Below are positions 1-64,000 of a DNA stretch of 64,000 bases, piece after piece; within the stretch, counting starts at the first letter, position 1; each line of letters starts with the position of its first letter. A program made the position numbers and the translations under genes. The stretch is from Symbiodinium natans. Its lineage: Eukaryota; Sar; Dinophyceae; Suessiales; Symbiodiniaceae. The DNA is taken from contig CAJNDS010002113.1 in NCBI GenBank assembly GCA_905221605.1, positions 155,001 through 219,000 on the forward strand. Direction: 5' to 3'. The notes under the pieces are model-generated. The model ran no database searches, was not told where the DNA came from, and saw nothing but the letters and a program-made list of their open reading frames with translations.

Positions 1-135
1 ATCTGCCGGTCCGACACTCAAGCACCAGTCGCTGCACGGGATCCATGGAGTTGGCCTGTTCAGAGCCACATAGGCGAGGCCCGCATACAGTAGGAGAGCG
101 GGGGATGTATCATGGGGTCTGGGGTCTGGGGTTCA

Positions 136-222
136 GGTCTTAGGGCTTAAGGTTTAGGGTTTAGGGTTTAGGGTTGAGGGTTGAGGGTTGAGGGTTTAGG
201 TTTAGGGTTTAGGGTTTAGGGT
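136..222. repeat. Interstitial telomere-like array (TTTAGGG variants)
   Basis: A short array of TTTAGGG and the variants TTGAGGG and TTAGGTT. It is the first of more than twenty such patches in the window. It is flanked on both sides by non-telomeric sequence, so it is interstitial and not a chromosome end. Confidence 0.9.
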
Positions 223-1386
223 GGAATTCGGTCCCGGGTGCCACTGTATGGAGGCTGAAGCCTATCGGTACAAAGCCAACTTCGCTGCAGCCTCATTGTT
301 GGAGATCTCGAAATAACGATTGTCAAAAAACTCGGCACCCTCGACGTACGACTGGTGCCGGGTCCTTGTGATGCCAGCACTTGCCCACACCCTCTTCGCA
401 TCTATTGACTTATTGGCTGAAGCATACTTCTGCTGCATTAGACCTGGCATCCTCAGGCAAGCACGTGGTCTGCCAGGGCTCAAAAACATTCTCATCGGGA
501 GTCCAGTATACGCTGACATCCCAGCCTTACGACCAAAGCCCCAGAATTTCGAAACGGGTTCGGATGGGCAGAGCACTGAGAGGATGACGTGTGATTGGGA
601 TCTGGATGATCGTGTCCGTGCCAGACTTCAGCGCAGCCCAATTATGCCACTGACCTCCGCACATTGGCGAGGGCAGCAAGAAGCGCAACGCGAACGGCTA
701 GTGGCCAAGTGTGCCGCAGTGTGCCCCTCCGATACACCTTTAACCCGCAACCCTGCTACCGTACCGCATGCTTTGCGGCATCATGGCATCTTGTGCTGTG
801 GGGAACCTGGCCACCGAACCGCTCCAACCGCGAAGCTACATCTTTCCTGAAAAGATCCGCAAGGACAAGAAGCGCTCTTACCAACGCGCATTGGGAGGTT
901 CTTGAAAACCCCCAACCACCTTTACAAACAACGTAGTACGCAAGTCTGCTGCCGCACTAGTATAAACGCATCGAACTGCGGCAACGATTGTCAAATTAAG
1001 CCGGTCTGACTCCATTCATTCTGGTAGGGATCTCTTTCTTGGAACCATTTAACCGGGACAGGCAAGCTAGCAACGATGCATAATAGCACACCCCCCCTCA
1101 AAAAAGCTGCCGTGAGCGGATCGGACATGAGCTCCTTGCTGTCGCAATTGCCCGGAAGGCGTGCAACTGTATTCATGACCTTAGCTTGCCGTGTCAGGCC
1201 ACGCAACATTCAAGATCCAGGTGATGCGAAAGAAATGAGTGCACCTGCCACAATGCCTCAAGAAAGCGGGGATCTTGCATGGATATGTTCGGAGCCAGCC
1301 GGAGGCGGAGGGCCCTCCTCCTTCAGCAGCCAGTCCGTGTCCCCTTGAATGTCACCAAAAACCTCAAGGCAGGGGCACTCATAGCC
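223..1386. other. Stretch without a recognised gene
   Basis: Open frames exist on both strands (about 320-850 plus and 262-576 minus), but none carries a convincing domain or a clear exon signature. A minus-strand stretch near 262-345 has weak resemblance to the start of a ketosynthase domain, too short to annotate. Confidence 0.4.
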
Positions 1387-1443
1387 CTAAACCCCAAACC
1401 CTAAACCCTAAACCCTAAACCCCAAACCCTAAACCCTAAACCC
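1387..1443. repeat. Telomere-like array (CCCTAAA orientation)
   Basis: About eight heptamers of CCCTAAA with CCCCAAA variants, in the orientation opposite to the array at 136-222. Confidence 0.9.
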
Positions 1444-1588
1444 TGAGACCGACAGGCACTTGGGCGCACCATGTCGGGAACGGCGGCGAGAAAGTTGGTG
1501 ATGAGCATCAGGGTATCCTTTGGTGCCACACCTGGCAGAGAAAGCAGTCTTTGGGTTCGACAAAAAACCCATTGACTGGCTGGTTCTT

Positions 1589-1665
1589 AGTAGGGAATGA
1601 GGGAATCAGGGCCCTATGCAATCCCTTCACGGGTATCTAGGGCCCTCATTCCCTCATTCCCTACT
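1589..1665. repeat. Fold-back inverted repeat (27-bp arms)
   Basis: Arm 1589-1615 begins AGTAGGGAATGAGGGAAT and ends GGGCCCT. Arm 1639-1665 is its reverse complement with one mismatch, and the loop is 23 nt. It would form a strong hairpin. A small fold-back transposable element is the simplest reading; no target-site duplication was identified. Confidence 0.8.
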
Positions 1666-1889
1666 GGGTTGCTGGCATTGCTCACTAAACCTCCTCGTTG
1701 TCACTTCTAGGGAAAAAACACAGTAGGCCCAGTCCTTTGCTTCATCTACTTTCTTGCATGCTATTCCTGACAAATCGAATGGCCTCCTTGGGATACAAAG
1801 CTGAGAGCAACACGACACATCCCGAAACAGTGCGAATTGCTTGTGCACACTGTCCACGAACCCCAGTCCAGTGAGCGCCACCAGCATAA

Positions 1890-2400
1890 CATGATTGTGT
1901 TTAATTATTGAACTTATATTGCTATGTTATGCTGACATGACAACATCGAAACTTTATACCGTATGACATTATTGATTTCGACATTCTAACATACTAATAT
2001 TCTAGACACTCTATCACTCTAACATTCCAACATTCTACCATTCAAGCAGTAGCCAATCGAGAGCATATCGAGGCATGGCTAGAACACACCAGTCAACAAG
2101 CAACTAGCCACTACCATAGACCGTGTGGAGATGTTGGAACAATCAGAACAATTGACAATAACAAGGCTGTTGTGTTCTGGGGATGCATGTTGAATGTTAA
2201 AACGTTAGAATGCTAGAATGTCATACTGTCAGAGTGACATAATGTCATAATGTCATAATGGCATAATGTCAGAATGTCATAATGTCATAATGTTGTACTG
2301 CCATAATGTCATAACGTCACAATGTCATAATGTCAGAATGTCGTAGCACATCGAAATGTTGCAATGTCATAATGTCGTACTGTTATGTCATTCCGTCATG
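1890..2400. repeat. AT-rich stretch with degenerate CATAATGT octamers
   Basis: From about 2,214 to 2,385 the words CATAATGT, CAGAATGT and CATACTGT recur at about 8-bp spacing. The preceding part (1,965-2,040) has similar degenerate words such as ACATTCTAAC. No coding signal is seen. Confidence 0.75.
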
Positions 2401-3367
2401 CTGGCTTGGTATTTTGACAGGCGTCTCACTATCTTTGCCTGCTATCTTCATGCTCACGTGACGGTGCTAGTTTTGCCCAGTCGTAATTCTACCTACCGAC
2501 CTACACGCAGGCGACCTAAAGGAAGCTCTGAGACCATCCCTGACCCCTAAACATGTCAGCTCTCACAAGTGTAATCGTAGACATCGGGTCTGAACAACCT
2601 GAGCAGGTTGGGCCGCGACGGAGGTCCCGATTGCACAACGGCAATACAGAGAAGAGATTCCGCTGCCGTGCCCGGGGCGCACACAGAACCGTGTTCGGTG
2701 CAGCTGTGAGCTTCACGTTCTCGAGCAAGCCCGGAACCTAATATGAATTGAGTGCCCCCTATGGCGACCAAGAAGTGAAACGCGAGCTCCAACTGGCAAA
2801 CACTCCTTCACTAGATTCACTAGATGTCTTGGCAAAGGCGATTGAGAAGGCTTGAGGCAGTCAAAGGCAGTCAACACCCGTCAAGCCTTGCCAGCTTTCG
2901 GAGTTTCCCGTGCGTCCAGCTCCACTTCGGCCGGGAACGGCCTCAAAAAACGAGTCAAAGGTCGTTGTTCTTCTGCTGCGCAGCAGCAAGCCAGACGGCG
3001 GAAAGCAGCTGTAAGATGGGGACCCCATGAAATGCACGGCTCTGACCAAGCTGCGCCTTCGTTTGCTGCATGCAAAGACTTGCCCCATGCGCTGGAACCT
3101 AGAATTCTGATTGGGAATCCCCTCGAATAAACCCCATAGGATTCCCATAAAGTAAGGACCCCAAGAAGGTACCCCGAAGTTCGGAACTTCCAGCCTCCAC
3201 GTCTGCAGGAAGGTTCCCAAAGACTCGTCATTGGCCTGTGCTTAATCAGAAAAGGCCATGAAAGGCCGTCTGACACGCTTGCCAGGCTTTCCAGACCTCT
3301 GGACATGGATACTCAGAGTCAGCAGCACCATCGATGGTGAGGCACACCTTGGTCCAAAAGGGTTCCC

Positions 3368-3470
3368 ACCATATATATATATATATATGCATATATATAT
3401 ATAGACTTATATACATATGCAAAACTATATACAAATTGAATATATTCTACATATATCTAAGTATATGCCA
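3368..3470. repeat. AT-dinucleotide rich tract
   Basis: Runs of (AT)n and ATATAC. A similar tract lies at about 3,860-3,903. Confidence 0.85.
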
Positions 3471-3597
3471 CTAAGCCGAGGCCAGCCACCAAACCAGGAG
3501 TTCGCGAGTCCAGCTGGCCGTCCAAGACATCGCCAGCATACGGCTGAATAGACTGGCAAGCAGCATCAGCACACCGAGGCTCAGAATCAGCACACCA

Positions 3598-3706
3598 AGG
3601 GTTTAGGGTTTAGGGTTTGGGGTTTAGGGTTTAGGGTTTAGGGTTTAGGGTTTAGGGTTTAGGGTTTAGGGTTTAGGGTTTAGGGTTTAGGGTTTAGGGT
3701 TTAGGC
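3598..3706. repeat. Telomere-like array (TTTAGGG)
   Basis: About fifteen near-perfect TTTAGGG heptamers with one TTTGGGG variant, flanked by ordinary unique sequence. Confidence 0.95.
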
Positions 3707-4814
3707 TCAGCAAAGCTTTGAGGTGCCCGAAAAAGGACCCCCCCCAAGTAGGATGCCTGTGCGAGGTAGGAGAGGTTGGCGTCGTTGCTCTTCAAGGCTG
3801 GGTCCTGCTCACTGAGGCGCTTCAGAGGACGCCTCGATTCTGAGCCTGCACTATAATTACACATATATATATATATATACATACGTATATAAGTAAATAT
3901 ATTTTGTATTCATTCTTTCAAGGAGCCTCTCCTGATCCAGGTCTCCGGCGGAATCCAGCCATGCAACCCTTCCTCGACAGCTAAAGCCTCAGAAGCCGAG
4001 GTTGGGGTGCATGGGTGCAACCACTCCCCTGGTTGAGGATTGCACCCTGAGGCTCTGGGGTCCATACCAAGGTAGCCCTGCTCCACCTCTTCCGGAAAGC
4101 GTGTCCTAAGCTCCGAGCTCAGGCGCATGCCACATGACCGACTGATGGCTGAGCGCCAAGCAGTCTTTGCATACTTGCCAGGTCCTGCAACGGGCACGAT
4201 GAAGCGAACCCTGCTGCTGCAGCATCATGGTAACCAGACAAGCCGCCTTCATTCTCAGCAGCGCTTGCTGTGCCAGTCTCGCGCCTGCGGACGTGTTTGA
4301 ACGGACGTACTATTGCTTATAGCCTAATGAAATGGTCACATGCGAAGAACTACCGTGGCCCAGGCTTTGGCAGATTCTCAAAACGCAGAACCCTTTCCTG
4401 ACAGCAAACCAATTCTGCTTTAGACTCATCACAACTCAATGAGTCCTGAACTTGTGAGTGAAAGGATGCGACCCGGCGCTTACTTGCATGCAAGCGACTC
4501 CATAAGGCAAGTGGAAATCTCGCCGCCCATAATTTTGCCGTCTGTTCGAGGTCCAACAAGCACCTAGATTACGCAGCACGCATGTCGCGCATGTGGACGT
4601 GCACAGAACAGATGCAAAGCAGCTTTAATGTTGGCATGTTCCCGCCTATACGAGCCATCCTTAAAAGAATTTACAGGAACCCCTCTTATAATCCCTATTC
4701 AGGACTGGTAGTATAAATGGGAACATCCCAACTTTCATGTCACGAAGAAACGCACAAAGGCCGACACATCAAAGCTCTCTGGCGAACCACCTTCACCAGG
4801 CCGCCGCGGCGCCT

Positions 4815-4926
4815 GCTTCCACATGCATAGGGTTAGAAGTACCCGGAAAAAGGTTATAACCAGGCTTTAAATGCAGTTACCCTACTTCTAACCCCACGTG
4901 TAAGAATATTCATGAACCTTCAAGTA
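4815..4926. mobile_element. MITE-like element, family A (copy 1)
   Basis: The right end reads ATTCATGAACCTTCAAGTA. Its reverse complement matches the left terminus of the copy at 60,294 (TACTTG...GGTTCATG). The interior carries the family words GGTTATAACCAG, TTACCC and CTACTTCTAA. The left end (CTTCCACATGCATAG) is a diverged inverted repeat of the right end. No protein is encoded, so this is a non-autonomous element. Confidence 0.6.
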
Positions 4927-7900
4927 CCCCAATGCGTTTACAAGAAGACATGATGCCTCCGCGGCCCTCACATTGCTGGTACGGAAGTGGCCAGCCTCAA
5001 ACGAACTGTTTCTAGCAAGCATTTGTGCACTGGTTCTCCGAATGAAAGATCCGGGGAAAGCACAGCACCACAGCTGAGGTACACATGGAACTTGCCAGAA
5101 GCACTATCGAAGCTCACTGCCTTGCATATCATGTGGCAACGTTTCCAGCTTCCGGCTCTTCTCCAACTTTGTTAATCAGGCCTGTCCGATGGAGCCATTG
5201 ATGTCCTCGTTGTAAGCCTGCCCCACAACGCGCCGCCCCCAAGAATACGCAAGCCTCAACAAGTTTAAGCGGCCTGCAAGTCGGCCGCTGAGAGGCCAAA
5301 GACCTCCACGAGGCCACCTAATCGGATCCTGCGAATGCCAGGGAGGGTCGAAGAATCAAACCTTGCCCATGCATGCCGCAGTACACTCGTGAAGCCACTG
5401 CACGCCGGTCCCCTCGACCACAGGCTCTAGCAACGCCTGCAACATGCGTGCACCGCAAAATACCGCCATATAAAATGATGCTGTACATTGTTGTACATGG
5501 CAACATTGACACTTCCGCACCACACATCTCGCAACAACGGGCCTTTGCAGTTGCAGACGGTGATGGTGATGCTGGCAGTTGTTGTTGATGCAACATGGCC
5601 TGCAAGAACAGCATGCAGCTTCACATTTTTGGACGAACAAACCGAAATTCGACTACAATGGTTACAAGACTTCTCGATTCAACGAACATTGTTGGGACCA
5701 CTTGGCCAGATGGTGTGGATAGCCAAACTGCTCCCCCACACGTTGTACCACCAGCACATGTCAACCGGCCTGCATGGCTGCAGAACTGCCGGCGGCAAGT
5801 ATGTGACAACAACAGCTGTAATGCGTACTGCAATACGTGTTGCCGTTGCGTGCTGAATCATCCAACCCAGTGCACCATGGACGACCTAGACATTCATGTG
5901 TGGATTTGTACTGAACCAAAAACTTCTACGCAGGGCACATGTGCGCACATGCACACGCTAAAACAAAGAATGCCATGCTTCAAGATACCGCTGAAAAAAT
6001 CGGTTCAGTCACCCGATATTCATGGAACATGGAAAGTGTGTTGGTATGACAACCCGCTGTAAAACACGGCCGTTCATAACGGATTCATTGTTCCTTACGT
6101 TCCTTACGTTTTGTTCCCAACTTGCATATGCAAGCTTCGGGCCAACTGTAGTCGTACATGCTTCGACCATCCGTGCCTGTCCTTTCATACTCAAAACAAC
6201 AGTCGTTTGGCGGTCCGTCTCGGGTGCTGTCCATAAAAAAATCACAACCCTGAACCCACCAACAGGTGGTGGTAGCTGGTGCTCCCGTAGCTCAATTACT
6301 TCATATTGCGGGCGCATGTCAGTACAACTGCCCTCCTGACCCTTCCGAGGCGTTCTGTGGCTGAATCCGATTTTCAGCACCGTTGCCATGATCAGATCTT
6401 CTCGTAATCAGACAAACCCCATTTGTTGGTTGGGGGAATAATCATTTTTGCAGCGGCGTAACGAACATGTCATTCTCCCCACAGACCTGTTTAACCTGTT
6501 TTTCATTGGGTTTGACGGTTCTTGTTTGAAACCAGACACTCCGACGGTCAAACAAGTCGCTCACAGACATTAAGACTCTCAAATACATATATCTTCAGAC
6601 ACGCAAACGCTCAGATGCTTAGACACTCACAAAGGTCTGACGTGACTGAATTTCTGGTCGGGCGGCTTGTAGTTTTGGATAGCAGAGTGATGGGGGAAAA
6701 TTATAACAGTTTCAATCCAACATCGTGGACCAATCAAGGAAGAGGGCATAGAATGCCATGGTCTCAAATAGTTATACCACTCGGCGTAGAGTGTGTACAG
6801 CTGCGAAATGGAGCGATATTTTTCGGAAACCAAATTGCGCACCCATGCTTAGTGAATGAAATAACACGGAAATTATTGAGGAGTCACGTATCTTCATATA
6901 GTCTTTGACAAGCATAGGTACCTTTGAGAAAAGCCAACTCGCCGAAATGACGGAGATATCAAGACGCTGGTCAATAGGTAAAGCTTGAAGACGCACAAAC
7001 CACGCTTGTGGATATCCCTGGAAAGTTAATGGGCACGGGGCCTTCCCAAGCCTAAGTTTCCAAAAATGAAAATACTGCGGCCAGTGCAGACCTTTTTAAA
7101 CACACCTACCACAACCTGCACTCGCACAGAATCTTCTCAGAGCTCTGGCTGGGTTCTGCTTCAGCCTCTGGGTCGAGCCTTCGGGGTCACAGTGAAACTG
7201 CTTGACAAGCTGGGTGAAGAACAAATGTGTGCGGGCATAACTATTCTAATGGATAGGCCCCTGTACACATGAACGCTGGTCATCTGGAGCGTTCAGGGCT
7301 GATGCCCAAATTTAATCACAGAAATAAAAGCTTCGTGCATACTTGTCTGGACCGAAAGCAAGAAATCAAGTGGTGGAAGCAAAAACACGGCATGCATCCG
7401 AAAATTATCACAACCTTGACCCAGGAGCGTGCTTCAACCCCAAGGCCGAATATAGAACATCCTCCACTCCGGACCTTGCGGAAAAAGATCCTCTGGAGGC
7501 TGGCCTGCTACACACGAGGGAGAATCGCGGGGAATCGCGGGGCGACATGTTTTGAAAAAAACTGGCCGCGACGCGGAAACTTGTGACAATACAACTCTTG
7601 CCATCGTTGATATACAAAACATGGCATCAACGCTGTTGTCTGGACTTAGCCTTGCAAATTGCAAAAAAGCACAAAGCGCGTTGTATTTGTTCTAAGCCTG
7701 CGCCAGGGTTGCACCCGCAACGTTTCGATGGCCGCTCAAAAAACGTTTGTTACGCCCCCATCGAACCCATTGGGTTGCCACTTATGTTCGATTCTCAACT
7801 TAACAACTCATGATACTATGTGCTTCCGATTTCGCGTCCCAGCTCTCAGCTGGCACTCAAGTAACTTTGCACGATCTCAGCGGCATAAGTGCTTGTGCTC

Positions 7901-8100
7901 GGCACAATTGAGGGCCAACAGGCAGCACAGGCCGCAACATTACTGTATGGCCCGCACTCAAATTAGCAGACCAGTGACAGTGTACAAGGAGGCTGCAGTC
8001 AACAGTCTACGAACTTCCATTTTCCAAGAGAAGAATACAAACACTGCAAACATGTCTAGATTAAATCCAGCGCAACTTGCGACGGAATCTCATCTGCCAA
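4927..8100. other. 3.2 kb without a recognised gene
   Basis: AT-moderate sequence with only short overlapping open frames (up to about 170 codons) in several frames. No domain motif, exon chain or tandem array was recognised. Decayed transposon sequence is possible. Confidence 0.4.
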
Positions 8101-8103
8101 AGC

Positions 8104-8900
8104 CGGCTGCAATTCTCCGAGGGCCACTTTCAATTTCGCCCACACTGCTGCCTCGATCTGGGAAATCTCATCGAAGATGATGAGGCCGAAGTGAAGCAGA
8201 CGACTTGGGGAAACGTATGGAGCATTTTTCCTCTCTGACGACCTGGAAAGGCGAGTACAGTGTTTCCATGGTCAAATTTGAATGAGGCGGGAATTTTGCG
8301 CGCTACATGCTGACAAGTAGTCCAATGGGCCGGCAATGAGCACTTTGCAGCCGTTCCTCAGTGCTTTGTCTGTGGCCGCAACGACGACCTCGGTCCTGCC
8401 TGCGCCAGGCCCACCTGCCCGGTTGCAGAACTCGACATGACTTCCGTACCATGGCGGCATCTTCGACGCTGATTCCTGCGGCGACGCGCTCGGGACTTCC
8501 TTTTGCTGCTTGAACCAAATGTTTTCTGGCATGCCAGGCATGGGACGAGCGGTCCAGTTGATGTGGTCCTTCTTGCCGTCGCGATCTTCTTCAGCATCAT
8601 GGCTGCGGCTCGGACTTTGGCTTTGAAGCCTCGGATACGATCGACTCCTAAACCACGCATTTCCAACTGGCTCGAGCAGATTGAAAAACTTGTTGAGGTC
8701 CGCAAAAAAAAACTCCCAGTGGGTGGCGTCTGCTTGAAAGTTGTCGAGACAAAAGCACTGCTTTTAGATGCGTCTGCACAACTCATCGGAAAACCTTGCG
8801 GGGCACTCGCCAGGGCAATCAGGGGCGAAGATGTCGGGGAGGCAACTGGCGGCCCAAGCTTCAAAATAGATGTCGACGAATGGAAATGTCATTGCCGCGC
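8104..8900 (-). pseudogene. PIF1-like / SF1 DNA helicase fragment, frameshifted
   Basis: Read on the minus strand, about 8,900 to 8,104. The frame covering about 8,272-8,600 contains a Walker A-like motif GGPGAGRT followed by EVVVAATDKALRNG and VLIAGP. The usual Lys of GxGKT is Arg. Just after VLIAGP the reading shifts frame (GLLVSM continues in another frame), and a stop follows. A further frame change gives a Walker B-like stretch LIIFDEISQIEAAVWAKL at about 8,140-8,190. Upstream, about 8,600-8,890, a third frame gives protein-like sequence (FEAWAASCLPDIFAP, DNFQADATHWEFF) interrupted by a stop. The order Walker A then DE-box fits PIF1/Helitron-type SF1 helicases, often carried by mobile elements. 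At least two frameshifts and the changed P-loop Lys argue that it is dead. Confidence 0.6.
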
Positions 8901-9316
8901 CGTCCCTGCACTGCACGTCTTAAGAAATTCCCCAAACCATCTGCACATGGACCCGCCGGTCTTGGCCGCGGGGTCGACGGCCTTGCATGCAGCGCACCAG
9001 GTTGCACCATAAGATCATGTGGACATGCAGCGTACCTCTTGACTGAAACTCGAAGCGAGGGCTGTTGGAGATCGAATCGATGCCGACTTGCTGTAAGCTG
9101 ACGCCATTCTTAAAGGAAGCGGTTCCAGCATTCGGGCAATCCGCCCTTGCCTAGAATGAACGCCTGCCCGCCTTGAATTGGCTGGAAACGAAACAGCCCC
9201 CGGGAAGGGAATGCTGGAACAGCTCAGAAGATCTCCACATCTTGGCTCAAGCCTTCTCATAATGTCATAGACCGGTCTCCAGCAACATGCTTCTGCGGGC
9301 AATCCGAAGAGAACCA

Positions 9317-9980
9317 CTACAAAGCCTGTCCAGTTCGGCTCCGTGGTTGCAAGGCCTCTTCTGTGGCCAGCAACCTCCCTCTCATCACTTGGCAGATCGT
9401 TGTGTCCTGGACCTCAGTGGGGTCGACACTCCAGTCTCCCAGAACATCTGACATAGGGCACCAAGGGGGCCGTTTATTCCCTCTGTGCAGAGAGATGACG
9501 ATGTAGTCCCAGCTGCCTTGTCTCAATCCCACAGAGACGAAGCCCGCTCCTTGGTGCTGGTACAATGTCTTCTCCCGTACTCCGCTGTTCTTCGGGTAGG
9601 CTATTGCCGTTCCTCCTCCCAGCCGTGTGTCTTTCTCTGAGGCGGTTGCTGGCTCCGCAAAAAGATTCCATCCCAGGGACTGCAAGGCGGCTTTCCTGTT
9701 CTGGAGCGTTTCTGGAGTGAAATGGGTTTCTTGCAGACGCACCACATTCAAAAAAGTTCGAAACACATCGCCCTGCAGGATCTTTGTTGCTCTCCAACTG
9801 GAATCGATACTGCAGAGAACAGCCTGAGTGCCGCTTGCAATCGCCAATCACAGTACATCTCTTCTTGAGCTGGGACGGAACGAAGCGCAGTTTCTCTTGC
9901 TTTTCTTTTCTACCCAGCTTTAGCAAGCCTCCCAAAGTCCAACGGTCGACTCCACAGGTTGCAGGGAGTCGAAGTGCCAA
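9317..9980 (-). pseudogene. Endonuclease/exonuclease/phosphatase domain fragment (LINE-like)
   Basis: A minus-strand frame (about 9,847 to 9,317) reads VVRLQETHFTPETLQNRKAA and later RLGGGTAIAYPKNSG and WDYIVISLHRGNKRP. The QETH motif followed about 40 residues later by a glycine-rich GGG-AIAY segment is typical of the EEP domain of non-LTR retrotransposons. The N-terminal third of an EEP domain and the catalytic Asp/His end are not evident, and no reverse transcriptase was found nearby. It lies upstream, in the minus sense, of the helicase fragment. The two may be remains of one element or of separate insertions. Confidence 0.5.
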
Positions 9981-10127
9981 ACACGCTCCTGTTTAGGAGG
10001 CATGGTGCAGACCAAGAATCAATGAGCCAAAACTTGCCCTGCCATCTGCACTCTCCAAGAACATGAAACGCAGGTCAATCAGTTCAGGAAAGCCCCTGTT
10101 GCTTCTCTGCGAATTTTCTCGTGAAAT

Positions 10128-10575
10128 TTCTCATACCCGCATACACGCATACCTACATACCTACATACATACATACATACATACATACACACACACATAC
10201 GTACATACATGCACACACGCACATACATACATTCAGACAACATGCATACATACACAGAAACACACACATACACACAGCACATACGCACACACACACACAC
10301 ATACAGAGACACACATAGACAGATACACACATACACACATACACACATACAAACATCACACATACACACATACACACATACACATATACACATTTACACA
10401 TAGACACATAGACACATAGACATACACACATACACACATACACACATACACATACACGTATACACATATACACATAGACACATATACACATATTCACATA
10501 TACACCCACACACATCCACACATACGCACACACACACACACATGCACACATTCGCACATTCACACACACGCATGC
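10128..10575. repeat. CA-rich microsatellite (ACACAT/ACATAC)
   Basis: About 450 bp of ACACAT, ACATAC and CACACA words with occasional AGA interruptions. Open frames run through it in several phases on both strands because it has almost no stop codons. They are not genes. Confidence 0.95.
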
Positions 10576-10579
10576 ACCA

Positions 10580-13450
10580 AAGAAAACACAGCAATTTGAA
10601 GAAAAAACAAAAAATGTAAAGCGGTTCGCATTCACCCGTCGATTTGGCCAAAGCAATGCACAGCATCAAGAAGCCTCAATTTTGTTTCTTTGCTGTTTTT
10701 TCCATCAGATTTTCATTGTAAAACCTGAATTGTTGCTGCAAATGTTTTTCATCTGTCGCTTTCAAGTTGACTTTTAAACCGGCCTGACTGTTGCCAGAGG
10801 AAAAACAGATCTGTCAAGAAATTGTTTGAACAAGAAACAAAATAACCGCCACAAACGCAGCACCAGATGGTCAAGACTTCTGAAGAACCTTAGTTCCACT
10901 CTTCCTAGAACTATATACCTCCGAGATCGGTCACAACCAATCCACTTCCAGACAAACCACCTTGTCCGGCCTTCACAGTGCACTCACCCAGCTGGTTTGA
11001 TCAGGAATCCCCACCTGCAGCAAAAGTCAGGAGGTAAAATCGAGGTTCATCCTCGCACCAGAAAAACCGCCCCTGGCCGTTTTCCTCCAAAAAGTTTTCT
11101 CACCGCACAACACTGTAAACATAACCAAAGAAACAAAGAATTTTAAAGCGCTAGAAGTGAAAATGAAAGTCCCTCTCTCTCTCCGAAGATGACATGGAAA
11201 CGCGCCAAATGTCAATTCAATTTCTACGCTCTTTTTCAACGCAAGAAAGAAGGAAGCTCTCTCTTTTCTCAAAATACAAATTCAAGAAACAAAACAAGAA
11301 ACGGAGGGTCCAGTGAAAAACGACACGGAGGAGCCCACACGGCCTGAAAAGCCATCTGGATGTTTGGCATCGCGCTGCGAACTTACAGACCTTCTCGGTC
11401 ATGAGAAAGCCTTTGGCATTCTCTTGTCAGCCATGGCGGTTTAGCTTGCGCACTTTGAGCTTGTGCCCAAAATTAGCTGCGTCCGGATCAAGGGCTTCTG
11501 TGCAGAAAACACAGGTGGCCTGTCCCAAACCCGGAAAAGAGTCTACTCTCCGCCTTGTCTCGCATTTATGATGGGCATGGAAGGCGGACGCGACCTCGCT
11601 GGAGTCTTCGCTCCAGAGCACTTGCATGTCCTGCTTGATGAAACTCCAGAAAGAAATCCAAAATTGATCAAAAAGGTGGTCAAACTTGTCAAACTGCACG
11701 TCAACAATTCTGCAAGCGAAAAGCGTGCATCCAAACCGGTGCGACCAGCAGTCTTGACTCAACCATCTCGAGGGCGCGCCGGAGCTGGATGCGGCCTCTT
11801 GTGGAATCTTCTTTGCCACCACTGTTCTGATTCGACCTTCATGCCATCGAGCTGCCATGGTTGGAGTTCGTACCATTGCAGAATCAGTCGTCAAACGACT
11901 TCAAAATCAGAAATTTGATCAAAATCAACTCCACATGCCACAGTGCAGTTCAATAATCAAAGAAAAAAGAAGACTCTCATCAGAAATGCACTCTGCAATT
12001 CCACATTCTGATTCCAAACTTGGCAAATTGAACAAACACCCTTGGAAAAAATGGGCAGCATTTCCCCAAACCCAACCTCTCCTCTGCAGGGTCATTTCCC
12101 TCCCTCCCTCACATCGGCTGAAGAAGGCGACTGTTAGGACCTCCGCCCCTCGCCTTCTTCAGCCAATGTGAAGGACAGCACAGACTTTTCAATTTTAAAA
12201 CCCACTGGAAATATCAGAAACACAAAGAATAAAAAATCCTCAGACCACTCTACAGATCTCTTGATTGCTTCAAAATTTTTCTGTTGAACAATCAAAAAAT
12301 AAATGGTGTGTTGCGACTTTTTTTTAGTTCAATTGGTGTTGTTGGCCAAAAGTGATGGTTGCATTTCTGGGCTTGATTGAAGATTTCGTCTTGTTGGCCA
12401 AAGAAAAGGTTTTCTGATTTTGAAGCTTGTCGGTTGCATGGCTCGAGTCGTGAAAAACCGAAGGTCCCTCTGGTACCTTTTCCCTTGAAAGCACGAACCC
12501 AAACCTATCTCAACCAAGTGCGGACACGCTCTTTTTCACTCGCAGGCCTTGAACCACAAGTCACGAAGTGCGCAAACTAAACGAATTCACATGTGAGCTT
12601 AAACTCAGCTTCAGAACAAAGTTCCTACACACTGCACACTCACTCAAAGTAGCGTATTGGGCAAAAACATACTCGTATGATTTCCTAGGGAAATCATCGA
12701 GGCAAAAACCATCGAGGATGGGATCATAAAGATTCCCAATCACTCCGAAGCAAAACAACTCTATACAAGCTGATCCAAAACGTGACAAAACCATCAATGA
12801 TCAGCCACGATCTTCCACCCCCCGCATTTTGCTGAGGGTTCACGCCAAAGATCCAAAGTCCAAGCACAGCTCGGCACTTCAACACTAAGGGGATGCCCTG
12901 GCCACATTCCCTTGGTGCGTACTCGCCACCAAAGCGAAACAACCGACACACCAGCCGATCTTTGACATAAAACTTAAACTCATGCAAGATCCCACCATAA
13001 GGCAGGTTGTCCTGGGTCCAATTGGTACCCAAGAGTTCGTTGTCCAAACTCGTGACAAACGAATTCAACTTGCATCCTCCTGCACTAGACAAGGTTGTCT
13101 TGGAAGGTCTCCAAGAGTTCGTGGTGACAAACACGTTAAAACAAATTCATGCAAGTCTCAGGCTCACCCACTCTCAGTACACGACCTCGACGTAGTCATA
13201 GCCTTCAATCTCGCAAACTCCAGGAAAGAACCCAAAAAACGTTGGCACCAACATGGCGACAGGTACAAAAAACAAACCAAGACACGCTTGCAGCAATCAG
13301 AATCTTTGCGAAGTGGGCCGTCCATACCCATTCCTTGAATCATCTTCACCTTGCTGCTTCCATCAAGCGAAAACATGCACCATGGCGACTCGGATGCCAT
13401 GGCGTCCCTCAAACGGTTGACTCAAACGGCTGCGGGGCATCGTCTTCACC
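10580..13450. other. 2.9 kb without a recognised gene
   Basis: Contains moderately long open frames on both strands (for example minus 11,427-11,894 and minus 12,724-13,134). No family was recognised. The minus orientation of the neighbouring mobile remnants suggests decayed element DNA. Confidence 0.35.
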
Positions 13451-13454
13451 CACC

Positions 13455-14075
13455 TCAATCCATGTCCTCGCCGTCCATATCATCCTTCTTTTCTTCCTCA
13501 AATTTCTCCTTCGCAGCATCTTTCTTTTCCACATCAGTATCATCCTGCGATGACCGGCTAGGCTCGGATGTTTTCCTTTCTTGCAACATCCTTTCCAGGT
13601 CCGCGATGCTCAGATTCGCACGCACTTGCTCGGCGATTTGCGCGATCATGGCAGCGTCCATGACGGCGCACTGACACGGGAGATCTTCTCGAGCCTTCCC
13701 GCTGCTATCCGGCACGTCGGTTCAGCTGCTGAAGGACATCGAGCGAATTATAGCCCAAAGGCTTTGACGCAAGACTGCACCAAGATCATGCGCATGTGCA
13801 AGGTGTGTCAAGGTCACATGGTGGTGGTGAAGAACATCCTGCTGGGGGCTGAAGCTGTGGAGTTATTCCTCAGAAGCGCGCCGGTGACGCTCCACAGAAG
13901 GGTCACAGACGCTGCCTTCTTAGTTGGGAAACACTTCAGAACCCAATCCGACCCAACTGGTCAACTTCTTCATCCAGGTCAGGAAGCCAAGCGCTTCTGA
14001 AATGCGATCCTTCGTGACGAAAAGTCAATGGTCGGCAAAACTGGGCAACCACTTTTCTGATCGGGCATCTCTTCA
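13455..14075 (-). pseudogene. Gag-like copia retrotransposon fragment (minus copy)
   Basis: On the minus strand, 14,075 to about 13,920 encodes a stretch that includes EALGFLTWM and KLTSWV. The same sequence occurs in the opposite orientation at 31,549-31,700, a pair of inverted dispersed copies. Downstream in the minus sense, 13,715-13,455 is an 86-codon frame starting MDAAMIAQIAEQVRANL and ending in a strongly acidic tail (EEEKKDDMDGEDMD). The partner copy sits 0.9 kb upstream of a Ty1/copia reverse-transcriptase/RNase H region, so I read this as the gag end of a copia-like element. No intact pol is present here. Confidence 0.45.
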
Positions 14076-14126
14076 GGTTGCGATTCAAGACAGCTATCCA
14101 GGCAGCTGTTTTTTTTCATGAACACG

Positions 14127-14475
14127 CAAATCACATCAATCACATCACATCACATCACCATCACCATCACCATCACCATCACCATCACCATCACCATCAC
14201 CATCACCATCACCACATCACATCACAGCACATCACATCACATCACCTCACTATGACATCACATCACATCACATCATATCACATCACCTCACCATCACATC
14301 ACATCACATCACATCACATCACATCACATCACATCACATCACATCACATCACATCACATTCACATCGCATTTATATTCACATTCACATCACGTCACGTCA
14401 CGTCACATCACATCACATCACCACAGTCATCACATCAATCATCAATCATGTCACATCACATCACATCATCACATC
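14127..14475. repeat. CAT/ATCAC microsatellite
   Basis: (CATCAC)n and (ATCAC)n in tandem, including a pure (CAC-CAT)n core at about 14,157-14,213. One frame encodes a long poly-His run, which is a by-product of the repeat. Confidence 0.95.
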
Positions 14476-15879
14476 ACCAAATCAAAAAAATCAGTCATCC
14501 CAATCTCTTCGGACTTCAGACTCTGGACCCTGGATCCAGGTTTTCCGTGCAGGATCAGTGCCGAAGGACCCATTTCTAACCAAGAAATGGATGAGACTTG
14601 TGGAGAAAGATGGTGTTGCCTTTAGCTGTGCACACTGAAACACTGAAACGCTGAAACGCTGCAACGCTGAATAAGCTGCCCCACCGGTCCGGTCCGGCCC
14701 TGCCCGGCTCAGAAATCATGATTTGTTTTTTTTTCGTTGGATTGGTTGAATTGGTTTCCGACTCTTCAAAATTTCTTCCCCGATGGCCTGTTTGCCTCAG
14801 GATTGCTTCGCGAAGTGGTTTGGCTCTTACGAACGCGCCCGGCTGTCTTGCGCACGAAAGCCCTTCACGAAAGTTTTTGTCCCCGTTCATCACGAAATTG
14901 CCCCCCGGCACGAAAGCTCACGAAAGCTGAGCAATCAAGAAAATCAAATGTTTAAAGCCGTTCTGCGCCGGGCCGGGCCGGACCACGCATCATGACGTAA
15001 GTGCGCCGTAACACAACACTACAGTGTTCAAGGCTCAAGCCCCTGAAATGGCCCTGAAAGAGTTTGTGTCAAATCCTCAAATCATTTCCCTTCTGCAACA
15101 CTCAAAGAGATTTCGATCGATTCTCTGATTCCCTTTAACAAGGCGCTGGAGGAATGGTTAAAAGTGCTGAAGAAGAATACATATGGCAATAAAAATCAAT
15201 TGTGTACAATACATGTGTGCGAATTGCTCAAGCGTGTGATTAACAAAGAAAGAAAGAAAGATATTGTGTCTATATATGTTGAAAGAAGCATGGATGGAAT
15301 TTTTCACGGGAACCGACGAACCCGTTTTGAAAGAAACAGTAAATAATTTTTTTTTAGAATTTGCTTTGGAGTTTTGCTCACACGAGGAAGCAGAGGTGGA
15401 CATGAACGTGGAAGTTCCATGCGCCGGGCGCGGCGTCTGGAGCGGCGAAATTTTTAACAAGAAAAAGAAGGAAACGCGCGCGCCTGGAGCGGCAACGGGC
15501 GGAGCCCTTCACCTTAAGCCAGAAGCCTTCGTGTTACTGTGTTCTGAAGACGTGCTTGGAAAGCAACCAACCACTGGAGTCTTGAGACCGAAAGCACAAG
15601 CACATCCCCAAGACTGTCCAAAGCACCCGCTCCTCCAGAGGCGTCTCAAAAAAAACGGTGCCCAGCAAACCTGCCGCTTCAAAGGCTGCGTCTGATGAAG
15701 ATGGCACCTGGCAGCTGAAGTTCTGACCCTTTCGACGATCAACAACAACGAAACACGCAGCAACCTCTCAACCATCAACCCGCCTTGACCTGGGACAAGC
15801 AACTCTGCTGAAACAAACCAAACCCACACAGCCGATCTTCCTTGGCGCAAGCAGGCGGGCTTTGGTACCATTGGTTTCT
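14476..15879. other. Stretch without a recognised gene
   Basis: Contains repeated words CACGAAAGC and GAACGCG around 14,820-14,930, an AT-rich part at 15,160-15,360, and a short plus-strand frame (15,264-15,695) with no recognisable domain. Confidence 0.35.
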
Positions 15880-15900
15880 GATCTTGTCGAAAAACAACTC
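15880..15900. repeat. Left 21-bp boundary repeat of the 11.5-kb repeat block
   Basis: A 21-bp word beginning GATCTTGTCGAAAAAC is repeated exactly at 27,399-27,419. After a 4-bp insertion (ACTC) in the left copy, a further TGTGCA is shared. The two copies bracket the GC-rich repeat block. This would fit a target-site duplication or the scar of a recombination. Confidence 0.7.
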
Positions 15901-16101
15901 ACTCTGTGCAGGCGGCATACCCTTTGGGGGGTGCTAAGGCGGCTTGGCTTAGGCTACTCCTCTTTGGCAATTGTGCGGCAGTGTGTGTAGGCCACTCCAC
16001 TTTGGGAGGCAATAGGCGTGGCGGCGATTGCAGTGGCGGCGATTGCAGAAAGTGCAGAGAGTTTGGCATCGTGATGCGTAGGGCGAGGGTGGGCGGGCGG
16101 G

Positions 16102-16222
16102 AAAAGCTCACGATCTATGCAAGGCCCCAACTCACAGGGTTAGGTCAGGGCCAGCTGAGCCAAGAGCCAGCTGGGCAAGGGCAAACATGGGAGGTCATAA
16201 TTCATGCGTGTCAAAACACCTG
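16102..16222 (+). repeat. 121-bp direct repeat, left copy
   Basis: Begins AAAAGCTCACGATCTATGC and ends CAAAACACCTG. The copy at 27,277-27,397 is the same length, with two mismatches seen by eye. Both copies are near the ends of the 15.9-27.4 kb block. Confidence 0.9.
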
Positions 16223-16779
16223 GGACAACAAAAACCCAGTGCGTTCAGACAACGCACACTGCAAGACCTAACCCTAGTTGGGGAAGAAAGGGTAGTGCGA
16301 CACCCCTAGATCCCAAGACCCTGCGGGAGGGGGACTAGGGGAAACAACGCCCAACCCTATGCGCACTGTCCTTTTCACGGGTGCTGCTCTGGGCGAGTTG
16401 GCATCAGGCCGGCGGCCCCTTAGGCGAGGCCTCCAGGCCTGATAGGCGGCATACCCCCACTTTTTGCGGCCCAGGGCAGACCAGTGAAGTTAAGGCCAGG
16501 CATTCCCCCCGCGTGTGGTCTGACTTAGGCTTGCGCAGGGGACGCTATGTCAAGGAGGCTCTGGCTCCACGGCGTACTGGCAGAGGCCAGGGTGACTTCA
16601 TGTGCCGACTTTTGCAGGTGTGAGTTCTGGGGGCTACGGCTGAGGTGGCTCTGTCAAATCGTGCGCGTGGGCTTCACTGGCACGTTCTTGCACGAATTCA
16701 AGCAGTTGTCCTGCGTCATGTTGTTGGACGTGCCGCGGGGCGCCATCTCTCAGGGCAAGAGTGCGTGATGGGCGGGAGC

Positions 16780-17910
16780 AAAATAGCACAGATGGCATCG
16801 CTGTGCGTCGCACGTGTGTCGTCATGAGCCCCCCAAGAACTCAGGCAAGATGGCCGGGCTGGCATCGCGGGCCGCGCACGCGAACGCTAGGGCGATTTTC
16901 CTGAGCAGTGGCTGGACCATTGGTGCCTGTCAGTTTTGAGGCTCCTTGCGATTGCGCAGATTGCCTCAGATGTTTTGAGACTTCACCTCATGGCCAAAGG
17001 ACGGGCGTCTATGCTAAGGCTGCTAAGGAGTGGTGGCGAAAGCACAGAGGCACAGATGGCATCGCTGTGTGCAGCGTGTGGGCAGTGTCATCCCAAACCC
17101 AAAAACTCAGGCCAGATGGCCGGGCTGGCGTCGCGGGCCGCGCGCGCGAACGCTAGAGCGATTGTCCTAAGCAGTGGCTGGACCATTGGTGCCTGACAGT
17201 TTTGAGGCTCCTTGTGATTGCACAGGTTGCCTCAAATGATTTGAGACTTCACCTCATGGCCAATGGACAGGCGTCTATGCTAAGGCTGCTAAGAAGTGGT
17301 GGCAAAAACACACAGGCACACATGGCATCGCTGTGTGCAGTGCGGTAAGTGTCATCCTAAACCCCCTGAGAGCTCAGGCCAGCTGGCCGGGCTGGCGTCG
17401 CGGGCCGCGCGCGGGAACGCTAGGGTGATTTTCCCAAGCAGTGGCTGGACCATTGGTGCCTGACAGTTTTGAGGCTCCTTATGATTGCGCAGATTGCCTC
17501 AAATGTTTTGAGACTTCACCTCATGGCCAATGGATGGGCATTTATGCGAAGGCTGCAAGGAGCGGTGGCAAAAACACATAGGCACAGATGGCATCGCTGT
17601 GTGCAGCGCGTGGGCAGTGTCATCCCAAACCCCCCCAAGAGCTCAGGCAAGATGACGATGCTGGCGTCGCGGGCCGCGCACGCGCGCTAGGGCGATTTTC
17701 CTACGCAGTGGCTGGACTGTTGGTGCCTGACAATTTTGAAGCCCCTTGTGATTGCACAGATGTCTCAAAAGCTTTGAGACTACACCTCATGGCCAAGGGA
17801 CAGGCTTTGGGCGATGCTTTCCTGCGCTCCTGCCCGTTGCGCAGATGTCTGAAAAGTTTTGAGACTTTTCCTCACTGCCCATGGGCGTCGCGTGTTCAGC
17901 TGAGATAGGC
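16780..17910. repeat. Tandem array, about 265-bp unit, four copies
   Basis: The word GATGGCATCGCTGTG or a close variant recurs at 16,791, 17,055, 17,321 and 17,587, giving periods of 264-266 bp. Each unit also contains GCTGGCGTCGCGGGCCGCGC and TTTTGAGGCTCCTT. A related array of about 270-bp units lies at 23.06-24.6 kb. Confidence 0.9.
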
Positions 17911-20480
17911 CCTCCTTGGGGCTGCGGCCCAAGGCTTCAGGCCAAGGGAAAGGCTTGGCTCCCTTGATGTGATGCTTCAGGCCGAAGGCAGAGAGACTGG
18001 CGTGGCTCCTGGTGGCTGCGGGCTGAGCCGGAGAGCGGGCCGCTGGCGAAGATGAAGGCTTGGCCCCCCTGGGGGCTGCAGGCTAAAGCTGGTGGCTAAG
18101 ATTGAAAGCGAGAGAGTGTCCTCCTTGAGGCTGCCGCTCCGTGGCCGGCGGCCAAGATAGCTATATAGCTGTTTGGCCTGCCTTGAGGTTGCGGCTTCAA
18201 GCCAAAGGCCGAAGGCTAGGATAGCGGCTTGAGGTTGCGGCTTCCAGATGAAGGCTAAGACATGGGTCCGGCCCCTTGAGACTGCGGCTCAGCTAGGGGC
18301 TGCGGGCTAAGGCTGACGGCGAAAACGCGGGCTTGTTCTCTTTGAGGCGTCCGCATAAGGCGGAAGGGCTAGGAATACTGCTTGTTCGGCCCCCCTTGAG
18401 GTTGCGGCTTCAAGCTGAAGGCCAAGATAAGCCCCCCGGGACTGTGCCCAACTGGGGGCTGCGGGCAGGGTGAAAACGCGGGCTTATGCGGCTCACCTGG
18501 GGGCTGCGGGCTGAGGCTAAAAGCGAAGACGTAAGTTTGTCCTCCGTGAGTCTTCCCCTTATTAGTAGTGCCAGTGATGCGGCTCGGCTGTGAAGAGGGC
18601 TTGGCCGCTTCTTAGCTGGGGAGGCTGGGCAGATTCTTGGCGAGCTCTGAGGCTGTGGCCTGAAGAGAGGGGAGTGGCCAACATACGAGGCCAGGCCCTG
18701 GGCTCGTCAGCCTGTCGGCTACGATACTAGTGGTGAACGTTTTTTGGCGTGGCTCGCGCAGCTGTCAGGCTTGGGCGTCCTGGCTTGCTGGCGCCGGGCA
18801 GATCCGAGTTCTATACGCCTCCGTGCAATGGGTCTGGTGTGCGAGGAGGCGAGGAAGCAGGCTGGAGCTGTCAGGGCAGGCACGAGCTGTCAGAGCATCT
18901 TGGGGAGCATGTCGCCCTCAGCGGAGGGACGAGGTTGATGCAAAGGGCTGCGCGTTTGCGAGGAACGCAGGCTGGGCTTGGCGCGTTCATGGCCCAGGCC
19001 GCAGGTTGAGATGAGGGCTGACTCGCTTGAGGCTGCGGCCCAAATCTTCAGGCCAGATGAAAAGTTTTGGCTTCTGGGCTCGCCTGACGGTTGCGGGCTG
19101 AGGCGGAAGGCGAATATAAGCTCTTGGCCCCTTTTGACGCTGCCGCAACATGCTGAAGGCTAGGATGGAGGCCTGGCCCCCCTTCATTTTACGGCCTACC
19201 ACCGGCGGCTTACAGACAAGTTGGCTAAGAGCACGGCTTGGTCTTTGGAGGCTTCGGTCCAGGGCTTCAGGCCACATTCGAAGCTTTGGCTTCCACTGGC
19301 TGCTGCTACGGGCGAAGGCTGGGAGGCTTGGCTCGCCCGGCAGGCTGGGCTGAAACTAAAAGCGAAAGCGACGCTCAGGGCTTGGCCTTTTCGAGGCTGC
19401 CCCCAAGCGAGGAGAAACTGCTTGGCTCCCTTTGAGGTAGGAAGGCGTGGCCACCTTTGAGAATGAGATAAAGGCTTTGGCCCCCTGAGACTGCGGCTCC
19501 TTGAGGGTTGCGGGCTGAGGCTCTGCGCGAAGACGCGGGCTTGTCCTCCTTGAGGCTGCCGCTTAGGGCCGAGGGCTCACAGACCTGCTTGGCTCCTCTT
19601 GTGGTTGTGGTTTCAGGCACGGGGCGTTTGGCCCTCAACTGGACTTTGCGGGCTGCGGCTGAGCGTGAAAATGTGCATGGGCTTGTACTCCCCGTGCGGT
19701 TGCGGCCAAGATAAATGCGGGCCCCCCTGAGATTGCGGCTCAACGGGGGCTGTGGTTAGGCGTCCGCTTAGGGCAAAAGGCTAAGACAACGCCTGCTCGG
19801 CCCGCCCTCCAGGTTGTGGGCTGAGGCTGAAGGCGAGGAGCGGCTATTCCTCCTCGAGGCTACCTCTGTTGGGCGAAGGTCATCCTAGCCCTCCTTGAGG
19901 TTGCGGCTTCGGGTTGAAAGCCAAGAACAAGATTTTGGCCTCCCTGAGACTGCGCGGCTCAACGGGGGAGTACGGGCTGAGGATGAAGTCGAAGGTACGG
20001 GTTTGTCCTCCTGAGGCTGCCGCTCAAGGCTGCCGCTTCAAGCTGAAGGCCAAGATAAAGGCTGATGAAGGCTTTAGCTCCGGCTCAACGGGGCTGCGGG
20101 CTGAGGCTGAAGGCGAAGACGCAGGCCTGTCTTCCAGTTAAGGCCTACGACCCTGCTTGGCCCTCCTTGAGGTTGCGGCTTGAAGCTGAGGACCAAGATG
20201 AAGGCGTCGACCCCGTCGACTGTGGGCGGCGGGCTGAGGCAGAAGGCGAAAAATGCGGGCTTGTCTTTGCAAGGTGCGCTTCGGGCGCGGGTTTCGGCTT
20301 TGGTCCCCCTGGGAGCGCGGCTCCACCGGGGGCTGCGGGCTGAGGCTGAGGGCGAAGGCGTGGGCTTGTCCTCTTCGAGGCTCTGGCTTACAGCCGAAGG
20401 CTAAACGCGTCCAGCACAATGGCTTGGCTCCCTGAAGGTTAAGTGGCATTTTGAGTTAGCTCGCCTGGGCTGCTGGCAGA
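17911..20480. repeat. GC-rich degenerate repeat field
   Basis: About 2.6 kb dominated by variants of GAGGCTGCGGCTT, GGGCTGAGGCTGAAGG and GCCAAGAT, spaced irregularly every 60-120 bp. Stop-free frames are frequent because of the composition. No protein domain is seen. Confidence 0.75.
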
Positions 20481-21650
20481 GTCGACGAAACGGGCTTGGG
20501 TGCTTTGGGGCTGCGGCGACAGCGCGGATTCAGCCGACGGCGGATGCAGGAGGAGCGGCTGCACTGCTCATGCGCAAGAGCGCAACAAAAGAAGAAAAAA
20601 CAAATCTGCATTTAGTTGGTCAGTTCGTGGGCAACTCCATAGTGAAGAACTCCGCGACGAGGAAGTGAACTGCACCTGGCGAGCGGGGCTGCTAATCCTA
20701 GCATGGTCCTACGGGCTGGGCTGTCGGCGTGTGGCCAGGGAAGGTTTTGCCTGGCAGGAGGCTGGTGAGAGGGCTGAGAGAGCTAAATTCTCTGGAGGAT
20801 GCTGCATCAGCAAACGCAAGGGCAAGTGAAGCGGCTACTTCATGCGCAAATCGGCCACAAAACTTTTGCATATGAGCAAACTGGTCTCAAGCAGGCATGC
20901 GAGGTAGCGTGTGCTCATGGGCAGCGTCATCCTGAAGAGCTCCACGACGAAGTTGTTGGATGTACCTGGCGAGCGGGGCTGCTACTCCTAGTGCTGTCCA
21001 GGAACACACGGGCAGTTGCGCCTTATGGTAGGCAAGCGTGCCTTGAACACCCACAGAGGACATGTGGACGTGTTGGAGGCGTTGCCGGGCTGGGCCAGCT
21101 CCAACTACAATAGGCCCTCCGAACTCGGAGGTGCTTTGTCCCGAAGATCGAGGAGAAGGTGCAGTCTTTGGACTGAGGCATAGGCGTTTGGGCATGAGAG
21201 AAGATGGCTCGGCGTTGGCTGTAGCACCAGCGCGAGTCCGAGACGGAGCGCGAAACTATGGCAGGCGGGGCACGCTAAACGCGGGCGTGAGGCAAGCCCC
21301 AGGGCCGCCGAGGATGTAGCTTTTGGCGAACTACAGCGAGGCAGCCACAATCAGCGCTCTCACGAGGGAAGGCTTGGCCTTTGCGGCGCAGATTGCCTGT
21401 AGGACGGCGGCAGTGCGGAGGCAGTGGAGACTGAGCTGGCTGCCTTCGCTGCGCAAATTGCCAGTACGGTCTATAGGCCATCTGAAGCGATTGTGCTTTT
21501 CCTGAGAAAACGGCTTGGGCCTTGGTGGCGCAGATTGCCTGCGCAAGAGGCGAATGCGCTTCCCCCGAAGATGGTCTTCCGACTCAGGCAGAGGCAGCTG
21601 GGCAGAACTCCAGCGTGAGTCCGAGGCGGACCACCAGTACGCAGGGCATG
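20481..21650. repeat. Diverged repeats of about 300 bp
   Basis: A segment at 20,630-20,710 recurs at about 20,930-21,000, sharing CACCTGGCGAGCGGGGCTGC or a close variant. The remainder has the words GCGCAGATTGCC and CGAGGC repeated. No gene recognised. Confidence 0.6.
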
Positions 21651-21758
21651 TCTAAACGTGGGCACGGGGCGAACCCAATGGCATCTGAGCACACCGCTGT
21701 TGGCAAGCAAATATGTGCCTAGAGCCAGGCACGCAGGCGTAGGCGGCTGGGCAAAAAC

Positions 21759-22790
21759 GTGGGCTTTTGCGGTGAGGCAGAGGCAATAAATAGGCAGCTG
21801 GGAAAAAACTCCAGCGTGAGCCCGAAGCGGACCATCAATCGGGCGGAATCTTTCGATTCAGGCATAGGCGGCTGGGCAAAGCTGCAGCGTAGGTCCGAGG
21901 CGGACGACGAAACTATGACATGCAGGGCATGTCTATACGTGGGCGCATGTCCAGGCGTGGACATAGGATAAGCCCGGCGGCAGGAGCAGTGCGCTTGCGA
22001 GGGGAAGGCAGAATCTTCCGATTCAGGCATAGGCGGCTGGGCAAGTTCCAGCGTGAGTCCGAAGCGGACCACGAGTCTATGACATGCAGGGCATGTCTAG
22101 ACGTGGGCCTGAGAACAGGCCCGGCGAAGGCGAGCAGCGCGCTTGCGAGAAGAAACAGAGACGTGGGCTTTTGCGGTGAGGCAGAGGCAATAAATAGGCA
22201 GCTGGGAAAAAACTCCAGCGTGAGCCCGAAGCGGACCATCAATCGGGCGGAATCTTTCGATTCAGGCATAGGCGGCTGGGCAAAGCTGCAGCGTAGGTCC
22301 GAGGCGGACGACGAAACTATGACATGCAGGGCATGTCTATACGTGGGCGCATGTCCAGGCGTGGACATAGGATAAGCCCGGCGGCAGGAGCAGTGCGCTT
22401 GCGAGGGGAAGGCAGAATCTTCCGATTCAGGCATAGGCGGCTGGGCAAGTTCCAGCGTGAGTCCGAAGCGGACCACGAGTCTATGACACGCAGGGCATGT
22501 CTAGACGTGGGCCTATACGAACAAGCCCGGCAAAAACGAGCAGCGCGCTTGCGAGAAGAAACAGAGGCATGGGCTTTTGCGGCGAGGCATAGGCAATTAA
22601 TAGGCAGCTGGGAAAAAAACTCCAGCGTGAGTCCGAGGCGGACCTTCAATCGGGCGGAATCTTTCGATTCAGGCATAAGCGGCTGGACAAAGCTCCAGCG
22701 TAAGTCCGAGGCGGACCACGAAACTATGACACGCAGGGCATGTCTATATGTGGGCCTGACATAGGCCCTACGAGACAAGCAGCGCGCTTG
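21759..22790. repeat. 404-bp tandem repeat, about 2.5 copies
   Basis: GTGGGCTTTTGCGGTGAGG occurs at 21,759 and 22,163, and a variant occurs at about 22,568, giving a period near 404 bp. The first two copies are almost identical. Each unit has two related halves that share TTCAGGCATAGGCGGCTGG and GACACGCAGGGCATGTCTA or variants. The unit length is not a multiple of three, so the long minus-strand open frames through it change phase from copy to copy and are unlikely to be protein. Confidence 0.9.
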
Positions 22791-23059
22791 CTCCAATGCA
22801 TGCCATTCCCTTGTGGGGGATTCGTTGCAGGAGGGGTCTGGGCATCCCGTTGCTGCCCAGATCGCACGCTGGGCGCTGTGAGTCCCTCCGAGGCAAAGGC
22901 CTAAGTACGTCTGTGCATTTCGTAAGATGTCAGAGTTGGCGTACACAGGCCTCTTCAGGGTCAAGGGACGGGCTTGACCGCATCTCTCGGGGCAACAACG
23001 CATGAGAAGTGGCGGTCAAATGCCTAGGCATGGACGGCGTTGGGCGGGCGCCATCCTAA

Positions 23060-24600
23060 ACCCCTAAGAACTCAGGCGGGGTGGCCGGGCTGGCGTCGCG
23101 AGCTGCGCATGCAGACGCGAGGGCGGTTTTCTTAGGCATTGGCTTTGCCGGAGTCCCAAAAAATTTTGGGATTTTTCTTTGGTCAAGGGGCGGGCTTGAC
23201 CCAAATTCTCAAGACGCAAAAGCATGAGAAGTGGTAGCCAAGTTCATAAGCATACATTGGCATTGTCGCTGCGGCTCATGGGCACGAGCCACCCTAAAAA
23301 AAAATCGGCTGGATGGCCGGGCAAGCGTCGCGAGCTGCGCACGCGGACGTGAGGGCGGTTGTCTAGGCACAGGCTGGACTTCGTGCCTGAAAGTTTTGAA
23401 GTCCTTGTGAATTGCACCGATGCCCCAACGGCTTTGAGGCTTCTCCTCATGTTCAGGGGACGGGCTTCACCGCGTGTCAAGGTGAAAATGCATGAGAAGC
23501 GGTAGCCAAAACCCTAGGCATGGCTGGCATTGTCGCGGGCCGCGTGTGGGAAAGTGTCGTCCTAAACCTCGAAGAACTCAGGCAGGATGGCCAGGCTGGC
23601 GTCGCGAGCTGCGCACGCGGACGCGAGGGCACATTTCCTAGAAATCGGCTGGACTTCGTGCCTGAAAAGTTTTGAAGTCCCTGTGAGTTTGCCCCGATGC
23701 CCGAAGAGCTTTGAGGCTTCTCCTCATGCTCAGGGGGCGGGCTTGACCGAGACTCTCAAGGCGAAAAAGCACGAGAAGTGGTAGCCAATACATAGGCAGA
23801 GACGGCATTGTTGCGGGCAGGCGTGGGCGTGTGCCATCCTAAACCCTCACAAAACTCAGACCGGATGGCCGGGCTGGCTTCGGGGGCGGCGCGCGCGGAC
23901 GTGAGGGCGGTTTGCTTAGACCTTGGCTGGACTTTCGTACCTAAAAGTTTTGAAGTCCTTGTGAGTTGCACCGATGCCCCAAAAGCTTTGAGGCTTCTTC
24001 TCATGGGCAGGGGAAGGGCTTGATCGAGACTCTGAGGCGAAAAAGCATGAGAAGTGGTAGCCAATACATAGGCCGAGATGGCATTGGTGCGGGCAGGCGT
24101 GGGAGCGTGCCATCCTAAACCCTCAAAAACTCAGGCTAGATGGCCGGGCTGGCTTCAGGAGCGGCGCGCGCGGACGTGAGGGCGGTTTGCTTAGGCTTGG
24201 CTGGACTTTCATGCCTGAAAGTTTTGAAGTCCTTGAAAGTTGCACCGATGCCCCAAAGGCTTTGAGGCATCTCTGCGTGTTCAGCGGACTGGCTTCACCG
24301 CGTGTCAAGGTGAAAATGCATGAGAAGCGGCAGCCAAAAACCTAGGCCTGGATGGCATTGTCACGGGCAGCATGTGGGAGTGTGCCATCCTAAACCCTTA
24401 ACTCAGGCAGGATGGCCAGGATCGCGTCGGGAGCTGCGCACGCGGACGTGAGGGCAAATTTCCTAGAATGTGGCTGGACTTCGTGCCTGAAAGTTTTCAA
24501 GTCCTTGTGAAACGCACCGAGGCCCGAAAAGCTTTGAGGCTTCTCCTCATGGTCAAGGGACGGGCTGGCCTTGTGGCAGCGTATTCCTCAGGGCAGTGTT
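23060..24600. repeat. Tandem array, about 270-bp unit, six copies
   Basis: GATGGCCGGGCTGGC or a variant recurs at about 23,080, 23,310, 23,588, 23,864, 24,138 and 24,410. It shares unit organisation and words with the 16.8-17.9 kb array, including GGCGTCGCG followed by GCGCACGCGGACG and then AAAGTTTTGAAGTCC. The two arrays are diverged members of one satellite family. Confidence 0.85.
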
Positions 24601-26060
24601 TGCATGAAAAATCTAGGCGGCTGCAGGCAGAAACAGCATTGCTGCGTGTATTTTGTGTTTGCACGCCCTCGCAAAACTCCCTGAAGGCAGCGCGCTCGAT
24701 TTCTGGGAGCTTTGGCGCTGACTTATGGGCACCATCCCGCGGGGAGGGATTTTGCACGCCAAAATGTAGGCAAATGCGAGCAGAAACGTCGTGGCGGCGT
24801 GCTCTTGTGCCTGCGTGTGAACCTAGATCTTGTGGTGGGAAAGGCCTCTTTGGGCTGCGGCGCAAAGCTGAGGGCTTAGAAACAGCCTTATTTGGGGCTG
24901 TGGCTCGAGGCCGATAGCGTAGATAAGTGGCTGGCCGGCCTAGAGGCTCTGGGCGGAAGCTGGAGGCAAAGATGAGATCTTGTCCCCCCTATGTGGTCGA
25001 AGCCAATGGTTAAGGTTAATAGCGTTGGCCCCCTTTGGGGCCTCAGCTCAGGGCGGCAGGCCGAGATGAAGGATGGCTCAGCTGGAGGCGGCGGGCTGGC
25101 ACTGAAGGCCAAAATGAGGGCTTGGGCCCCTCGAGGCTTCAGCATAGCCGCGTGGGCCCCCCTGTAAAGCTGTGACCTGAAGCTTCAGGCCGAGTGAAAA
25201 GCTTTGGCCCCCTTTGGGGCGACTGCTTCAGGTCGCAGGCTGACATAGAGGCTTGTCTCGCTTGTCGGCTTTGGGCGGAGGTCAAGGGAAAAGACACGCT
25301 TTTGGCCCTGGGCTGCAGCGAAACTCTGAGGGTTACTTAGAGGCTTGTTTTCTTTGATGCAATGGCAAAAGGCTGGTGGCTAAGATCTGCTGTGGCCTCT
25401 TTGAGGCTGCGGCTTGAGGCCGAGGCCTGAGGTGAGCCTGGAGGCTGCGGACCGAGCCCCTTTAGGCTGGATGTGGCGTAAGGCTTCAGGCGCCAAGAAA
25501 GAAGGGCTTAGGCCCCCTTTCAGGTTGCTGCTGAAGGCCGCGAGCTGCGATGCGGGGCTAGTTCGCTTGGAGGGCTGATGACCTCCTTGAGGTTGCAGGC
25601 TAAAGCTAGCAGTTGGGATGGCGGCCCCTTGAGACTGCGGCTCAACTGGGCGCTGCTGGCGCAGGCTGAGGGACTCAATTGGGGGCTGTGGGTCGAACCA
25701 TTTTTCCCAAAGGTTTCTTCCCCTGCGTATTGCGCAGATGTCACAAAAGGCCCCTCGAGGCTTCGGCATAGCGGTGTGGGCCTCCCTGATAGCTGTGACC
25801 TCGGGCAGAAAGAGGACGATGTCGTCGAAAGTACCTGGGCGAGGTGGGGGTTCAGGGGGCTTGGCCCAGGGAACTTTTGAGGGCTGGGGAGGCTGCCAAT
25901 CCTGGGCACTGGCGTGCTGCGAGCCGCAGCTAGGCATCCGAGGCAGAGGTGCTGGAGGAGTACTCCAGGCGGGGCTGGGGGTACCCAGTGCAAAAAAGGC
26001 GCATAGGGAGTGGTGAATGGCGGGGTCCCGCAGGCAGGGGAGGCAAAATCTGTGCAGCAT
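24601..26060. repeat. GC-rich degenerate repeat field (second)
   Basis: Same word content as 17.9-20.5 kb (GGCTGCGGCTTGAGGCCGAG, GCTCAACTGGG and similar). The minus-strand frames across it are proline-rich because of composition. Confidence 0.6.
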
Positions 26061-26063
26061 TGC

Positions 26064-27068
26064 TCAGCAGGTGCTGAGGCGGCGGGGCCTTGGGCTGAGG
26101 CAAGGGCCTGCCATGGGCAGGTGACTAGGCAAGAGGTTGGTTGGCGGTAGAGGAGGCGGACTTGAAGCCAAAAGGAGCTGCCGGAACGACACCTGGGCGG
26201 GCATTTTGGGCAGGGCTTCGGGGGGGAGGTTCCGTTCGAGGCGGTTGACTCGATCCTCTAGGCAAAAGCTTTCGCGGCGTATCCTGGCGAGGGGGTCTGC
26301 TTCGGACCACTGATCTGCGGGCACCTGGAAGGTTCTTAGGGTGTCGAGGTGGGCATTATAGGGCAGGGCTGCCATGCGCCTGGCAATGCTAAGCTGTGCA
26401 GGAATGGGCCCGACGTGGCACTAAGGTGGCGAATTTCGGCCTCGGCCCGAACTTTCAAAGCCAGGAAGTCGCAAACTAGGGAGTCGAAATCCTCCTTTAG
26501 GCGGGCATGGGCTAGTTGGGCTTGGGCTAAGGCATTAAGGGCTGAATTAAGCTGCGAGAAAGGCTGTGTTTGAGTTGCGCGGCGTGGCTGCCGAGCAAGC
26601 CTGAGAGGATCTCTTGAGCTCGGAGCTGGTTGTGCTGGTGGACCAATAGGTCTTGCATGAAACGTACGTCCCACCAGATCGGAGGCAATTGTGCTTCCAC
26701 TGGGAGTTGTTCGACTGGGCGAGAGGCCTCTGTGCTGTAAAAGAACCCAAAAACGGCCTCTGAGCCGTAGGCAGGGCTGTCACCGAGGCTGCTGTGCATC
26801 GCGAAGATGAAGGCGGCGAGGAGGTCGGGCATCCAGTGGGAGCATAAGCAGTTGGTGTCCCTGTGCTGTAAGGGAACTCCGAAGGCGGCCTCTGAGCCGT
26901 AGGCAGGGCTGTCACCAAAGCTGCTGGGCATCGCAAAGATGTAGGCGGAGAAGAGGTCGTGCATCCAGTGGGAGCATGCGCAGTTGGCGGGCCCTCAGGC
27001 AAAATGTGCACAATATTAGAGCCCAGCGGGCTCTCAAGCGCGTCGTGTGGAAGGCAGAGCGGTGCCAA
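26064..27068 (-). pseudogene. Unrecognised minus-strand coding remnant with frameshifts
   Basis: Successive minus-strand frames give protein-like sequence. The first (26,964-26,527) contains a duplicated module (FAMPSSFGDSPAYGSEAAFG, then FAMHSSLGDSPAYGSEAVFG) followed by LPPIWWDVRFMQDLLVHQHN. The next (26,674-26,336) is helix-forming (LNSALNALAQAQLAHARLKE, DFDSLVCDFLALKVRAEAEI). The next (26,375-26,064) continues with FQVPADQWSEADPLARIRRE. Each passes into the next by a frame change, so the unit is broken or intron-split. The family is not known to me. Its position at the right end of the repeat block suggests an element-encoded ORF1-like protein, but that is a guess. Confidence 0.4.
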
Positions 27069-27276
27069 AGAGCGATGCGCCGTTAATGCAAGCGGATCAG
27101 CTGCTGCCAGCTGCGGCCGTCGGCATTATCAGAGGCATCCTAAGCTGTCCAAATAGGCATGGGACTGTTCGAGGCCATGGGCGCGGGCGACTCTCTGGGC
27201 AAGGCAGAGAGAAAACACCGGGCTTACCGGGGGCTGGAACCTCTAGAAAAGCAGGTAAGGGCTTAGCGGCCTCGAA

Positions 27277-27397
27277 AAAAGCTCACGATCTATGCAAGGC
27301 CCCAACTCACAGGGTTAGGTTAGGGCCAGCTGAGCCAAGAGCCAGCTGGGCAAGGGCAAACATGGGAGGTCATGATTCATGCGTGTCAAAACACCTG
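27277..27397 (+). repeat. 121-bp direct repeat, right copy
   Basis: Partner of 16,102-16,222 in the same orientation. Here it directly abuts the 21-bp boundary repeat. Confidence 0.9.
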
Positions 27398-27398
27398 A

Positions 27399-27419
27399 GA
27401 TCTTGTCGAAAAACAACTC
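27399..27419. repeat. Right 21-bp boundary repeat
   Basis: Exact copy of 15,880-15,900. Sequence beyond it changes from GC-rich repeats to ordinary AT-moderate DNA. Confidence 0.7.
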
Positions 27420-27599
27420 TGTGCACTCACACTGCCAGCATCTTTGTGGCACTGTACATTTGCGACAGAAAGTAAGTTACCATGAGCTTCTCGCTCCACT
27501 TGTCGCATTTAACGAGCAACAGGTCGTGTCCGTAAAACCACTGGAACGAAACGGACCTGCCGATACATCAATTTTTCCATGCGCGCAGCGGTGGAAAAA

Positions 27600-28050
27600 T
27601 TTACTGGCGGTCTTCCGCCCAGGTCTTCAAGACCTTCTGCAAAACCTGTCCGTGGATGTGCGCTTCTTTGAACTGGCGGCGTAAAGTGATCAGTTGGTTG
27701 CAGAATTTATAGAGATAAACAACAAGCTCGAAGCCACAATTTGAGTTGACATTAACTATGCAGCCGGTTTGGGTTTTTTGTTTTTCCTGGTTTGAGACGG
27801 GCTCCATTGTGTAAATCTTCCCCTACGGGAAAGCTTCTTCGGTGCAGAATAACTAAACGCATCGCAGTATCATTGAGGCCAGCGTGCATCGGCTCAAGCC
27901 GAGGGTCATCGTAGTTGCTTGCAAGTGGAAGTTGACCTTTAAGAGTCTTCTTGTGCCACGGGTCCCTTGCAGAGAAAGTGCAAAATTCTTCATTTACAAG
28001 CTTGACCATTACGGCTTCTAGAGAAGGTAGAGAAGGCCCTTTGAGCATCT
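27600..28050 (-). other. Possible minus-strand coding remnant, unrecognised
   Basis: A 98-codon minus frame (28,048-27,752) includes FSARDPWHKKTLKGQLPLAS and AMRLVILHRRSFPVGEDL. It looks protein-like but is short, and no family is recognised. Confidence 0.25.
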
Positions 28051-28704
28051 AGAAGCGGAGGATCACAATTGTGAAAAATCGTCGTTGGTCTGTTGCACAA
28101 AAAAGACTTGGCGCAGTCTAACCGGCACCTACAGTCCGCAAGTGAATTACAGCCACCAACACCGCTCTAAGGCAGCAATTCCAGGCCGCTTGCTGCATCC
28201 TTTCAGAAGCTTCTGGCCCTTTCCAAGCAGACATGTTGTCTAAAGACGTTACGTCAAGCGGCGGACCGCTGCTAAAAAAGTTTGCGGTGCCAAAAGCAGC
28301 AAAGCAAAGAACCCAGTCAATTTGCTAAAAGTTCTTTTTTGGCCGACTCGAGAGGGCATTACTGAGAATAAGACCCAACTTGCGAAGGTGTGTTGCATCT
28401 CTTTTGACCTGGTGCCAGAGCAAGAGCATTTGGCCGGATGCCATCAGAACAGAAACGGAAAACTTGCCTTAAGAGCAAATTTGTGCCAGCTGCAGGCAGC
28501 AGACGGTGCTTGCGGTGCTCGCAGTGATGTAAAAACCTGATGTGGGACACTGTCTTGCAGGTAAGCATCGAGGGCATCTTTCACATTGACAGTGGGATTC
28601 CAGACCACTGTACTTTTGGCAGCACTGGTGGCACGCTCACTGTCGCTTCTGTACCGGCCTTGGCTTTCGCCACGGTGCCTAAGTCGTTGGCCTTGGTTCT
28701 TTGT

Positions 28705-30128
28705 TTAAGATCTTCTTGGTGTCGGAGTGTCCATGATCTTCTGTATGGTTCCGGCAGCATCGTCATCGTCCTCATCAATCGGCTTGTGGGGCTCATCTAG
28801 GCTGTGCTCTTCCTCCTCCGCCATGGCGGGGGTCCGCCTTGTTTCCGCGGGGCCGCACGGTGCACGACCGGTGAGAAAAGCCACCATGCGGCCTTGCAAG
28901 TGGATGTTTCCCCTTTTCGATTACCACCCTCGAAGGTGCTGTGGTATTGGCAAGTTCAGAAGGCCATTCGGACAATGTGGCTTCGCCAAAGCCACAATGG
29001 CACGGCATGTAGAAGTACCCATCCCGACTGGCATTCCAGGGTCGATGAGGAGGAGCTAACGCAAGCCTGTCTGTTGCCCCGCAATACCGCCACCGCTGAC
29101 CCGCCAACTGCTGTGAGGGAGTCAAGCATGAAGGCCAAAAAATCATAAAAGCGTGCTGAAACGCCCTTTACACGGTATCGTCCGCAACACCCTGATTGGG
29201 AGGGTCCATGGCAATGAAGTGCTGCGGGCCGGAGTAAGGGTTTGACTGCTGTCTGGTAGTCTTTCCCCTTTGAATCGGTAGCTGTTGCTACTTGCAGGTT
29301 TCCTCCCTGGGAAACTAGGAGGGCTCTGCTGACTGCGGCCCCAGGTTCTACTTGGATATGTGGCCGGGCTGAGCACAGTTGTGCGCCTGGGTGTTGGGAA
29401 CTCTGGGTCGGTTTTCCAATTATCGAACCGCAATTTGTGTTGGCTGTTGCTCGGGGTTGCTCCACTGGCTGACCACCATGGGGTGCCCTGGGCTGGTCTT
29501 GCATCCGCTGTTCTTGCTGTCAAGTTCCCACTGGCTGACCACCATGGGGCGCGCGCTGGCCTTTCCTCTTGCTGCAGGCTAGAGTAAGGGTTTGACTGCT
29601 GTCTGGTAGTCTTTCCCCTCGGAATCGGTAGCTGTTGCTACTCGCAGGCTTCCTCCCTGGGAAGCTTGGAGGGCTCTGCTGACTGCGGCCCCAGTTGTGC
29701 GCCTGGGTGTTGGGAACTTTGGTCGGGCTTCAATAATAGAGCCGCAAGTTGTGTTGGCTGTTGCTCGGGGCTGCTCCACTGGCTGACCACCATGGGGTGC
29801 CCTGGGCTGGTCTTGCATCCGTTGTTCTTGCTAACAAGTCCCCACTGGCTGACCATGCTGGCCTTGCCTCTCCTCTGGGAAAGTTGGCCACTTTGTACCT
29901 TCCCTTTTCGCTACCGGTGCCTGGTACCTGCCCGCGTTGGTCGGTAACTTCGCTGTCCTTCTTCGATTTACAGCTTTCCGTGCTGACCTTCGTTGCACCA
30001 GTGGCTTCATGATGGTGATTTTGATGATCTGGCAAACTCTCGCATTTTGCGACTCCCCCGCATGCTCTGCGCTGCTTGATTACACCTGGATTTCTGCGAC
30101 GACTTCGAGTACTGAGCGCGGGGGACAC
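28705..30128 (-). other. Minus-strand coding-like region with a 350-bp duplication
   Basis: Several minus frames are protein-like: 30,128-29,730 (Lys/Ser-rich, SEKGRYKVANFPRGEARPAW), frames with Gln/Pro/Ser-rich content across 29.1-29.8 kb, and a short acidic end at 28,820-28,705 (MAEEEEHSL, IDEDDDDAAGTIQKIM). A direct duplication of about 350 bp lies inside it (AGTAAGGGTTTGACTGCTGT at about 29,233 and 29,583). No known domain is seen. Fragmented repeat-containing protein or element remains are both possible. Confidence 0.3.
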
Positions 30129-30315
30129 CTAGACGTTTGGCGCTTTGGTTTTGGCGGGTTGCTGCGGGTTTGGTGGTTGTGTTTTGTGGTGGTTTTGGTG
30201 TGTGTTTGCTTTGGTTTTCGCGCCTGCGACTGTTTCACCTCTAGTGTTGAGACCCACAAGGACGGCCTACTGCGCTGCTGATGTAGTAAAGAGGCGTCGG
30301 TTCAAAAAAAAAGAA

Positions 30316-31515
30316 GCTCCTTCGTTCTCACCTTCCAAGCCTTCGAGGCCCCCCTTCGTCCTCACCCTTCGAAGCCCCCCCCCCTTTCCTCACCCTTCGA
30401 AGCCTTCGAAGCCTTCGCTTCGAAGCCTCTCCCCGTTCATCTTTGAAGCCTTCGAAGCTTTTTGAAACCATTGCTTCTGCAATTTGGGGTTGCCGACCTC
30501 AGCTTGGAAGGCTTCGACTGAGAGGCGGTTTTTTTGTTGGAGTTCAGGGAAGAGTTGGAATTACTTCGGTGCATGCTCTCCCTGCAAGCTTTGGGGGGGG
30601 TGTGGGGGGGGCGCGTAGCCCCCCCGCCCTTCGAAAAGAGAGAAGAATCGAAGGGAAGAGAAGAGAATTATTCTAAATTCCACGCCCTCAGTTTCTTGTT
30701 GTCCTTCGAAGCCTGTGGAAGAGAAGAGTGAAGAATTATTCTAAATTCCACCCCCCTCAATTTCTTGTCCTTCGAAGGCCTGTGGAAGAGAAGAGAAGAG
30801 AATTATTCTAAATTCCACCCCCCTCAGTTTCTTGTTGTCCTTCGAAGCCTGTGGAAGAGAAGAGTGAAGAATTATTCTAAATTCCACCCCCCCTCAATTT
30901 CTTGTCCTTCGAAGGCCTGTGGAAGAGAATTATTCTAAATTCCACCCCCCTCAGTTTTTTGTAGAAGAGAAGAGTGGAGAATTGTTCTAAATTCCACCCC
31001 CTCAATTTCTTGTCCTTCGAAGGCTTGTAATTTCTTTTTGAAGATGAGAGAGAAGGGACTTCTTCTAAATTCCACCCACCCGAATCTTGTTTTGTTTTTT
31101 GGATCTCATTTTTGGATCTCATTCTTCGAAACTCAGAGAAGACTCTGGAGATGCCTCCGTCTCTCACCTTCCAAGCCTTCGAAGCCCCTTCGTCCTCACC
31201 TTCGAAGCCCCCTTCGTCCTCACCCTTCGAAGCCTTCGAAGCCCCCCCCCCCCTTTGTCCTCACCCTTCGAAGCCTTCGAAGCCTTGGAAGCCCTCCCCC
31301 CTTCGTCCTCGCCTTCGAAGCCTTCGAAGCCCCCTTCGTCCTCACCTTGGAAGCCTTCGAAGCCCCTTCGTCCTCATTTTTGGAAGCCTTCGAAGCCTTC
31401 GTCCTCACCCTTCGAAGCCTTGGAAGCCTTCGTCCTCACCTTCGAGGCTTCAGACCTTCACCCCCCCCCTCCCCCCCCCCTTCGACCCTTCGGCTTCGAA
31501 GGCTTCGAAGGGTAA
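30316..31515. repeat. CCTTCGAAG satellite and about 70-bp subarray
   Basis: Two parts (30,316-30,460 and 31,165-31,510) are built from CCTTCGAAGCC and CTTCGTCCTCACC in irregular alternation. Between them, 30,650-31,075 is an array of about 60-75-bp units with GAATTATTCTAAATTCCACC and TTTCTTGTCCTTCGAAGG, in six to seven copies. The TTCGAA core is palindromic. Apparent frames (EAFEAF, SKPSKP) are translation of the repeat. Confidence 0.9.
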
Positions 31516-31548
31516 CGGGGTGCAGAAGACGGTAAAAAGAGATGTGTT

Positions 31549-31835
31549 TGCCCGATCAGACAAGTGGTTGCCCAGTTTGCCGACCATTGACCATTGACTT
31601 CTCGTCATGGAAAGATCGCATCTTGGAAGCGCTCGGCTTCTTGACCTGGATGGAGAAGTTGACCAGTTGGGTTTGGATTGTGTTTCCCAATGACATCCTG
31701 CGACAGACGTTTGCAAGTCATGAGAAGAGTTCTCTGATTCTGCAGACGTATGTTGAAAGTGAAGGCACTTATCAACAGTCTGGCTTCGTGGGTGGCGAAG
31801 AAATATCACGAGCTAAATGCCTGTATCGCAGTTAG
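31549..31835 (+). pseudogene. Copia-like gag fragment (plus copy)
   Basis: Encodes IDFSSWKDRILEALGFLTWM followed by EKLTSWVWIVFPND. It is the inverted counterpart of 13,920-14,075. The similarity begins abruptly just after the CCTTCGAAG satellite. Confidence 0.5.
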
Positions 31836-32539
31836 GAAACCAGACCGTGAAAGCCCCAAGCATTCCGGAAATTGTTGTCTGAAATGAAAAATTTATGAAG
31901 TTGATCAATAGTCTCGATTCCGATGTACATGCGATTCTTTGGAAACCGCAGGGTTCCTAGGATATTTTGATTAAGCGAGAGAGGCTGGAGCCGAGCATGG
32001 CAAAACCTCTCTGTGCTACGCATGCGCACTCCTCTTTCTCTGTATGCAGTTGCTCAGCGAATGGGAGGGTGGTGGGAGCTGCTGCGCGGCAGCTGAGCTC
32101 AGAGTGAGCCCCGCCCGCCCGCCCTACAGTTCAGGAGTGCGCTGACCCGAGTGTCAGAACAGCCTAACCCTGCCGTCGAGCACGGCACCTCGTTGCGCCC
32201 CCATCAGAAAAGACGTTGCAGTCGCTCTGGAGTTTGAGTTCAAGGGTTTTGCTAAGCGGTCAAAATGGCGGATTAAAGATGCAAGATTCGGTGATGGGTT
32301 CTACTGTCGGAAAAATGCCGAAGCCATTGCTTGTTCATGGCAGTGAGTCGTTTGAAGATCTGAAGCGAGTTGCTCTAAAGTTTGAAGTGAGCAGAGGTCT
32401 GAAGCCCCACATCCAGTGAGGGTCCGGAGGCTGGAAGCCAAGAATTTTGTTGGCATATGGGGCATTCGACATCAGGCAGGCAACGAGCATGTCTCGTAGA
32501 ACACTTTGTGCGGAGTGACATCGTCGGAATGCGCAGAAT

Positions 32540-32895
32540 GTGCGGCTCGAGTCAGCCCAGATCCGCCAGGAAATTTCGCAATGGCTCGTGTTGGTGCAGC
32601 TCGCGCCTTATGTGAATGTGAAGTGGCGATCGAGTGCTTCTTCGACTGGCTTTGCCTGCGCCGTCATGGGCTCATTGAAACGCGTGCAAGACGCAGACAC
32701 GCCATTGGAGCCTGTTGAGCACGCAAAGTACCGAACCGTAGCAGGGAAGTTGCTCTGGCCAGCTTTCGTTCTGCCGGATTGCTCTTACGCTGTCAAGGAA
32801 CTGTCGTGTGACGTGAAGTCACCCACATTGGCAAGCCTGGCTCAGCTGAAGCATTTGGTAAGGTACATTGTAGGCCGGAGCAGACGGTGCTAAGG
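32540..32895 (+). pseudogene. Ty1/copia reverse transcriptase C-terminus / RNase H junction
   Basis: The frame contains EHAKYRTVAGKLLWPAFV, then LPDCSYAVKELS, and then LAQLKHLVRYIVG. This matches the conserved copia block where Y-x-VG-L-Y is followed by RPD-x-x-YAV-x-x-LS and a LRYL-x-GT element. Upstream, SSASSTGFACAVMGSLK is less conserved. The frame ends about 10 residues after the motif. No integrase, protease or catalytic YVDD motif and no LTRs were seen. With the gag-like piece 0.7 kb upstream on the same strand it forms a decayed copia remnant of about 1.4 kb. Confidence 0.65.
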
Positions 32896-33118
32896 TTGTG
32901 TTCCCTCCTGGCCACCCAACCTTCTACACACGAGAAAGAAACGCTTCATTCTAGGCTATCACTCTCAGAAACGTCTATGTCGTCCTCAGCGTGCACCAGC
33001 ATGGCTTTAGCGCCTTCAGGCTTAAAAAGCTAACCATCCATGCCAGCTTAGCGCCATCGTCAGTGTCCAGCCCGTCTTCGACTGCGCACCTGAGATTAGT
33101 AGCTTGTTGTGCTCCAAA

Positions 33119-33493
33119 TCACCAAGTGATTCTCAATTGCTGCTCAAAGTGATTTCGGAGCAGGTAGAAGCAGTAGTAGGTCTGGGCAGGATTGCGGTCC
33201 CAGCAGCCATGACGGGCCCGGAGACGGGGACCATTCATTGGCAGTCGATGTAGCGACAACAAGACATTGTACTCCACCGCCAGCTCAGCTCGTTTCTGAT
33301 CTGACAAGAGCCTCATGTAGCGGAGCACCCACGGCTTGTAATCCGTAAATGCGAACAGCTGTGTGGCATATCTGATAGTGCCAAAGATCGCCCTAGCTGT
33401 TTTGTGTCGCCGTATGAGGGCGGCCTTGGCTACACGCAGGCGATTGCCTGCGAAAAAGATATTGAGCAATGCCCTGCAGATCACACAACACAT
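33119..33493 (-). other. 124-codon minus-strand frame, unrecognised
   Basis: Reads for example RAIFGTIRYATQLFAFTDYK and LLSLHRLPMNGPRLRA. Residue use is varied and protein-like, but no family is recognised. The start is not supported. Confidence 0.25.
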
Positions 33494-34619
33494 GCTCGAC
33501 AGCCCTCTGTTTGGCTTACATCAGGTTCAAAGGACACTGTGGAAGCGTGCATGTGCATGCAGTCTTCTTATCCCTTCATGGGCCATGGCTGGGCAACATA
33601 AAGAAATCTCATATGGGCCACCCGTCTTTTTCCTCGTTTACGGCTTAACATGCGCTTTGCAACGCACATACGTGTAGCCGCCCCCTTTTGTTAATTCAAA
33701 CCGCTCTAAACGGAAAAAAGGCAAGCCTCTAAAAAAGCTGACCAAAAAATCACAACAGATTAGAACACCCAAGGATTGGGATTCGAAGTTGTTTCTTCTT
33801 TCATCTTGAATGTAAATTGATGCTTAGAATTTCCCTGCTCCCTCTGCGGTATCTTCTCCGTCCCTTCCAGCACGTCAAGCCAACTCCTGCTTAAGTGAAG
33901 CCGTCATCATCAAGTACAATCCTGGTGGCTTGTCTACATCTCCTAGGTTTTTCAGGGATTTTACTGCTATTTGCTTAAGAACGCACCAAAAAATGTAAAT
34001 GACAACTCTTGTATTCCCCTGATTAAGAAAATGTGTGTTTGCATGTTTTTTAAAGCAATTAGTAGTTTAGGGTTTAGGGAAGGTGTGCACAAATTTAAGC
34101 CCCAAGACCTGAGCCGCAAGTATCAGCTCCAGTCAACCTCAACACTGAACCTCAACCCTGAAGAGGACTTTTTAGTATACAGTATACAGACCCAACCTGA
34201 ACCCCTTCAATCCTTAAACCAGGACCGAAAGACCCTACCCCTCCAAAACCGCCCGAGCAACTTTTGAACTGGAGAGTGTCCTTTTTGTTTCCCAGGTGTA
34301 GGACTTTAGGGTTTAGGGTTTAGGATTTGGGTTGGGGAGCCTTCCTTGCGACTTAGGGTACGTTTAGGGTTAAGGTGCAGGGTGAAGGGGCACGGCATGA
34401 AGATACCACCATTAGCAAGACATCTGGAGGGGCCCTCAATATGAAGGGGTTATGCTTAGAGCTTATAAAGCTTACAGGGTTTAGGAGGGGTAGACCTCAA
34501 TTCAGCCCCTTTTAAAATGAATTAAGGTTTTACTCGAAACCTTAATCCCTACACCCCAAAAAAACCCGTAAACCCTAAACCTGCAGTGAGGGTTTTAGGG
34601 TTTGGGGTTGAGGAGCTTG

Positions 34620-34865
34620 GAAAACCATCAGGCCTGATGGAATTTCGATCAGGCCGGATGGATATCTTGATTGAAAACCATCATGCCTGACGGAATTTAT
34701 ATCAGGTCTGATGGAAATCTAGATTGAAAACCCGCAGGCCTGATGGAATTCCCATCAGGCTTGATTGAAATCTTGATTGAAAGCCATCAGCCCTGATGGA
34801 ATATCCAGCAGGCCTGATGGACATCTTGATTGAAAACCATCAGGCCTGATGGAAATCTTGATTGC
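34620..34865. repeat. 53-bp minisatellite with palindromic TCAGGCCTGA cores
   Basis: GAAAACCATC or a variant starts units at 34,620, 34,673, 34,726, 34,779 and 34,832, an exact 53-bp period over 4.6 copies. Each full unit carries two copies of ATCAGGCCTGAT or a close variant, so every unit can form cruciform or hairpin structures. Confidence 0.95.
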
Positions 34866-35959
34866 AATCAGAGGCCCCGCCCATTGTGGACCCCCCCCCG
34901 ACCCCCCCCGACCCTCCTAAAGGAGGGGGAATAATTTTATCAAGTGTCGAGCTCTTCTTTTGAGTGCCCGCCGGTTAGGCAACGCGCTGTTGCTGTCTCA
35001 CCTAGTGCACGTCGTTTTGCTGATGCTTCCCACCCGCAGTCTTCTAATCCTTGGTGTGTTGTTTTGGTTCGTTTGCGTTTCTGTGCTTGGTGGCGCGGAC
35101 GGCATGCATGCATCGCATGCGCACACCCTGCACATGTGCGCAGACGCATGCATACGAGCCCAACTTGCAATCGCGTGCATGCAAACACATAAACATGTCA
35201 GTGCTCCCGCACAGAACCGCACACGACCACACACTCAAACACACGCACGTACACATGCACACGGGCACCCTCACAAACCCCGCCGATCACCCCTTCTCGT
35301 ACATGAACTTACAACACAAAACCGATCTGCATGCGCAAAAAACAGACATGTGGTCCACATCCTTGGAACAGCGACGATGAAAACGAAGCTGTGGGTCAGG
35401 CAGGGCTTTTCGTGAACAGGCGCCTGGCGACCTTCGGATCAGCAGCATTGGCAACAATTCACAAGAGCCCAGCGTGCGATTTACGGTGTTTCTTCACTTT
35501 CGAGCCCACTTCCTACTGGCACGAAGTGTCCCAGATTTCAATGCTTGATACCACAGTGCAACTTCGCTTGTCTGCCGCCATCCGTGCAATCCGTGGAAGA
35601 TGTTCGAGTCTGAGCCCTAGCAGCTTTTTTCAATCTTTTTGGGTTTGTTTGTCTTGCGAAGGTTGCGCGGGCTTGCTTTGGTTGGGCGTAACGGGGGACA
35701 CACCGAGCAACATAGTCATGTCAGCTTTGGGAGGTCATTCCAAGGTTCGTTGTTGCATTTCGCCATATTCCGCGGCATTCCGTCAGGTTTCATGAGAGTC
35801 GCGTTAAAAGCTTTTGCCAGAGACATGCCTTCAAGATCGGGACAGCCGTATCCTCCAGATCCGGGAAGTGTGGCATATGTACCGGGTAGAGGTGGCGGGT
35901 TTCGTTTTGAACGGTTTGTCTATGTGTTTTTCGTTCGTGGGGGCCATGATGGACTTGTC

Positions 35960-37198
35960 CCAGACCCAAACTGGCTAACCCCCAACTTCAGCCCAAAATT
36001 CACTTCAGCCTGGACGATTTGGAGCACGTGGACCCCAGCCCAATGGAGGCCTCTTGGATGTTTCAGAGGTTCCGCGGGATGTTCCGCCGGATGTTCCGGG
36101 GCTGTTTCCATGTGTTCACGTGTTGGGCGGTCTGAAGCTCTGTTGCGGTATTGGCGGGGTGCACAAGGTGCAATGTTTAATGCCTTGAGCCTTGAGAATG
36201 AGGTTTGTGATATGATCTGTTTGTCCGGTGTGCTTGGGTGTGTGGGGTGCAGGCTGGCAAGACGGCTGCAGGTTTGTAATTATTTCATGGTTAGACCCAA
36301 GCCCGGCTCACCGTCAGGCACCGCGGTGTTTTTGGTTGTCCAAATGGCAGTACACAGCAGCCACTTATTCTTGTAGGATGTGTTTCGCCTTTCTACCAGG
36401 TGAGCTTCGACATTCAAGGTGACGTGAGGGCCTCAATTGTCTTGTTAATCTAGTTCTCACACAATTTCCCTAGATTGGCGGCGATATGCGGACATATGGT
36501 TCAGTTGAGCGTAAGCTTTGCGCCTTTGTGCTAACCATGGAGGCACAGTGTTGCACACGTCGTGATCTTGAATCGGTTTAGAGGCTTTGTTGAGAGTGTG
36601 CCTCTGAGGTGTACTCGATGAGGTGTCCCAATATGGAGCTAACCCCACAGAGCGCTGTCTCCCCAGCTTTGCCCACATTTGAATCTGCAGTACTGTGTCC
36701 GTCTGCTGCCGTGTTCATGGATATTCTGTAGGTCATGAAGAAATGGGAGGACTTAGGCAACGCGCTCAGCACTTTTCTTTTGGCATCAGTGGTGACGATG
36801 TGCCTGCAAAATCAAGCCTCACCGCTCTCTAACCTACTGCTAGTTCAGCAAGGCAATGCTGAGAACGCTTGGAGGTTATTCAGGAATCTCAAAAGCGACT
36901 GCGCCAAGGCGTGCCATACGCATCGCGCATCCGCTTCTTGGCTCCTTCCGAGCATGGTTACAGGACGCTTGCCATGGTCAAGGTCAAGAGCGGCAGAGTT
37001 GAGAGGCTGTTACAGGCTTGGGTTGTCCTGGCCAAGCATGAACACCAAAGACCAGTTTCTACTTGCGCAATGAGGCCCTAAGGCTTTTAAGGCCCTAAGG
37101 CCCTAAACGTGAAACCCCCAGTGAGGACCCTGAATGCAAGGGCGGATGCCCTGCCCGTCGTGCCTGTGGTGGTCAAGCTGGGGCCCGAGCACTTTTAG
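35960..37198 (+). CDS. Possible multi-exon gene, unrecognised (three to four exons)
   Basis: Exon-like blocks on the plus strand. 35,960-36,108 encodes KLANPQLQPKIHFSLDDLEH and MEASWMFQRFRGMFRRMFRG, ending before a GT. 36,377-36,399 is a 23-nt block between TTGTAG and GTGAGC. About 36,864-37,073 encodes LEVIQESQKRLRQGVPYASR and GYRTLAMVKVKSGRVERLLQ, ending before a GC donor. About 37,110-37,198 encodes ADALPVVPVVVKLGPEHF followed by TAG. Residue composition and flanking splice-like dinucleotides support real exons. Whether they form one gene, and what it does, is not known; joining phases were only partly checked. Confidence 0.3.
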
Positions 37199-37946
37199 TA
37201 CTTTTCCTCGAGGTTTTCGGGTCGTTTGTGTTTCGGGTTTGGGATTCGTAGGGTGCTCAGGGCTTTTGGGCGCCGAGGCTGCCGAGCCACGTTCAGGGAT
37301 GCTACTTAATGAGATTCCCATGTCTCGCTGCCCCAACGAACCGACAGTTTGTGGTTTAGCCACATCAGCTGCCTCAATGCTTCATAGCCAATTCCACACT
37401 CTCACATGACCCGTTGAAGCAACGGTGCAAGCAAGGCTTAAAGATGTCGAGATCGTTGCTGCAAGCTCGCTCCCACCCGACGCTATCGCAGTTTCCTTTG
37501 CGGTTTCACAGCATCAATCTCCGTTGTGTGCTCAACATCAAGCGCTCCAAGATACTGTTTGAGAAACCAAAACCACGAAGGCCTTGCAGCGTGTTCTTGC
37601 TTTCTTGTGAGCCGCAAACGGTTCAAATTTGGGCAACACGCGAAACATGTCTTACCAGGAAACTTCGGTACACATCCTTCAACTTTCAATCATGAACGGA
37701 GATTCCCTTTAACGCGCTACAGACCCTCCCTAAAACGGGGGCCACCCCTGGAGCTTCGAGCTTCTCACTTTGGGCTAGGTTTGGTCCCCTTCTTGCTCCC
37801 AAAGGCCCCTTTAGAGGATCATCTCTGGACCCTTGCAAGAAGCAAAAATTTGCGGCCAAAAGCGGTGGAACCCCGGTGACGTCGATCCTTTGCTGCAGGC
37901 TCGAGGGGCCTGGAAGCGTCCTCACGGCCCTGGCAGTCGCGCTGAA

Positions 37947-38034
37947 ACGTCGAGGCTCCGCTGCGGGCCGTGGCACCGGCAGCTCACCAGCACTACGACC
38001 CATTCCACAGCCGCCAGAGAGCCATTTTTGAGCA
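37947..38034 (+). CDS. Single exon-like segment, unrecognised
   Basis: Frame with APLRAVAPAAHQHYDPFHSR then QRAIFEQ, followed by GTTGTC (a possible GT donor) and telomere-like intron-type sequence. It may belong to the preceding or following exons. No family recognised. Confidence 0.3.
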
Positions 38035-38699
38035 GGTTGTCGGGTTGTGGGTTTTTGGTGTTTAGGGCTTAGGTTTTGGGTTGGGGGTGCACCGCGCAAT
38101 GAGAGGCTGGAAAGTGATGGGTCTTGCGGCGAGTGCACGAGCGTCGTCATGAGACATCGGAGTTACAAGAAGATTCCCCCATCCCGAGAATGCTTAAACT
38201 TTGTCTTTCCGTCCGGCACAACGTCTCTCCTGGCCTGTGTGACTCCCTGCTACGTAGATCCCCTAATGTTTCACCCATGAGCTGTGTCGTGCAGAGAGAG
38301 ACCTTGAAACTAAGCCACATGGGGGCTGATCGGTGAATCTTGGGGTTTCCAAAATTTCGGGTCCCTTCCACTGTCCTTTGGGCAGGCTTTCGAGGGCAGT
38401 AAGGTTTAGCCCCCTAAAGGCGGCTTAAGGTGCAATTCTGTGGTTCCCAGGCCAGAAGAGCCCTGCAAATCCTAGCAGGGTCCACATTAACAAAATCAGG
38501 CGCTTTCTCTGGTGTTCAGCGCGGGTGAGTGCTCTGAACCTCGACAAAATCAGCCCCTATCTCTACGCCTTAAGTAAACCTAAAAAGGCCTAAAGGCCCT
38601 TCACCCGAAAGCCGTCAAGCCCTAGAAGCCTAGAAGCCCCAAAGCCCTGAAGCCCTTAAACTTTGAAGACGCCTTGAATGCCCTAAACCCTAAAGCCCC

Positions 38700-39410
38700 G
38701 CTGCAGCCCTCGTGTTGTTGAAGTGAAGGCCGCGGAGCACAAAGCGGGCCTGCCCTCCACGGCGCTGCCCAAAACGCCACAAAGCCGGCGCCGACGACCA
38801 AGAAGGCCGACAGGGGTTTAGGGTTTGGGGGTTTGGGGTTTAGGGGTTTAGGGTTTAGGTGTTCAGGTGGTTAGAGTTGAGAGGCTTAGGGCCTCGGGGT
38901 CTTCGGGCCTTTGAGAATGCAGGGCACCCATGTTCGAACCTTCCGATGGATGGGGCTCGATTTTCGCAGGAGGGCCTGTAAGTAACCCTAAACCTTAAAC
39001 CCTAAACCCCTAAACCCCCAAAACCCTAAACCCTAAACCCTAACCCTAAACCCTAAACCCTAAACCCTAAACCCTAAACCCTAAACCCTAAACCCTAAAC
39101 CCTAAACCCTAAACCCTACACCCTAAACCCTCCACCCTCAACCCTAAACCCTAAACCCTAAACCCTAAACCCTAAACCCTAAACCCTAAACCCTAAACCC
39201 TAAACCCTAAACCCTAAACCCTAAACCCTAAACCCTAAACCCTAAACCCTAAACCCTAAACCCTAAACCCTAAACCCTAACCCTAAACCCTAAACCCTAA
39301 ACCCTAAACCGTAAACTTCAAAACCCAAAAGCTCTTGGCAGAGGTAGGGCTCGGCCCAGTGCAGCGTTCCGTCTTCCGGCAGTACCAGGCCATGAAGCCG
39401 ACTATGGATG
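38700..39410 (+). other. Scattered exon-like segments around a telomere-like array
   Basis: 39,332-39,388 (possibly to 39,409) encodes LLAEVGLGPVQRSVFRQYQ and is bounded by AAAAG and a GC donor. Less certain pieces lie at 38,708-38,810 and 38,915-38,975. They resemble the micro-exons of the ataxin-2-like gene in size and flanks, but no protein family was recognised. Confidence 0.3.
38984..39318. repeat. Long telomere-like array (CCCTAAA)
   Basis: About 330 bp of CCCTAAA with few variants, the longest such array of pure type in the window. Non-telomeric sequence flanks both sides. Confidence 0.97.
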
Positions 39411-39470
39411 GTAGTCCGCCTAGTAGAATCCCTTTTAAGGACAGTTAGTCTAAGCGGAAACATCCCAACA

Positions 39471-39668
39471 TACATCTATATATGTATATAGATATATAGA
39501 AATATAGAAATATAGATATATAGATATATAGATATATAGATATATAGATATATAGATATATAGATATATATAGATATATAGATATATAGATATATAGATA
39601 TATAGATATATAGATGTATAGATATATGTATATATATATATATAGATATATAGATATATGTATAGAGT
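39471..39668. repeat. ATATAG microsatellite
   Basis: (ATATAG)n with AT and GT interruptions, about 200 bp. Confidence 0.95.
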
Positions 39669-39920
39669 ATATTTTTTTTGGGGGGGGGTGACCACGCCTT
39701 TCGTTAGATGAGATGGGGATAGGAAAGAAGGGTTTCGGGTTCAGAAGTTTAGGGTTTAGAGTTTAGGGTCTAGGGTTTAGGGGCAGTTTTTCCTGAATCA
39801 TGAATCACGCTGTGCTGCTGCGTGTGTTGGGTGCTCCTTTGCTCGACTTGGGGTTGAGAAGAGCTTTCGAACCCTTGCCTGGCCCCGCGCTTCTGTGATG
39901 CTGTCTAAAGCAGCGGAGGT

Positions 39921-40090
39921 CTACTTGGAGGTTCATGGGTATCCTGTATACAGTATGCACTTTGAATGGTGTCGGTGCTGACGGCCGCTACCAAGCTTGC
40001 GCATTGAAAAACGACGAAAGAGTAACCATGGTTATCACCTTGTTAAGGGTACTTATCACCCCACTTTTATGTACGCATGAACCTGCAAAT
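39921..40090. mobile_element. MITE-like element, family A (copy 2)
   Basis: Left end CTACTTGGAGGTTCATGGGTA is almost identical to the copy at 60,294. The right end (GTACGCATGAACCTGCAAAT) is its diverged inverted repeat. Internal words GGTTATCACC and GGGTACTTATCACC match the family. It is longer than the other copies because of internal extra sequence. Confidence 0.6.
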
Positions 40091-40600
40091 ACCAGTTTCT
40101 ACCGTTCTGCAATACAAAGCTTGTCTACATCGGAAAGGGTCAGACAGTCGAAGCATATCGGAAGGTGGGAGTGTGTGCATGGGTGCGTGCATGCTTGGGA
40201 TTCGGCCTTCAGCGCTTTGAGGGTTTTCTTTACTTGCAACGTGTACGTGAAGAGGGTGGAGCTGCAAGAGGTCGGGCGCCATTGTCGCCACTAAATCCAA
40301 CACCGCAGCCCTTCAAGTTTGCACAGCACCTCGATTCTCGATGTCACTTTTTCCTGAGTGCAGGCCGACATGCACCGGAAGATTGCAGAGGCTGAGGCCT
40401 CTTGCTCAGCATCCGCGAGTGCAGAATCCCGTGTTTGTGGGGCTTCGTCGGGATGTGCCATGCTTTCGCTACATGCGTCACGGGTGCAAAGGAGCTTCAG
40501 CTCGTCACATGTCTGAACTCGCAACATGCTTGGCTGATAGATTGAAGCCGATTGAAGCCGTTGGTTCAAACTTGTTTCCTTGTTTGTTTGCCAGATCTTG

Positions 40601-41334
40601 ATGCTGCGGTTCGCAGCATTGGTTGTTTGGTTGCGCTGTGGCCTGAGCTGGTCAGAGCGCGGCGTGCAGACGGTGCTTCAGGAGATCCATGCGCACAACG
40701 CTTTGAAGCAGAATGAGACCCGCACCAGCCGCTTGGCTGCATCCTTTGTCTCTGTTGCTCTTTGCCTTAAAGCCCAGGCATAAACCAGGGTCACAAGGGG
40801 TCGCAGTTCTTGGAGCTTGACATGCCAGGAACCTGTGAGAGCGAGACTTTGCCACAACAGATCCCAGCTCTGAACTATGGTGCCAAGCCGACAAAGGCGC
40901 TATCCACCGCATGCTGGCAGAAGTGTGCGGCGGAAGAGATCGCGGGAAAGAACCTCCATGAATCGGCTGTGAGGGCAATTGCAGGTTTTGCCCAGGACGA
41001 TGGAATCGTGAAAGCCGTGATCTACGGTACCTTGTATGCCACTGGTGCACTGCCCAATTGGGACGTACATGATATTTGCTCGAGCACGTTCGACCTCATC
41101 CAAATGAAGTGTCCGAGAGGTTTCTTTAAGAGCGCCTGTGTGGCGGAGTTTAATGGTGACTACTTCACAAAGAGCAACCCGAAATGTTTGCGTGCATATG
41201 ATGCCCTCGGCCAGAACAACGGGGAGTATCGATGTGCCTTTGCGGCTTGGTGGGACTCCTGCTGCAGTACCAGAGATCACCAGCACGATGATGAATGCGC
41301 ACAGTGCGGCCAGGACCAGTATTTTTGCTCCTGA
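40601..41334 (+). CDS. Probable secreted cysteine-rich protein, unknown family
   Basis: The ATG at 40,601 follows a pyrimidine-rich tract ending TTTGCCAG, six bases upstream, a good candidate acceptor for spliced-leader trans-splicing. The first residues (MLRFAALVVWLRCGLSW) resemble a signal peptide. A phase-0 splice from about 40,690 (GC donor) to 40,788 (CAG) joins LQEIH to a 181-codon second exon (40,789-41,331, TGA at 41,332). A shorter intron with a donor nearer 40,748 is also possible; the choice affects about 20 residues. The mature part has about 13 cysteines (CWQKC, MKCPRGFFKSAC, SCC, ECAQC, YFC), suggesting disulphide bonding outside the cytosol. No family was recognised and no function is assigned. 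Predicted length is about 210 residues. Confidence 0.5.
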
Positions 41335-41880
41335 GACCGGTAGAGAGGCCTCCGTTCCACCGAAGGCCTCTTGCTCCTCGCGCGGTGCCCGGGTGACATG
41401 TGATGCTTGCAGCCTTTCCCTGGACTTTCGGTGCCGTCAGGCACCCAAGTCCTGGTACTGCAGGCGGAGGATTACCCAGTTCGGCACCTCGCAACCCCAG
41501 CAACCCTGCGCTGCCCAGCGCAGCTTTTCAAGGACAAACTTCATCTTGGCCGTGAGCTGCACGGACTCAAGCAGCTGCCCTGCAAAAAGGGCGCGAGCGT
41601 CGGTGCAAGTGGCCAAGAGGGCCCCCTTGAGCGGATGCCTCAGCGCCTCGCCCCCGCTGTACCCAGGAAGGCTATGTGGCAATGGAAGATCAGCAGAGGC
41701 GCAACCACGAGGACCCGTGCCGATTGTTCAGGGGGGTCAGCCCGAAAGCTTGGTCTTGCTTTGCGAGAAACCCTAGAGGAGCCTCGTAACCTGCCCGGGC
41801 TCGCCATATGAAGTGCACCGCGCTTGCGACGCCAAACCCTACTCGGCCCTACCCTGAACCCTATACCCTAAACCCTAAAC
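41335..41880. other. Stretch after the cysteine-rich gene, unclear
   Basis: GC-moderate sequence with open frames on both strands. The minus frame 41,682-41,437 and the plus frames at 41,138-41,811 overlap and cannot both be real. No domain recognised. Confidence 0.3.
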
Positions 41881-41896
41881 CCCTTGCCGGCCTCAG

Positions 41897-42157
41897 GAAT
41901 TCCTCCGCGCGGCTGAGGCAGAGCGCAAGGAGGAGGCTGCGAGGTCCCCCGAGGGCTTTGGGGCTTCAAGGCTTCAGGTTGTCAGGGGACCCTAAGGGCT
42001 TTCCCCCGGTATAGAAGGAATACCTTTCAGGAGAGAATCCCTGACAATCACCTCGACCTGACAAGGGGACCCCAAGTTCGAATGCCACGTGCAACCTCGT
42101 GTGGAGGTGGGCCCAGGAGGAGGCCGAGTGGGCGAGCCGCCGCCGGGCACAGCGGAA
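41897..42157 (+). CDS. Two micro-exons encoding a charged helix, unrecognised
   Basis: Exon 41,897-41,943 (after CTCAG, before GT) encodes EFLRAAEAERKEEAA plus two bases. Exon 42,107-42,157 (after GGAG, before GTAGG) supplies the third base and continues WAQEEAEWASRRRAQR. The join keeps frame and gives one Glu/Arg/Ala-rich helix, which supports the splice. It may be the upstream part of the ataxin-2-like gene, or a separate gene. The connecting exon, perhaps near 43,530-43,600, could not be phased. Confidence 0.4.
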
Positions 42158-42209
42158 GTAGGAGAAAATGTGCGAGGAGCTTGTGTAATTTTCCCTTGAA
42201 ATCTAATCC

Positions 42210-43520
42210 CTAGGGTTTAGGGTTTAGGGTTTGGGGTTTAGGGCTTACAGTTTTGGGAACTCTCGATCCTCAAAGCCTAAGCCCTTGTAGGACGCTTAGA
42301 TATGTGGTCCGCGCCCTGAATTGTTGGGGTTCTGTTGCCTAATCTTGACAAGCTGCTTGTGGTGCTTGCACAAGCCATGTCGTGATGGGCGAGGTGCTTT
42401 TGGTTGCACTCTCCAGCTTACTCTACAGCCTTACACCCTTAAACCCCAACAATTTTGAGTGGTGCATCGTCTCGGATGCTTTGCCACCACCCTGCTCGAA
42501 AGAAAGGAGAGAGGACCTCCCAAACCGAGAAAGCCCTAAGAAAAGCCTGCGTTGCAGCTTATCCGGCTTAGCTTGGGTACAGGTCTCGGGGCTTGTGGTA
42601 CAAGGTTTCAAGGATTTGGTGAAACCTTCGAACCTTCTGACCGCCGATTTTCAACCAGAAAGCCCGGGAACGATTCCTGCACGACCGTGGCTGTGGCTGC
42701 AGCTCATAGGGGTGGCCAAACCACTGTGGCTGCGCCCCTCCTTCTTTTCCATTCGCTCGGCGCTTGGTTTTTTGGGGTTCCGCAAGACCTCCAAGAACGC
42801 CAACCCCGCAATGCAAGACCTTCAAGGATGCCAACCCCGCAATTAAACCCCATAAGCCTCGATTTCCTCAGTGATGCAAACCCTGCTCCCTTCAACCGGA
42901 GCACGACCCTTCTCGCTGATCGAGTGCCAGCAAACACCGCAGATGGGGCGCAAACATCCCAAACCTTCAGCTTGTTGAATGACACAACCGCTCGTTTACG
43001 ATCCCTGAGAGCCGTACGTACGTGAACCAGTGCAGCCTAAGGCACACCCTAAAGCCTGAAGTCTCGCAAATGTTTTAAAGAGGTTGACGCCCATCCACTC
43101 GCCCTTCGTGGTCGCGGAGTGGTGCTTGTGGGCGGCTGAGGCCGAAAATAATAGCAATAAATTCTTAGTATGATCATTCTGATTTTAAGTTCGATTCATA
43201 TTTTTGTTTCTCTCTCTAGGAGTCAAGTGTCTATTTTTTGCTATGTTGTGAATAGTAACTCATCATCATTATTACAATGATAACAATAAGAATAATAGTA
43301 ACAAGAACTAGCAATGTTTAGGTTTATTTGCAGTAGTTTGCGAGCCATACGCATGACAAGCATCGAATTAGTGCGACGTCGGAGGGCTGGCTGCCTCTAC
43401 GTGGCCCAAGAACCGTTTTAAGCCCCAGAAGCCCCGAGAGGCCCCGAAGGCCCCTGAGCCCGTGGCCTGATAGGGTTTCGGGGTTTAGGGTTTAGGGGTT
43501 TAGGGGTTTAGGGTTTAGGA
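42210..43520. other. Intron-like or intergenic DNA
   Basis: Contains short telomere-like patches (42,210-42,246; 43,474-43,520) and an AT-rich segment at 43,150-43,330. A few weak exon-like frames, such as 43,092-43,146, are not convincing. Confidence 0.4.
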
Positions 43521-43771
43521 AAGCTTGTGCCAGGAGCCCTGCAATGGCGGGAATGAACAGGACGACCAGGCCTCCAAGAAGCCGCTGCCTTAAAGCCCTC
43601 GGTTCACGAGCTTCCCTGAGAGTTCTATACATGACTACACTTGCTGCTGCTGCTGCTGTTGTTGTTATGAACTTTGATCGTGAGGTTCAACCCTCATCCC
43701 TCCCTGAAGCCTCATCCCTCCCTGAAGCCCTACTCCCTGAGCTCCCGCCACCCTTTCCGCGAGTGCCCCAG

Positions 43772-46225
43772 GCGAAGCACGATCAGTTGGTGGTCGGCCG
43801 GATGGGCCCGACATCAACAAAGACCGCCTGGTGCGCCAGGGACTGCCTTGGACCCTTACCCCTGAACTCTAAACCCCCAAAACCCCCAAACCCCCAAATA
43901 CCAAAACCTGGAAAATCCGAAGCCCTACGCCCCTAAACCCCCGGACTTCCACTCCCCTAGAGCCCTAGACAATCCTCCGCGGCTTCGCGCACAGACCTTC
44001 TGCCTCGCGAGCCTCATCGGACACAAGGTGACCGCGTCGTTGAGAAACAACGCCCGTGGCCCGGACGGGAGGGCTTCATTCAACAGCCCTTAAACTCTGG
44101 TCCCTGAACCCTAAACCCTAAACCCGAAACCCTAAACCCTAAATCCCATAAAAAAAGACCTTCACGAAAATTCAGAGAACCTCAAAGAGGCCCTTGGCAA
44201 AAGGGGCTGAGCGTTCCAACAGTTAGGCCCGTGAAGTGTTCTGGAGGTCGGTGAGGGACGTAATGGGGGTCCCCCCATAATAAGGGACCCCTGGCTTGCA
44301 CTTGCTTGTATCTCGAAGGGGCCATCAACGCCCAGTCTTGGAATTTCCAGAGATGTTGCAATAAGAGCCCCGAAGCCCTTCACCTTCAACCCTGAACCCA
44401 ACCCTAAACCCGAAACCCTAAACCTTGAACCCTAAACCCCTGAGACCGACCCCCTTGTCTCGGAGCCCCTGGCCGCTTCTCAGGTCATGTACGAGGGCAC
44501 CTTCCATAGGCCGGGTTGTGTGAGGGGCTCTGGTGTCCGAAGGTTAAAGGGTCAGGGTCTAGGGCTGCTTTCAAGGGTTTAGGAGGGTTCGGCTCATGGT
44601 TTTGAGGGTTGAAGGTGGTTTTACATCCCACAGCCCCGCATGCATCCGCAAGCCAAAGCTCAATCTCCAAGGGCACCCGCCTTTCAGGGTTTAGGCGCCG
44701 AAAACCCTCCATCGCTTGCGCCCGCAGCTGTGCCCTGGACAGCGACTATTCCATCACGCTGAAGACGGCCAGAAGGCCGGGTGCTGGAACGCAGGTCTGA
44801 AGATGTCGGCTTCGGATTTAGGGAATTTAGGCTTAGCCCTGAGCCCCAAACTCGGCAGTTCCCGTATGTGCGGTGCACTGACAGTTCTCTCCGCCAGGGC
44901 CCCATAAACCCACACTGCCCAAGTCAAATTTGTAGGGAGCCTCGGTTCACAGAGTTTCAGAGTTTCAGGAACCAGCCGCACGCCAGGCTTCCGTCCGAGA
45001 GCAACAACAAGAGCGGGGAGGTCGCGGCCGGCTCAGCGGGGTGTTTTCGGGGGGTTTTGTCAGAGGCCCAGGCTTCATTGCTGCCCATTTCGGGTTTAGG
45101 GTTTGGGGTTTGGGGTTTAGGGTTTCGGGTTTAGGGTTTAGGGTTCAGGGACTCTGGGACTCTGGGACTCTGGGGCCCTAAGAATCCCAAGAAGAGGGTT
45201 CAGGAGTCGGAGTGAGGGTTTCAGAACCCCAGGCCTTGTCCTGAGGATCGGAACCTACGCAACGCGGGCCCAACTGAACTTTGAGCCCCCCCAACATTGT
45301 GAGACTTCTGCATTGGTTTCTCTATGTGTGGCATCTAGCTGTGCGTTGATATGTGCTTGTTGGTTTCATTGTATATGGTACATGCATACTCGTTGGTTGG
45401 AGGTTGGGATCTGTCACATATCGGGTTTGGCGAAACAGGGTTCCCCGGCCTCCAGAAGCCCTTGGGACGTGTCTTGAAATTTGATGCGGCCTGAGATCGA
45501 CATGCTGGTCATCTCCGGGAAGGACTTCCTGCAGGCCTATTCGCGGGAACATTCGTTTTGGGGTTCAGGGGGTTTGGGACGCAGCCTCACTCAGCACGAA
45601 GCACTGGGAACCTACCAAGAACCTTAAAGCCTGAGCCAAAATTCTGAACCCTTAAAATCCCGCAGACGGCGGTCTTTGCTTTGCACACAGCTCAAAACCC
45701 CTCCCTACCCACCAAACCCACTTACCTACCTACATACCTACTTACCCGGACTCTGTGATGTGGGCCTGTCTCTTCGCGTTTCTTCATACAGAAACCCCAA
45801 GCCCCGAAAACCTAAACCTCGAACGGGCTGTAGTTGGGGATGCTGTGAACAAACAGTGCAGGTTTCGGCCGTGAACGTGCCGCCGCCGTCCCGAGAAGGG
45901 GAAGGCTCCATTTTTGGGTTCAGCTTGTTTGTCTATATATTTTTGCTTAGGTCTTTTCGTCTTTGTTTGCTTTGAGATTCGAATTTGTTGTTTGTGCTAG
46001 ATGTTCTTCGGGGCGTTTCGGGCGTAGTTTTGAAAGTGCATTTTAGCTAATTGTTGTTTTCGTGTGCTAGCTGTTTTTGGGCTTAGTTTCGTTGCGCGCT
46101 GCGGGCTTGTTCGAGTTTGGGGTGTTGGGGGGTTGTCGACTCAACACTGTTTGTTCGTTGCCATCTCCCCTCGTCCAGGCCGCAAGGCCTTCGCGATCGA
46201 CTCTGAGATCAGCGGGAGCCAGGGG
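43772..46225 (+). CDS. Ataxin-2/PBP1-like gene, 5' part (Lsm domain and start of LsmAD)
   Basis: Seven micro-exons read in order. 43,772-43,839 (GPDINKDRLVRQ); 43,995-44,051 (TFCLASLIGHKVTASLRNN); 44,484-44,509 (VMYEGTFH); 44,728-44,775 (CALDSDYSITLKTAR); 44,987-45,020 (LPSESNNKSGE); 45,862-45,904 (VSAVNVPPPSREGE); 46,179-46,225 (RKAFAIDSEISGSQG). From the second exon on, every junction keeps phase. Donors are GC at 44,052, 44,510, 44,776 and 45,905, and GT at 45,021 and 46,226. The DRLV...LIGHKV...YEGTFH...ITLKTAR order is the ataxin-2 type Lsm (SM-ATX) domain. AFAIDSEISG matches the FxTDxEISG opening of LsmAD. Ataxin-2/PBP1 proteins bind RNA and poly(A)-binding protein and act in mRNA stability, translation and stress granules. 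The N-terminus and start codon were not found. Introns hold telomere-like repeats. The gene resumes at 53,196, after a 7-kb intron that contains another gene. Confidence 0.75.
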
Positions 46226-46437
46226 GTGAGGGTGTGTTTTTCAAGCTCAACGGTTCAAGGTAGTAGGCCTCCTAATCCTTCCCTCAGCTTCCCTGTGGCT
46301 CCATGGGCACCTCCCTGCCTTCAGACCCTGAAGAGCCTGACAGTTTGGCGGATCCTTTTGAGGACATATATATCGTGGAATGCAGGGACTTCGGAGCATC
46401 TTAAGGTAGCCTGTAGGGGTCCCGAGTTCATGGTCTA

Positions 46438-46456
46438 GGGTTTAGGGTTTGGGTTG
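46438..46456. repeat. Short telomere-like patch upstream of the nested gene
   Basis: TTTAGGGTTTGGG, about 300 bp upstream of the nested gene start. No promoter element was recognised; dinoflagellate promoters generally lack a canonical TATA box. Confidence 0.7.
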
Positions 46457-46761
46457 CTGGGAAGCCGGTTGTTGGTGACGGTGCTGCTCTGGGCAGCTCA
46501 TTCGAACATCGAAGCAGACACATTCATCAAAGCATGGCCTTCACATGTGAATATCACAACAAGTGTGTAGGACACATGTCTGCATAAACATATGCGCATA
46601 CACATACGGAATCAAAGTGGCAGCTCAGGCACCTAACCCTTTCTGAGCTGTTTCGCCGGTGGGGCTAAAGCGCTTGGGGAAGTTTCCAAGCTGCCGCTTC
46701 ATGTCCGCGTGACCTTCACGACCATGCATCTCCGTGATGCTGTCAAAGCAGCCCGTCCCTG

Positions 46762-46767
46762 CAGACT
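46762..46767 (+). promoter_or_regulatory. Candidate trans-splice acceptor for the nested gene
   Basis: CCCGTCCCTGCAG ends three bases before the ATG at 46,768. An in-frame TGA lies at 46,735, so this ATG is the first available. Such an acceptor would let the mRNA be capped by spliced-leader addition even if transcribed as part of the host pre-mRNA. Confidence 0.4.
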
Positions 46768-49700
46768 ATGGCGGCGGGAGCGTCGCGGTTCCGACGTGCG
46801 AAGGGTGCTGTGGCATCTGGCCCGGCGCCAGCGCCCAAGCCACTGCAGCCGGATGCTGGATGGGAGCTCATCTTTGGAGAGGACGTGGCTTTGGAGTGGA
46901 ATGTGAGGTCTGGTAGTTGTGATTTAGATTTTTCCTGAGTTGGCTGTATGCGTGTAGTTAGGTGGATATGTGGCACCTGCATACCTAAGGTGGAGAACCC
47001 CGAAGTTCTGGAGCAGCACAAGTTTGGACTGCAGATGGCACTCTTGGGCCAGGGAACGCCTGAGGGATTCGTGGACCACGAGTTTCCGGCACAGGCCCGA
47101 AGCATCGATGGCTTGCAGGGCCCCCCTGTGCGCCGCGGACAGGAGACGCTCATGGAGCTCTTGAAGACCGTCGACCACGAGGAGGATGAGGAGGAAGAGG
47201 AGGTGCCCGACGCACCACGCTGCCCCTGCGGCCGTCGCGCTCGCCAGGGGAGGGTCCAGCTGCCTGGCATGGTGGCCCGGCGGCCCTACTTCCGCTGCGC
47301 TGCACGCGCCTGCCGCTTCTTCAGCTTCGGAGAGCTCCCCACCACACCGGAGGCGCAGGCCCTCTCCTGGGTACGGCTGCGCACCGTTGCGCCGGACAGC
47401 ACAAGCAGCACCAACAGCGCATGGCTTGCACAGCACCTGGTCGTGGTGGGCCGGGATGGCTTTCGGCCCGAGGATGCTCGCCTTGGGCCGGGGTGCGAGT
47501 CGTTGGGAGATGCTCTGTTCGTCGATGCGCTCGCGATCCTCTCAGAGCGACCCAGCGCTTTGCAGAAGCTCCTGCCCAACGTGGCCACCACCACAGTCAC
47601 CACAGCCGGTTGCCACGAGATCCGGCTTTGCACAGAGGGCATCTGGCGATCAATCTTGCTGGACGAGCGCTTGCCCATGGCATCCAGTGGTCCGAAGCTC
47701 GAAAAGAACTTCCACGAGCTCCTGGCCTTCGGGCGCTGTGCAGGCAACCAACTCTGGATTCCGCTTCTCGAGAAGGCCTATGCCAAGGCGTACGGGGCCT
47801 ATCAGTTTGCTTTTCCTGGCACAGCCTTGTCCGTCTTCCTGGAAGATCTTACCGGCAGCATCGTCGAGCAGGTGCATCTTGGGAAGCCTCGGAACAGCGT
47901 CGGTGAGCTCTTGGATCCGAAGGAGCTCTGGGCGTATTTGCTCGGCCACCAGCGGGACGGCACTTTGCTTTGCTGTGTCTCCCAGCTTCTGCAGACCTCA
48001 GCTTCCTCGGCCTTTGCAGTGCTCGACATGTCCGAGGGCCCAAACGGCTCGCCGGGTCGGATCCGCCTGCGCAACCCGCGTGTCACAGGCTCCAGTGCCA
48101 CGGCTGCGTACGAGCGGATTCTGTCGATGCTCCGAGGTTCGCCGGCAGAGGCCTCGACTTATGCAGATGGCTCTTTCTGGGTGCAATTCATGGACTTCCT
48201 CTCAGTGTTCTCCCAGGTCTGCATGTGCCACGCTGCCTCTACCGGCGGTGCATTGCTGCACACGCGGACCTTCGAGGGCGAGTTCACGCCCGAGCGGGGC
48301 ACCGGAATCCGTGGCTGTTGTCTCCGCCTGTCTGCGTATGCTGGCGCTGAGCCCTGCGAGGTGTGGCTCTCACTCCTGCAGCCCATCCCAAAAGGGGCCC
48401 GGCTCCTTCAGCCTTCCATGGGCCAGGTGCTGAACGACCTGTCGCTGGTGGTGCTCGATTCTTCGAGCGGCGAGGCGCCGAAACTACTGAAACATACTGC
48501 CCTCAGCCTCCTGAGCCCTACTAGCCCTGCAATCCAAAGCCATCCAGCCATCCAAAGCCACCCCCCATATTTTATAAAGCCTCAGTCGAACTATGATGGG
48601 GTTTTCTCAACATCGAATCTTATGAGGTCTTATCTACCTCCTGCACTGCTAGACTTCTTCTGAAACCCAGAGGTGGCCGTGGCGGCCCTCTTCGGAGCAC
48701 GGCCGGTTGGCAGCTGCCGCGTAGCCCTAGCTCCGAACAAGGCCTGCGGCCCCGGGGCCAGCATGTGGAGTCTACCCGCGCGCCCCAAGCCCTCCCAAAG
48801 AACCCTAAACCCCAAACCCAAACACCAGCAAACCCTCAATCCGAGATGAACCCAAAATCCTACACCCTTAGGCTGGAAGCTGGCTGGTCTTGCCTTTCAG
48901 TCGCCGCGCTTGGCCGGGTCCCGTGCAGCTGGGCCTCAAGCTTGACCAGGGTCCGCCCTAAACCCCGCAAGACCCTGGGCCTTCGCAGCTCCCTGAACAC
49001 CCGCAAGCACACTTGACAAACCCTAAACCCAGCCCTAAACCCTAAACCTAAACCCTAAACCCTTCCTAAACCCAGCCCTAAGCCCTAAACCCTTAAAGCT
49101 TCAGAGGCGGCTCAGAGTCCACTGTTCGCAGCCGGTGGAGGTGCAGCGCCTGGCTTCGGAGCCTGGCGAGAGGCGTGGGAGGTTCAAAGCTCTCGGCTGG
49201 GGTTTAACAGGCTTTCTGCCCAACCCCGCCCAAGGCCCCTTGAGCCATATTGGGGCATGGAGGTATTGGGGCATGGAGGCAGCATCACGAGCAGCAGCTC
49301 GGAAGGCCTTGGAGGCAGCATCACGAGCATCAGCTGTGAAGGGCTTGAGCCGTATTGGGGCATGGGGGCAGCATCAGGAGCATCAGCTTGAGCCTTATCG
49401 GGGCATGGAGGCAGCATCACGAGCATCAGCTGGGAAGGCCTTGAGACGTATTGGGGCATGGAGGCAGCATCACGAGCATCAGCACGTGCATCAGCCGGGA
49501 AGGTTTTGAGACGTATTGGGGCCTGGAGGCAGCATCACGAGCATCAGCTGGGAAGGCCTTGAGACGTATTGGGGCATGGAGGCAGCATCACGCGCATCAG
49601 CTGGGAAGGCCTTGAGCCGTATTGGGGCATGGAGGGCAGCATCACGAGCATCAGCTGGGAAGGCCTTGAGATGTATTGGGGAATGGAGGCAGCAGCACGC

Positions 49701-52481
49701 GCATCAGCTTGAGCCGTATCGGTGCATGGAGGCAGCATCACGAGCATCAGCTGGGAAGCACGGAGGCAGCATCACGAGCATCAGCTGGGAAGGCCTTGAA
49801 CCATATTGGGGCATGGAGGCAGCATCACGAGCATCAGCTGGAGAGGCCTTGAGACCTATTGGGGGCATGGAGGCAGCATCGCGAGCATCAGCTGGGAAGG
49901 CCTTGAGCCGTATGGGGGCATGGAGGCAGCATCACGAGCATCAGCTGGGAAGGCCTTGAGCCGTATTGGGGCATGGAGGCAGCATCACGCGCATCAGCTG
50001 GGAAGGCTTTGAGATGTATTGGGGGGCAGCATCACGAGCATCAGCTGGGAAGCACGGAGTCAGCATCACGAGCATCAGCTGGGAAGGCCTTGAGACGTAT
50101 TGGGGCATGGAGCAGCATCACGCGCATCAGCTGGGAGGCCTTGGGGCATGGAGGCAGCATCACGAGCATCAGCTGGGAAGGCCTTGAGACGTATTGGGGC
50201 ATGGAGGCAGCATCACGAGCATCAGCTGGGAAGGCCTTGAACCATATTGGGGCATGGAGGCAGCATCACGAGCATCAGCTGGGAAGGCCTTGAGACCTAT
50301 TGGGGCATGGAGGCAGCATCACGAGCATCAGCTGGGAGGCCTTGAGACGGGCATGGAGGCAGCATCACGAGCATCAGCTGGGAAGGCCTTGAGCCGTATT
50401 GGGGCATGGAGGCAGCATCACGAGCATCAGCTGGAAAGGCCTTGAGACGTATTGGGGCATGGAGGCAGCATCACGCGCATCAGCTGGGAAGGCCTTGGGG
50501 CATGGAGGCAGCATCACGAGCATCAGCTGGGAAGGCCTTGAGACGTATTGGGGCATGGAGGCAGCATCACGAGCATCAGCTGGGAAGGCCTTGAACCGTA
50601 TTGGGGCATGGAGGCAGCATCACGAGCATCAGCTGGGAAGGCCTTGAGACCTATTGGGGCATGGAGGCAGCATCGCGAGCATCAGCTGGGAAGGCCTTGA
50701 GCCGTATTGGGGCATGGAGGCAGCATCACGAGCATCAGCTGGGAAGGCCTTGAGCCGTATTGGGGCATGGAGGCAGCATCACGAGCGTCAGCTGGGAAGG
50801 CCTTCAGAGTGTGACCTATAGTTCAGTTGGCTCAAAACATTCTGTGTAGGTCGCCCAAGTCAGAGGTTTGTATCAGCCCGAAACCATACCACCCCGAAAC
50901 CCAACTCCAGACCCGAAACCCTAAAGCAGGGCACCTTGGGAGCCGCTCTTTTGCCTGGTGGCTGCGGCAGCTCGCGGCGCGGCCCCTGGCTTGCGCGGTG
51001 TGGGTTCCCGGAGACCGGTCCATGTTCGGACGGCAGCAGGTCCCCTTGTTTTGGAGGGGTGGGGGTTTGGCGCGGGGGGGTTTTTTTTTGAGTTTCGGAT
51101 TTGTATGGATTAAGACTGTGTTCCCGGAGAAGGAAGGGAGGTCCAAGGCAGCATGCGGAAGTCCAAGCCAGGCGGGGAGACTTCGCTGACGGTGGAGCTG
51201 TTGGAGCTGCGGGCAGAGGGTGCAGTGTTGCTGCTGCTGGACAACACCTTTGCCAAAGCGGCCCTGCTCTTCGAAGCGACAGTTGAAGGCAACCATGTGG
51301 TCACACAGACCTCCCGGGGATCGCAGCTGGGAGATTGGTGTGAGGAGAGGAACGAGGATAGCTTCAAAGTTGGAGCTCGGACACAGTGGCGGCGCTACAA
51401 GGTCGAAGACGTCATTCCTCCGGCCTCACGGCAGATGGTCTCAATGCACTTTGCGGTCGGCACCGATTGGGATGTCGAGGTGCTGACTGTGAAGGCCTCC
51501 GTTGTCCCAGTCGCCATGGCCGGAGCCCGTCCCAGGAACCACCCGTTCGCCCCCTACGCCATTCGCGGCAACACGCTGCTGGCTCCGAACCTCGACGTGC
51601 TCGCGGCGGATGGTGCATCGGCCGAAGGCCTCTTGGAACGCCAGGAAGATGCGGAGCTGCAGCTCGCCTTGCAGCTGTCCCTGCAGGATGTTGCCAAGCC
51701 GTTGGAGCCGCGCCAGCGCTGGGGCCGCCGCAACAAGGCCGAGGCCAACGGCGCTGAAAACAAAGCGTGCTCCATCTGCTGCGAGCCCCTCCGAGCGCCT
51801 GGAGATCTGCCAGCACAATCAGCACAACATTTAAAATGTTGTGCCCAGGTCTGTTGGAGCTGCGCCTCTCGCTGGGCCATGGAGCAGGAGGCACAGGGGC
51901 TCGCTGCCGCAGAGATGCGCTGCCCACAGTGCTCGGCTGTGCTCGAGGATGCGGTTCTGCGGCAGCTGCTAGGCACGGACGCTCTTCACAGAGCCCAGGA
52001 GCGCACGAGGCGCCGTGGAGAGGTGGGGCCTAGCGACCTGTCCAGCGCCACACTGGTGCGTTTGGGCCTAAAACGGTGCCCTGGCTGTGGAGAAGGCCTG
52101 CAGAAGGAGTCAGAGACGTGCCACAAGATGATCTGCCGCACCTGCCGCGCCCGCTTCTGCTTCCGGTGCCTTACGCGACTGGAGCCTTTGCCGCAGCTGG
52201 GGCTACACGATTGTGTAGAATGATCAAGCTTTGGGGGGTTTACGAAGTTTACGAATTTAGGGGACCCCGAATATGGAGCCCCAAACAGTAGGATTCCCTT
52301 TTTAATAAGCACCCCAATAAGTCCCCCTCATTTCGGAAACCCCCATAGGATCAAAATACTACCGACTTATAGAGAATTCTTGGAGACTCGGGCAGTCGAG
52401 GAGTACTTCAACTGCGGTTGCACAGGTGCGGAGCACCGCTTTGTTGACCCGATGGATGGACGGACACTTATGCATCAGTAG
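46768..52481 (+). CDS. GRF-calpain-like pseudoprotease with UIM and RING/RBR modules
   Basis: Model: exon 1 46,768-46,902; GT-AG intron of 87 bp; exon 2 46,990-48,474; intron of 2.7 kb, probably GC-AG; exon 3 from about 51,141 to 52,214; GT-AG intron of 171 bp; exon 4 52,386-52,478; TAG at 52,479. All joins keep phase; about 929 residues. A Glu-rich run is followed by a GRF-type zinc finger, about 123-158 (CPCG...YFRC-x4-CRFF). The calpain protease core, about 185-470, shows GCHEIRLCTEGIW, NQLWIPLLEKAYAKAYGAY, FLEDLTG and DGSFWVQFMDFL. The nucleophile motif reads ESLGDALFVDAL, so catalytic Cys is Ala220. The GHAYSV-type motif reads SSAFAV, so His is Ser385. Asn407 (RLRNP) remains. A domain-III-like region spans the exon 2/3 join. 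A ubiquitin-interacting motif (EDAELQLALQLSLQD, about 709-723), a RING (C750-C804) and a RING2/Rcat-like module (C853; CPGC, then TCHKMIC-x2-C-x4-C-x2-C) follow. Cys867 aligns with the RBR catalytic Cys. No IBR is visible between the RINGs. Expected role: non-proteolytic, ubiquitin-linked; inferred only. Confidence 0.75.
48475..51140 (+). other. Large intron 2 of the nested gene (candidate)
   Basis: Begins GCGCCG after ...SSSGE and ends GGGAG before GTCCAAGGCAGC. Other acceptors of the same phase exist at 51,161 and 51,167. The plus frame of exon 2 continues for 63 codons into the intron, up to TGA at 48,661, but with low-complexity content. Inside are telomere-like patches at 48,800-48,830 and 49,017-49,100, and the 53-bp minisatellite. 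Confidence 0.55.
49240..50805. repeat. 53-bp minisatellite, roughly 28-30 copies
   Basis: The unit contains GGCATGGAGGCAGCATCACG, AGCATCAGCTGGGAAGGCC and TTGAGACGTATTGG. The full length is 53 bp and many units are shortened or interrupted. Because 53 is not a multiple of three, all three frames are read in rotation, giving the alternating peptides GGSITSISWEGLE, EAASRASAGKAL and AWRQHHEHQLG. It is best placed in an intron and not read as protein. Confidence 0.95.
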
Positions 52482-52590
52482 CTTCGGGCTTTGGGCCATC
52501 TCTCTTGCAAAAAGGCTGCTACACGGTTTTCACGCGCTGGCCGGTGAAGAACGTCGCGGGCGCAAAAAGGGTGACAGCTCTTCCGCTTCG

Positions 52591-53167
<577 letters not shown>

Positions 53168-53195
53168 TCACCCCTCAAACAGGAGGGACACAGAG

Positions 53196-56100
53196 TCCAG
53201 CCGCGACTTGGTGCCTTGGAATGCGGCTCCGGCCCCGGGTCCTTGAGCCCTTGGGGGGGCTTTTGGGGGGGAAGGGTTTAGGGTTTAAGGTATAGGGTTT
53301 AGGGTTTAGGGTTCAGGGCCGGCTGGGGTCTGGGTGTCGGGGTTCGGGAGTTTATGTAGTACGATCCGGAGTGTACCTCGGTAGTTTGGAGTCAACCAGC
53401 CGTTGCAGAGTGACACGCGCCTCTGCAATTTGAGTAAGTAGGCGGCTTAAGGCGGGCGCGATGCCATGCACACCCTTGGAATGTAAGGGAATAGGGCTTC
53501 AGCTGGACTGCAGGGCCTGAGCTGCAGGTCCCAGGAATGTGAGACTGCAGGGCTTGAGTGCTCTAAAGAGGGTTGAGGGCTGTTAGAGGGTTCGGGCTTT
53601 TGAGCTTGACCCTGTGTGGGGTCATTTGTCAACGAGACGTGTACCCCAAGCCCAAATCCTAAGCCTTAAACCCTAAACAGTTTCAGGTTTCAGGACCTAA
53701 ATAGCCAGCTTGGACATGCCAAGCCTTTGCGAACCCTGAACGTCCTGCCCAGCATAAGGATGGCGCGTACGGCCAAGATTTTGGCGGCCTGGAGGACTGG
53801 ATGCCCAAGCTTCCTAAACCCTGTAGATGGAACATCCTGAGCCGGAACCCCAAGCCCGATAAACCCGAGAGACCCCAGAGCCCAAAGGCAAGCGCCAAGA
53901 AAGCTAAAAGAAGTTTCAGGTTTATCGGTTGACCTAGATTCTGCGCCCTTCCTGGGTCATCCCTATGGGGCTCCTTACAAGATAAGGTGCCAGTTGAAGC
54001 GATCAGCGCCCAGATTCCCTGAGTTCGCCACAGCGACCCAAGTCAGCGCCCAGATTCCCTGAGTTCGCCACAGCGACCGCAGGACGGACACGCAGATGGG
54101 CAGTGGGATCAGTTCGCCGCCAACGAGCAGAAGCTCCTTGCCTCTCTTAGGTGGGCTTCGGGTCTAGGGGTGGTTTCTTTACATGCCAGAGAAGCATGGG
54201 CTGTTGTACACCTTTTCCCCCGGTTACAACGTCCCTTTTATAGGGTTGACTATGGGGCTTATAGGCCCAGTAGCCCATGCTGGGAGAGCAAGATCCAGCG
54301 CTGGCCGCGCTTGCTTGGGCGCATACTTGCGTGGGACGTGCCGTCCGCCTTAGCACAAGAGCCCGAAACCTCCGCACGCCAACCCCGCATTAAAAAGCAA
54401 TACCCCAAGAAATCCCAGGCGGTGTAGCCTACTGCTGCACTGAGGGGTCTTGGGCTCTCTCGGGGCATCCATGCTTGTCTTCTGCCAAGGTATGGTGTAG
54501 CCACGACCTTCAATGAGGACCCGGCTCCCGATTCGCTCCACTCGTCAAATTTTTCCATTATCGTCTTCAGTATAACCCTAAACCATAAACCCTGCTAATT
54601 CTGGAACATCTTTAGGAGGGGGGGGAATAGGGAGCTTGAATGTCAGTTGAAGGACTTCGGTCCTTCTGACAAGTGGCTGCTCAGCAAATGGGCACTCATG
54701 AAGCCCTCAACCCTGGAAGGGGGACGGAAGATCATTTAGGGCAACCTCGAGCTGAGCACCTTGTTTTGGCTCCTTGTGTGGCCCTGGGTGTCACGTGGCC
54801 TCCTTTTGCCCCAAGCCCATCGTGCAATCGACATCGTGTAGAGAGCTCTGAACCCTGAACCTCCAGATTGAACACAGTTCGCCTGATCCGCGTGGGCTGC
54901 GCGCAGGCTGCCGTTTGTGCACGCCCTTTGCGTTCTTGCTGTACGGCGCAGTACTTGGCCATGCAACCACAAACGTGGAACGACACTGCGGTTTTCGACT
55001 TTTGATTTCTCACAGGCTATTTTGTTCCGGGCGTCGCCAGCAGAAGAATTTCCTGAACGTTCTCTCCCGGACCTTACCTTACAGTACTACAGCAGGTGTG
55101 AGATCTTTTCGCCCGGCGCGTGCAGCAGCGAATGCCAGGCTTTCTTTATCTGCGTAGATTGAAGCCATGAAAATCCCTCCTTGTGGGGCAGAACGAGCCC
55201 AGGTCGAAACTCCAACCATTGTAGGCGCAGGTGACTCTGCTCTGGGCCCTCAACCCAAGCAGAGACCCCAACACCCCCAAAACCCGGAAAGCCTAACCCG
55301 CCCCCAACTGGATTCAGATCCGAAGCTGCCGAGAACAGGGTTTAGGGTTTAGGGTTTAGGGGATCCCCAAAACACGAGGTTCTTAAGCTTGCAGTCGCCT
55401 CGCATGCATGGTCCAAGTCCCCTTTTCGCGCGCACGCGCGCGCGCGCGCGCGCGACCGAAGCCCCAGAACCCTTTCAACCATCTTCAGCCATCAGCCTGA
55501 GTAGCCTTGTTGTGAGGGTTTTGAGGTTTAGTAATTTGGGGTTTGACGAAGGTTTCGGGTTTCAGGGTTTCGGGTTTGGGGACCCCTTGAGTGGAGATCG
55601 CCCCTCGTCTTGCTTCGTGTGTCTCTGCGGCAGGAGTACTACACCACCCCGTTGGACAAAAACGCGATTCCCGTTGAAAAGAGAGAAGAGGCCGAGCTTC
55701 CACAAAAGCCGAAACCTCAAACCCCAAACCCTAGAAGCCCCCGCAAGACCGAAAGAGCAGGTTCTACGGTTTTAGGACACAAGCGCCCCGGCCTATTAAC
55801 ATCATGTTTATTATTACTATTATTATCATTATTATTATCATTATTATTAGTATGATTATTGTTACGATTATTAATGATTATGATTATTATTGTTATTATT
55901 ACTACAAAAAAAACATTGTTGTCATTATTACGTCAGCCAGAAAGGTCGAGGGCTGAAGAGGGTTGACAGCTCCTCGTGCTCCTTTTCCCTGACTCCAGCT
56001 CTCGATGCCCAGCCCTAAGCCCTCAACCCTCAACTTGAAGGTTCAGGGGGTTTGGGGTTTAGGGTTTTGGGTTGAGGGTTTAGGGTCAACTGCAAAACCT

Positions 56101-59100
56101 ACAAGCCTTACAAACCCTAAACCCTGAACCCTAGACCTAAGCCCTAAACCCTGGCCCTAAACTCTAAACCCTGAAGCTCTAAACCCTGAGCCGCAAAGCC
56201 TAAACCCTACTCTTTGCTGAAGAGGCCGACCAGATCGCCCGCGCGATTGAGTCTGGGCAGATGCACTCCGAGGACGGGTTTAGGGTCTAGGGTTTAGGGT
56301 TTAGGGTTTAGGGTTCGGGTCTAGGGTTTAGGGTTTAGGGTGCCCGCCTTTGCGGGTTTTTGCGTTTATGGCTTTGGGGGTTTAGAAGCTTAGGGGTTCA
56401 ATGGGTTTAGAGGTTTAGAGTTAGGGTTGCAGGTTTAAGGGTTCGGAGGCATCGCTATTGATGGTACTGAGGGCCGATCTTCGACTTAGTTTAATGTTGG
56501 GCCGGAGCGTTGAAGGATATCCTGTGAGTTGAAGGTTCAGGAGTTGGGGTTTAGGGTGTTGGATTTTGGGTGTAGGATGTAGGTCTTGAGGTTTCGGGCG
56601 CGATTGGTGGTAGGGGAAGGAGGACGGCTTGCTGTAGGGTTTAGGATTGAAGGTCTAGAGTTTGGGGGCTCTGCCGTAGGGCTGAGAGGCCGCGAGTCCC
56701 CAAGTTTCAAGGGCCCTGCTAAGATGTCAAAGTCGATTGTCGGCTTGTCCTGGAGACGTGTAACACAGAAACGAGTCGAACCCTCAAAAGGCCTGGACCC
56801 TGAATCCTAGATCCTGAAGGCTTAGGGTTAAGTAAGGTCTCGGGGGCGGCGCAGCTATTCTAGAAGGCAGAGGGGGGGGGGGGGTCACCGAAAGCCCTAA
56901 ACCCTAAACCCCAAACCCTAAGCCCTAAACCCCAAACCCTAAACCCTACACCCTAACCCTAAACCCTGAGGCCCGATTTCCTTCGTTTCTTCGGAACTGT
57001 CTCCAGGTTGAAGATCGCGTCGACGGTGACGGCGACGGCGAGGAGGAGGCCGCAAATCCGACAAGATCCCAAAACTTCCGGAAGCCCAAGACTACAATAC
57101 CTATAATCGTATCATCGTATAATATTAGAATACTAGAATACTAGAATACTATAATACTATAATATTATACTGCTATAACACTGTAATACTATAACACTAG
57201 AATACTATAATTTGATAATACTATAAAATTATAATACTATAATACTACAATACTATAATACTATAGTACTATAATCCTATAACACTAGAATACTAGAATA
57301 CTAGAATACTATAGTACTATAAGACTAGAAAACTACAATTTGGGATTGAAGTTCAGGATCTCGGAATTCGGCTCGGGATCTTCGAAGAGTGCTCCCCGCC
57401 AGCCTGGGGACCGCGAGCCCAATCTCGATCAGAACCCGTGAAGTCCTCTGAAAGCGGTCAAGACTCTACACCCTAAACCCTACGCCCTAGACCCTAACCC
57501 TAAACCCTAAACCCTAAACCCTAAACCCTAAACCCTAAACCCAAAACCCAAAACCCTAAACCCTAAACCCTAAACCCTAAACCCTAAACCCTAAACCCTG
57601 AACCCTAAACCCTAAACGCTAAATCCCAAACTTCGAGCCCCACGAAGCGGCGCCATGAAAGCAAGCCATGTTTCGAGAGCGTAGGGGTCCTTCGCCTCCT
57701 CAACCTAGAAATTCATGAGTAGTTATAAGGGCATAAGTAGGATCACTGGTTTTTTAAGGGTACTTAGAACCCTACTTCTAAATACGCATGAGCATCCACG
57801 TGCACCGTGAACCCTCATAGCCTTGGCCGCGGAGGCGCGATTTGGCGCCGCGCAGCCCCTGGTGAGCACTGGCAGGGCCGGGCGCCTGATTGTTTTTCTC
57901 CAGTTTTGTTATTTTATACTATATTTTCTTATAAAATATTACATTATATTTTGGTTTTGCTTCTGTTCATTTTTTTGTTAGCTGGTTTTTTCAGCTAATC
58001 CACGGTGATGGTTCCTTCTTATTTATGCCGTCCTGGGCGTTTCAGGCGGTACAAGCCCGCAGCCTCAAGCCTTGTCTATTGCCTTGCACCACCGAGAGCA
58101 CAGCAGAGGGTTTCCCGTTTAAAGTGCTGGGGTGACCGAGATCGTTGCCAAAGCGACCGCAAGGGCTTGCAAGCCGAATGCGAGGCGTTCGAAGGCGTCC
58201 ACGAAGAGTTCGAAGGCGTCTGCGAAGCTTTGTTCGCGCACGAGTGTCGGGCGGTGGCTGTATAGCTGCGGATTCCTGCGTTTTGGTTTAATGTGTGCGG
58301 ACGTGTCGAGCGGCGGCTGTAGCTCCTGAATGCGGCCTTTTGACGACGTGTCCGTGAGTCTCGTGTGGCGGCTCTGGTTGCGGACTGCTGCGTTTGGCAT
58401 CGTTTGGGTGCACCTGCATTCTGGATTGTGGCGTGCACGTGTCCTGCCAATGGCTGTAACCATGTGCAGAGAGAACAAGGAAGGGACAGAGAGAGAGAGA
58501 GAGGAAAAAAGAAATAAAGAAAGAAAGAAAGAAAGAAATTAATGAAAGAAAGAAAAGAAAAAAAACAAAGAAATAAAGAAATAAATCAAGAAAGAAATGA
58601 CGAAATAATGAAAGAAAGACATAAAGAAAGCAAGCAAGAAAGAAAGAACGAGTGCATGTGTGTTGGCAAGTGCAGTCTATCTGTTATGTGCCGTTTGCCA
58701 TTGGTTCTATTCGAATTGTCATGGAAGGGTAATTCGGAAGGCGTCGACCCCGTGTCTTCGAATCAGCTGCGACCTGAAACTGAAACAGAAATGCATTCGA
58801 TGCATGCTCGCTATGCGTTCTTATGTTGGTGCTCTTGTTTCAGACTTTCTGCTCTTGCCACGGGTGCCACGGGAGGTAAAGAAGGAGAGTGCTTCGTCAT
58901 TCCGAGTTGCGTGAGTCGTGTCATGTGTGGCACGGGTTCTCTAAGTGGCTCGCATGTCGCATGTAGGCTCGAGATGTTTCTTTGGGGGTGTTGGTCCGAC
59001 CCTTATCGTCACTTTGGACCGCGTCCGGCATGGTGACAATGCTCTCGACTTTTGCCCGTCCATCTATCTCACTACCACCGCCGATGGCTAGAATACCGTC

Positions 59101-61609
59101 GTCCGCTGCGACGGAATACACCTTGTGGGCAAGTACGCTTGCGAAACTATCTATAAGCTTGAGGCAAATCCGTAGCCTTCAGACATCATTCTGCTCGTGA
59201 ATTTTCTTGGGTTTTCAAAAGTACAGATGTGTTTTTGTAGGCTGCAGCTCCAAGGGCAAGGATCGGATGCATGCTGGAGGCATTGACCCCCGGCCATTGT
59301 CGCCCGCAACGTCGGGGACGCTACCGACGACTCCTTGCTGCTGATGCCTGACATGAAAGCAGATGGCGCGCCCCATCGCAAGTCTTGTTGCGCGTCCTGC
59401 GAATCGTGTCGCACGGGCGCGCGCGCGTGCGCGCCCTCGAAGTTGATCACTCCTCTCGTGCCTGCATTCGGGTTCGCAGCATCTATCTGGATTAGGCTGA
59501 GGGTTGAGGGCAACTGCAGGAAGCCGCTTGGCCCAAGGCTCCAGAGTCGATGGCTTCCAAACCGTTCCCCTCTGAACCGAACACTCAATCCCAAGTGCTG
59601 CCATGAAATGTTCATTTTGTCATGATGTCATGTCTGCAGTCTTCGTATTTATGGAGTTTGACAAAAAAGGCCCCCCGTATTCGGAGTTTAGGGTGCCCCT
59701 CCTCAGCCCTGTCTCCCATCTCCACCCAGGCTTACAAGCCGCTGCCGCAGGTTCCAGAGCGACCTGGTCAGGACTGGATGAGAGCCCCCAAGGTACTTTT
59801 GGGGTTTCAGGTTTCGGGCCCAAGGTTTTCGGGTTGAGGGATGTTGAGGGCTTAGGGCATCTGGGGCTGAAATTTGTCGTGGTGTTTTACTTCCACCCGG
59901 GCACCTAGCCAACACTATAAATCGCCGTCCCTCTGGGTCTCCGAACAGGCGATTTTTTAGGCCAGATGGCCGGAGACGCTTAGCCCTCAACCCTGTAATC
60001 CCTAAGCCCACACTCTAAATCCTAAACCCTAAACTTCCTAAACCCTATGCCTATACCGGATATACCCTATACCCTAAGCCCCTGAACCTAGGAAGTCCCC
60101 CTTCTATCTTACCGCACTCTGTAGCTTTGGAATCACCAAGCACCTTTTGAGGGTGCCCGGACGCTCTGCATTTTTTAGGTTTAGGACCCTTTAGGGCCCA
60201 GGGTTTACAGCCCTGAAGCCTAAAGACCCGCAGCCCTGAAGCCTACATGTTTAGTGCCTTCAAGCCTAAATACTGAGGCCATCGGCATAAACCCTACTTG
60301 GAGGTTCATGGGTAGTTATAGTAGTAGGGTTATGAGTACCCTAAATAGGGTTATGACCAGTTATAATGCGAGTTACCCGACTTATCACCCACTTACAACT
60401 ACTCATGATCTTTCAAGTAGTCTCGTGCGTGCTTGCCCACAGGAGCTGGCCAATTCCGCAGACAGCTCGGGCCTCGAACCGTGGGAGGGTTGGCGGCAGT
60501 TGACTTTCTGGGTTTTGGGCTTTGTCTTACTTGTCCTTGTAGGTTGCGTTAGACACCAATGAGGTTCGTAACCCTCAAGCCTTAAACCCTAAAGGTTTGT
60601 AACACGAAACCCTGAACCCTAACCCCTAAATCCTAACCCTATAAACCCTAAGCCCTAAGCCCTAAGCCCTAAACCCTAAACCCTAAACCCAAATAGCCTA
60701 CAACAAAAAGCGGGCAGGGAGCCGACTACGATTTGGGTTGAAGGTTTTAGCAGCAACCGGACGCCCTGGACTCCAAGCCGTTCCAAGAAGCCTCAGAGGT
60801 TTAGGGTTTAGGGTTTGGGGTTCGGGGCTTTGGGTTTCGGGTTTCGGGTCTAGGGTTTAGGGAGTTATGTTTTCGGGTTTAGGGGCTCCTCCCCCCCCCC
60901 CTTCCCTTTCCCCCGTGTCCGCAAAGCCTGACACACCCGGCCGCCAAAAAGGAAGTGGCCGAAAAGGCATGATCTCGGAGATGAAGAGGATCAACGCCCG
61001 GGAGCTCGGCTGGGTATGGGGGCTTCAGACTCCCGAAGGGCTTTACTCAGGGTTCCTTAGAAGGGAGTTGGAAGGGCCTTGAGGGGTTTCTACATGATTT
61101 AAGGGGCTTGTAAGGGAGTTTGGGAGGTCCAGGGATGAGGAGCTCTGGGATTTAGGGTTTGGGGCTGTCGGGTTTTCGGGTTGAGCAGGTTAGGATTCCC
61201 TAAGCCCGAACCCAGCGTTTCAGGCTGTGGGGCTGGGGGCTGTCTGTTAGAGGCCCTTGACGCTGTCACCCTCAGCCCTAAAACCCTCAACCCTAACCCT
61301 CAACCCTCAATCCTTAACCCCCAAACCCTAAACCCTAAGCCCTAAACGCCAAACCTTAACCCTAAGCCCTAAACCCAGAACCCTAAACCCTAAACCCCAA
61401 ATCCCAAGCCCCAAACCCAAACCCCAAACTCCAAGCCCAAATCCTAAACCCACACCGAAGTTCCGAAGGCCTCTAACCCTAAACCCTAAACCCTAAACCC
61501 CAAACCCCAGACCCTAAACCCTAAACCCTAAACCCCAAACCCCAAACCGTAAATCCCCCTGAAGGCGCTGAATCTGGAGCCGACCTCCGCGAAGCATGAC
61601 GACTCGAAT
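53196..61609 (+). CDS. Ataxin-2/PBP1-like gene, 3' part (LsmAD domain onward)
   Basis: Same gene as 43,772-46,225. Exons: 53,196-53,231 (SSRDLVPWNAAP, phase-compatible with 46,225); 53,753-53,794 (HKDGAYGQDFGGLE, GA donor); 54,083 to about 54,139 or 54,150 (DGHADGQWDQFAANEQKLL); 55,634-55,690 (EYYTTPLDKNAIPVEKREE, GC donor); 56,225-56,272 (ADQIARAIESGQMHSE, GA donor); 57,007-57,048 (VEDRVDGDGDGEEE, GC donor); then candidates at 59,730-59,792 and 60,443-60,488; 60,927-60,995 (KGMISEMKRIN, GC donor) joined to 61,565-61,609 (ALNLEPTSAKHDDSN). RDLVPW, WDQFAANE, YYTTPLD and EADQIARAIE, in that order, reproduce the conserved LsmAD blocks. The FGVxSTF block expected between WDQFAANEQK and YTTPLD was not found, so one exon is missing or diverged. 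The 3' end may extend past 61.6 kb (an exon-like piece lies at 63,141-63,212). No PAM2 motif was recognised. Confidence 0.7.
53278..53318. repeat. Telomere-like patch in intron
   Basis: TTTAGGG/TTTAAGG heptamers just after the SSRDLVPW exon. Confidence 0.85.
54003..54082. repeat. 40-bp tandem duplication at an intron 3' end
   Basis: TCAGCGCCCAGATTCCCTGAG starts at 54,003 and again at 54,043. Each copy ends TTCGCCACAGCGACC. The second copy runs directly into CGCAG, the acceptor of the WDQFAANE exon at 54,083. Confidence 0.9.
54160..55330. other. Intron-like stretch, 1.2 kb
   Basis: Between the WDQFAANE and YYTTPLD exons. Contains a telomere-like patch at 54,573-54,590 and several short frames. 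None could be assigned as the missing LsmAD exon. Confidence 0.5.
55797..55912. repeat. ATT/TTA microsatellite
   Basis: (ATT)n, (TTA)n and (ATG)-interrupted trinucleotides. Confidence 0.9.
56273..56342. repeat. Telomere-like array directly after the ADQIARAIE exon
   Basis: (TTTAGGG)n with variants beginning within a few bases of the probable GA donor. Confidence 0.9.
57098..57345. repeat. AATACT/ATAATACT microsatellite
   Basis: Degenerate AATACTAG, AATACTAT and ATAACACT words, about 250 bp, in the intron after the VEDRVDGDG exon. Confidence 0.95.
57350..57439 (+). CDS. Exon-like segment, uncertain frame
   Basis: Between GTTCAG and GTGAAG. One frame gives GSGSSKSAPRQPGDREPNLD, another is equally open. 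If real it would be a downstream exon of the ataxin-2-like gene. Confidence 0.3.
57465..57625. repeat. Telomere-like array (CCCTAAA)
   Basis: About 160 bp, nearly pure CCCTAAA. Confidence 0.95.
57707..57799. mobile_element. MITE-like element, family A (copy 3)
   Basis: Left end CTAGAAATTCATGAGTAGTT and right end ACGCATGAGCATCCACG are inverted repeats of one another. The interior GGGTACTTAGAACCCTACTTC is shared with the other copies. About 93 bp. Confidence 0.6.
57860..58480. other. AT-rich then GC-rich stretch, no recognised gene
   Basis: 57,895-57,990 is T/A-rich. 58,130-58,480 has open frames on both strands without a recognised domain. Confidence 0.35.
58486..58650. repeat. GAAA purine microsatellite
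   Basis: (GAGA)n followed by (GAAA)n and AAATAAAG variants. Confidence 0.95.
58921..59180 (-). other. Minus-strand coding-like fragment, unrecognised
   Basis: The minus frame reads LKLIDSFASVLAHKVYSVAA followed by DDGILAIGGGSEIDG and KVESIVTMPDAV. It is protein-like and lies opposite to the plus-strand gene direction, inside what would be an intron of the ataxin-2-like gene. It may be a transposon remnant or an exon of a minus-strand gene. Confidence 0.3.
59730..59792 (+). CDS. Micro-exon, probably of the ataxin-2-like gene
   Basis: After CCACCCAG and before GTACTT. It encodes AYKPLPQVPERPGQDWMRAP plus Lys as a clean 21-codon block. The phase link to its neighbours was not established. Confidence 0.45.
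60294..60420. mobile_element. MITE-like element, family A (best-preserved copy)
   Basis: 127 bp with terminal inverted repeats: left CTACTTGGAGGTTCATGGGT and right ACTACTCATGATCTTTCAAGTAG (reverse complement CTACTTGAAAGATCATGAGT). The interior has GGTTATGA and GAGTTACCC words. No coding capacity. It sits in an intron directly before the ELANSADSS exon. Confidence 0.75.
60443..60488 (+). CDS. Micro-exon, probably of the ataxin-2-like gene
   Basis: After CCCACAG. It encodes ELANSADSSGLEPWE and ends before GTTGGC. Another exon-like block (QPDALDSKPFQEASE, 60,754-60,798) follows after TTTTAGCAG and ends before a telomere-like repeat. Phases were not fixed. Confidence 0.4.
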
Positions 61610-61735
61610 GTGCGCGGCGGAAGGACCGGTGCCTTGATTCGGGTTTAGGGTTTAGGGTTTGGGGTTTGGGGTTTAGGGTTTAGGGTTTAGGGTTTAGGGT
61701 TTAGGGTTTAGCGTTTAGGGTTTAGGGTTGGTTTA
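61261..61735. repeat. Two telomere-like arrays flanking the ALNLEPTSAK exon
   Basis: CCCTAAA/CCCCAAA type at 61,275-61,555 and TTTAGGG type at 61,637-61,735. The 61,565-61,609 exon lies between arrays of opposite orientation, so the region is a large imperfect inverted repeat with the exon in the loop. Confidence 0.9.
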
Positions 61736-61739
61736 GGGC

Positions 61740-63140
61740 TTCGACCTCAGGGCTTAGGGTCGTAAAGTCCTGCGAAATCTTGAGGGCTTCGGGTTCATTG
61801 GGTGAGTTCGGGTATTTCTTTCTCCGGGAGAGAGCTGCGAGCGTCTTGCCGCGTTTCCGTGTGGGGATGGGGCAGTGGATTTCAGATTGAGGGTTTCCCT
61901 CCAGTTTCAGAAGCCCAAGACAGCTTCCTGTTCCTTAAAGGCTTAGGGTTTAGGAGTTCGGATGACCGGGGGCGCCGGAAGGAACATGAAAGAGACAGCT
62001 GCGCGCAACCCGCAACGAATATCGGTGCCGGCCTCGGCGGATCAGGGATCAGGGTCCCTTTGAAGGTACCTTTTTTTGATAGGGATCCTTTATCAGAATC
62101 GGTCCCGCGACAAAACATAACAACAACAACGCCTACTCATCCGTAACCTCTCAAGCCTAAGACTACAACTCCCAGCGTGATGTCCGTGTGCCAGGGGCCC
62201 ACAGACCACCAGCGCCGGAAGTTAAAGGTCATAAGTGCTTGGGACACCCTCAGCTTCAAGGCGTAGATGATCATGCCGGCATGGGCACCCAGCACCCCCC
62301 CCCCAAAAGCAGTTAGGTGTGACCTCCGAGAATTCTCAGGCGGCCCTGGCCTCTTGGGTTTTGTGGGAACCCTCCCCTTCCCCCCCCCTGCAGCATGTTT
62401 AGAGGGTTCTCAAGTGCGGGCCTGAAGGGAGAAAAGGAAAAGCTGAGGGAGGGGTCAGGAGGGCTTTAAAGTAGCCCAAGGAAAAAAATAGGAAGAGGCC
62501 CCTCACAAAACAGCCGCCACGCCGTGCCCCCCGTCCCATCCGTCTCTGAAGCCCAGGGCAACAGCCAAGATTTGAAGTCCGAGTTTGTACAGCGCAGCCC
62601 TCGGTTGAAGCACTTGCGCTTTTTGTCCGGGCGTTGTGTGTGCATTGTAGGAACATCTGAAGGGTTTCTGCATCGATTCGGGGCTTGGTGTTCGTCTGCT
62701 GGACTACGCTGGACCTCTGCATGAGCACACCTTCATCGCCTCCCCCCCCCATGATCCGGTGATCCGGTGGCCAAGGTCGCTGCAAGTCATTTCGCAGCAA
62801 GAAGCAAAACGTAATCGCAGCCTGGGCCTCAGTACACGGTGCAGCGCCAACCAAAACCCCCCAACCCCAAGAACTGCAGCTTTGAAGGGTCCAGGGTTTA
62901 GAGGTATCTTGCTCGCTCGGTCCTGAAGCCCCGTCGGGCCTTTCGAGGTCGGGACTTTCGAGGTGTTAAGGCACTCGGACTTCCTGAACCCTGGAGGTAG
63001 TGTCCCTGCACAACCTTATCTCCTGCAGCAGAAGCTGAACTCTTGAATTTACGGGTTCAGACAAGCGATTTGTTCTCCCTGGTGCTTTGAGGCATCCAGG
63101 ATTCACGTTCGCATTGCCCGGGCCTTTCTAAGCTGAAAAG
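61740..63140. other. 1.4 kb without a secure exon
   Basis: G/C homopolymer runs (62,300, 62,380, 62,745) and short frames. A minus frame at 62,854-62,399 has no recognised domain. Confidence 0.4.
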
Positions 63141-63212
63141 CCGCCAGGCAAGAATGCCGAAGGAGGTGACGCCCCCTGGGAGGGCAACAACACCCAGGCA
63201 AGCGGCGACAAG
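63141..63212 (+). CDS. Micro-exon-like segment
   Basis: After GAAAAG and before a GC donor (GCAGAC). It encodes PPGKNAEGGDAPWEGNNTQA and SGDK. It is similar in size and flanks to the ataxin-2-like exons and could be its continuation. Confidence 0.4.
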
Positions 63213-63266
63213 GCAGACACGCGGGCTTCGCCTGAGTACATTACAATCTCGCTCTGCACCAAGAAC

Positions 63267-63267
63267 C

Positions 63268-63341
<74 letters not shown>

Positions 63342-63435
63342 ACCCTTAACCCTCAACCCTCAACCCCCAACCCCCAACCCCCAACCCCCAACCCTGAACC
63401 CTGAACCCTGAACCCTGAACCCTGAACCCTGACCG
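63267..63435. repeat. CCCTCAA/CCCTGAA array
   Basis: About 170 bp of heptamers, mostly CCCTCAA and then CCCCCAA and CCCTGAA. This is the same variant type as the 52.6-53.1 kb array. Confidence 0.95.
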
Positions 63436-63754
63436 GCCTGGTTTTGCAGGAGTGGCCGATGGGTCCCTTAGCCCCTAGACCTTATGCCTTTAAGCTCCCC
63501 TGAACCCACATAATTCCTGCACATGGGGGGCGCCCTCCTGCTGTCATGAAGGGTCGCTCTAAGCCGGGGGCCACCAGGGTCACTTTTTAATTCTTCAAGT
63601 CTGCGCATCCAGCTCTGCAAGGCGTTCTATGCCATGAGGGTTTAAGGTCTAGGGTTGTCTTGACTGGCCCCGTTCAGCAGGGCTTCAAGTGGCCCCAAAA
63701 AGGGGGGGAGGCCTGGTTCACAAGCATGTCGGGGTAACCCGGAACCCGAAGCCC

Positions 63755-63833
63755 TAAACACTAAACCCTAAACCCGTAAACGCTAAACCCTAAATCCTAA
63801 ACCCTAAACCCGAAACCCTAAACCCTAAACCCT
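63755..63833. repeat. Telomere-like array (CCCTAAA)
   Basis: About eleven heptamers with single-base variants, near the right end of the window. Confidence 0.9.
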
Positions 63834-64000
63834 ACCGGGGTCCGTATGTTCGGGCAAGCATGTCAAGCGCTGCCAGTCGAAGAACCAGCCGGGTGGCGGA
63901 CTCGGCTTTCAGAGCTTTCCCAAAGCCCACGCCCCAAGGAGATCGTTCTATTGTCATACTGCTCAGCCATTCTGCGGCTCTGTTACTCTATGATTCTATG

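Follow-up and report, generated by a model that had tools for sequence, protein, structure and literature searches.

A dinoflagellate gene predicted to join a GRF-calpain without its catalytic triad to a UIM-RING-Rcat module

An eight-exon gene in Symbiodinium natans

The window analyzed here is a 64,000-nucleotide stretch (155,001-219,000) of contig CAJNDS010002113.1 from Symbiodinium natans. A first-pass annotation had placed in it a four-exon gene for a calpain-like protein. When relatives were mapped back onto the window, extra coding segments appeared, indicating a gene of at least eight exons, of which exons 3 to 6 had been overlooked (Table 1). The joined exons give a predicted protein of 992 residues without an internal stop; splice sites were picked by homology to relatives, and the gene structure is a prediction for this locus. 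Homology to P0001 and P0005 makes 46884 the more likely end of exon 1, and the exon 3/exon 4 junction may be wrong by a few codons. Donors at some exons are GC or GA, which occur as splice donors in dinoflagellates. Exon 8 supplies the last Cys and His residues of the Rcat, its YFNC aligning with YYNC of CUL9. The four key residues named earlier, Ala220, Ser385, Asn407 and Cys867, kept their identities but became A214, S379, N401 and C946 in the eight-exon model. The array of about 53-bp units in intron 5 is open in several frames and has no counterpart in the relative P0022.

Table 1. Predicted exons, domains and residues of the gene, with positions in the window
Feature	Position	Strand	Basis
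Exon 1, aa 1-39	46768..46884	+	P0001/P0005 junction GED/VEN, homology; GT donor
Exon 2, aa 40-534: GRF finger, calpain core and start of calpain beta-sandwich	46990..48474	+	Peptidase_C2 E 3.9e-29; P0001-P0013, identity 47-80%
Exon 3, aa 535-553	48673..48729	+	85% identity to P0001 end
Exon 4, aa 554-570	48872..48922	+	P0029/P0013 tblastn; limits uncertain by a few codons
Exon 5, aa 571-592	49105..49172	+	P0022 tblastn
Exon 6, aa 593-629	50930..51039	+	P0022 tblastn
Exon 7, aa 630-966: remainder of uncharacterised domain, then UIM, RING and the greater part of Rcat	51172..52181	+	
Exon 8, aa 967-992 and stop: Rcat end YFNC-x-C...H	52401..52481	+	88% identity to P0022
GRF zinc finger, aa 114-152; ligands C117, C119, C142, C147	47212..47328	+	Family alignment
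Pseudo-calpain core, aa 187-438	47431..48186	+	Pfam, solved calpains, family alignment
Ala214 at catalytic Cys place	47512..47514	+	Alignment
Ser379 at catalytic His place	48007..48009	+	Alignment
Asn401, third triad residue, retained; then Pro-Arg, not Pro-Trp	48073..48075	+	Alignment
UIM	51642..51689	+	Pfam UIM E 0.0022, under cut-off
RING, eight Cys, aa 829-883	51768..51932	+	Alignment; relative's model
Rcat first part; candidate catalytic Cys946 codon 52119-52121	52077..52181	+	HHARI RING2 and CUL9 profile matches
Tandem array, ~53-bp units, within intron 5	49263..50808	none	No counterpart in P0022

Upstream on the plus strand, a small-exon gene at 43765-46222 encodes an Ataxin-2 SM domain, found as SM-ATX in P0005 and P0016, and an apparent LsmAD start; LsmAD was matched in 1 of 33 members. 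P0016 also maps in many short exons to 36004-43116 (+), indicating another gene upstream. The public models P0001, P0005 and P0016 make SM-ATX part of the calpain gene. We rejected this arrangement: eight long Met-starting relatives (P0035, P0037 and P0039-P0044) begin just before the exon 1-2 homology, and P0037, P0039 and P0041, scanned singly, gave no SM-ATX match, the other five being judged by eye. Ten other long frames of the window had no Pfam match at E 0.01. Telomere-like 7-bp repeats (AAACCCT/AACCCTC) are scattered inside the contig, for example at 52602-53099 and 38984-39316. The GC-rich stretch 16831-24566 holds three long-unit tandem arrays (266, 404 and 274 bp), and the minus-strand frame 22320-23015 within it had no Pfam match.

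A single polypeptide in relatives

Named close relatives come from Symbiodinium, Effrenium, Durusdinium, Polarella and Prorocentrum. The full-length search gave 20 proteins among the matches listed, including 12 further family members of 814-1116 residues (P0034-P0045), among them P0035 of Effrenium voratum, P0036 of Durusdinium trenchii, P0037 of Polarella glacialis and P0043 of Prorocentrum cordatum. The searches scored the 8000 candidates sharing most words, so that the family is at least as widespread as given here. Seven members (P0034, P0035, P0037 and P0039-P0042) span the whole stretch between the start of the GRF finger and the Rcat end. P0038 begins inside the GRF finger and P0045 inside the calpain, and both reach the Rcat end; P0036 enters the Rcat and then ends oddly, P0043 ends past the RING and P0044 ends before the UIM. 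P0038, P0041, P0042 and P0045 bear TRINITY transcript names, and the contigs of P0034, P0039 and P0040 (3169-3247 bases) barely exceed their frames, suggesting that they too are transcripts. These TRINITY-named transcripts and the annotated proteins of relatives join calpain with RING/Rcat, in agreement with the single fused product proposed earlier and not with separate transcripts for the two parts. The calpain-RING/Rcat fusion is thus strongly supported by the sequences of the family. Calpain and RING parts were also found as five pairs of separate proteins (P0002/P0024, P0004/P0027, P0007/P0025, P0009/P0023 and P0012/P0031), whose same-contig linkage was deduced from equal contig sizes, the contigs themselves being unseen.

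In the counts below, rows are sequences, not species, so that Polarella (P0013, P0037) and the similar P0006, P0010 and P0034 weigh more than once. Left out were P0021 (the window's own), P0016 (frame errors), the RNF14-like outgroup P0033, the outgroups P0014 and P0015, and the other calpains P0017-P0020 and P0046-P0048.

A calpain core that has lost its catalytic residues

Frame 46939-48663 matched Pfam Peptidase_C2 above the curated cut-off (E 3.9e-29) and solved calpain structures (best 3.7e-15), bearing out the calpain core seen on first reading. With a CysPc core and beta-sandwich recognizable by fold and sequence similarity, the protein belongs to the calpain fold; it does not have the Cys-His-Asn triad and oxyanion Gln of active family C2 peptidases. 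Alignment placed Ala at the catalytic Cys, Ser at the catalytic His and a retained Asn, as had been described. Among 26 family rows (the window protein, P0001-P0013 and P0034-P0045), the nucleophile column holds Ala, Val, Ile or Thr in 19, a gap in six and a missing region in one, with Cys in none of the 19. The catalytic His is Ser, Thr, Asn or Pro in all 26 rows and His in none. Asn is retained in 25 of 26, Arg replaces the Trp that follows Asn-Pro in 26 of 26, and the oxyanion Gln survives in one of 25. An insertion of 3-4 residues directly before the nucleophile site, relative to P0014 and P0015, is common to all 17 family rows compared for it. These alignments strongly support loss of the triad by common descent in the family. 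The annotation had allowed for a decaying copy among intact orthologues; instead, the loss is common to the family rows, and the zinc ligands of GRF and RING are retained.

A Cys lies one place past the lost nucleophile in P0038, P0039, P0040, P0042 and P0044. In nine rows (P0013, P0037-P0040 and P0042-P0045), a His lies two places past the lost catalytic His, five of these rows also having the Cys. A one-residue gap in P0039-P0044 makes the placing of the neighbouring residue ambiguous. P0041, with the same gap, retains Trp at the disputed place, indicating that the displaced Cys is probably not the old nucleophile.

RING1-like and Rcat-like modules without BRcat

The eight Cys of the RING are present in 23 of 23 rows; its Pfam score in the window's copy lies under the cut-off (zf-RING_2, 17.2 against 27.3 bits). 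We used the model of the relative P0034, 54% identical to the window protein. Its RING matched the RBR ligases ARIH2, HOIP and parkin by fold (Foldseek with VIA-align re-ranking), although VIA-align re-ranks Foldseek's own list only and classical RINGs could match equally well. We take the matched ranges to be RING1, and by this fold match and its eight Cys the domain is RING1-like.

Frame 51114-52223 matched Pfam IBR (E 1.9e-6; 28.3 bits, cut-off 24.3), its UIM and RING matches being weaker, and the HHARI RING2 domain matched the same frame at 5e-4. A family profile of the Rcat matched HHARI RING2 (E 1.3e-5) and CUL9 (1.7e-4). Cys946 lies within the best conserved segment, is invariant in 22 of 22 rows and aligns with the HHARI and CUL9 Cys that we take to be catalytic; by sequence alone, this is an Rcat with a candidate catalytic Cys. 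Non-Cys entries at Rcat ends come from the odd or short C-termini of P0036 and P0043. In the P0034 model, the Rcat (pLDDT about 37-56), the GRF finger and the UIM helix all have low confidence, so that these three rest on sequence.

Canonical RBR ligases have the order RING1-BRcat-Rcat. Here BRcat/IBR is absent between RING and Rcat: the linker has 48 residues and no Cys in the window protein, and of the 22 remaining rows with a RING, 21 have a linker of 42-67 residues containing 0-2 Cys, P0043 being left out of this count. The earlier label 'RBR' is therefore apt for the RING1-like and Rcat-like modules but not for an intervening BRcat/IBR. The family resembles RBR ligases (ARIH1/HHARI, ARIH2, CUL9, RNF14, HOIP and parkin) in its RING1-like fold, Rcat signature and invariant Cys, and differs from them in the missing BRcat/IBR and a shorter Rcat end, YFNC-x-C...H. 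Elsewhere, a RING-IBR-Rcat frame (L044 on C585, 1210-2379) seems, by eye, to have a pair of repeats, each about 70 residues long, separating its IBR from its Rcat.

GRF finger and UIM

The GRF finger had been reported on first reading. Its Pfam score falls short (14.9 against 25.9 bits), but a family profile matched the NEIL3 GRF structure (E 2e-6), and its ligands are kept throughout (C117 and C119 in 23 of 23 rows each, C142 and C147 in 25 of 25 each). The UIM motif was likewise visible, but the window copy scored below threshold (Pfam 18.1 against 21 bits). Of 33 members scanned, 12 matched UIM at E<=1, although many members are fragments that do not cover the UIM region; P0042 has a degenerate copy. 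The P0034 model has a low-confidence helix (751-763) at the UIM.

A paralogue with an intact triad

Calpain loci are many in the S. natans genome (759,417,921 bases), with at least 39 exon matches. Only one other locus, on contig C1877, also matched the GRF region (E<=0.001). Its pieces carry Cys, His and Asn in place, together with a GRF finger, sandwich, uncharacterised domain and UIM. No RING-Rcat was found there by tblastn with the exon-7 protein (C1877:56000-95999), and in the genome the sole RING-Rcat match at E<=0.001 was the gene itself; a diverged copy could escape either search.

In a midpoint-rooted tree of 26 core sequences, the 16 family rows were united at 100/100 on a stem of 1.08, and were nested together with P0014 and P0015, both GRF-calpains, and the C1877 paralogue in a group supported at 100/99. 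By N-terminal GRF finger and common descent, the family thus belongs to the GRF-calpain clade. The paralogue pairs with P0014 of Prorocentrum (97/95), which has Cys, His and Asn, its GRF finger being partly missing from the gene model; the chytrid P0015 has Cys and His in a gene model without the Asn stretch. Prorocentrum holds both an intact (P0014) and a dead (P0043) type, suggesting that the duplication predates the split of the two lineages. A GRF-calpain probably duplicated, one copy retaining the protease triad and the other losing it and carrying the ligase module.

Between the lineages, core identity was 84% for the intact type against 48% for the dead, and the dead core, judged from these identities, seems released from the constraint of catalysis. 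The corresponding values were 61% and 52% for the sandwich and 37% and 33% for the uncharacterised domain. Within the family, the dead core was better conserved than the RING (0.51 against 0.40, 28 pairs). The uncharacterised domain (aa 576-775), confidently modelled in P0034, had no match in a PDB profile search (best E 0.7) and no relation to the calpain sandwich by hhalign.

Discussion

We propose that this is probably a conserved dinoflagellate gene for a predicted ubiquitin ligase in which a dead calpain serves as target holder. In such an enzyme, the RING1-like domain would bind E2~ubiquitin, and ubiquitin would be handed to Cys946 of the Rcat and then to a target that the dead core and the sandwich domains hold in place. 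The UIM may retain ubiquitylated targets or chains, and the GRF finger could put the protein on nucleic acid. The arrangement suggests that an old protease now holds targets instead of cutting them.

The most serious competitor, which we think possible but distinctly less probable, is a RING-type ligase or zinc scaffold in which the RING acts directly with E2 and the Rcat-like module is structural, forming no thioester. BRcat is missing, the RING ends in C-x2-C as in classical RINGs, and its Ile/Val and Trp positions, presumably E2 contacts, are kept in 23 of 23 rows each. The invariance of Cys946 and its alignment with the HHARI and CUL9 Cys speak against this alternative, as does the linchpin position, which is non-basic in 22 of 23 rows. 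The absence of the linchpin proves little, because FANCL too lacks it according to a passage of PMC5095918.

A bolder extension of the ligase reading, and a rather doubtful one, is that the two copies work as marker and cutter. The dead copy, a minimal RING1-Rcat ligase without BRcat, would tag targets with ubiquitin, and the living paralogue would read the mark and cut; both were born from one calpain, and the paralogue shares the GRF finger, sandwich domains and UIM. It appears quite unlikely that the protein has no ligase activity and is a reader of ubiquitin or an adaptor bound to nucleic acid, its zinc domains merely binding partners: UIM and GRF are present, and searches of the intact paralogue gave a UIM but no RING, yet the RING and Rcat ligands and Cys946 are conserved across the family rows.

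It is very improbable that early-branching members are cryptic proteases in which the displaced Cys (+1) and His (+2) substitute for the lost pair. Five of them have both residues by the alignment used, and in P0039, P0040, P0042 and P0044 the Cys, counted from upstream, takes the old nucleophile place. However, neither residue occurs in the window or Symbiodiniaceae-type rows, the Trp of P0041 argues against such a Cys being the old nucleophile, 24 of 25 rows have another residue for the oxyanion Gln, and the Trp after Asn-Pro is Arg in all. We give hardly any credence to the idea that the gene is a pseudogene in decay, or that gene prediction has fused two separate genes: the public models that join the locus to the SM-ATX gene are outweighed by eight exons joined without a stop and by TRINITY-named P0041 and P0042 spanning GRF to Rcat and P0038 and P0045 spanning calpain to Rcat.

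Returning to the ligase with a dead calpain, its parts have precedents. Zf_GRF-CysPc calpains are listed for SAR, Hacrobia and Plantae by Zhao et al. 2012 (PMC3563603), whose Table 1 has GRF 'proposed in nucleic acid binding', and a passage of PMC4631099 gives UBA4-zf-GRF-pC2 in Ostreococcus and Micromonas. Like these, our family has a GRF finger ahead of the calpain core, some of those proteins also having a ubiquitin-binding domain, and kinship is indicated by the grouping of the chytrid P0015 and the C1877 paralogue with the dinoflagellate family. Unlike them, it has no triad and carries a RING-Rcat module, described for none of them in the available passages of PMC3563603 and PMC4631099. 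Non-peptidase C2 homologues made up 29 of 267 in one survey (PMC4631099, section 10), and the same source counts 44 C2 homologues in Symbiodinium minutum. Such calpains (calpamodulin, that is calpain-6, and trypanosomatid forms) have the fold without catalytic residues and are thought to bind or scaffold; unlike here, passages of PMC4631099 and PMC7912814 describe no ubiquitin-ligase module for them. Of the links to ubiquitin described there, the closest are the UCH domain of a single Schistosoma calpain-7 (PMC4631099) and, in a figure legend on trypanosomatid calpains, repeats found in deubiquitinating proteins (PMC7912814).

Calpain-15 (SOL) also combines zinc fingers with a calpain core, and P0001 and P0036 carry its name in their sources. 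The finger here is of GRF type, whereas those of calpain-15 are RanBP2-type, and Pfam found no RanBP2-type finger in the window frames nor in relatives among the matches listed (25 of 31 families). We take calpain-15/SOL to be defined by N-terminal RanBP2-type zinc fingers and a SOH domain. The architecture zf RANBP x 3 ~ pC2 is given in a passage of PMC4631099.

The GRF-calpain alone and the dead triad alone are each already known. In the titles, abstract openings and passages searched, a field in which subscription papers mostly fell outside the scope, no calpain-RING/IBR fusion is named, nor is a UIM-RING-Rcat fusion to a GRF-calpain, in keeping with the earlier remark that no described protein has this domain order; a RING1-Rcat pair without BRcat is likewise named in no listing or passage there.

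Dinoflagellate gene expression is said, in the abstract of PMC12787238, to be governed mostly after transcription. The gene offers a concrete, testable candidate ubiquitin enzyme in dinoflagellates. Should the RING1-Rcat pair function in the absence of BRcat, it would provide a test of the part that BRcat plays in RBR catalysis. It is also a clear case of a protease seemingly incorporated into a ubiquitin ligase, and its living protease paralogue allows the two to be compared within one genome.
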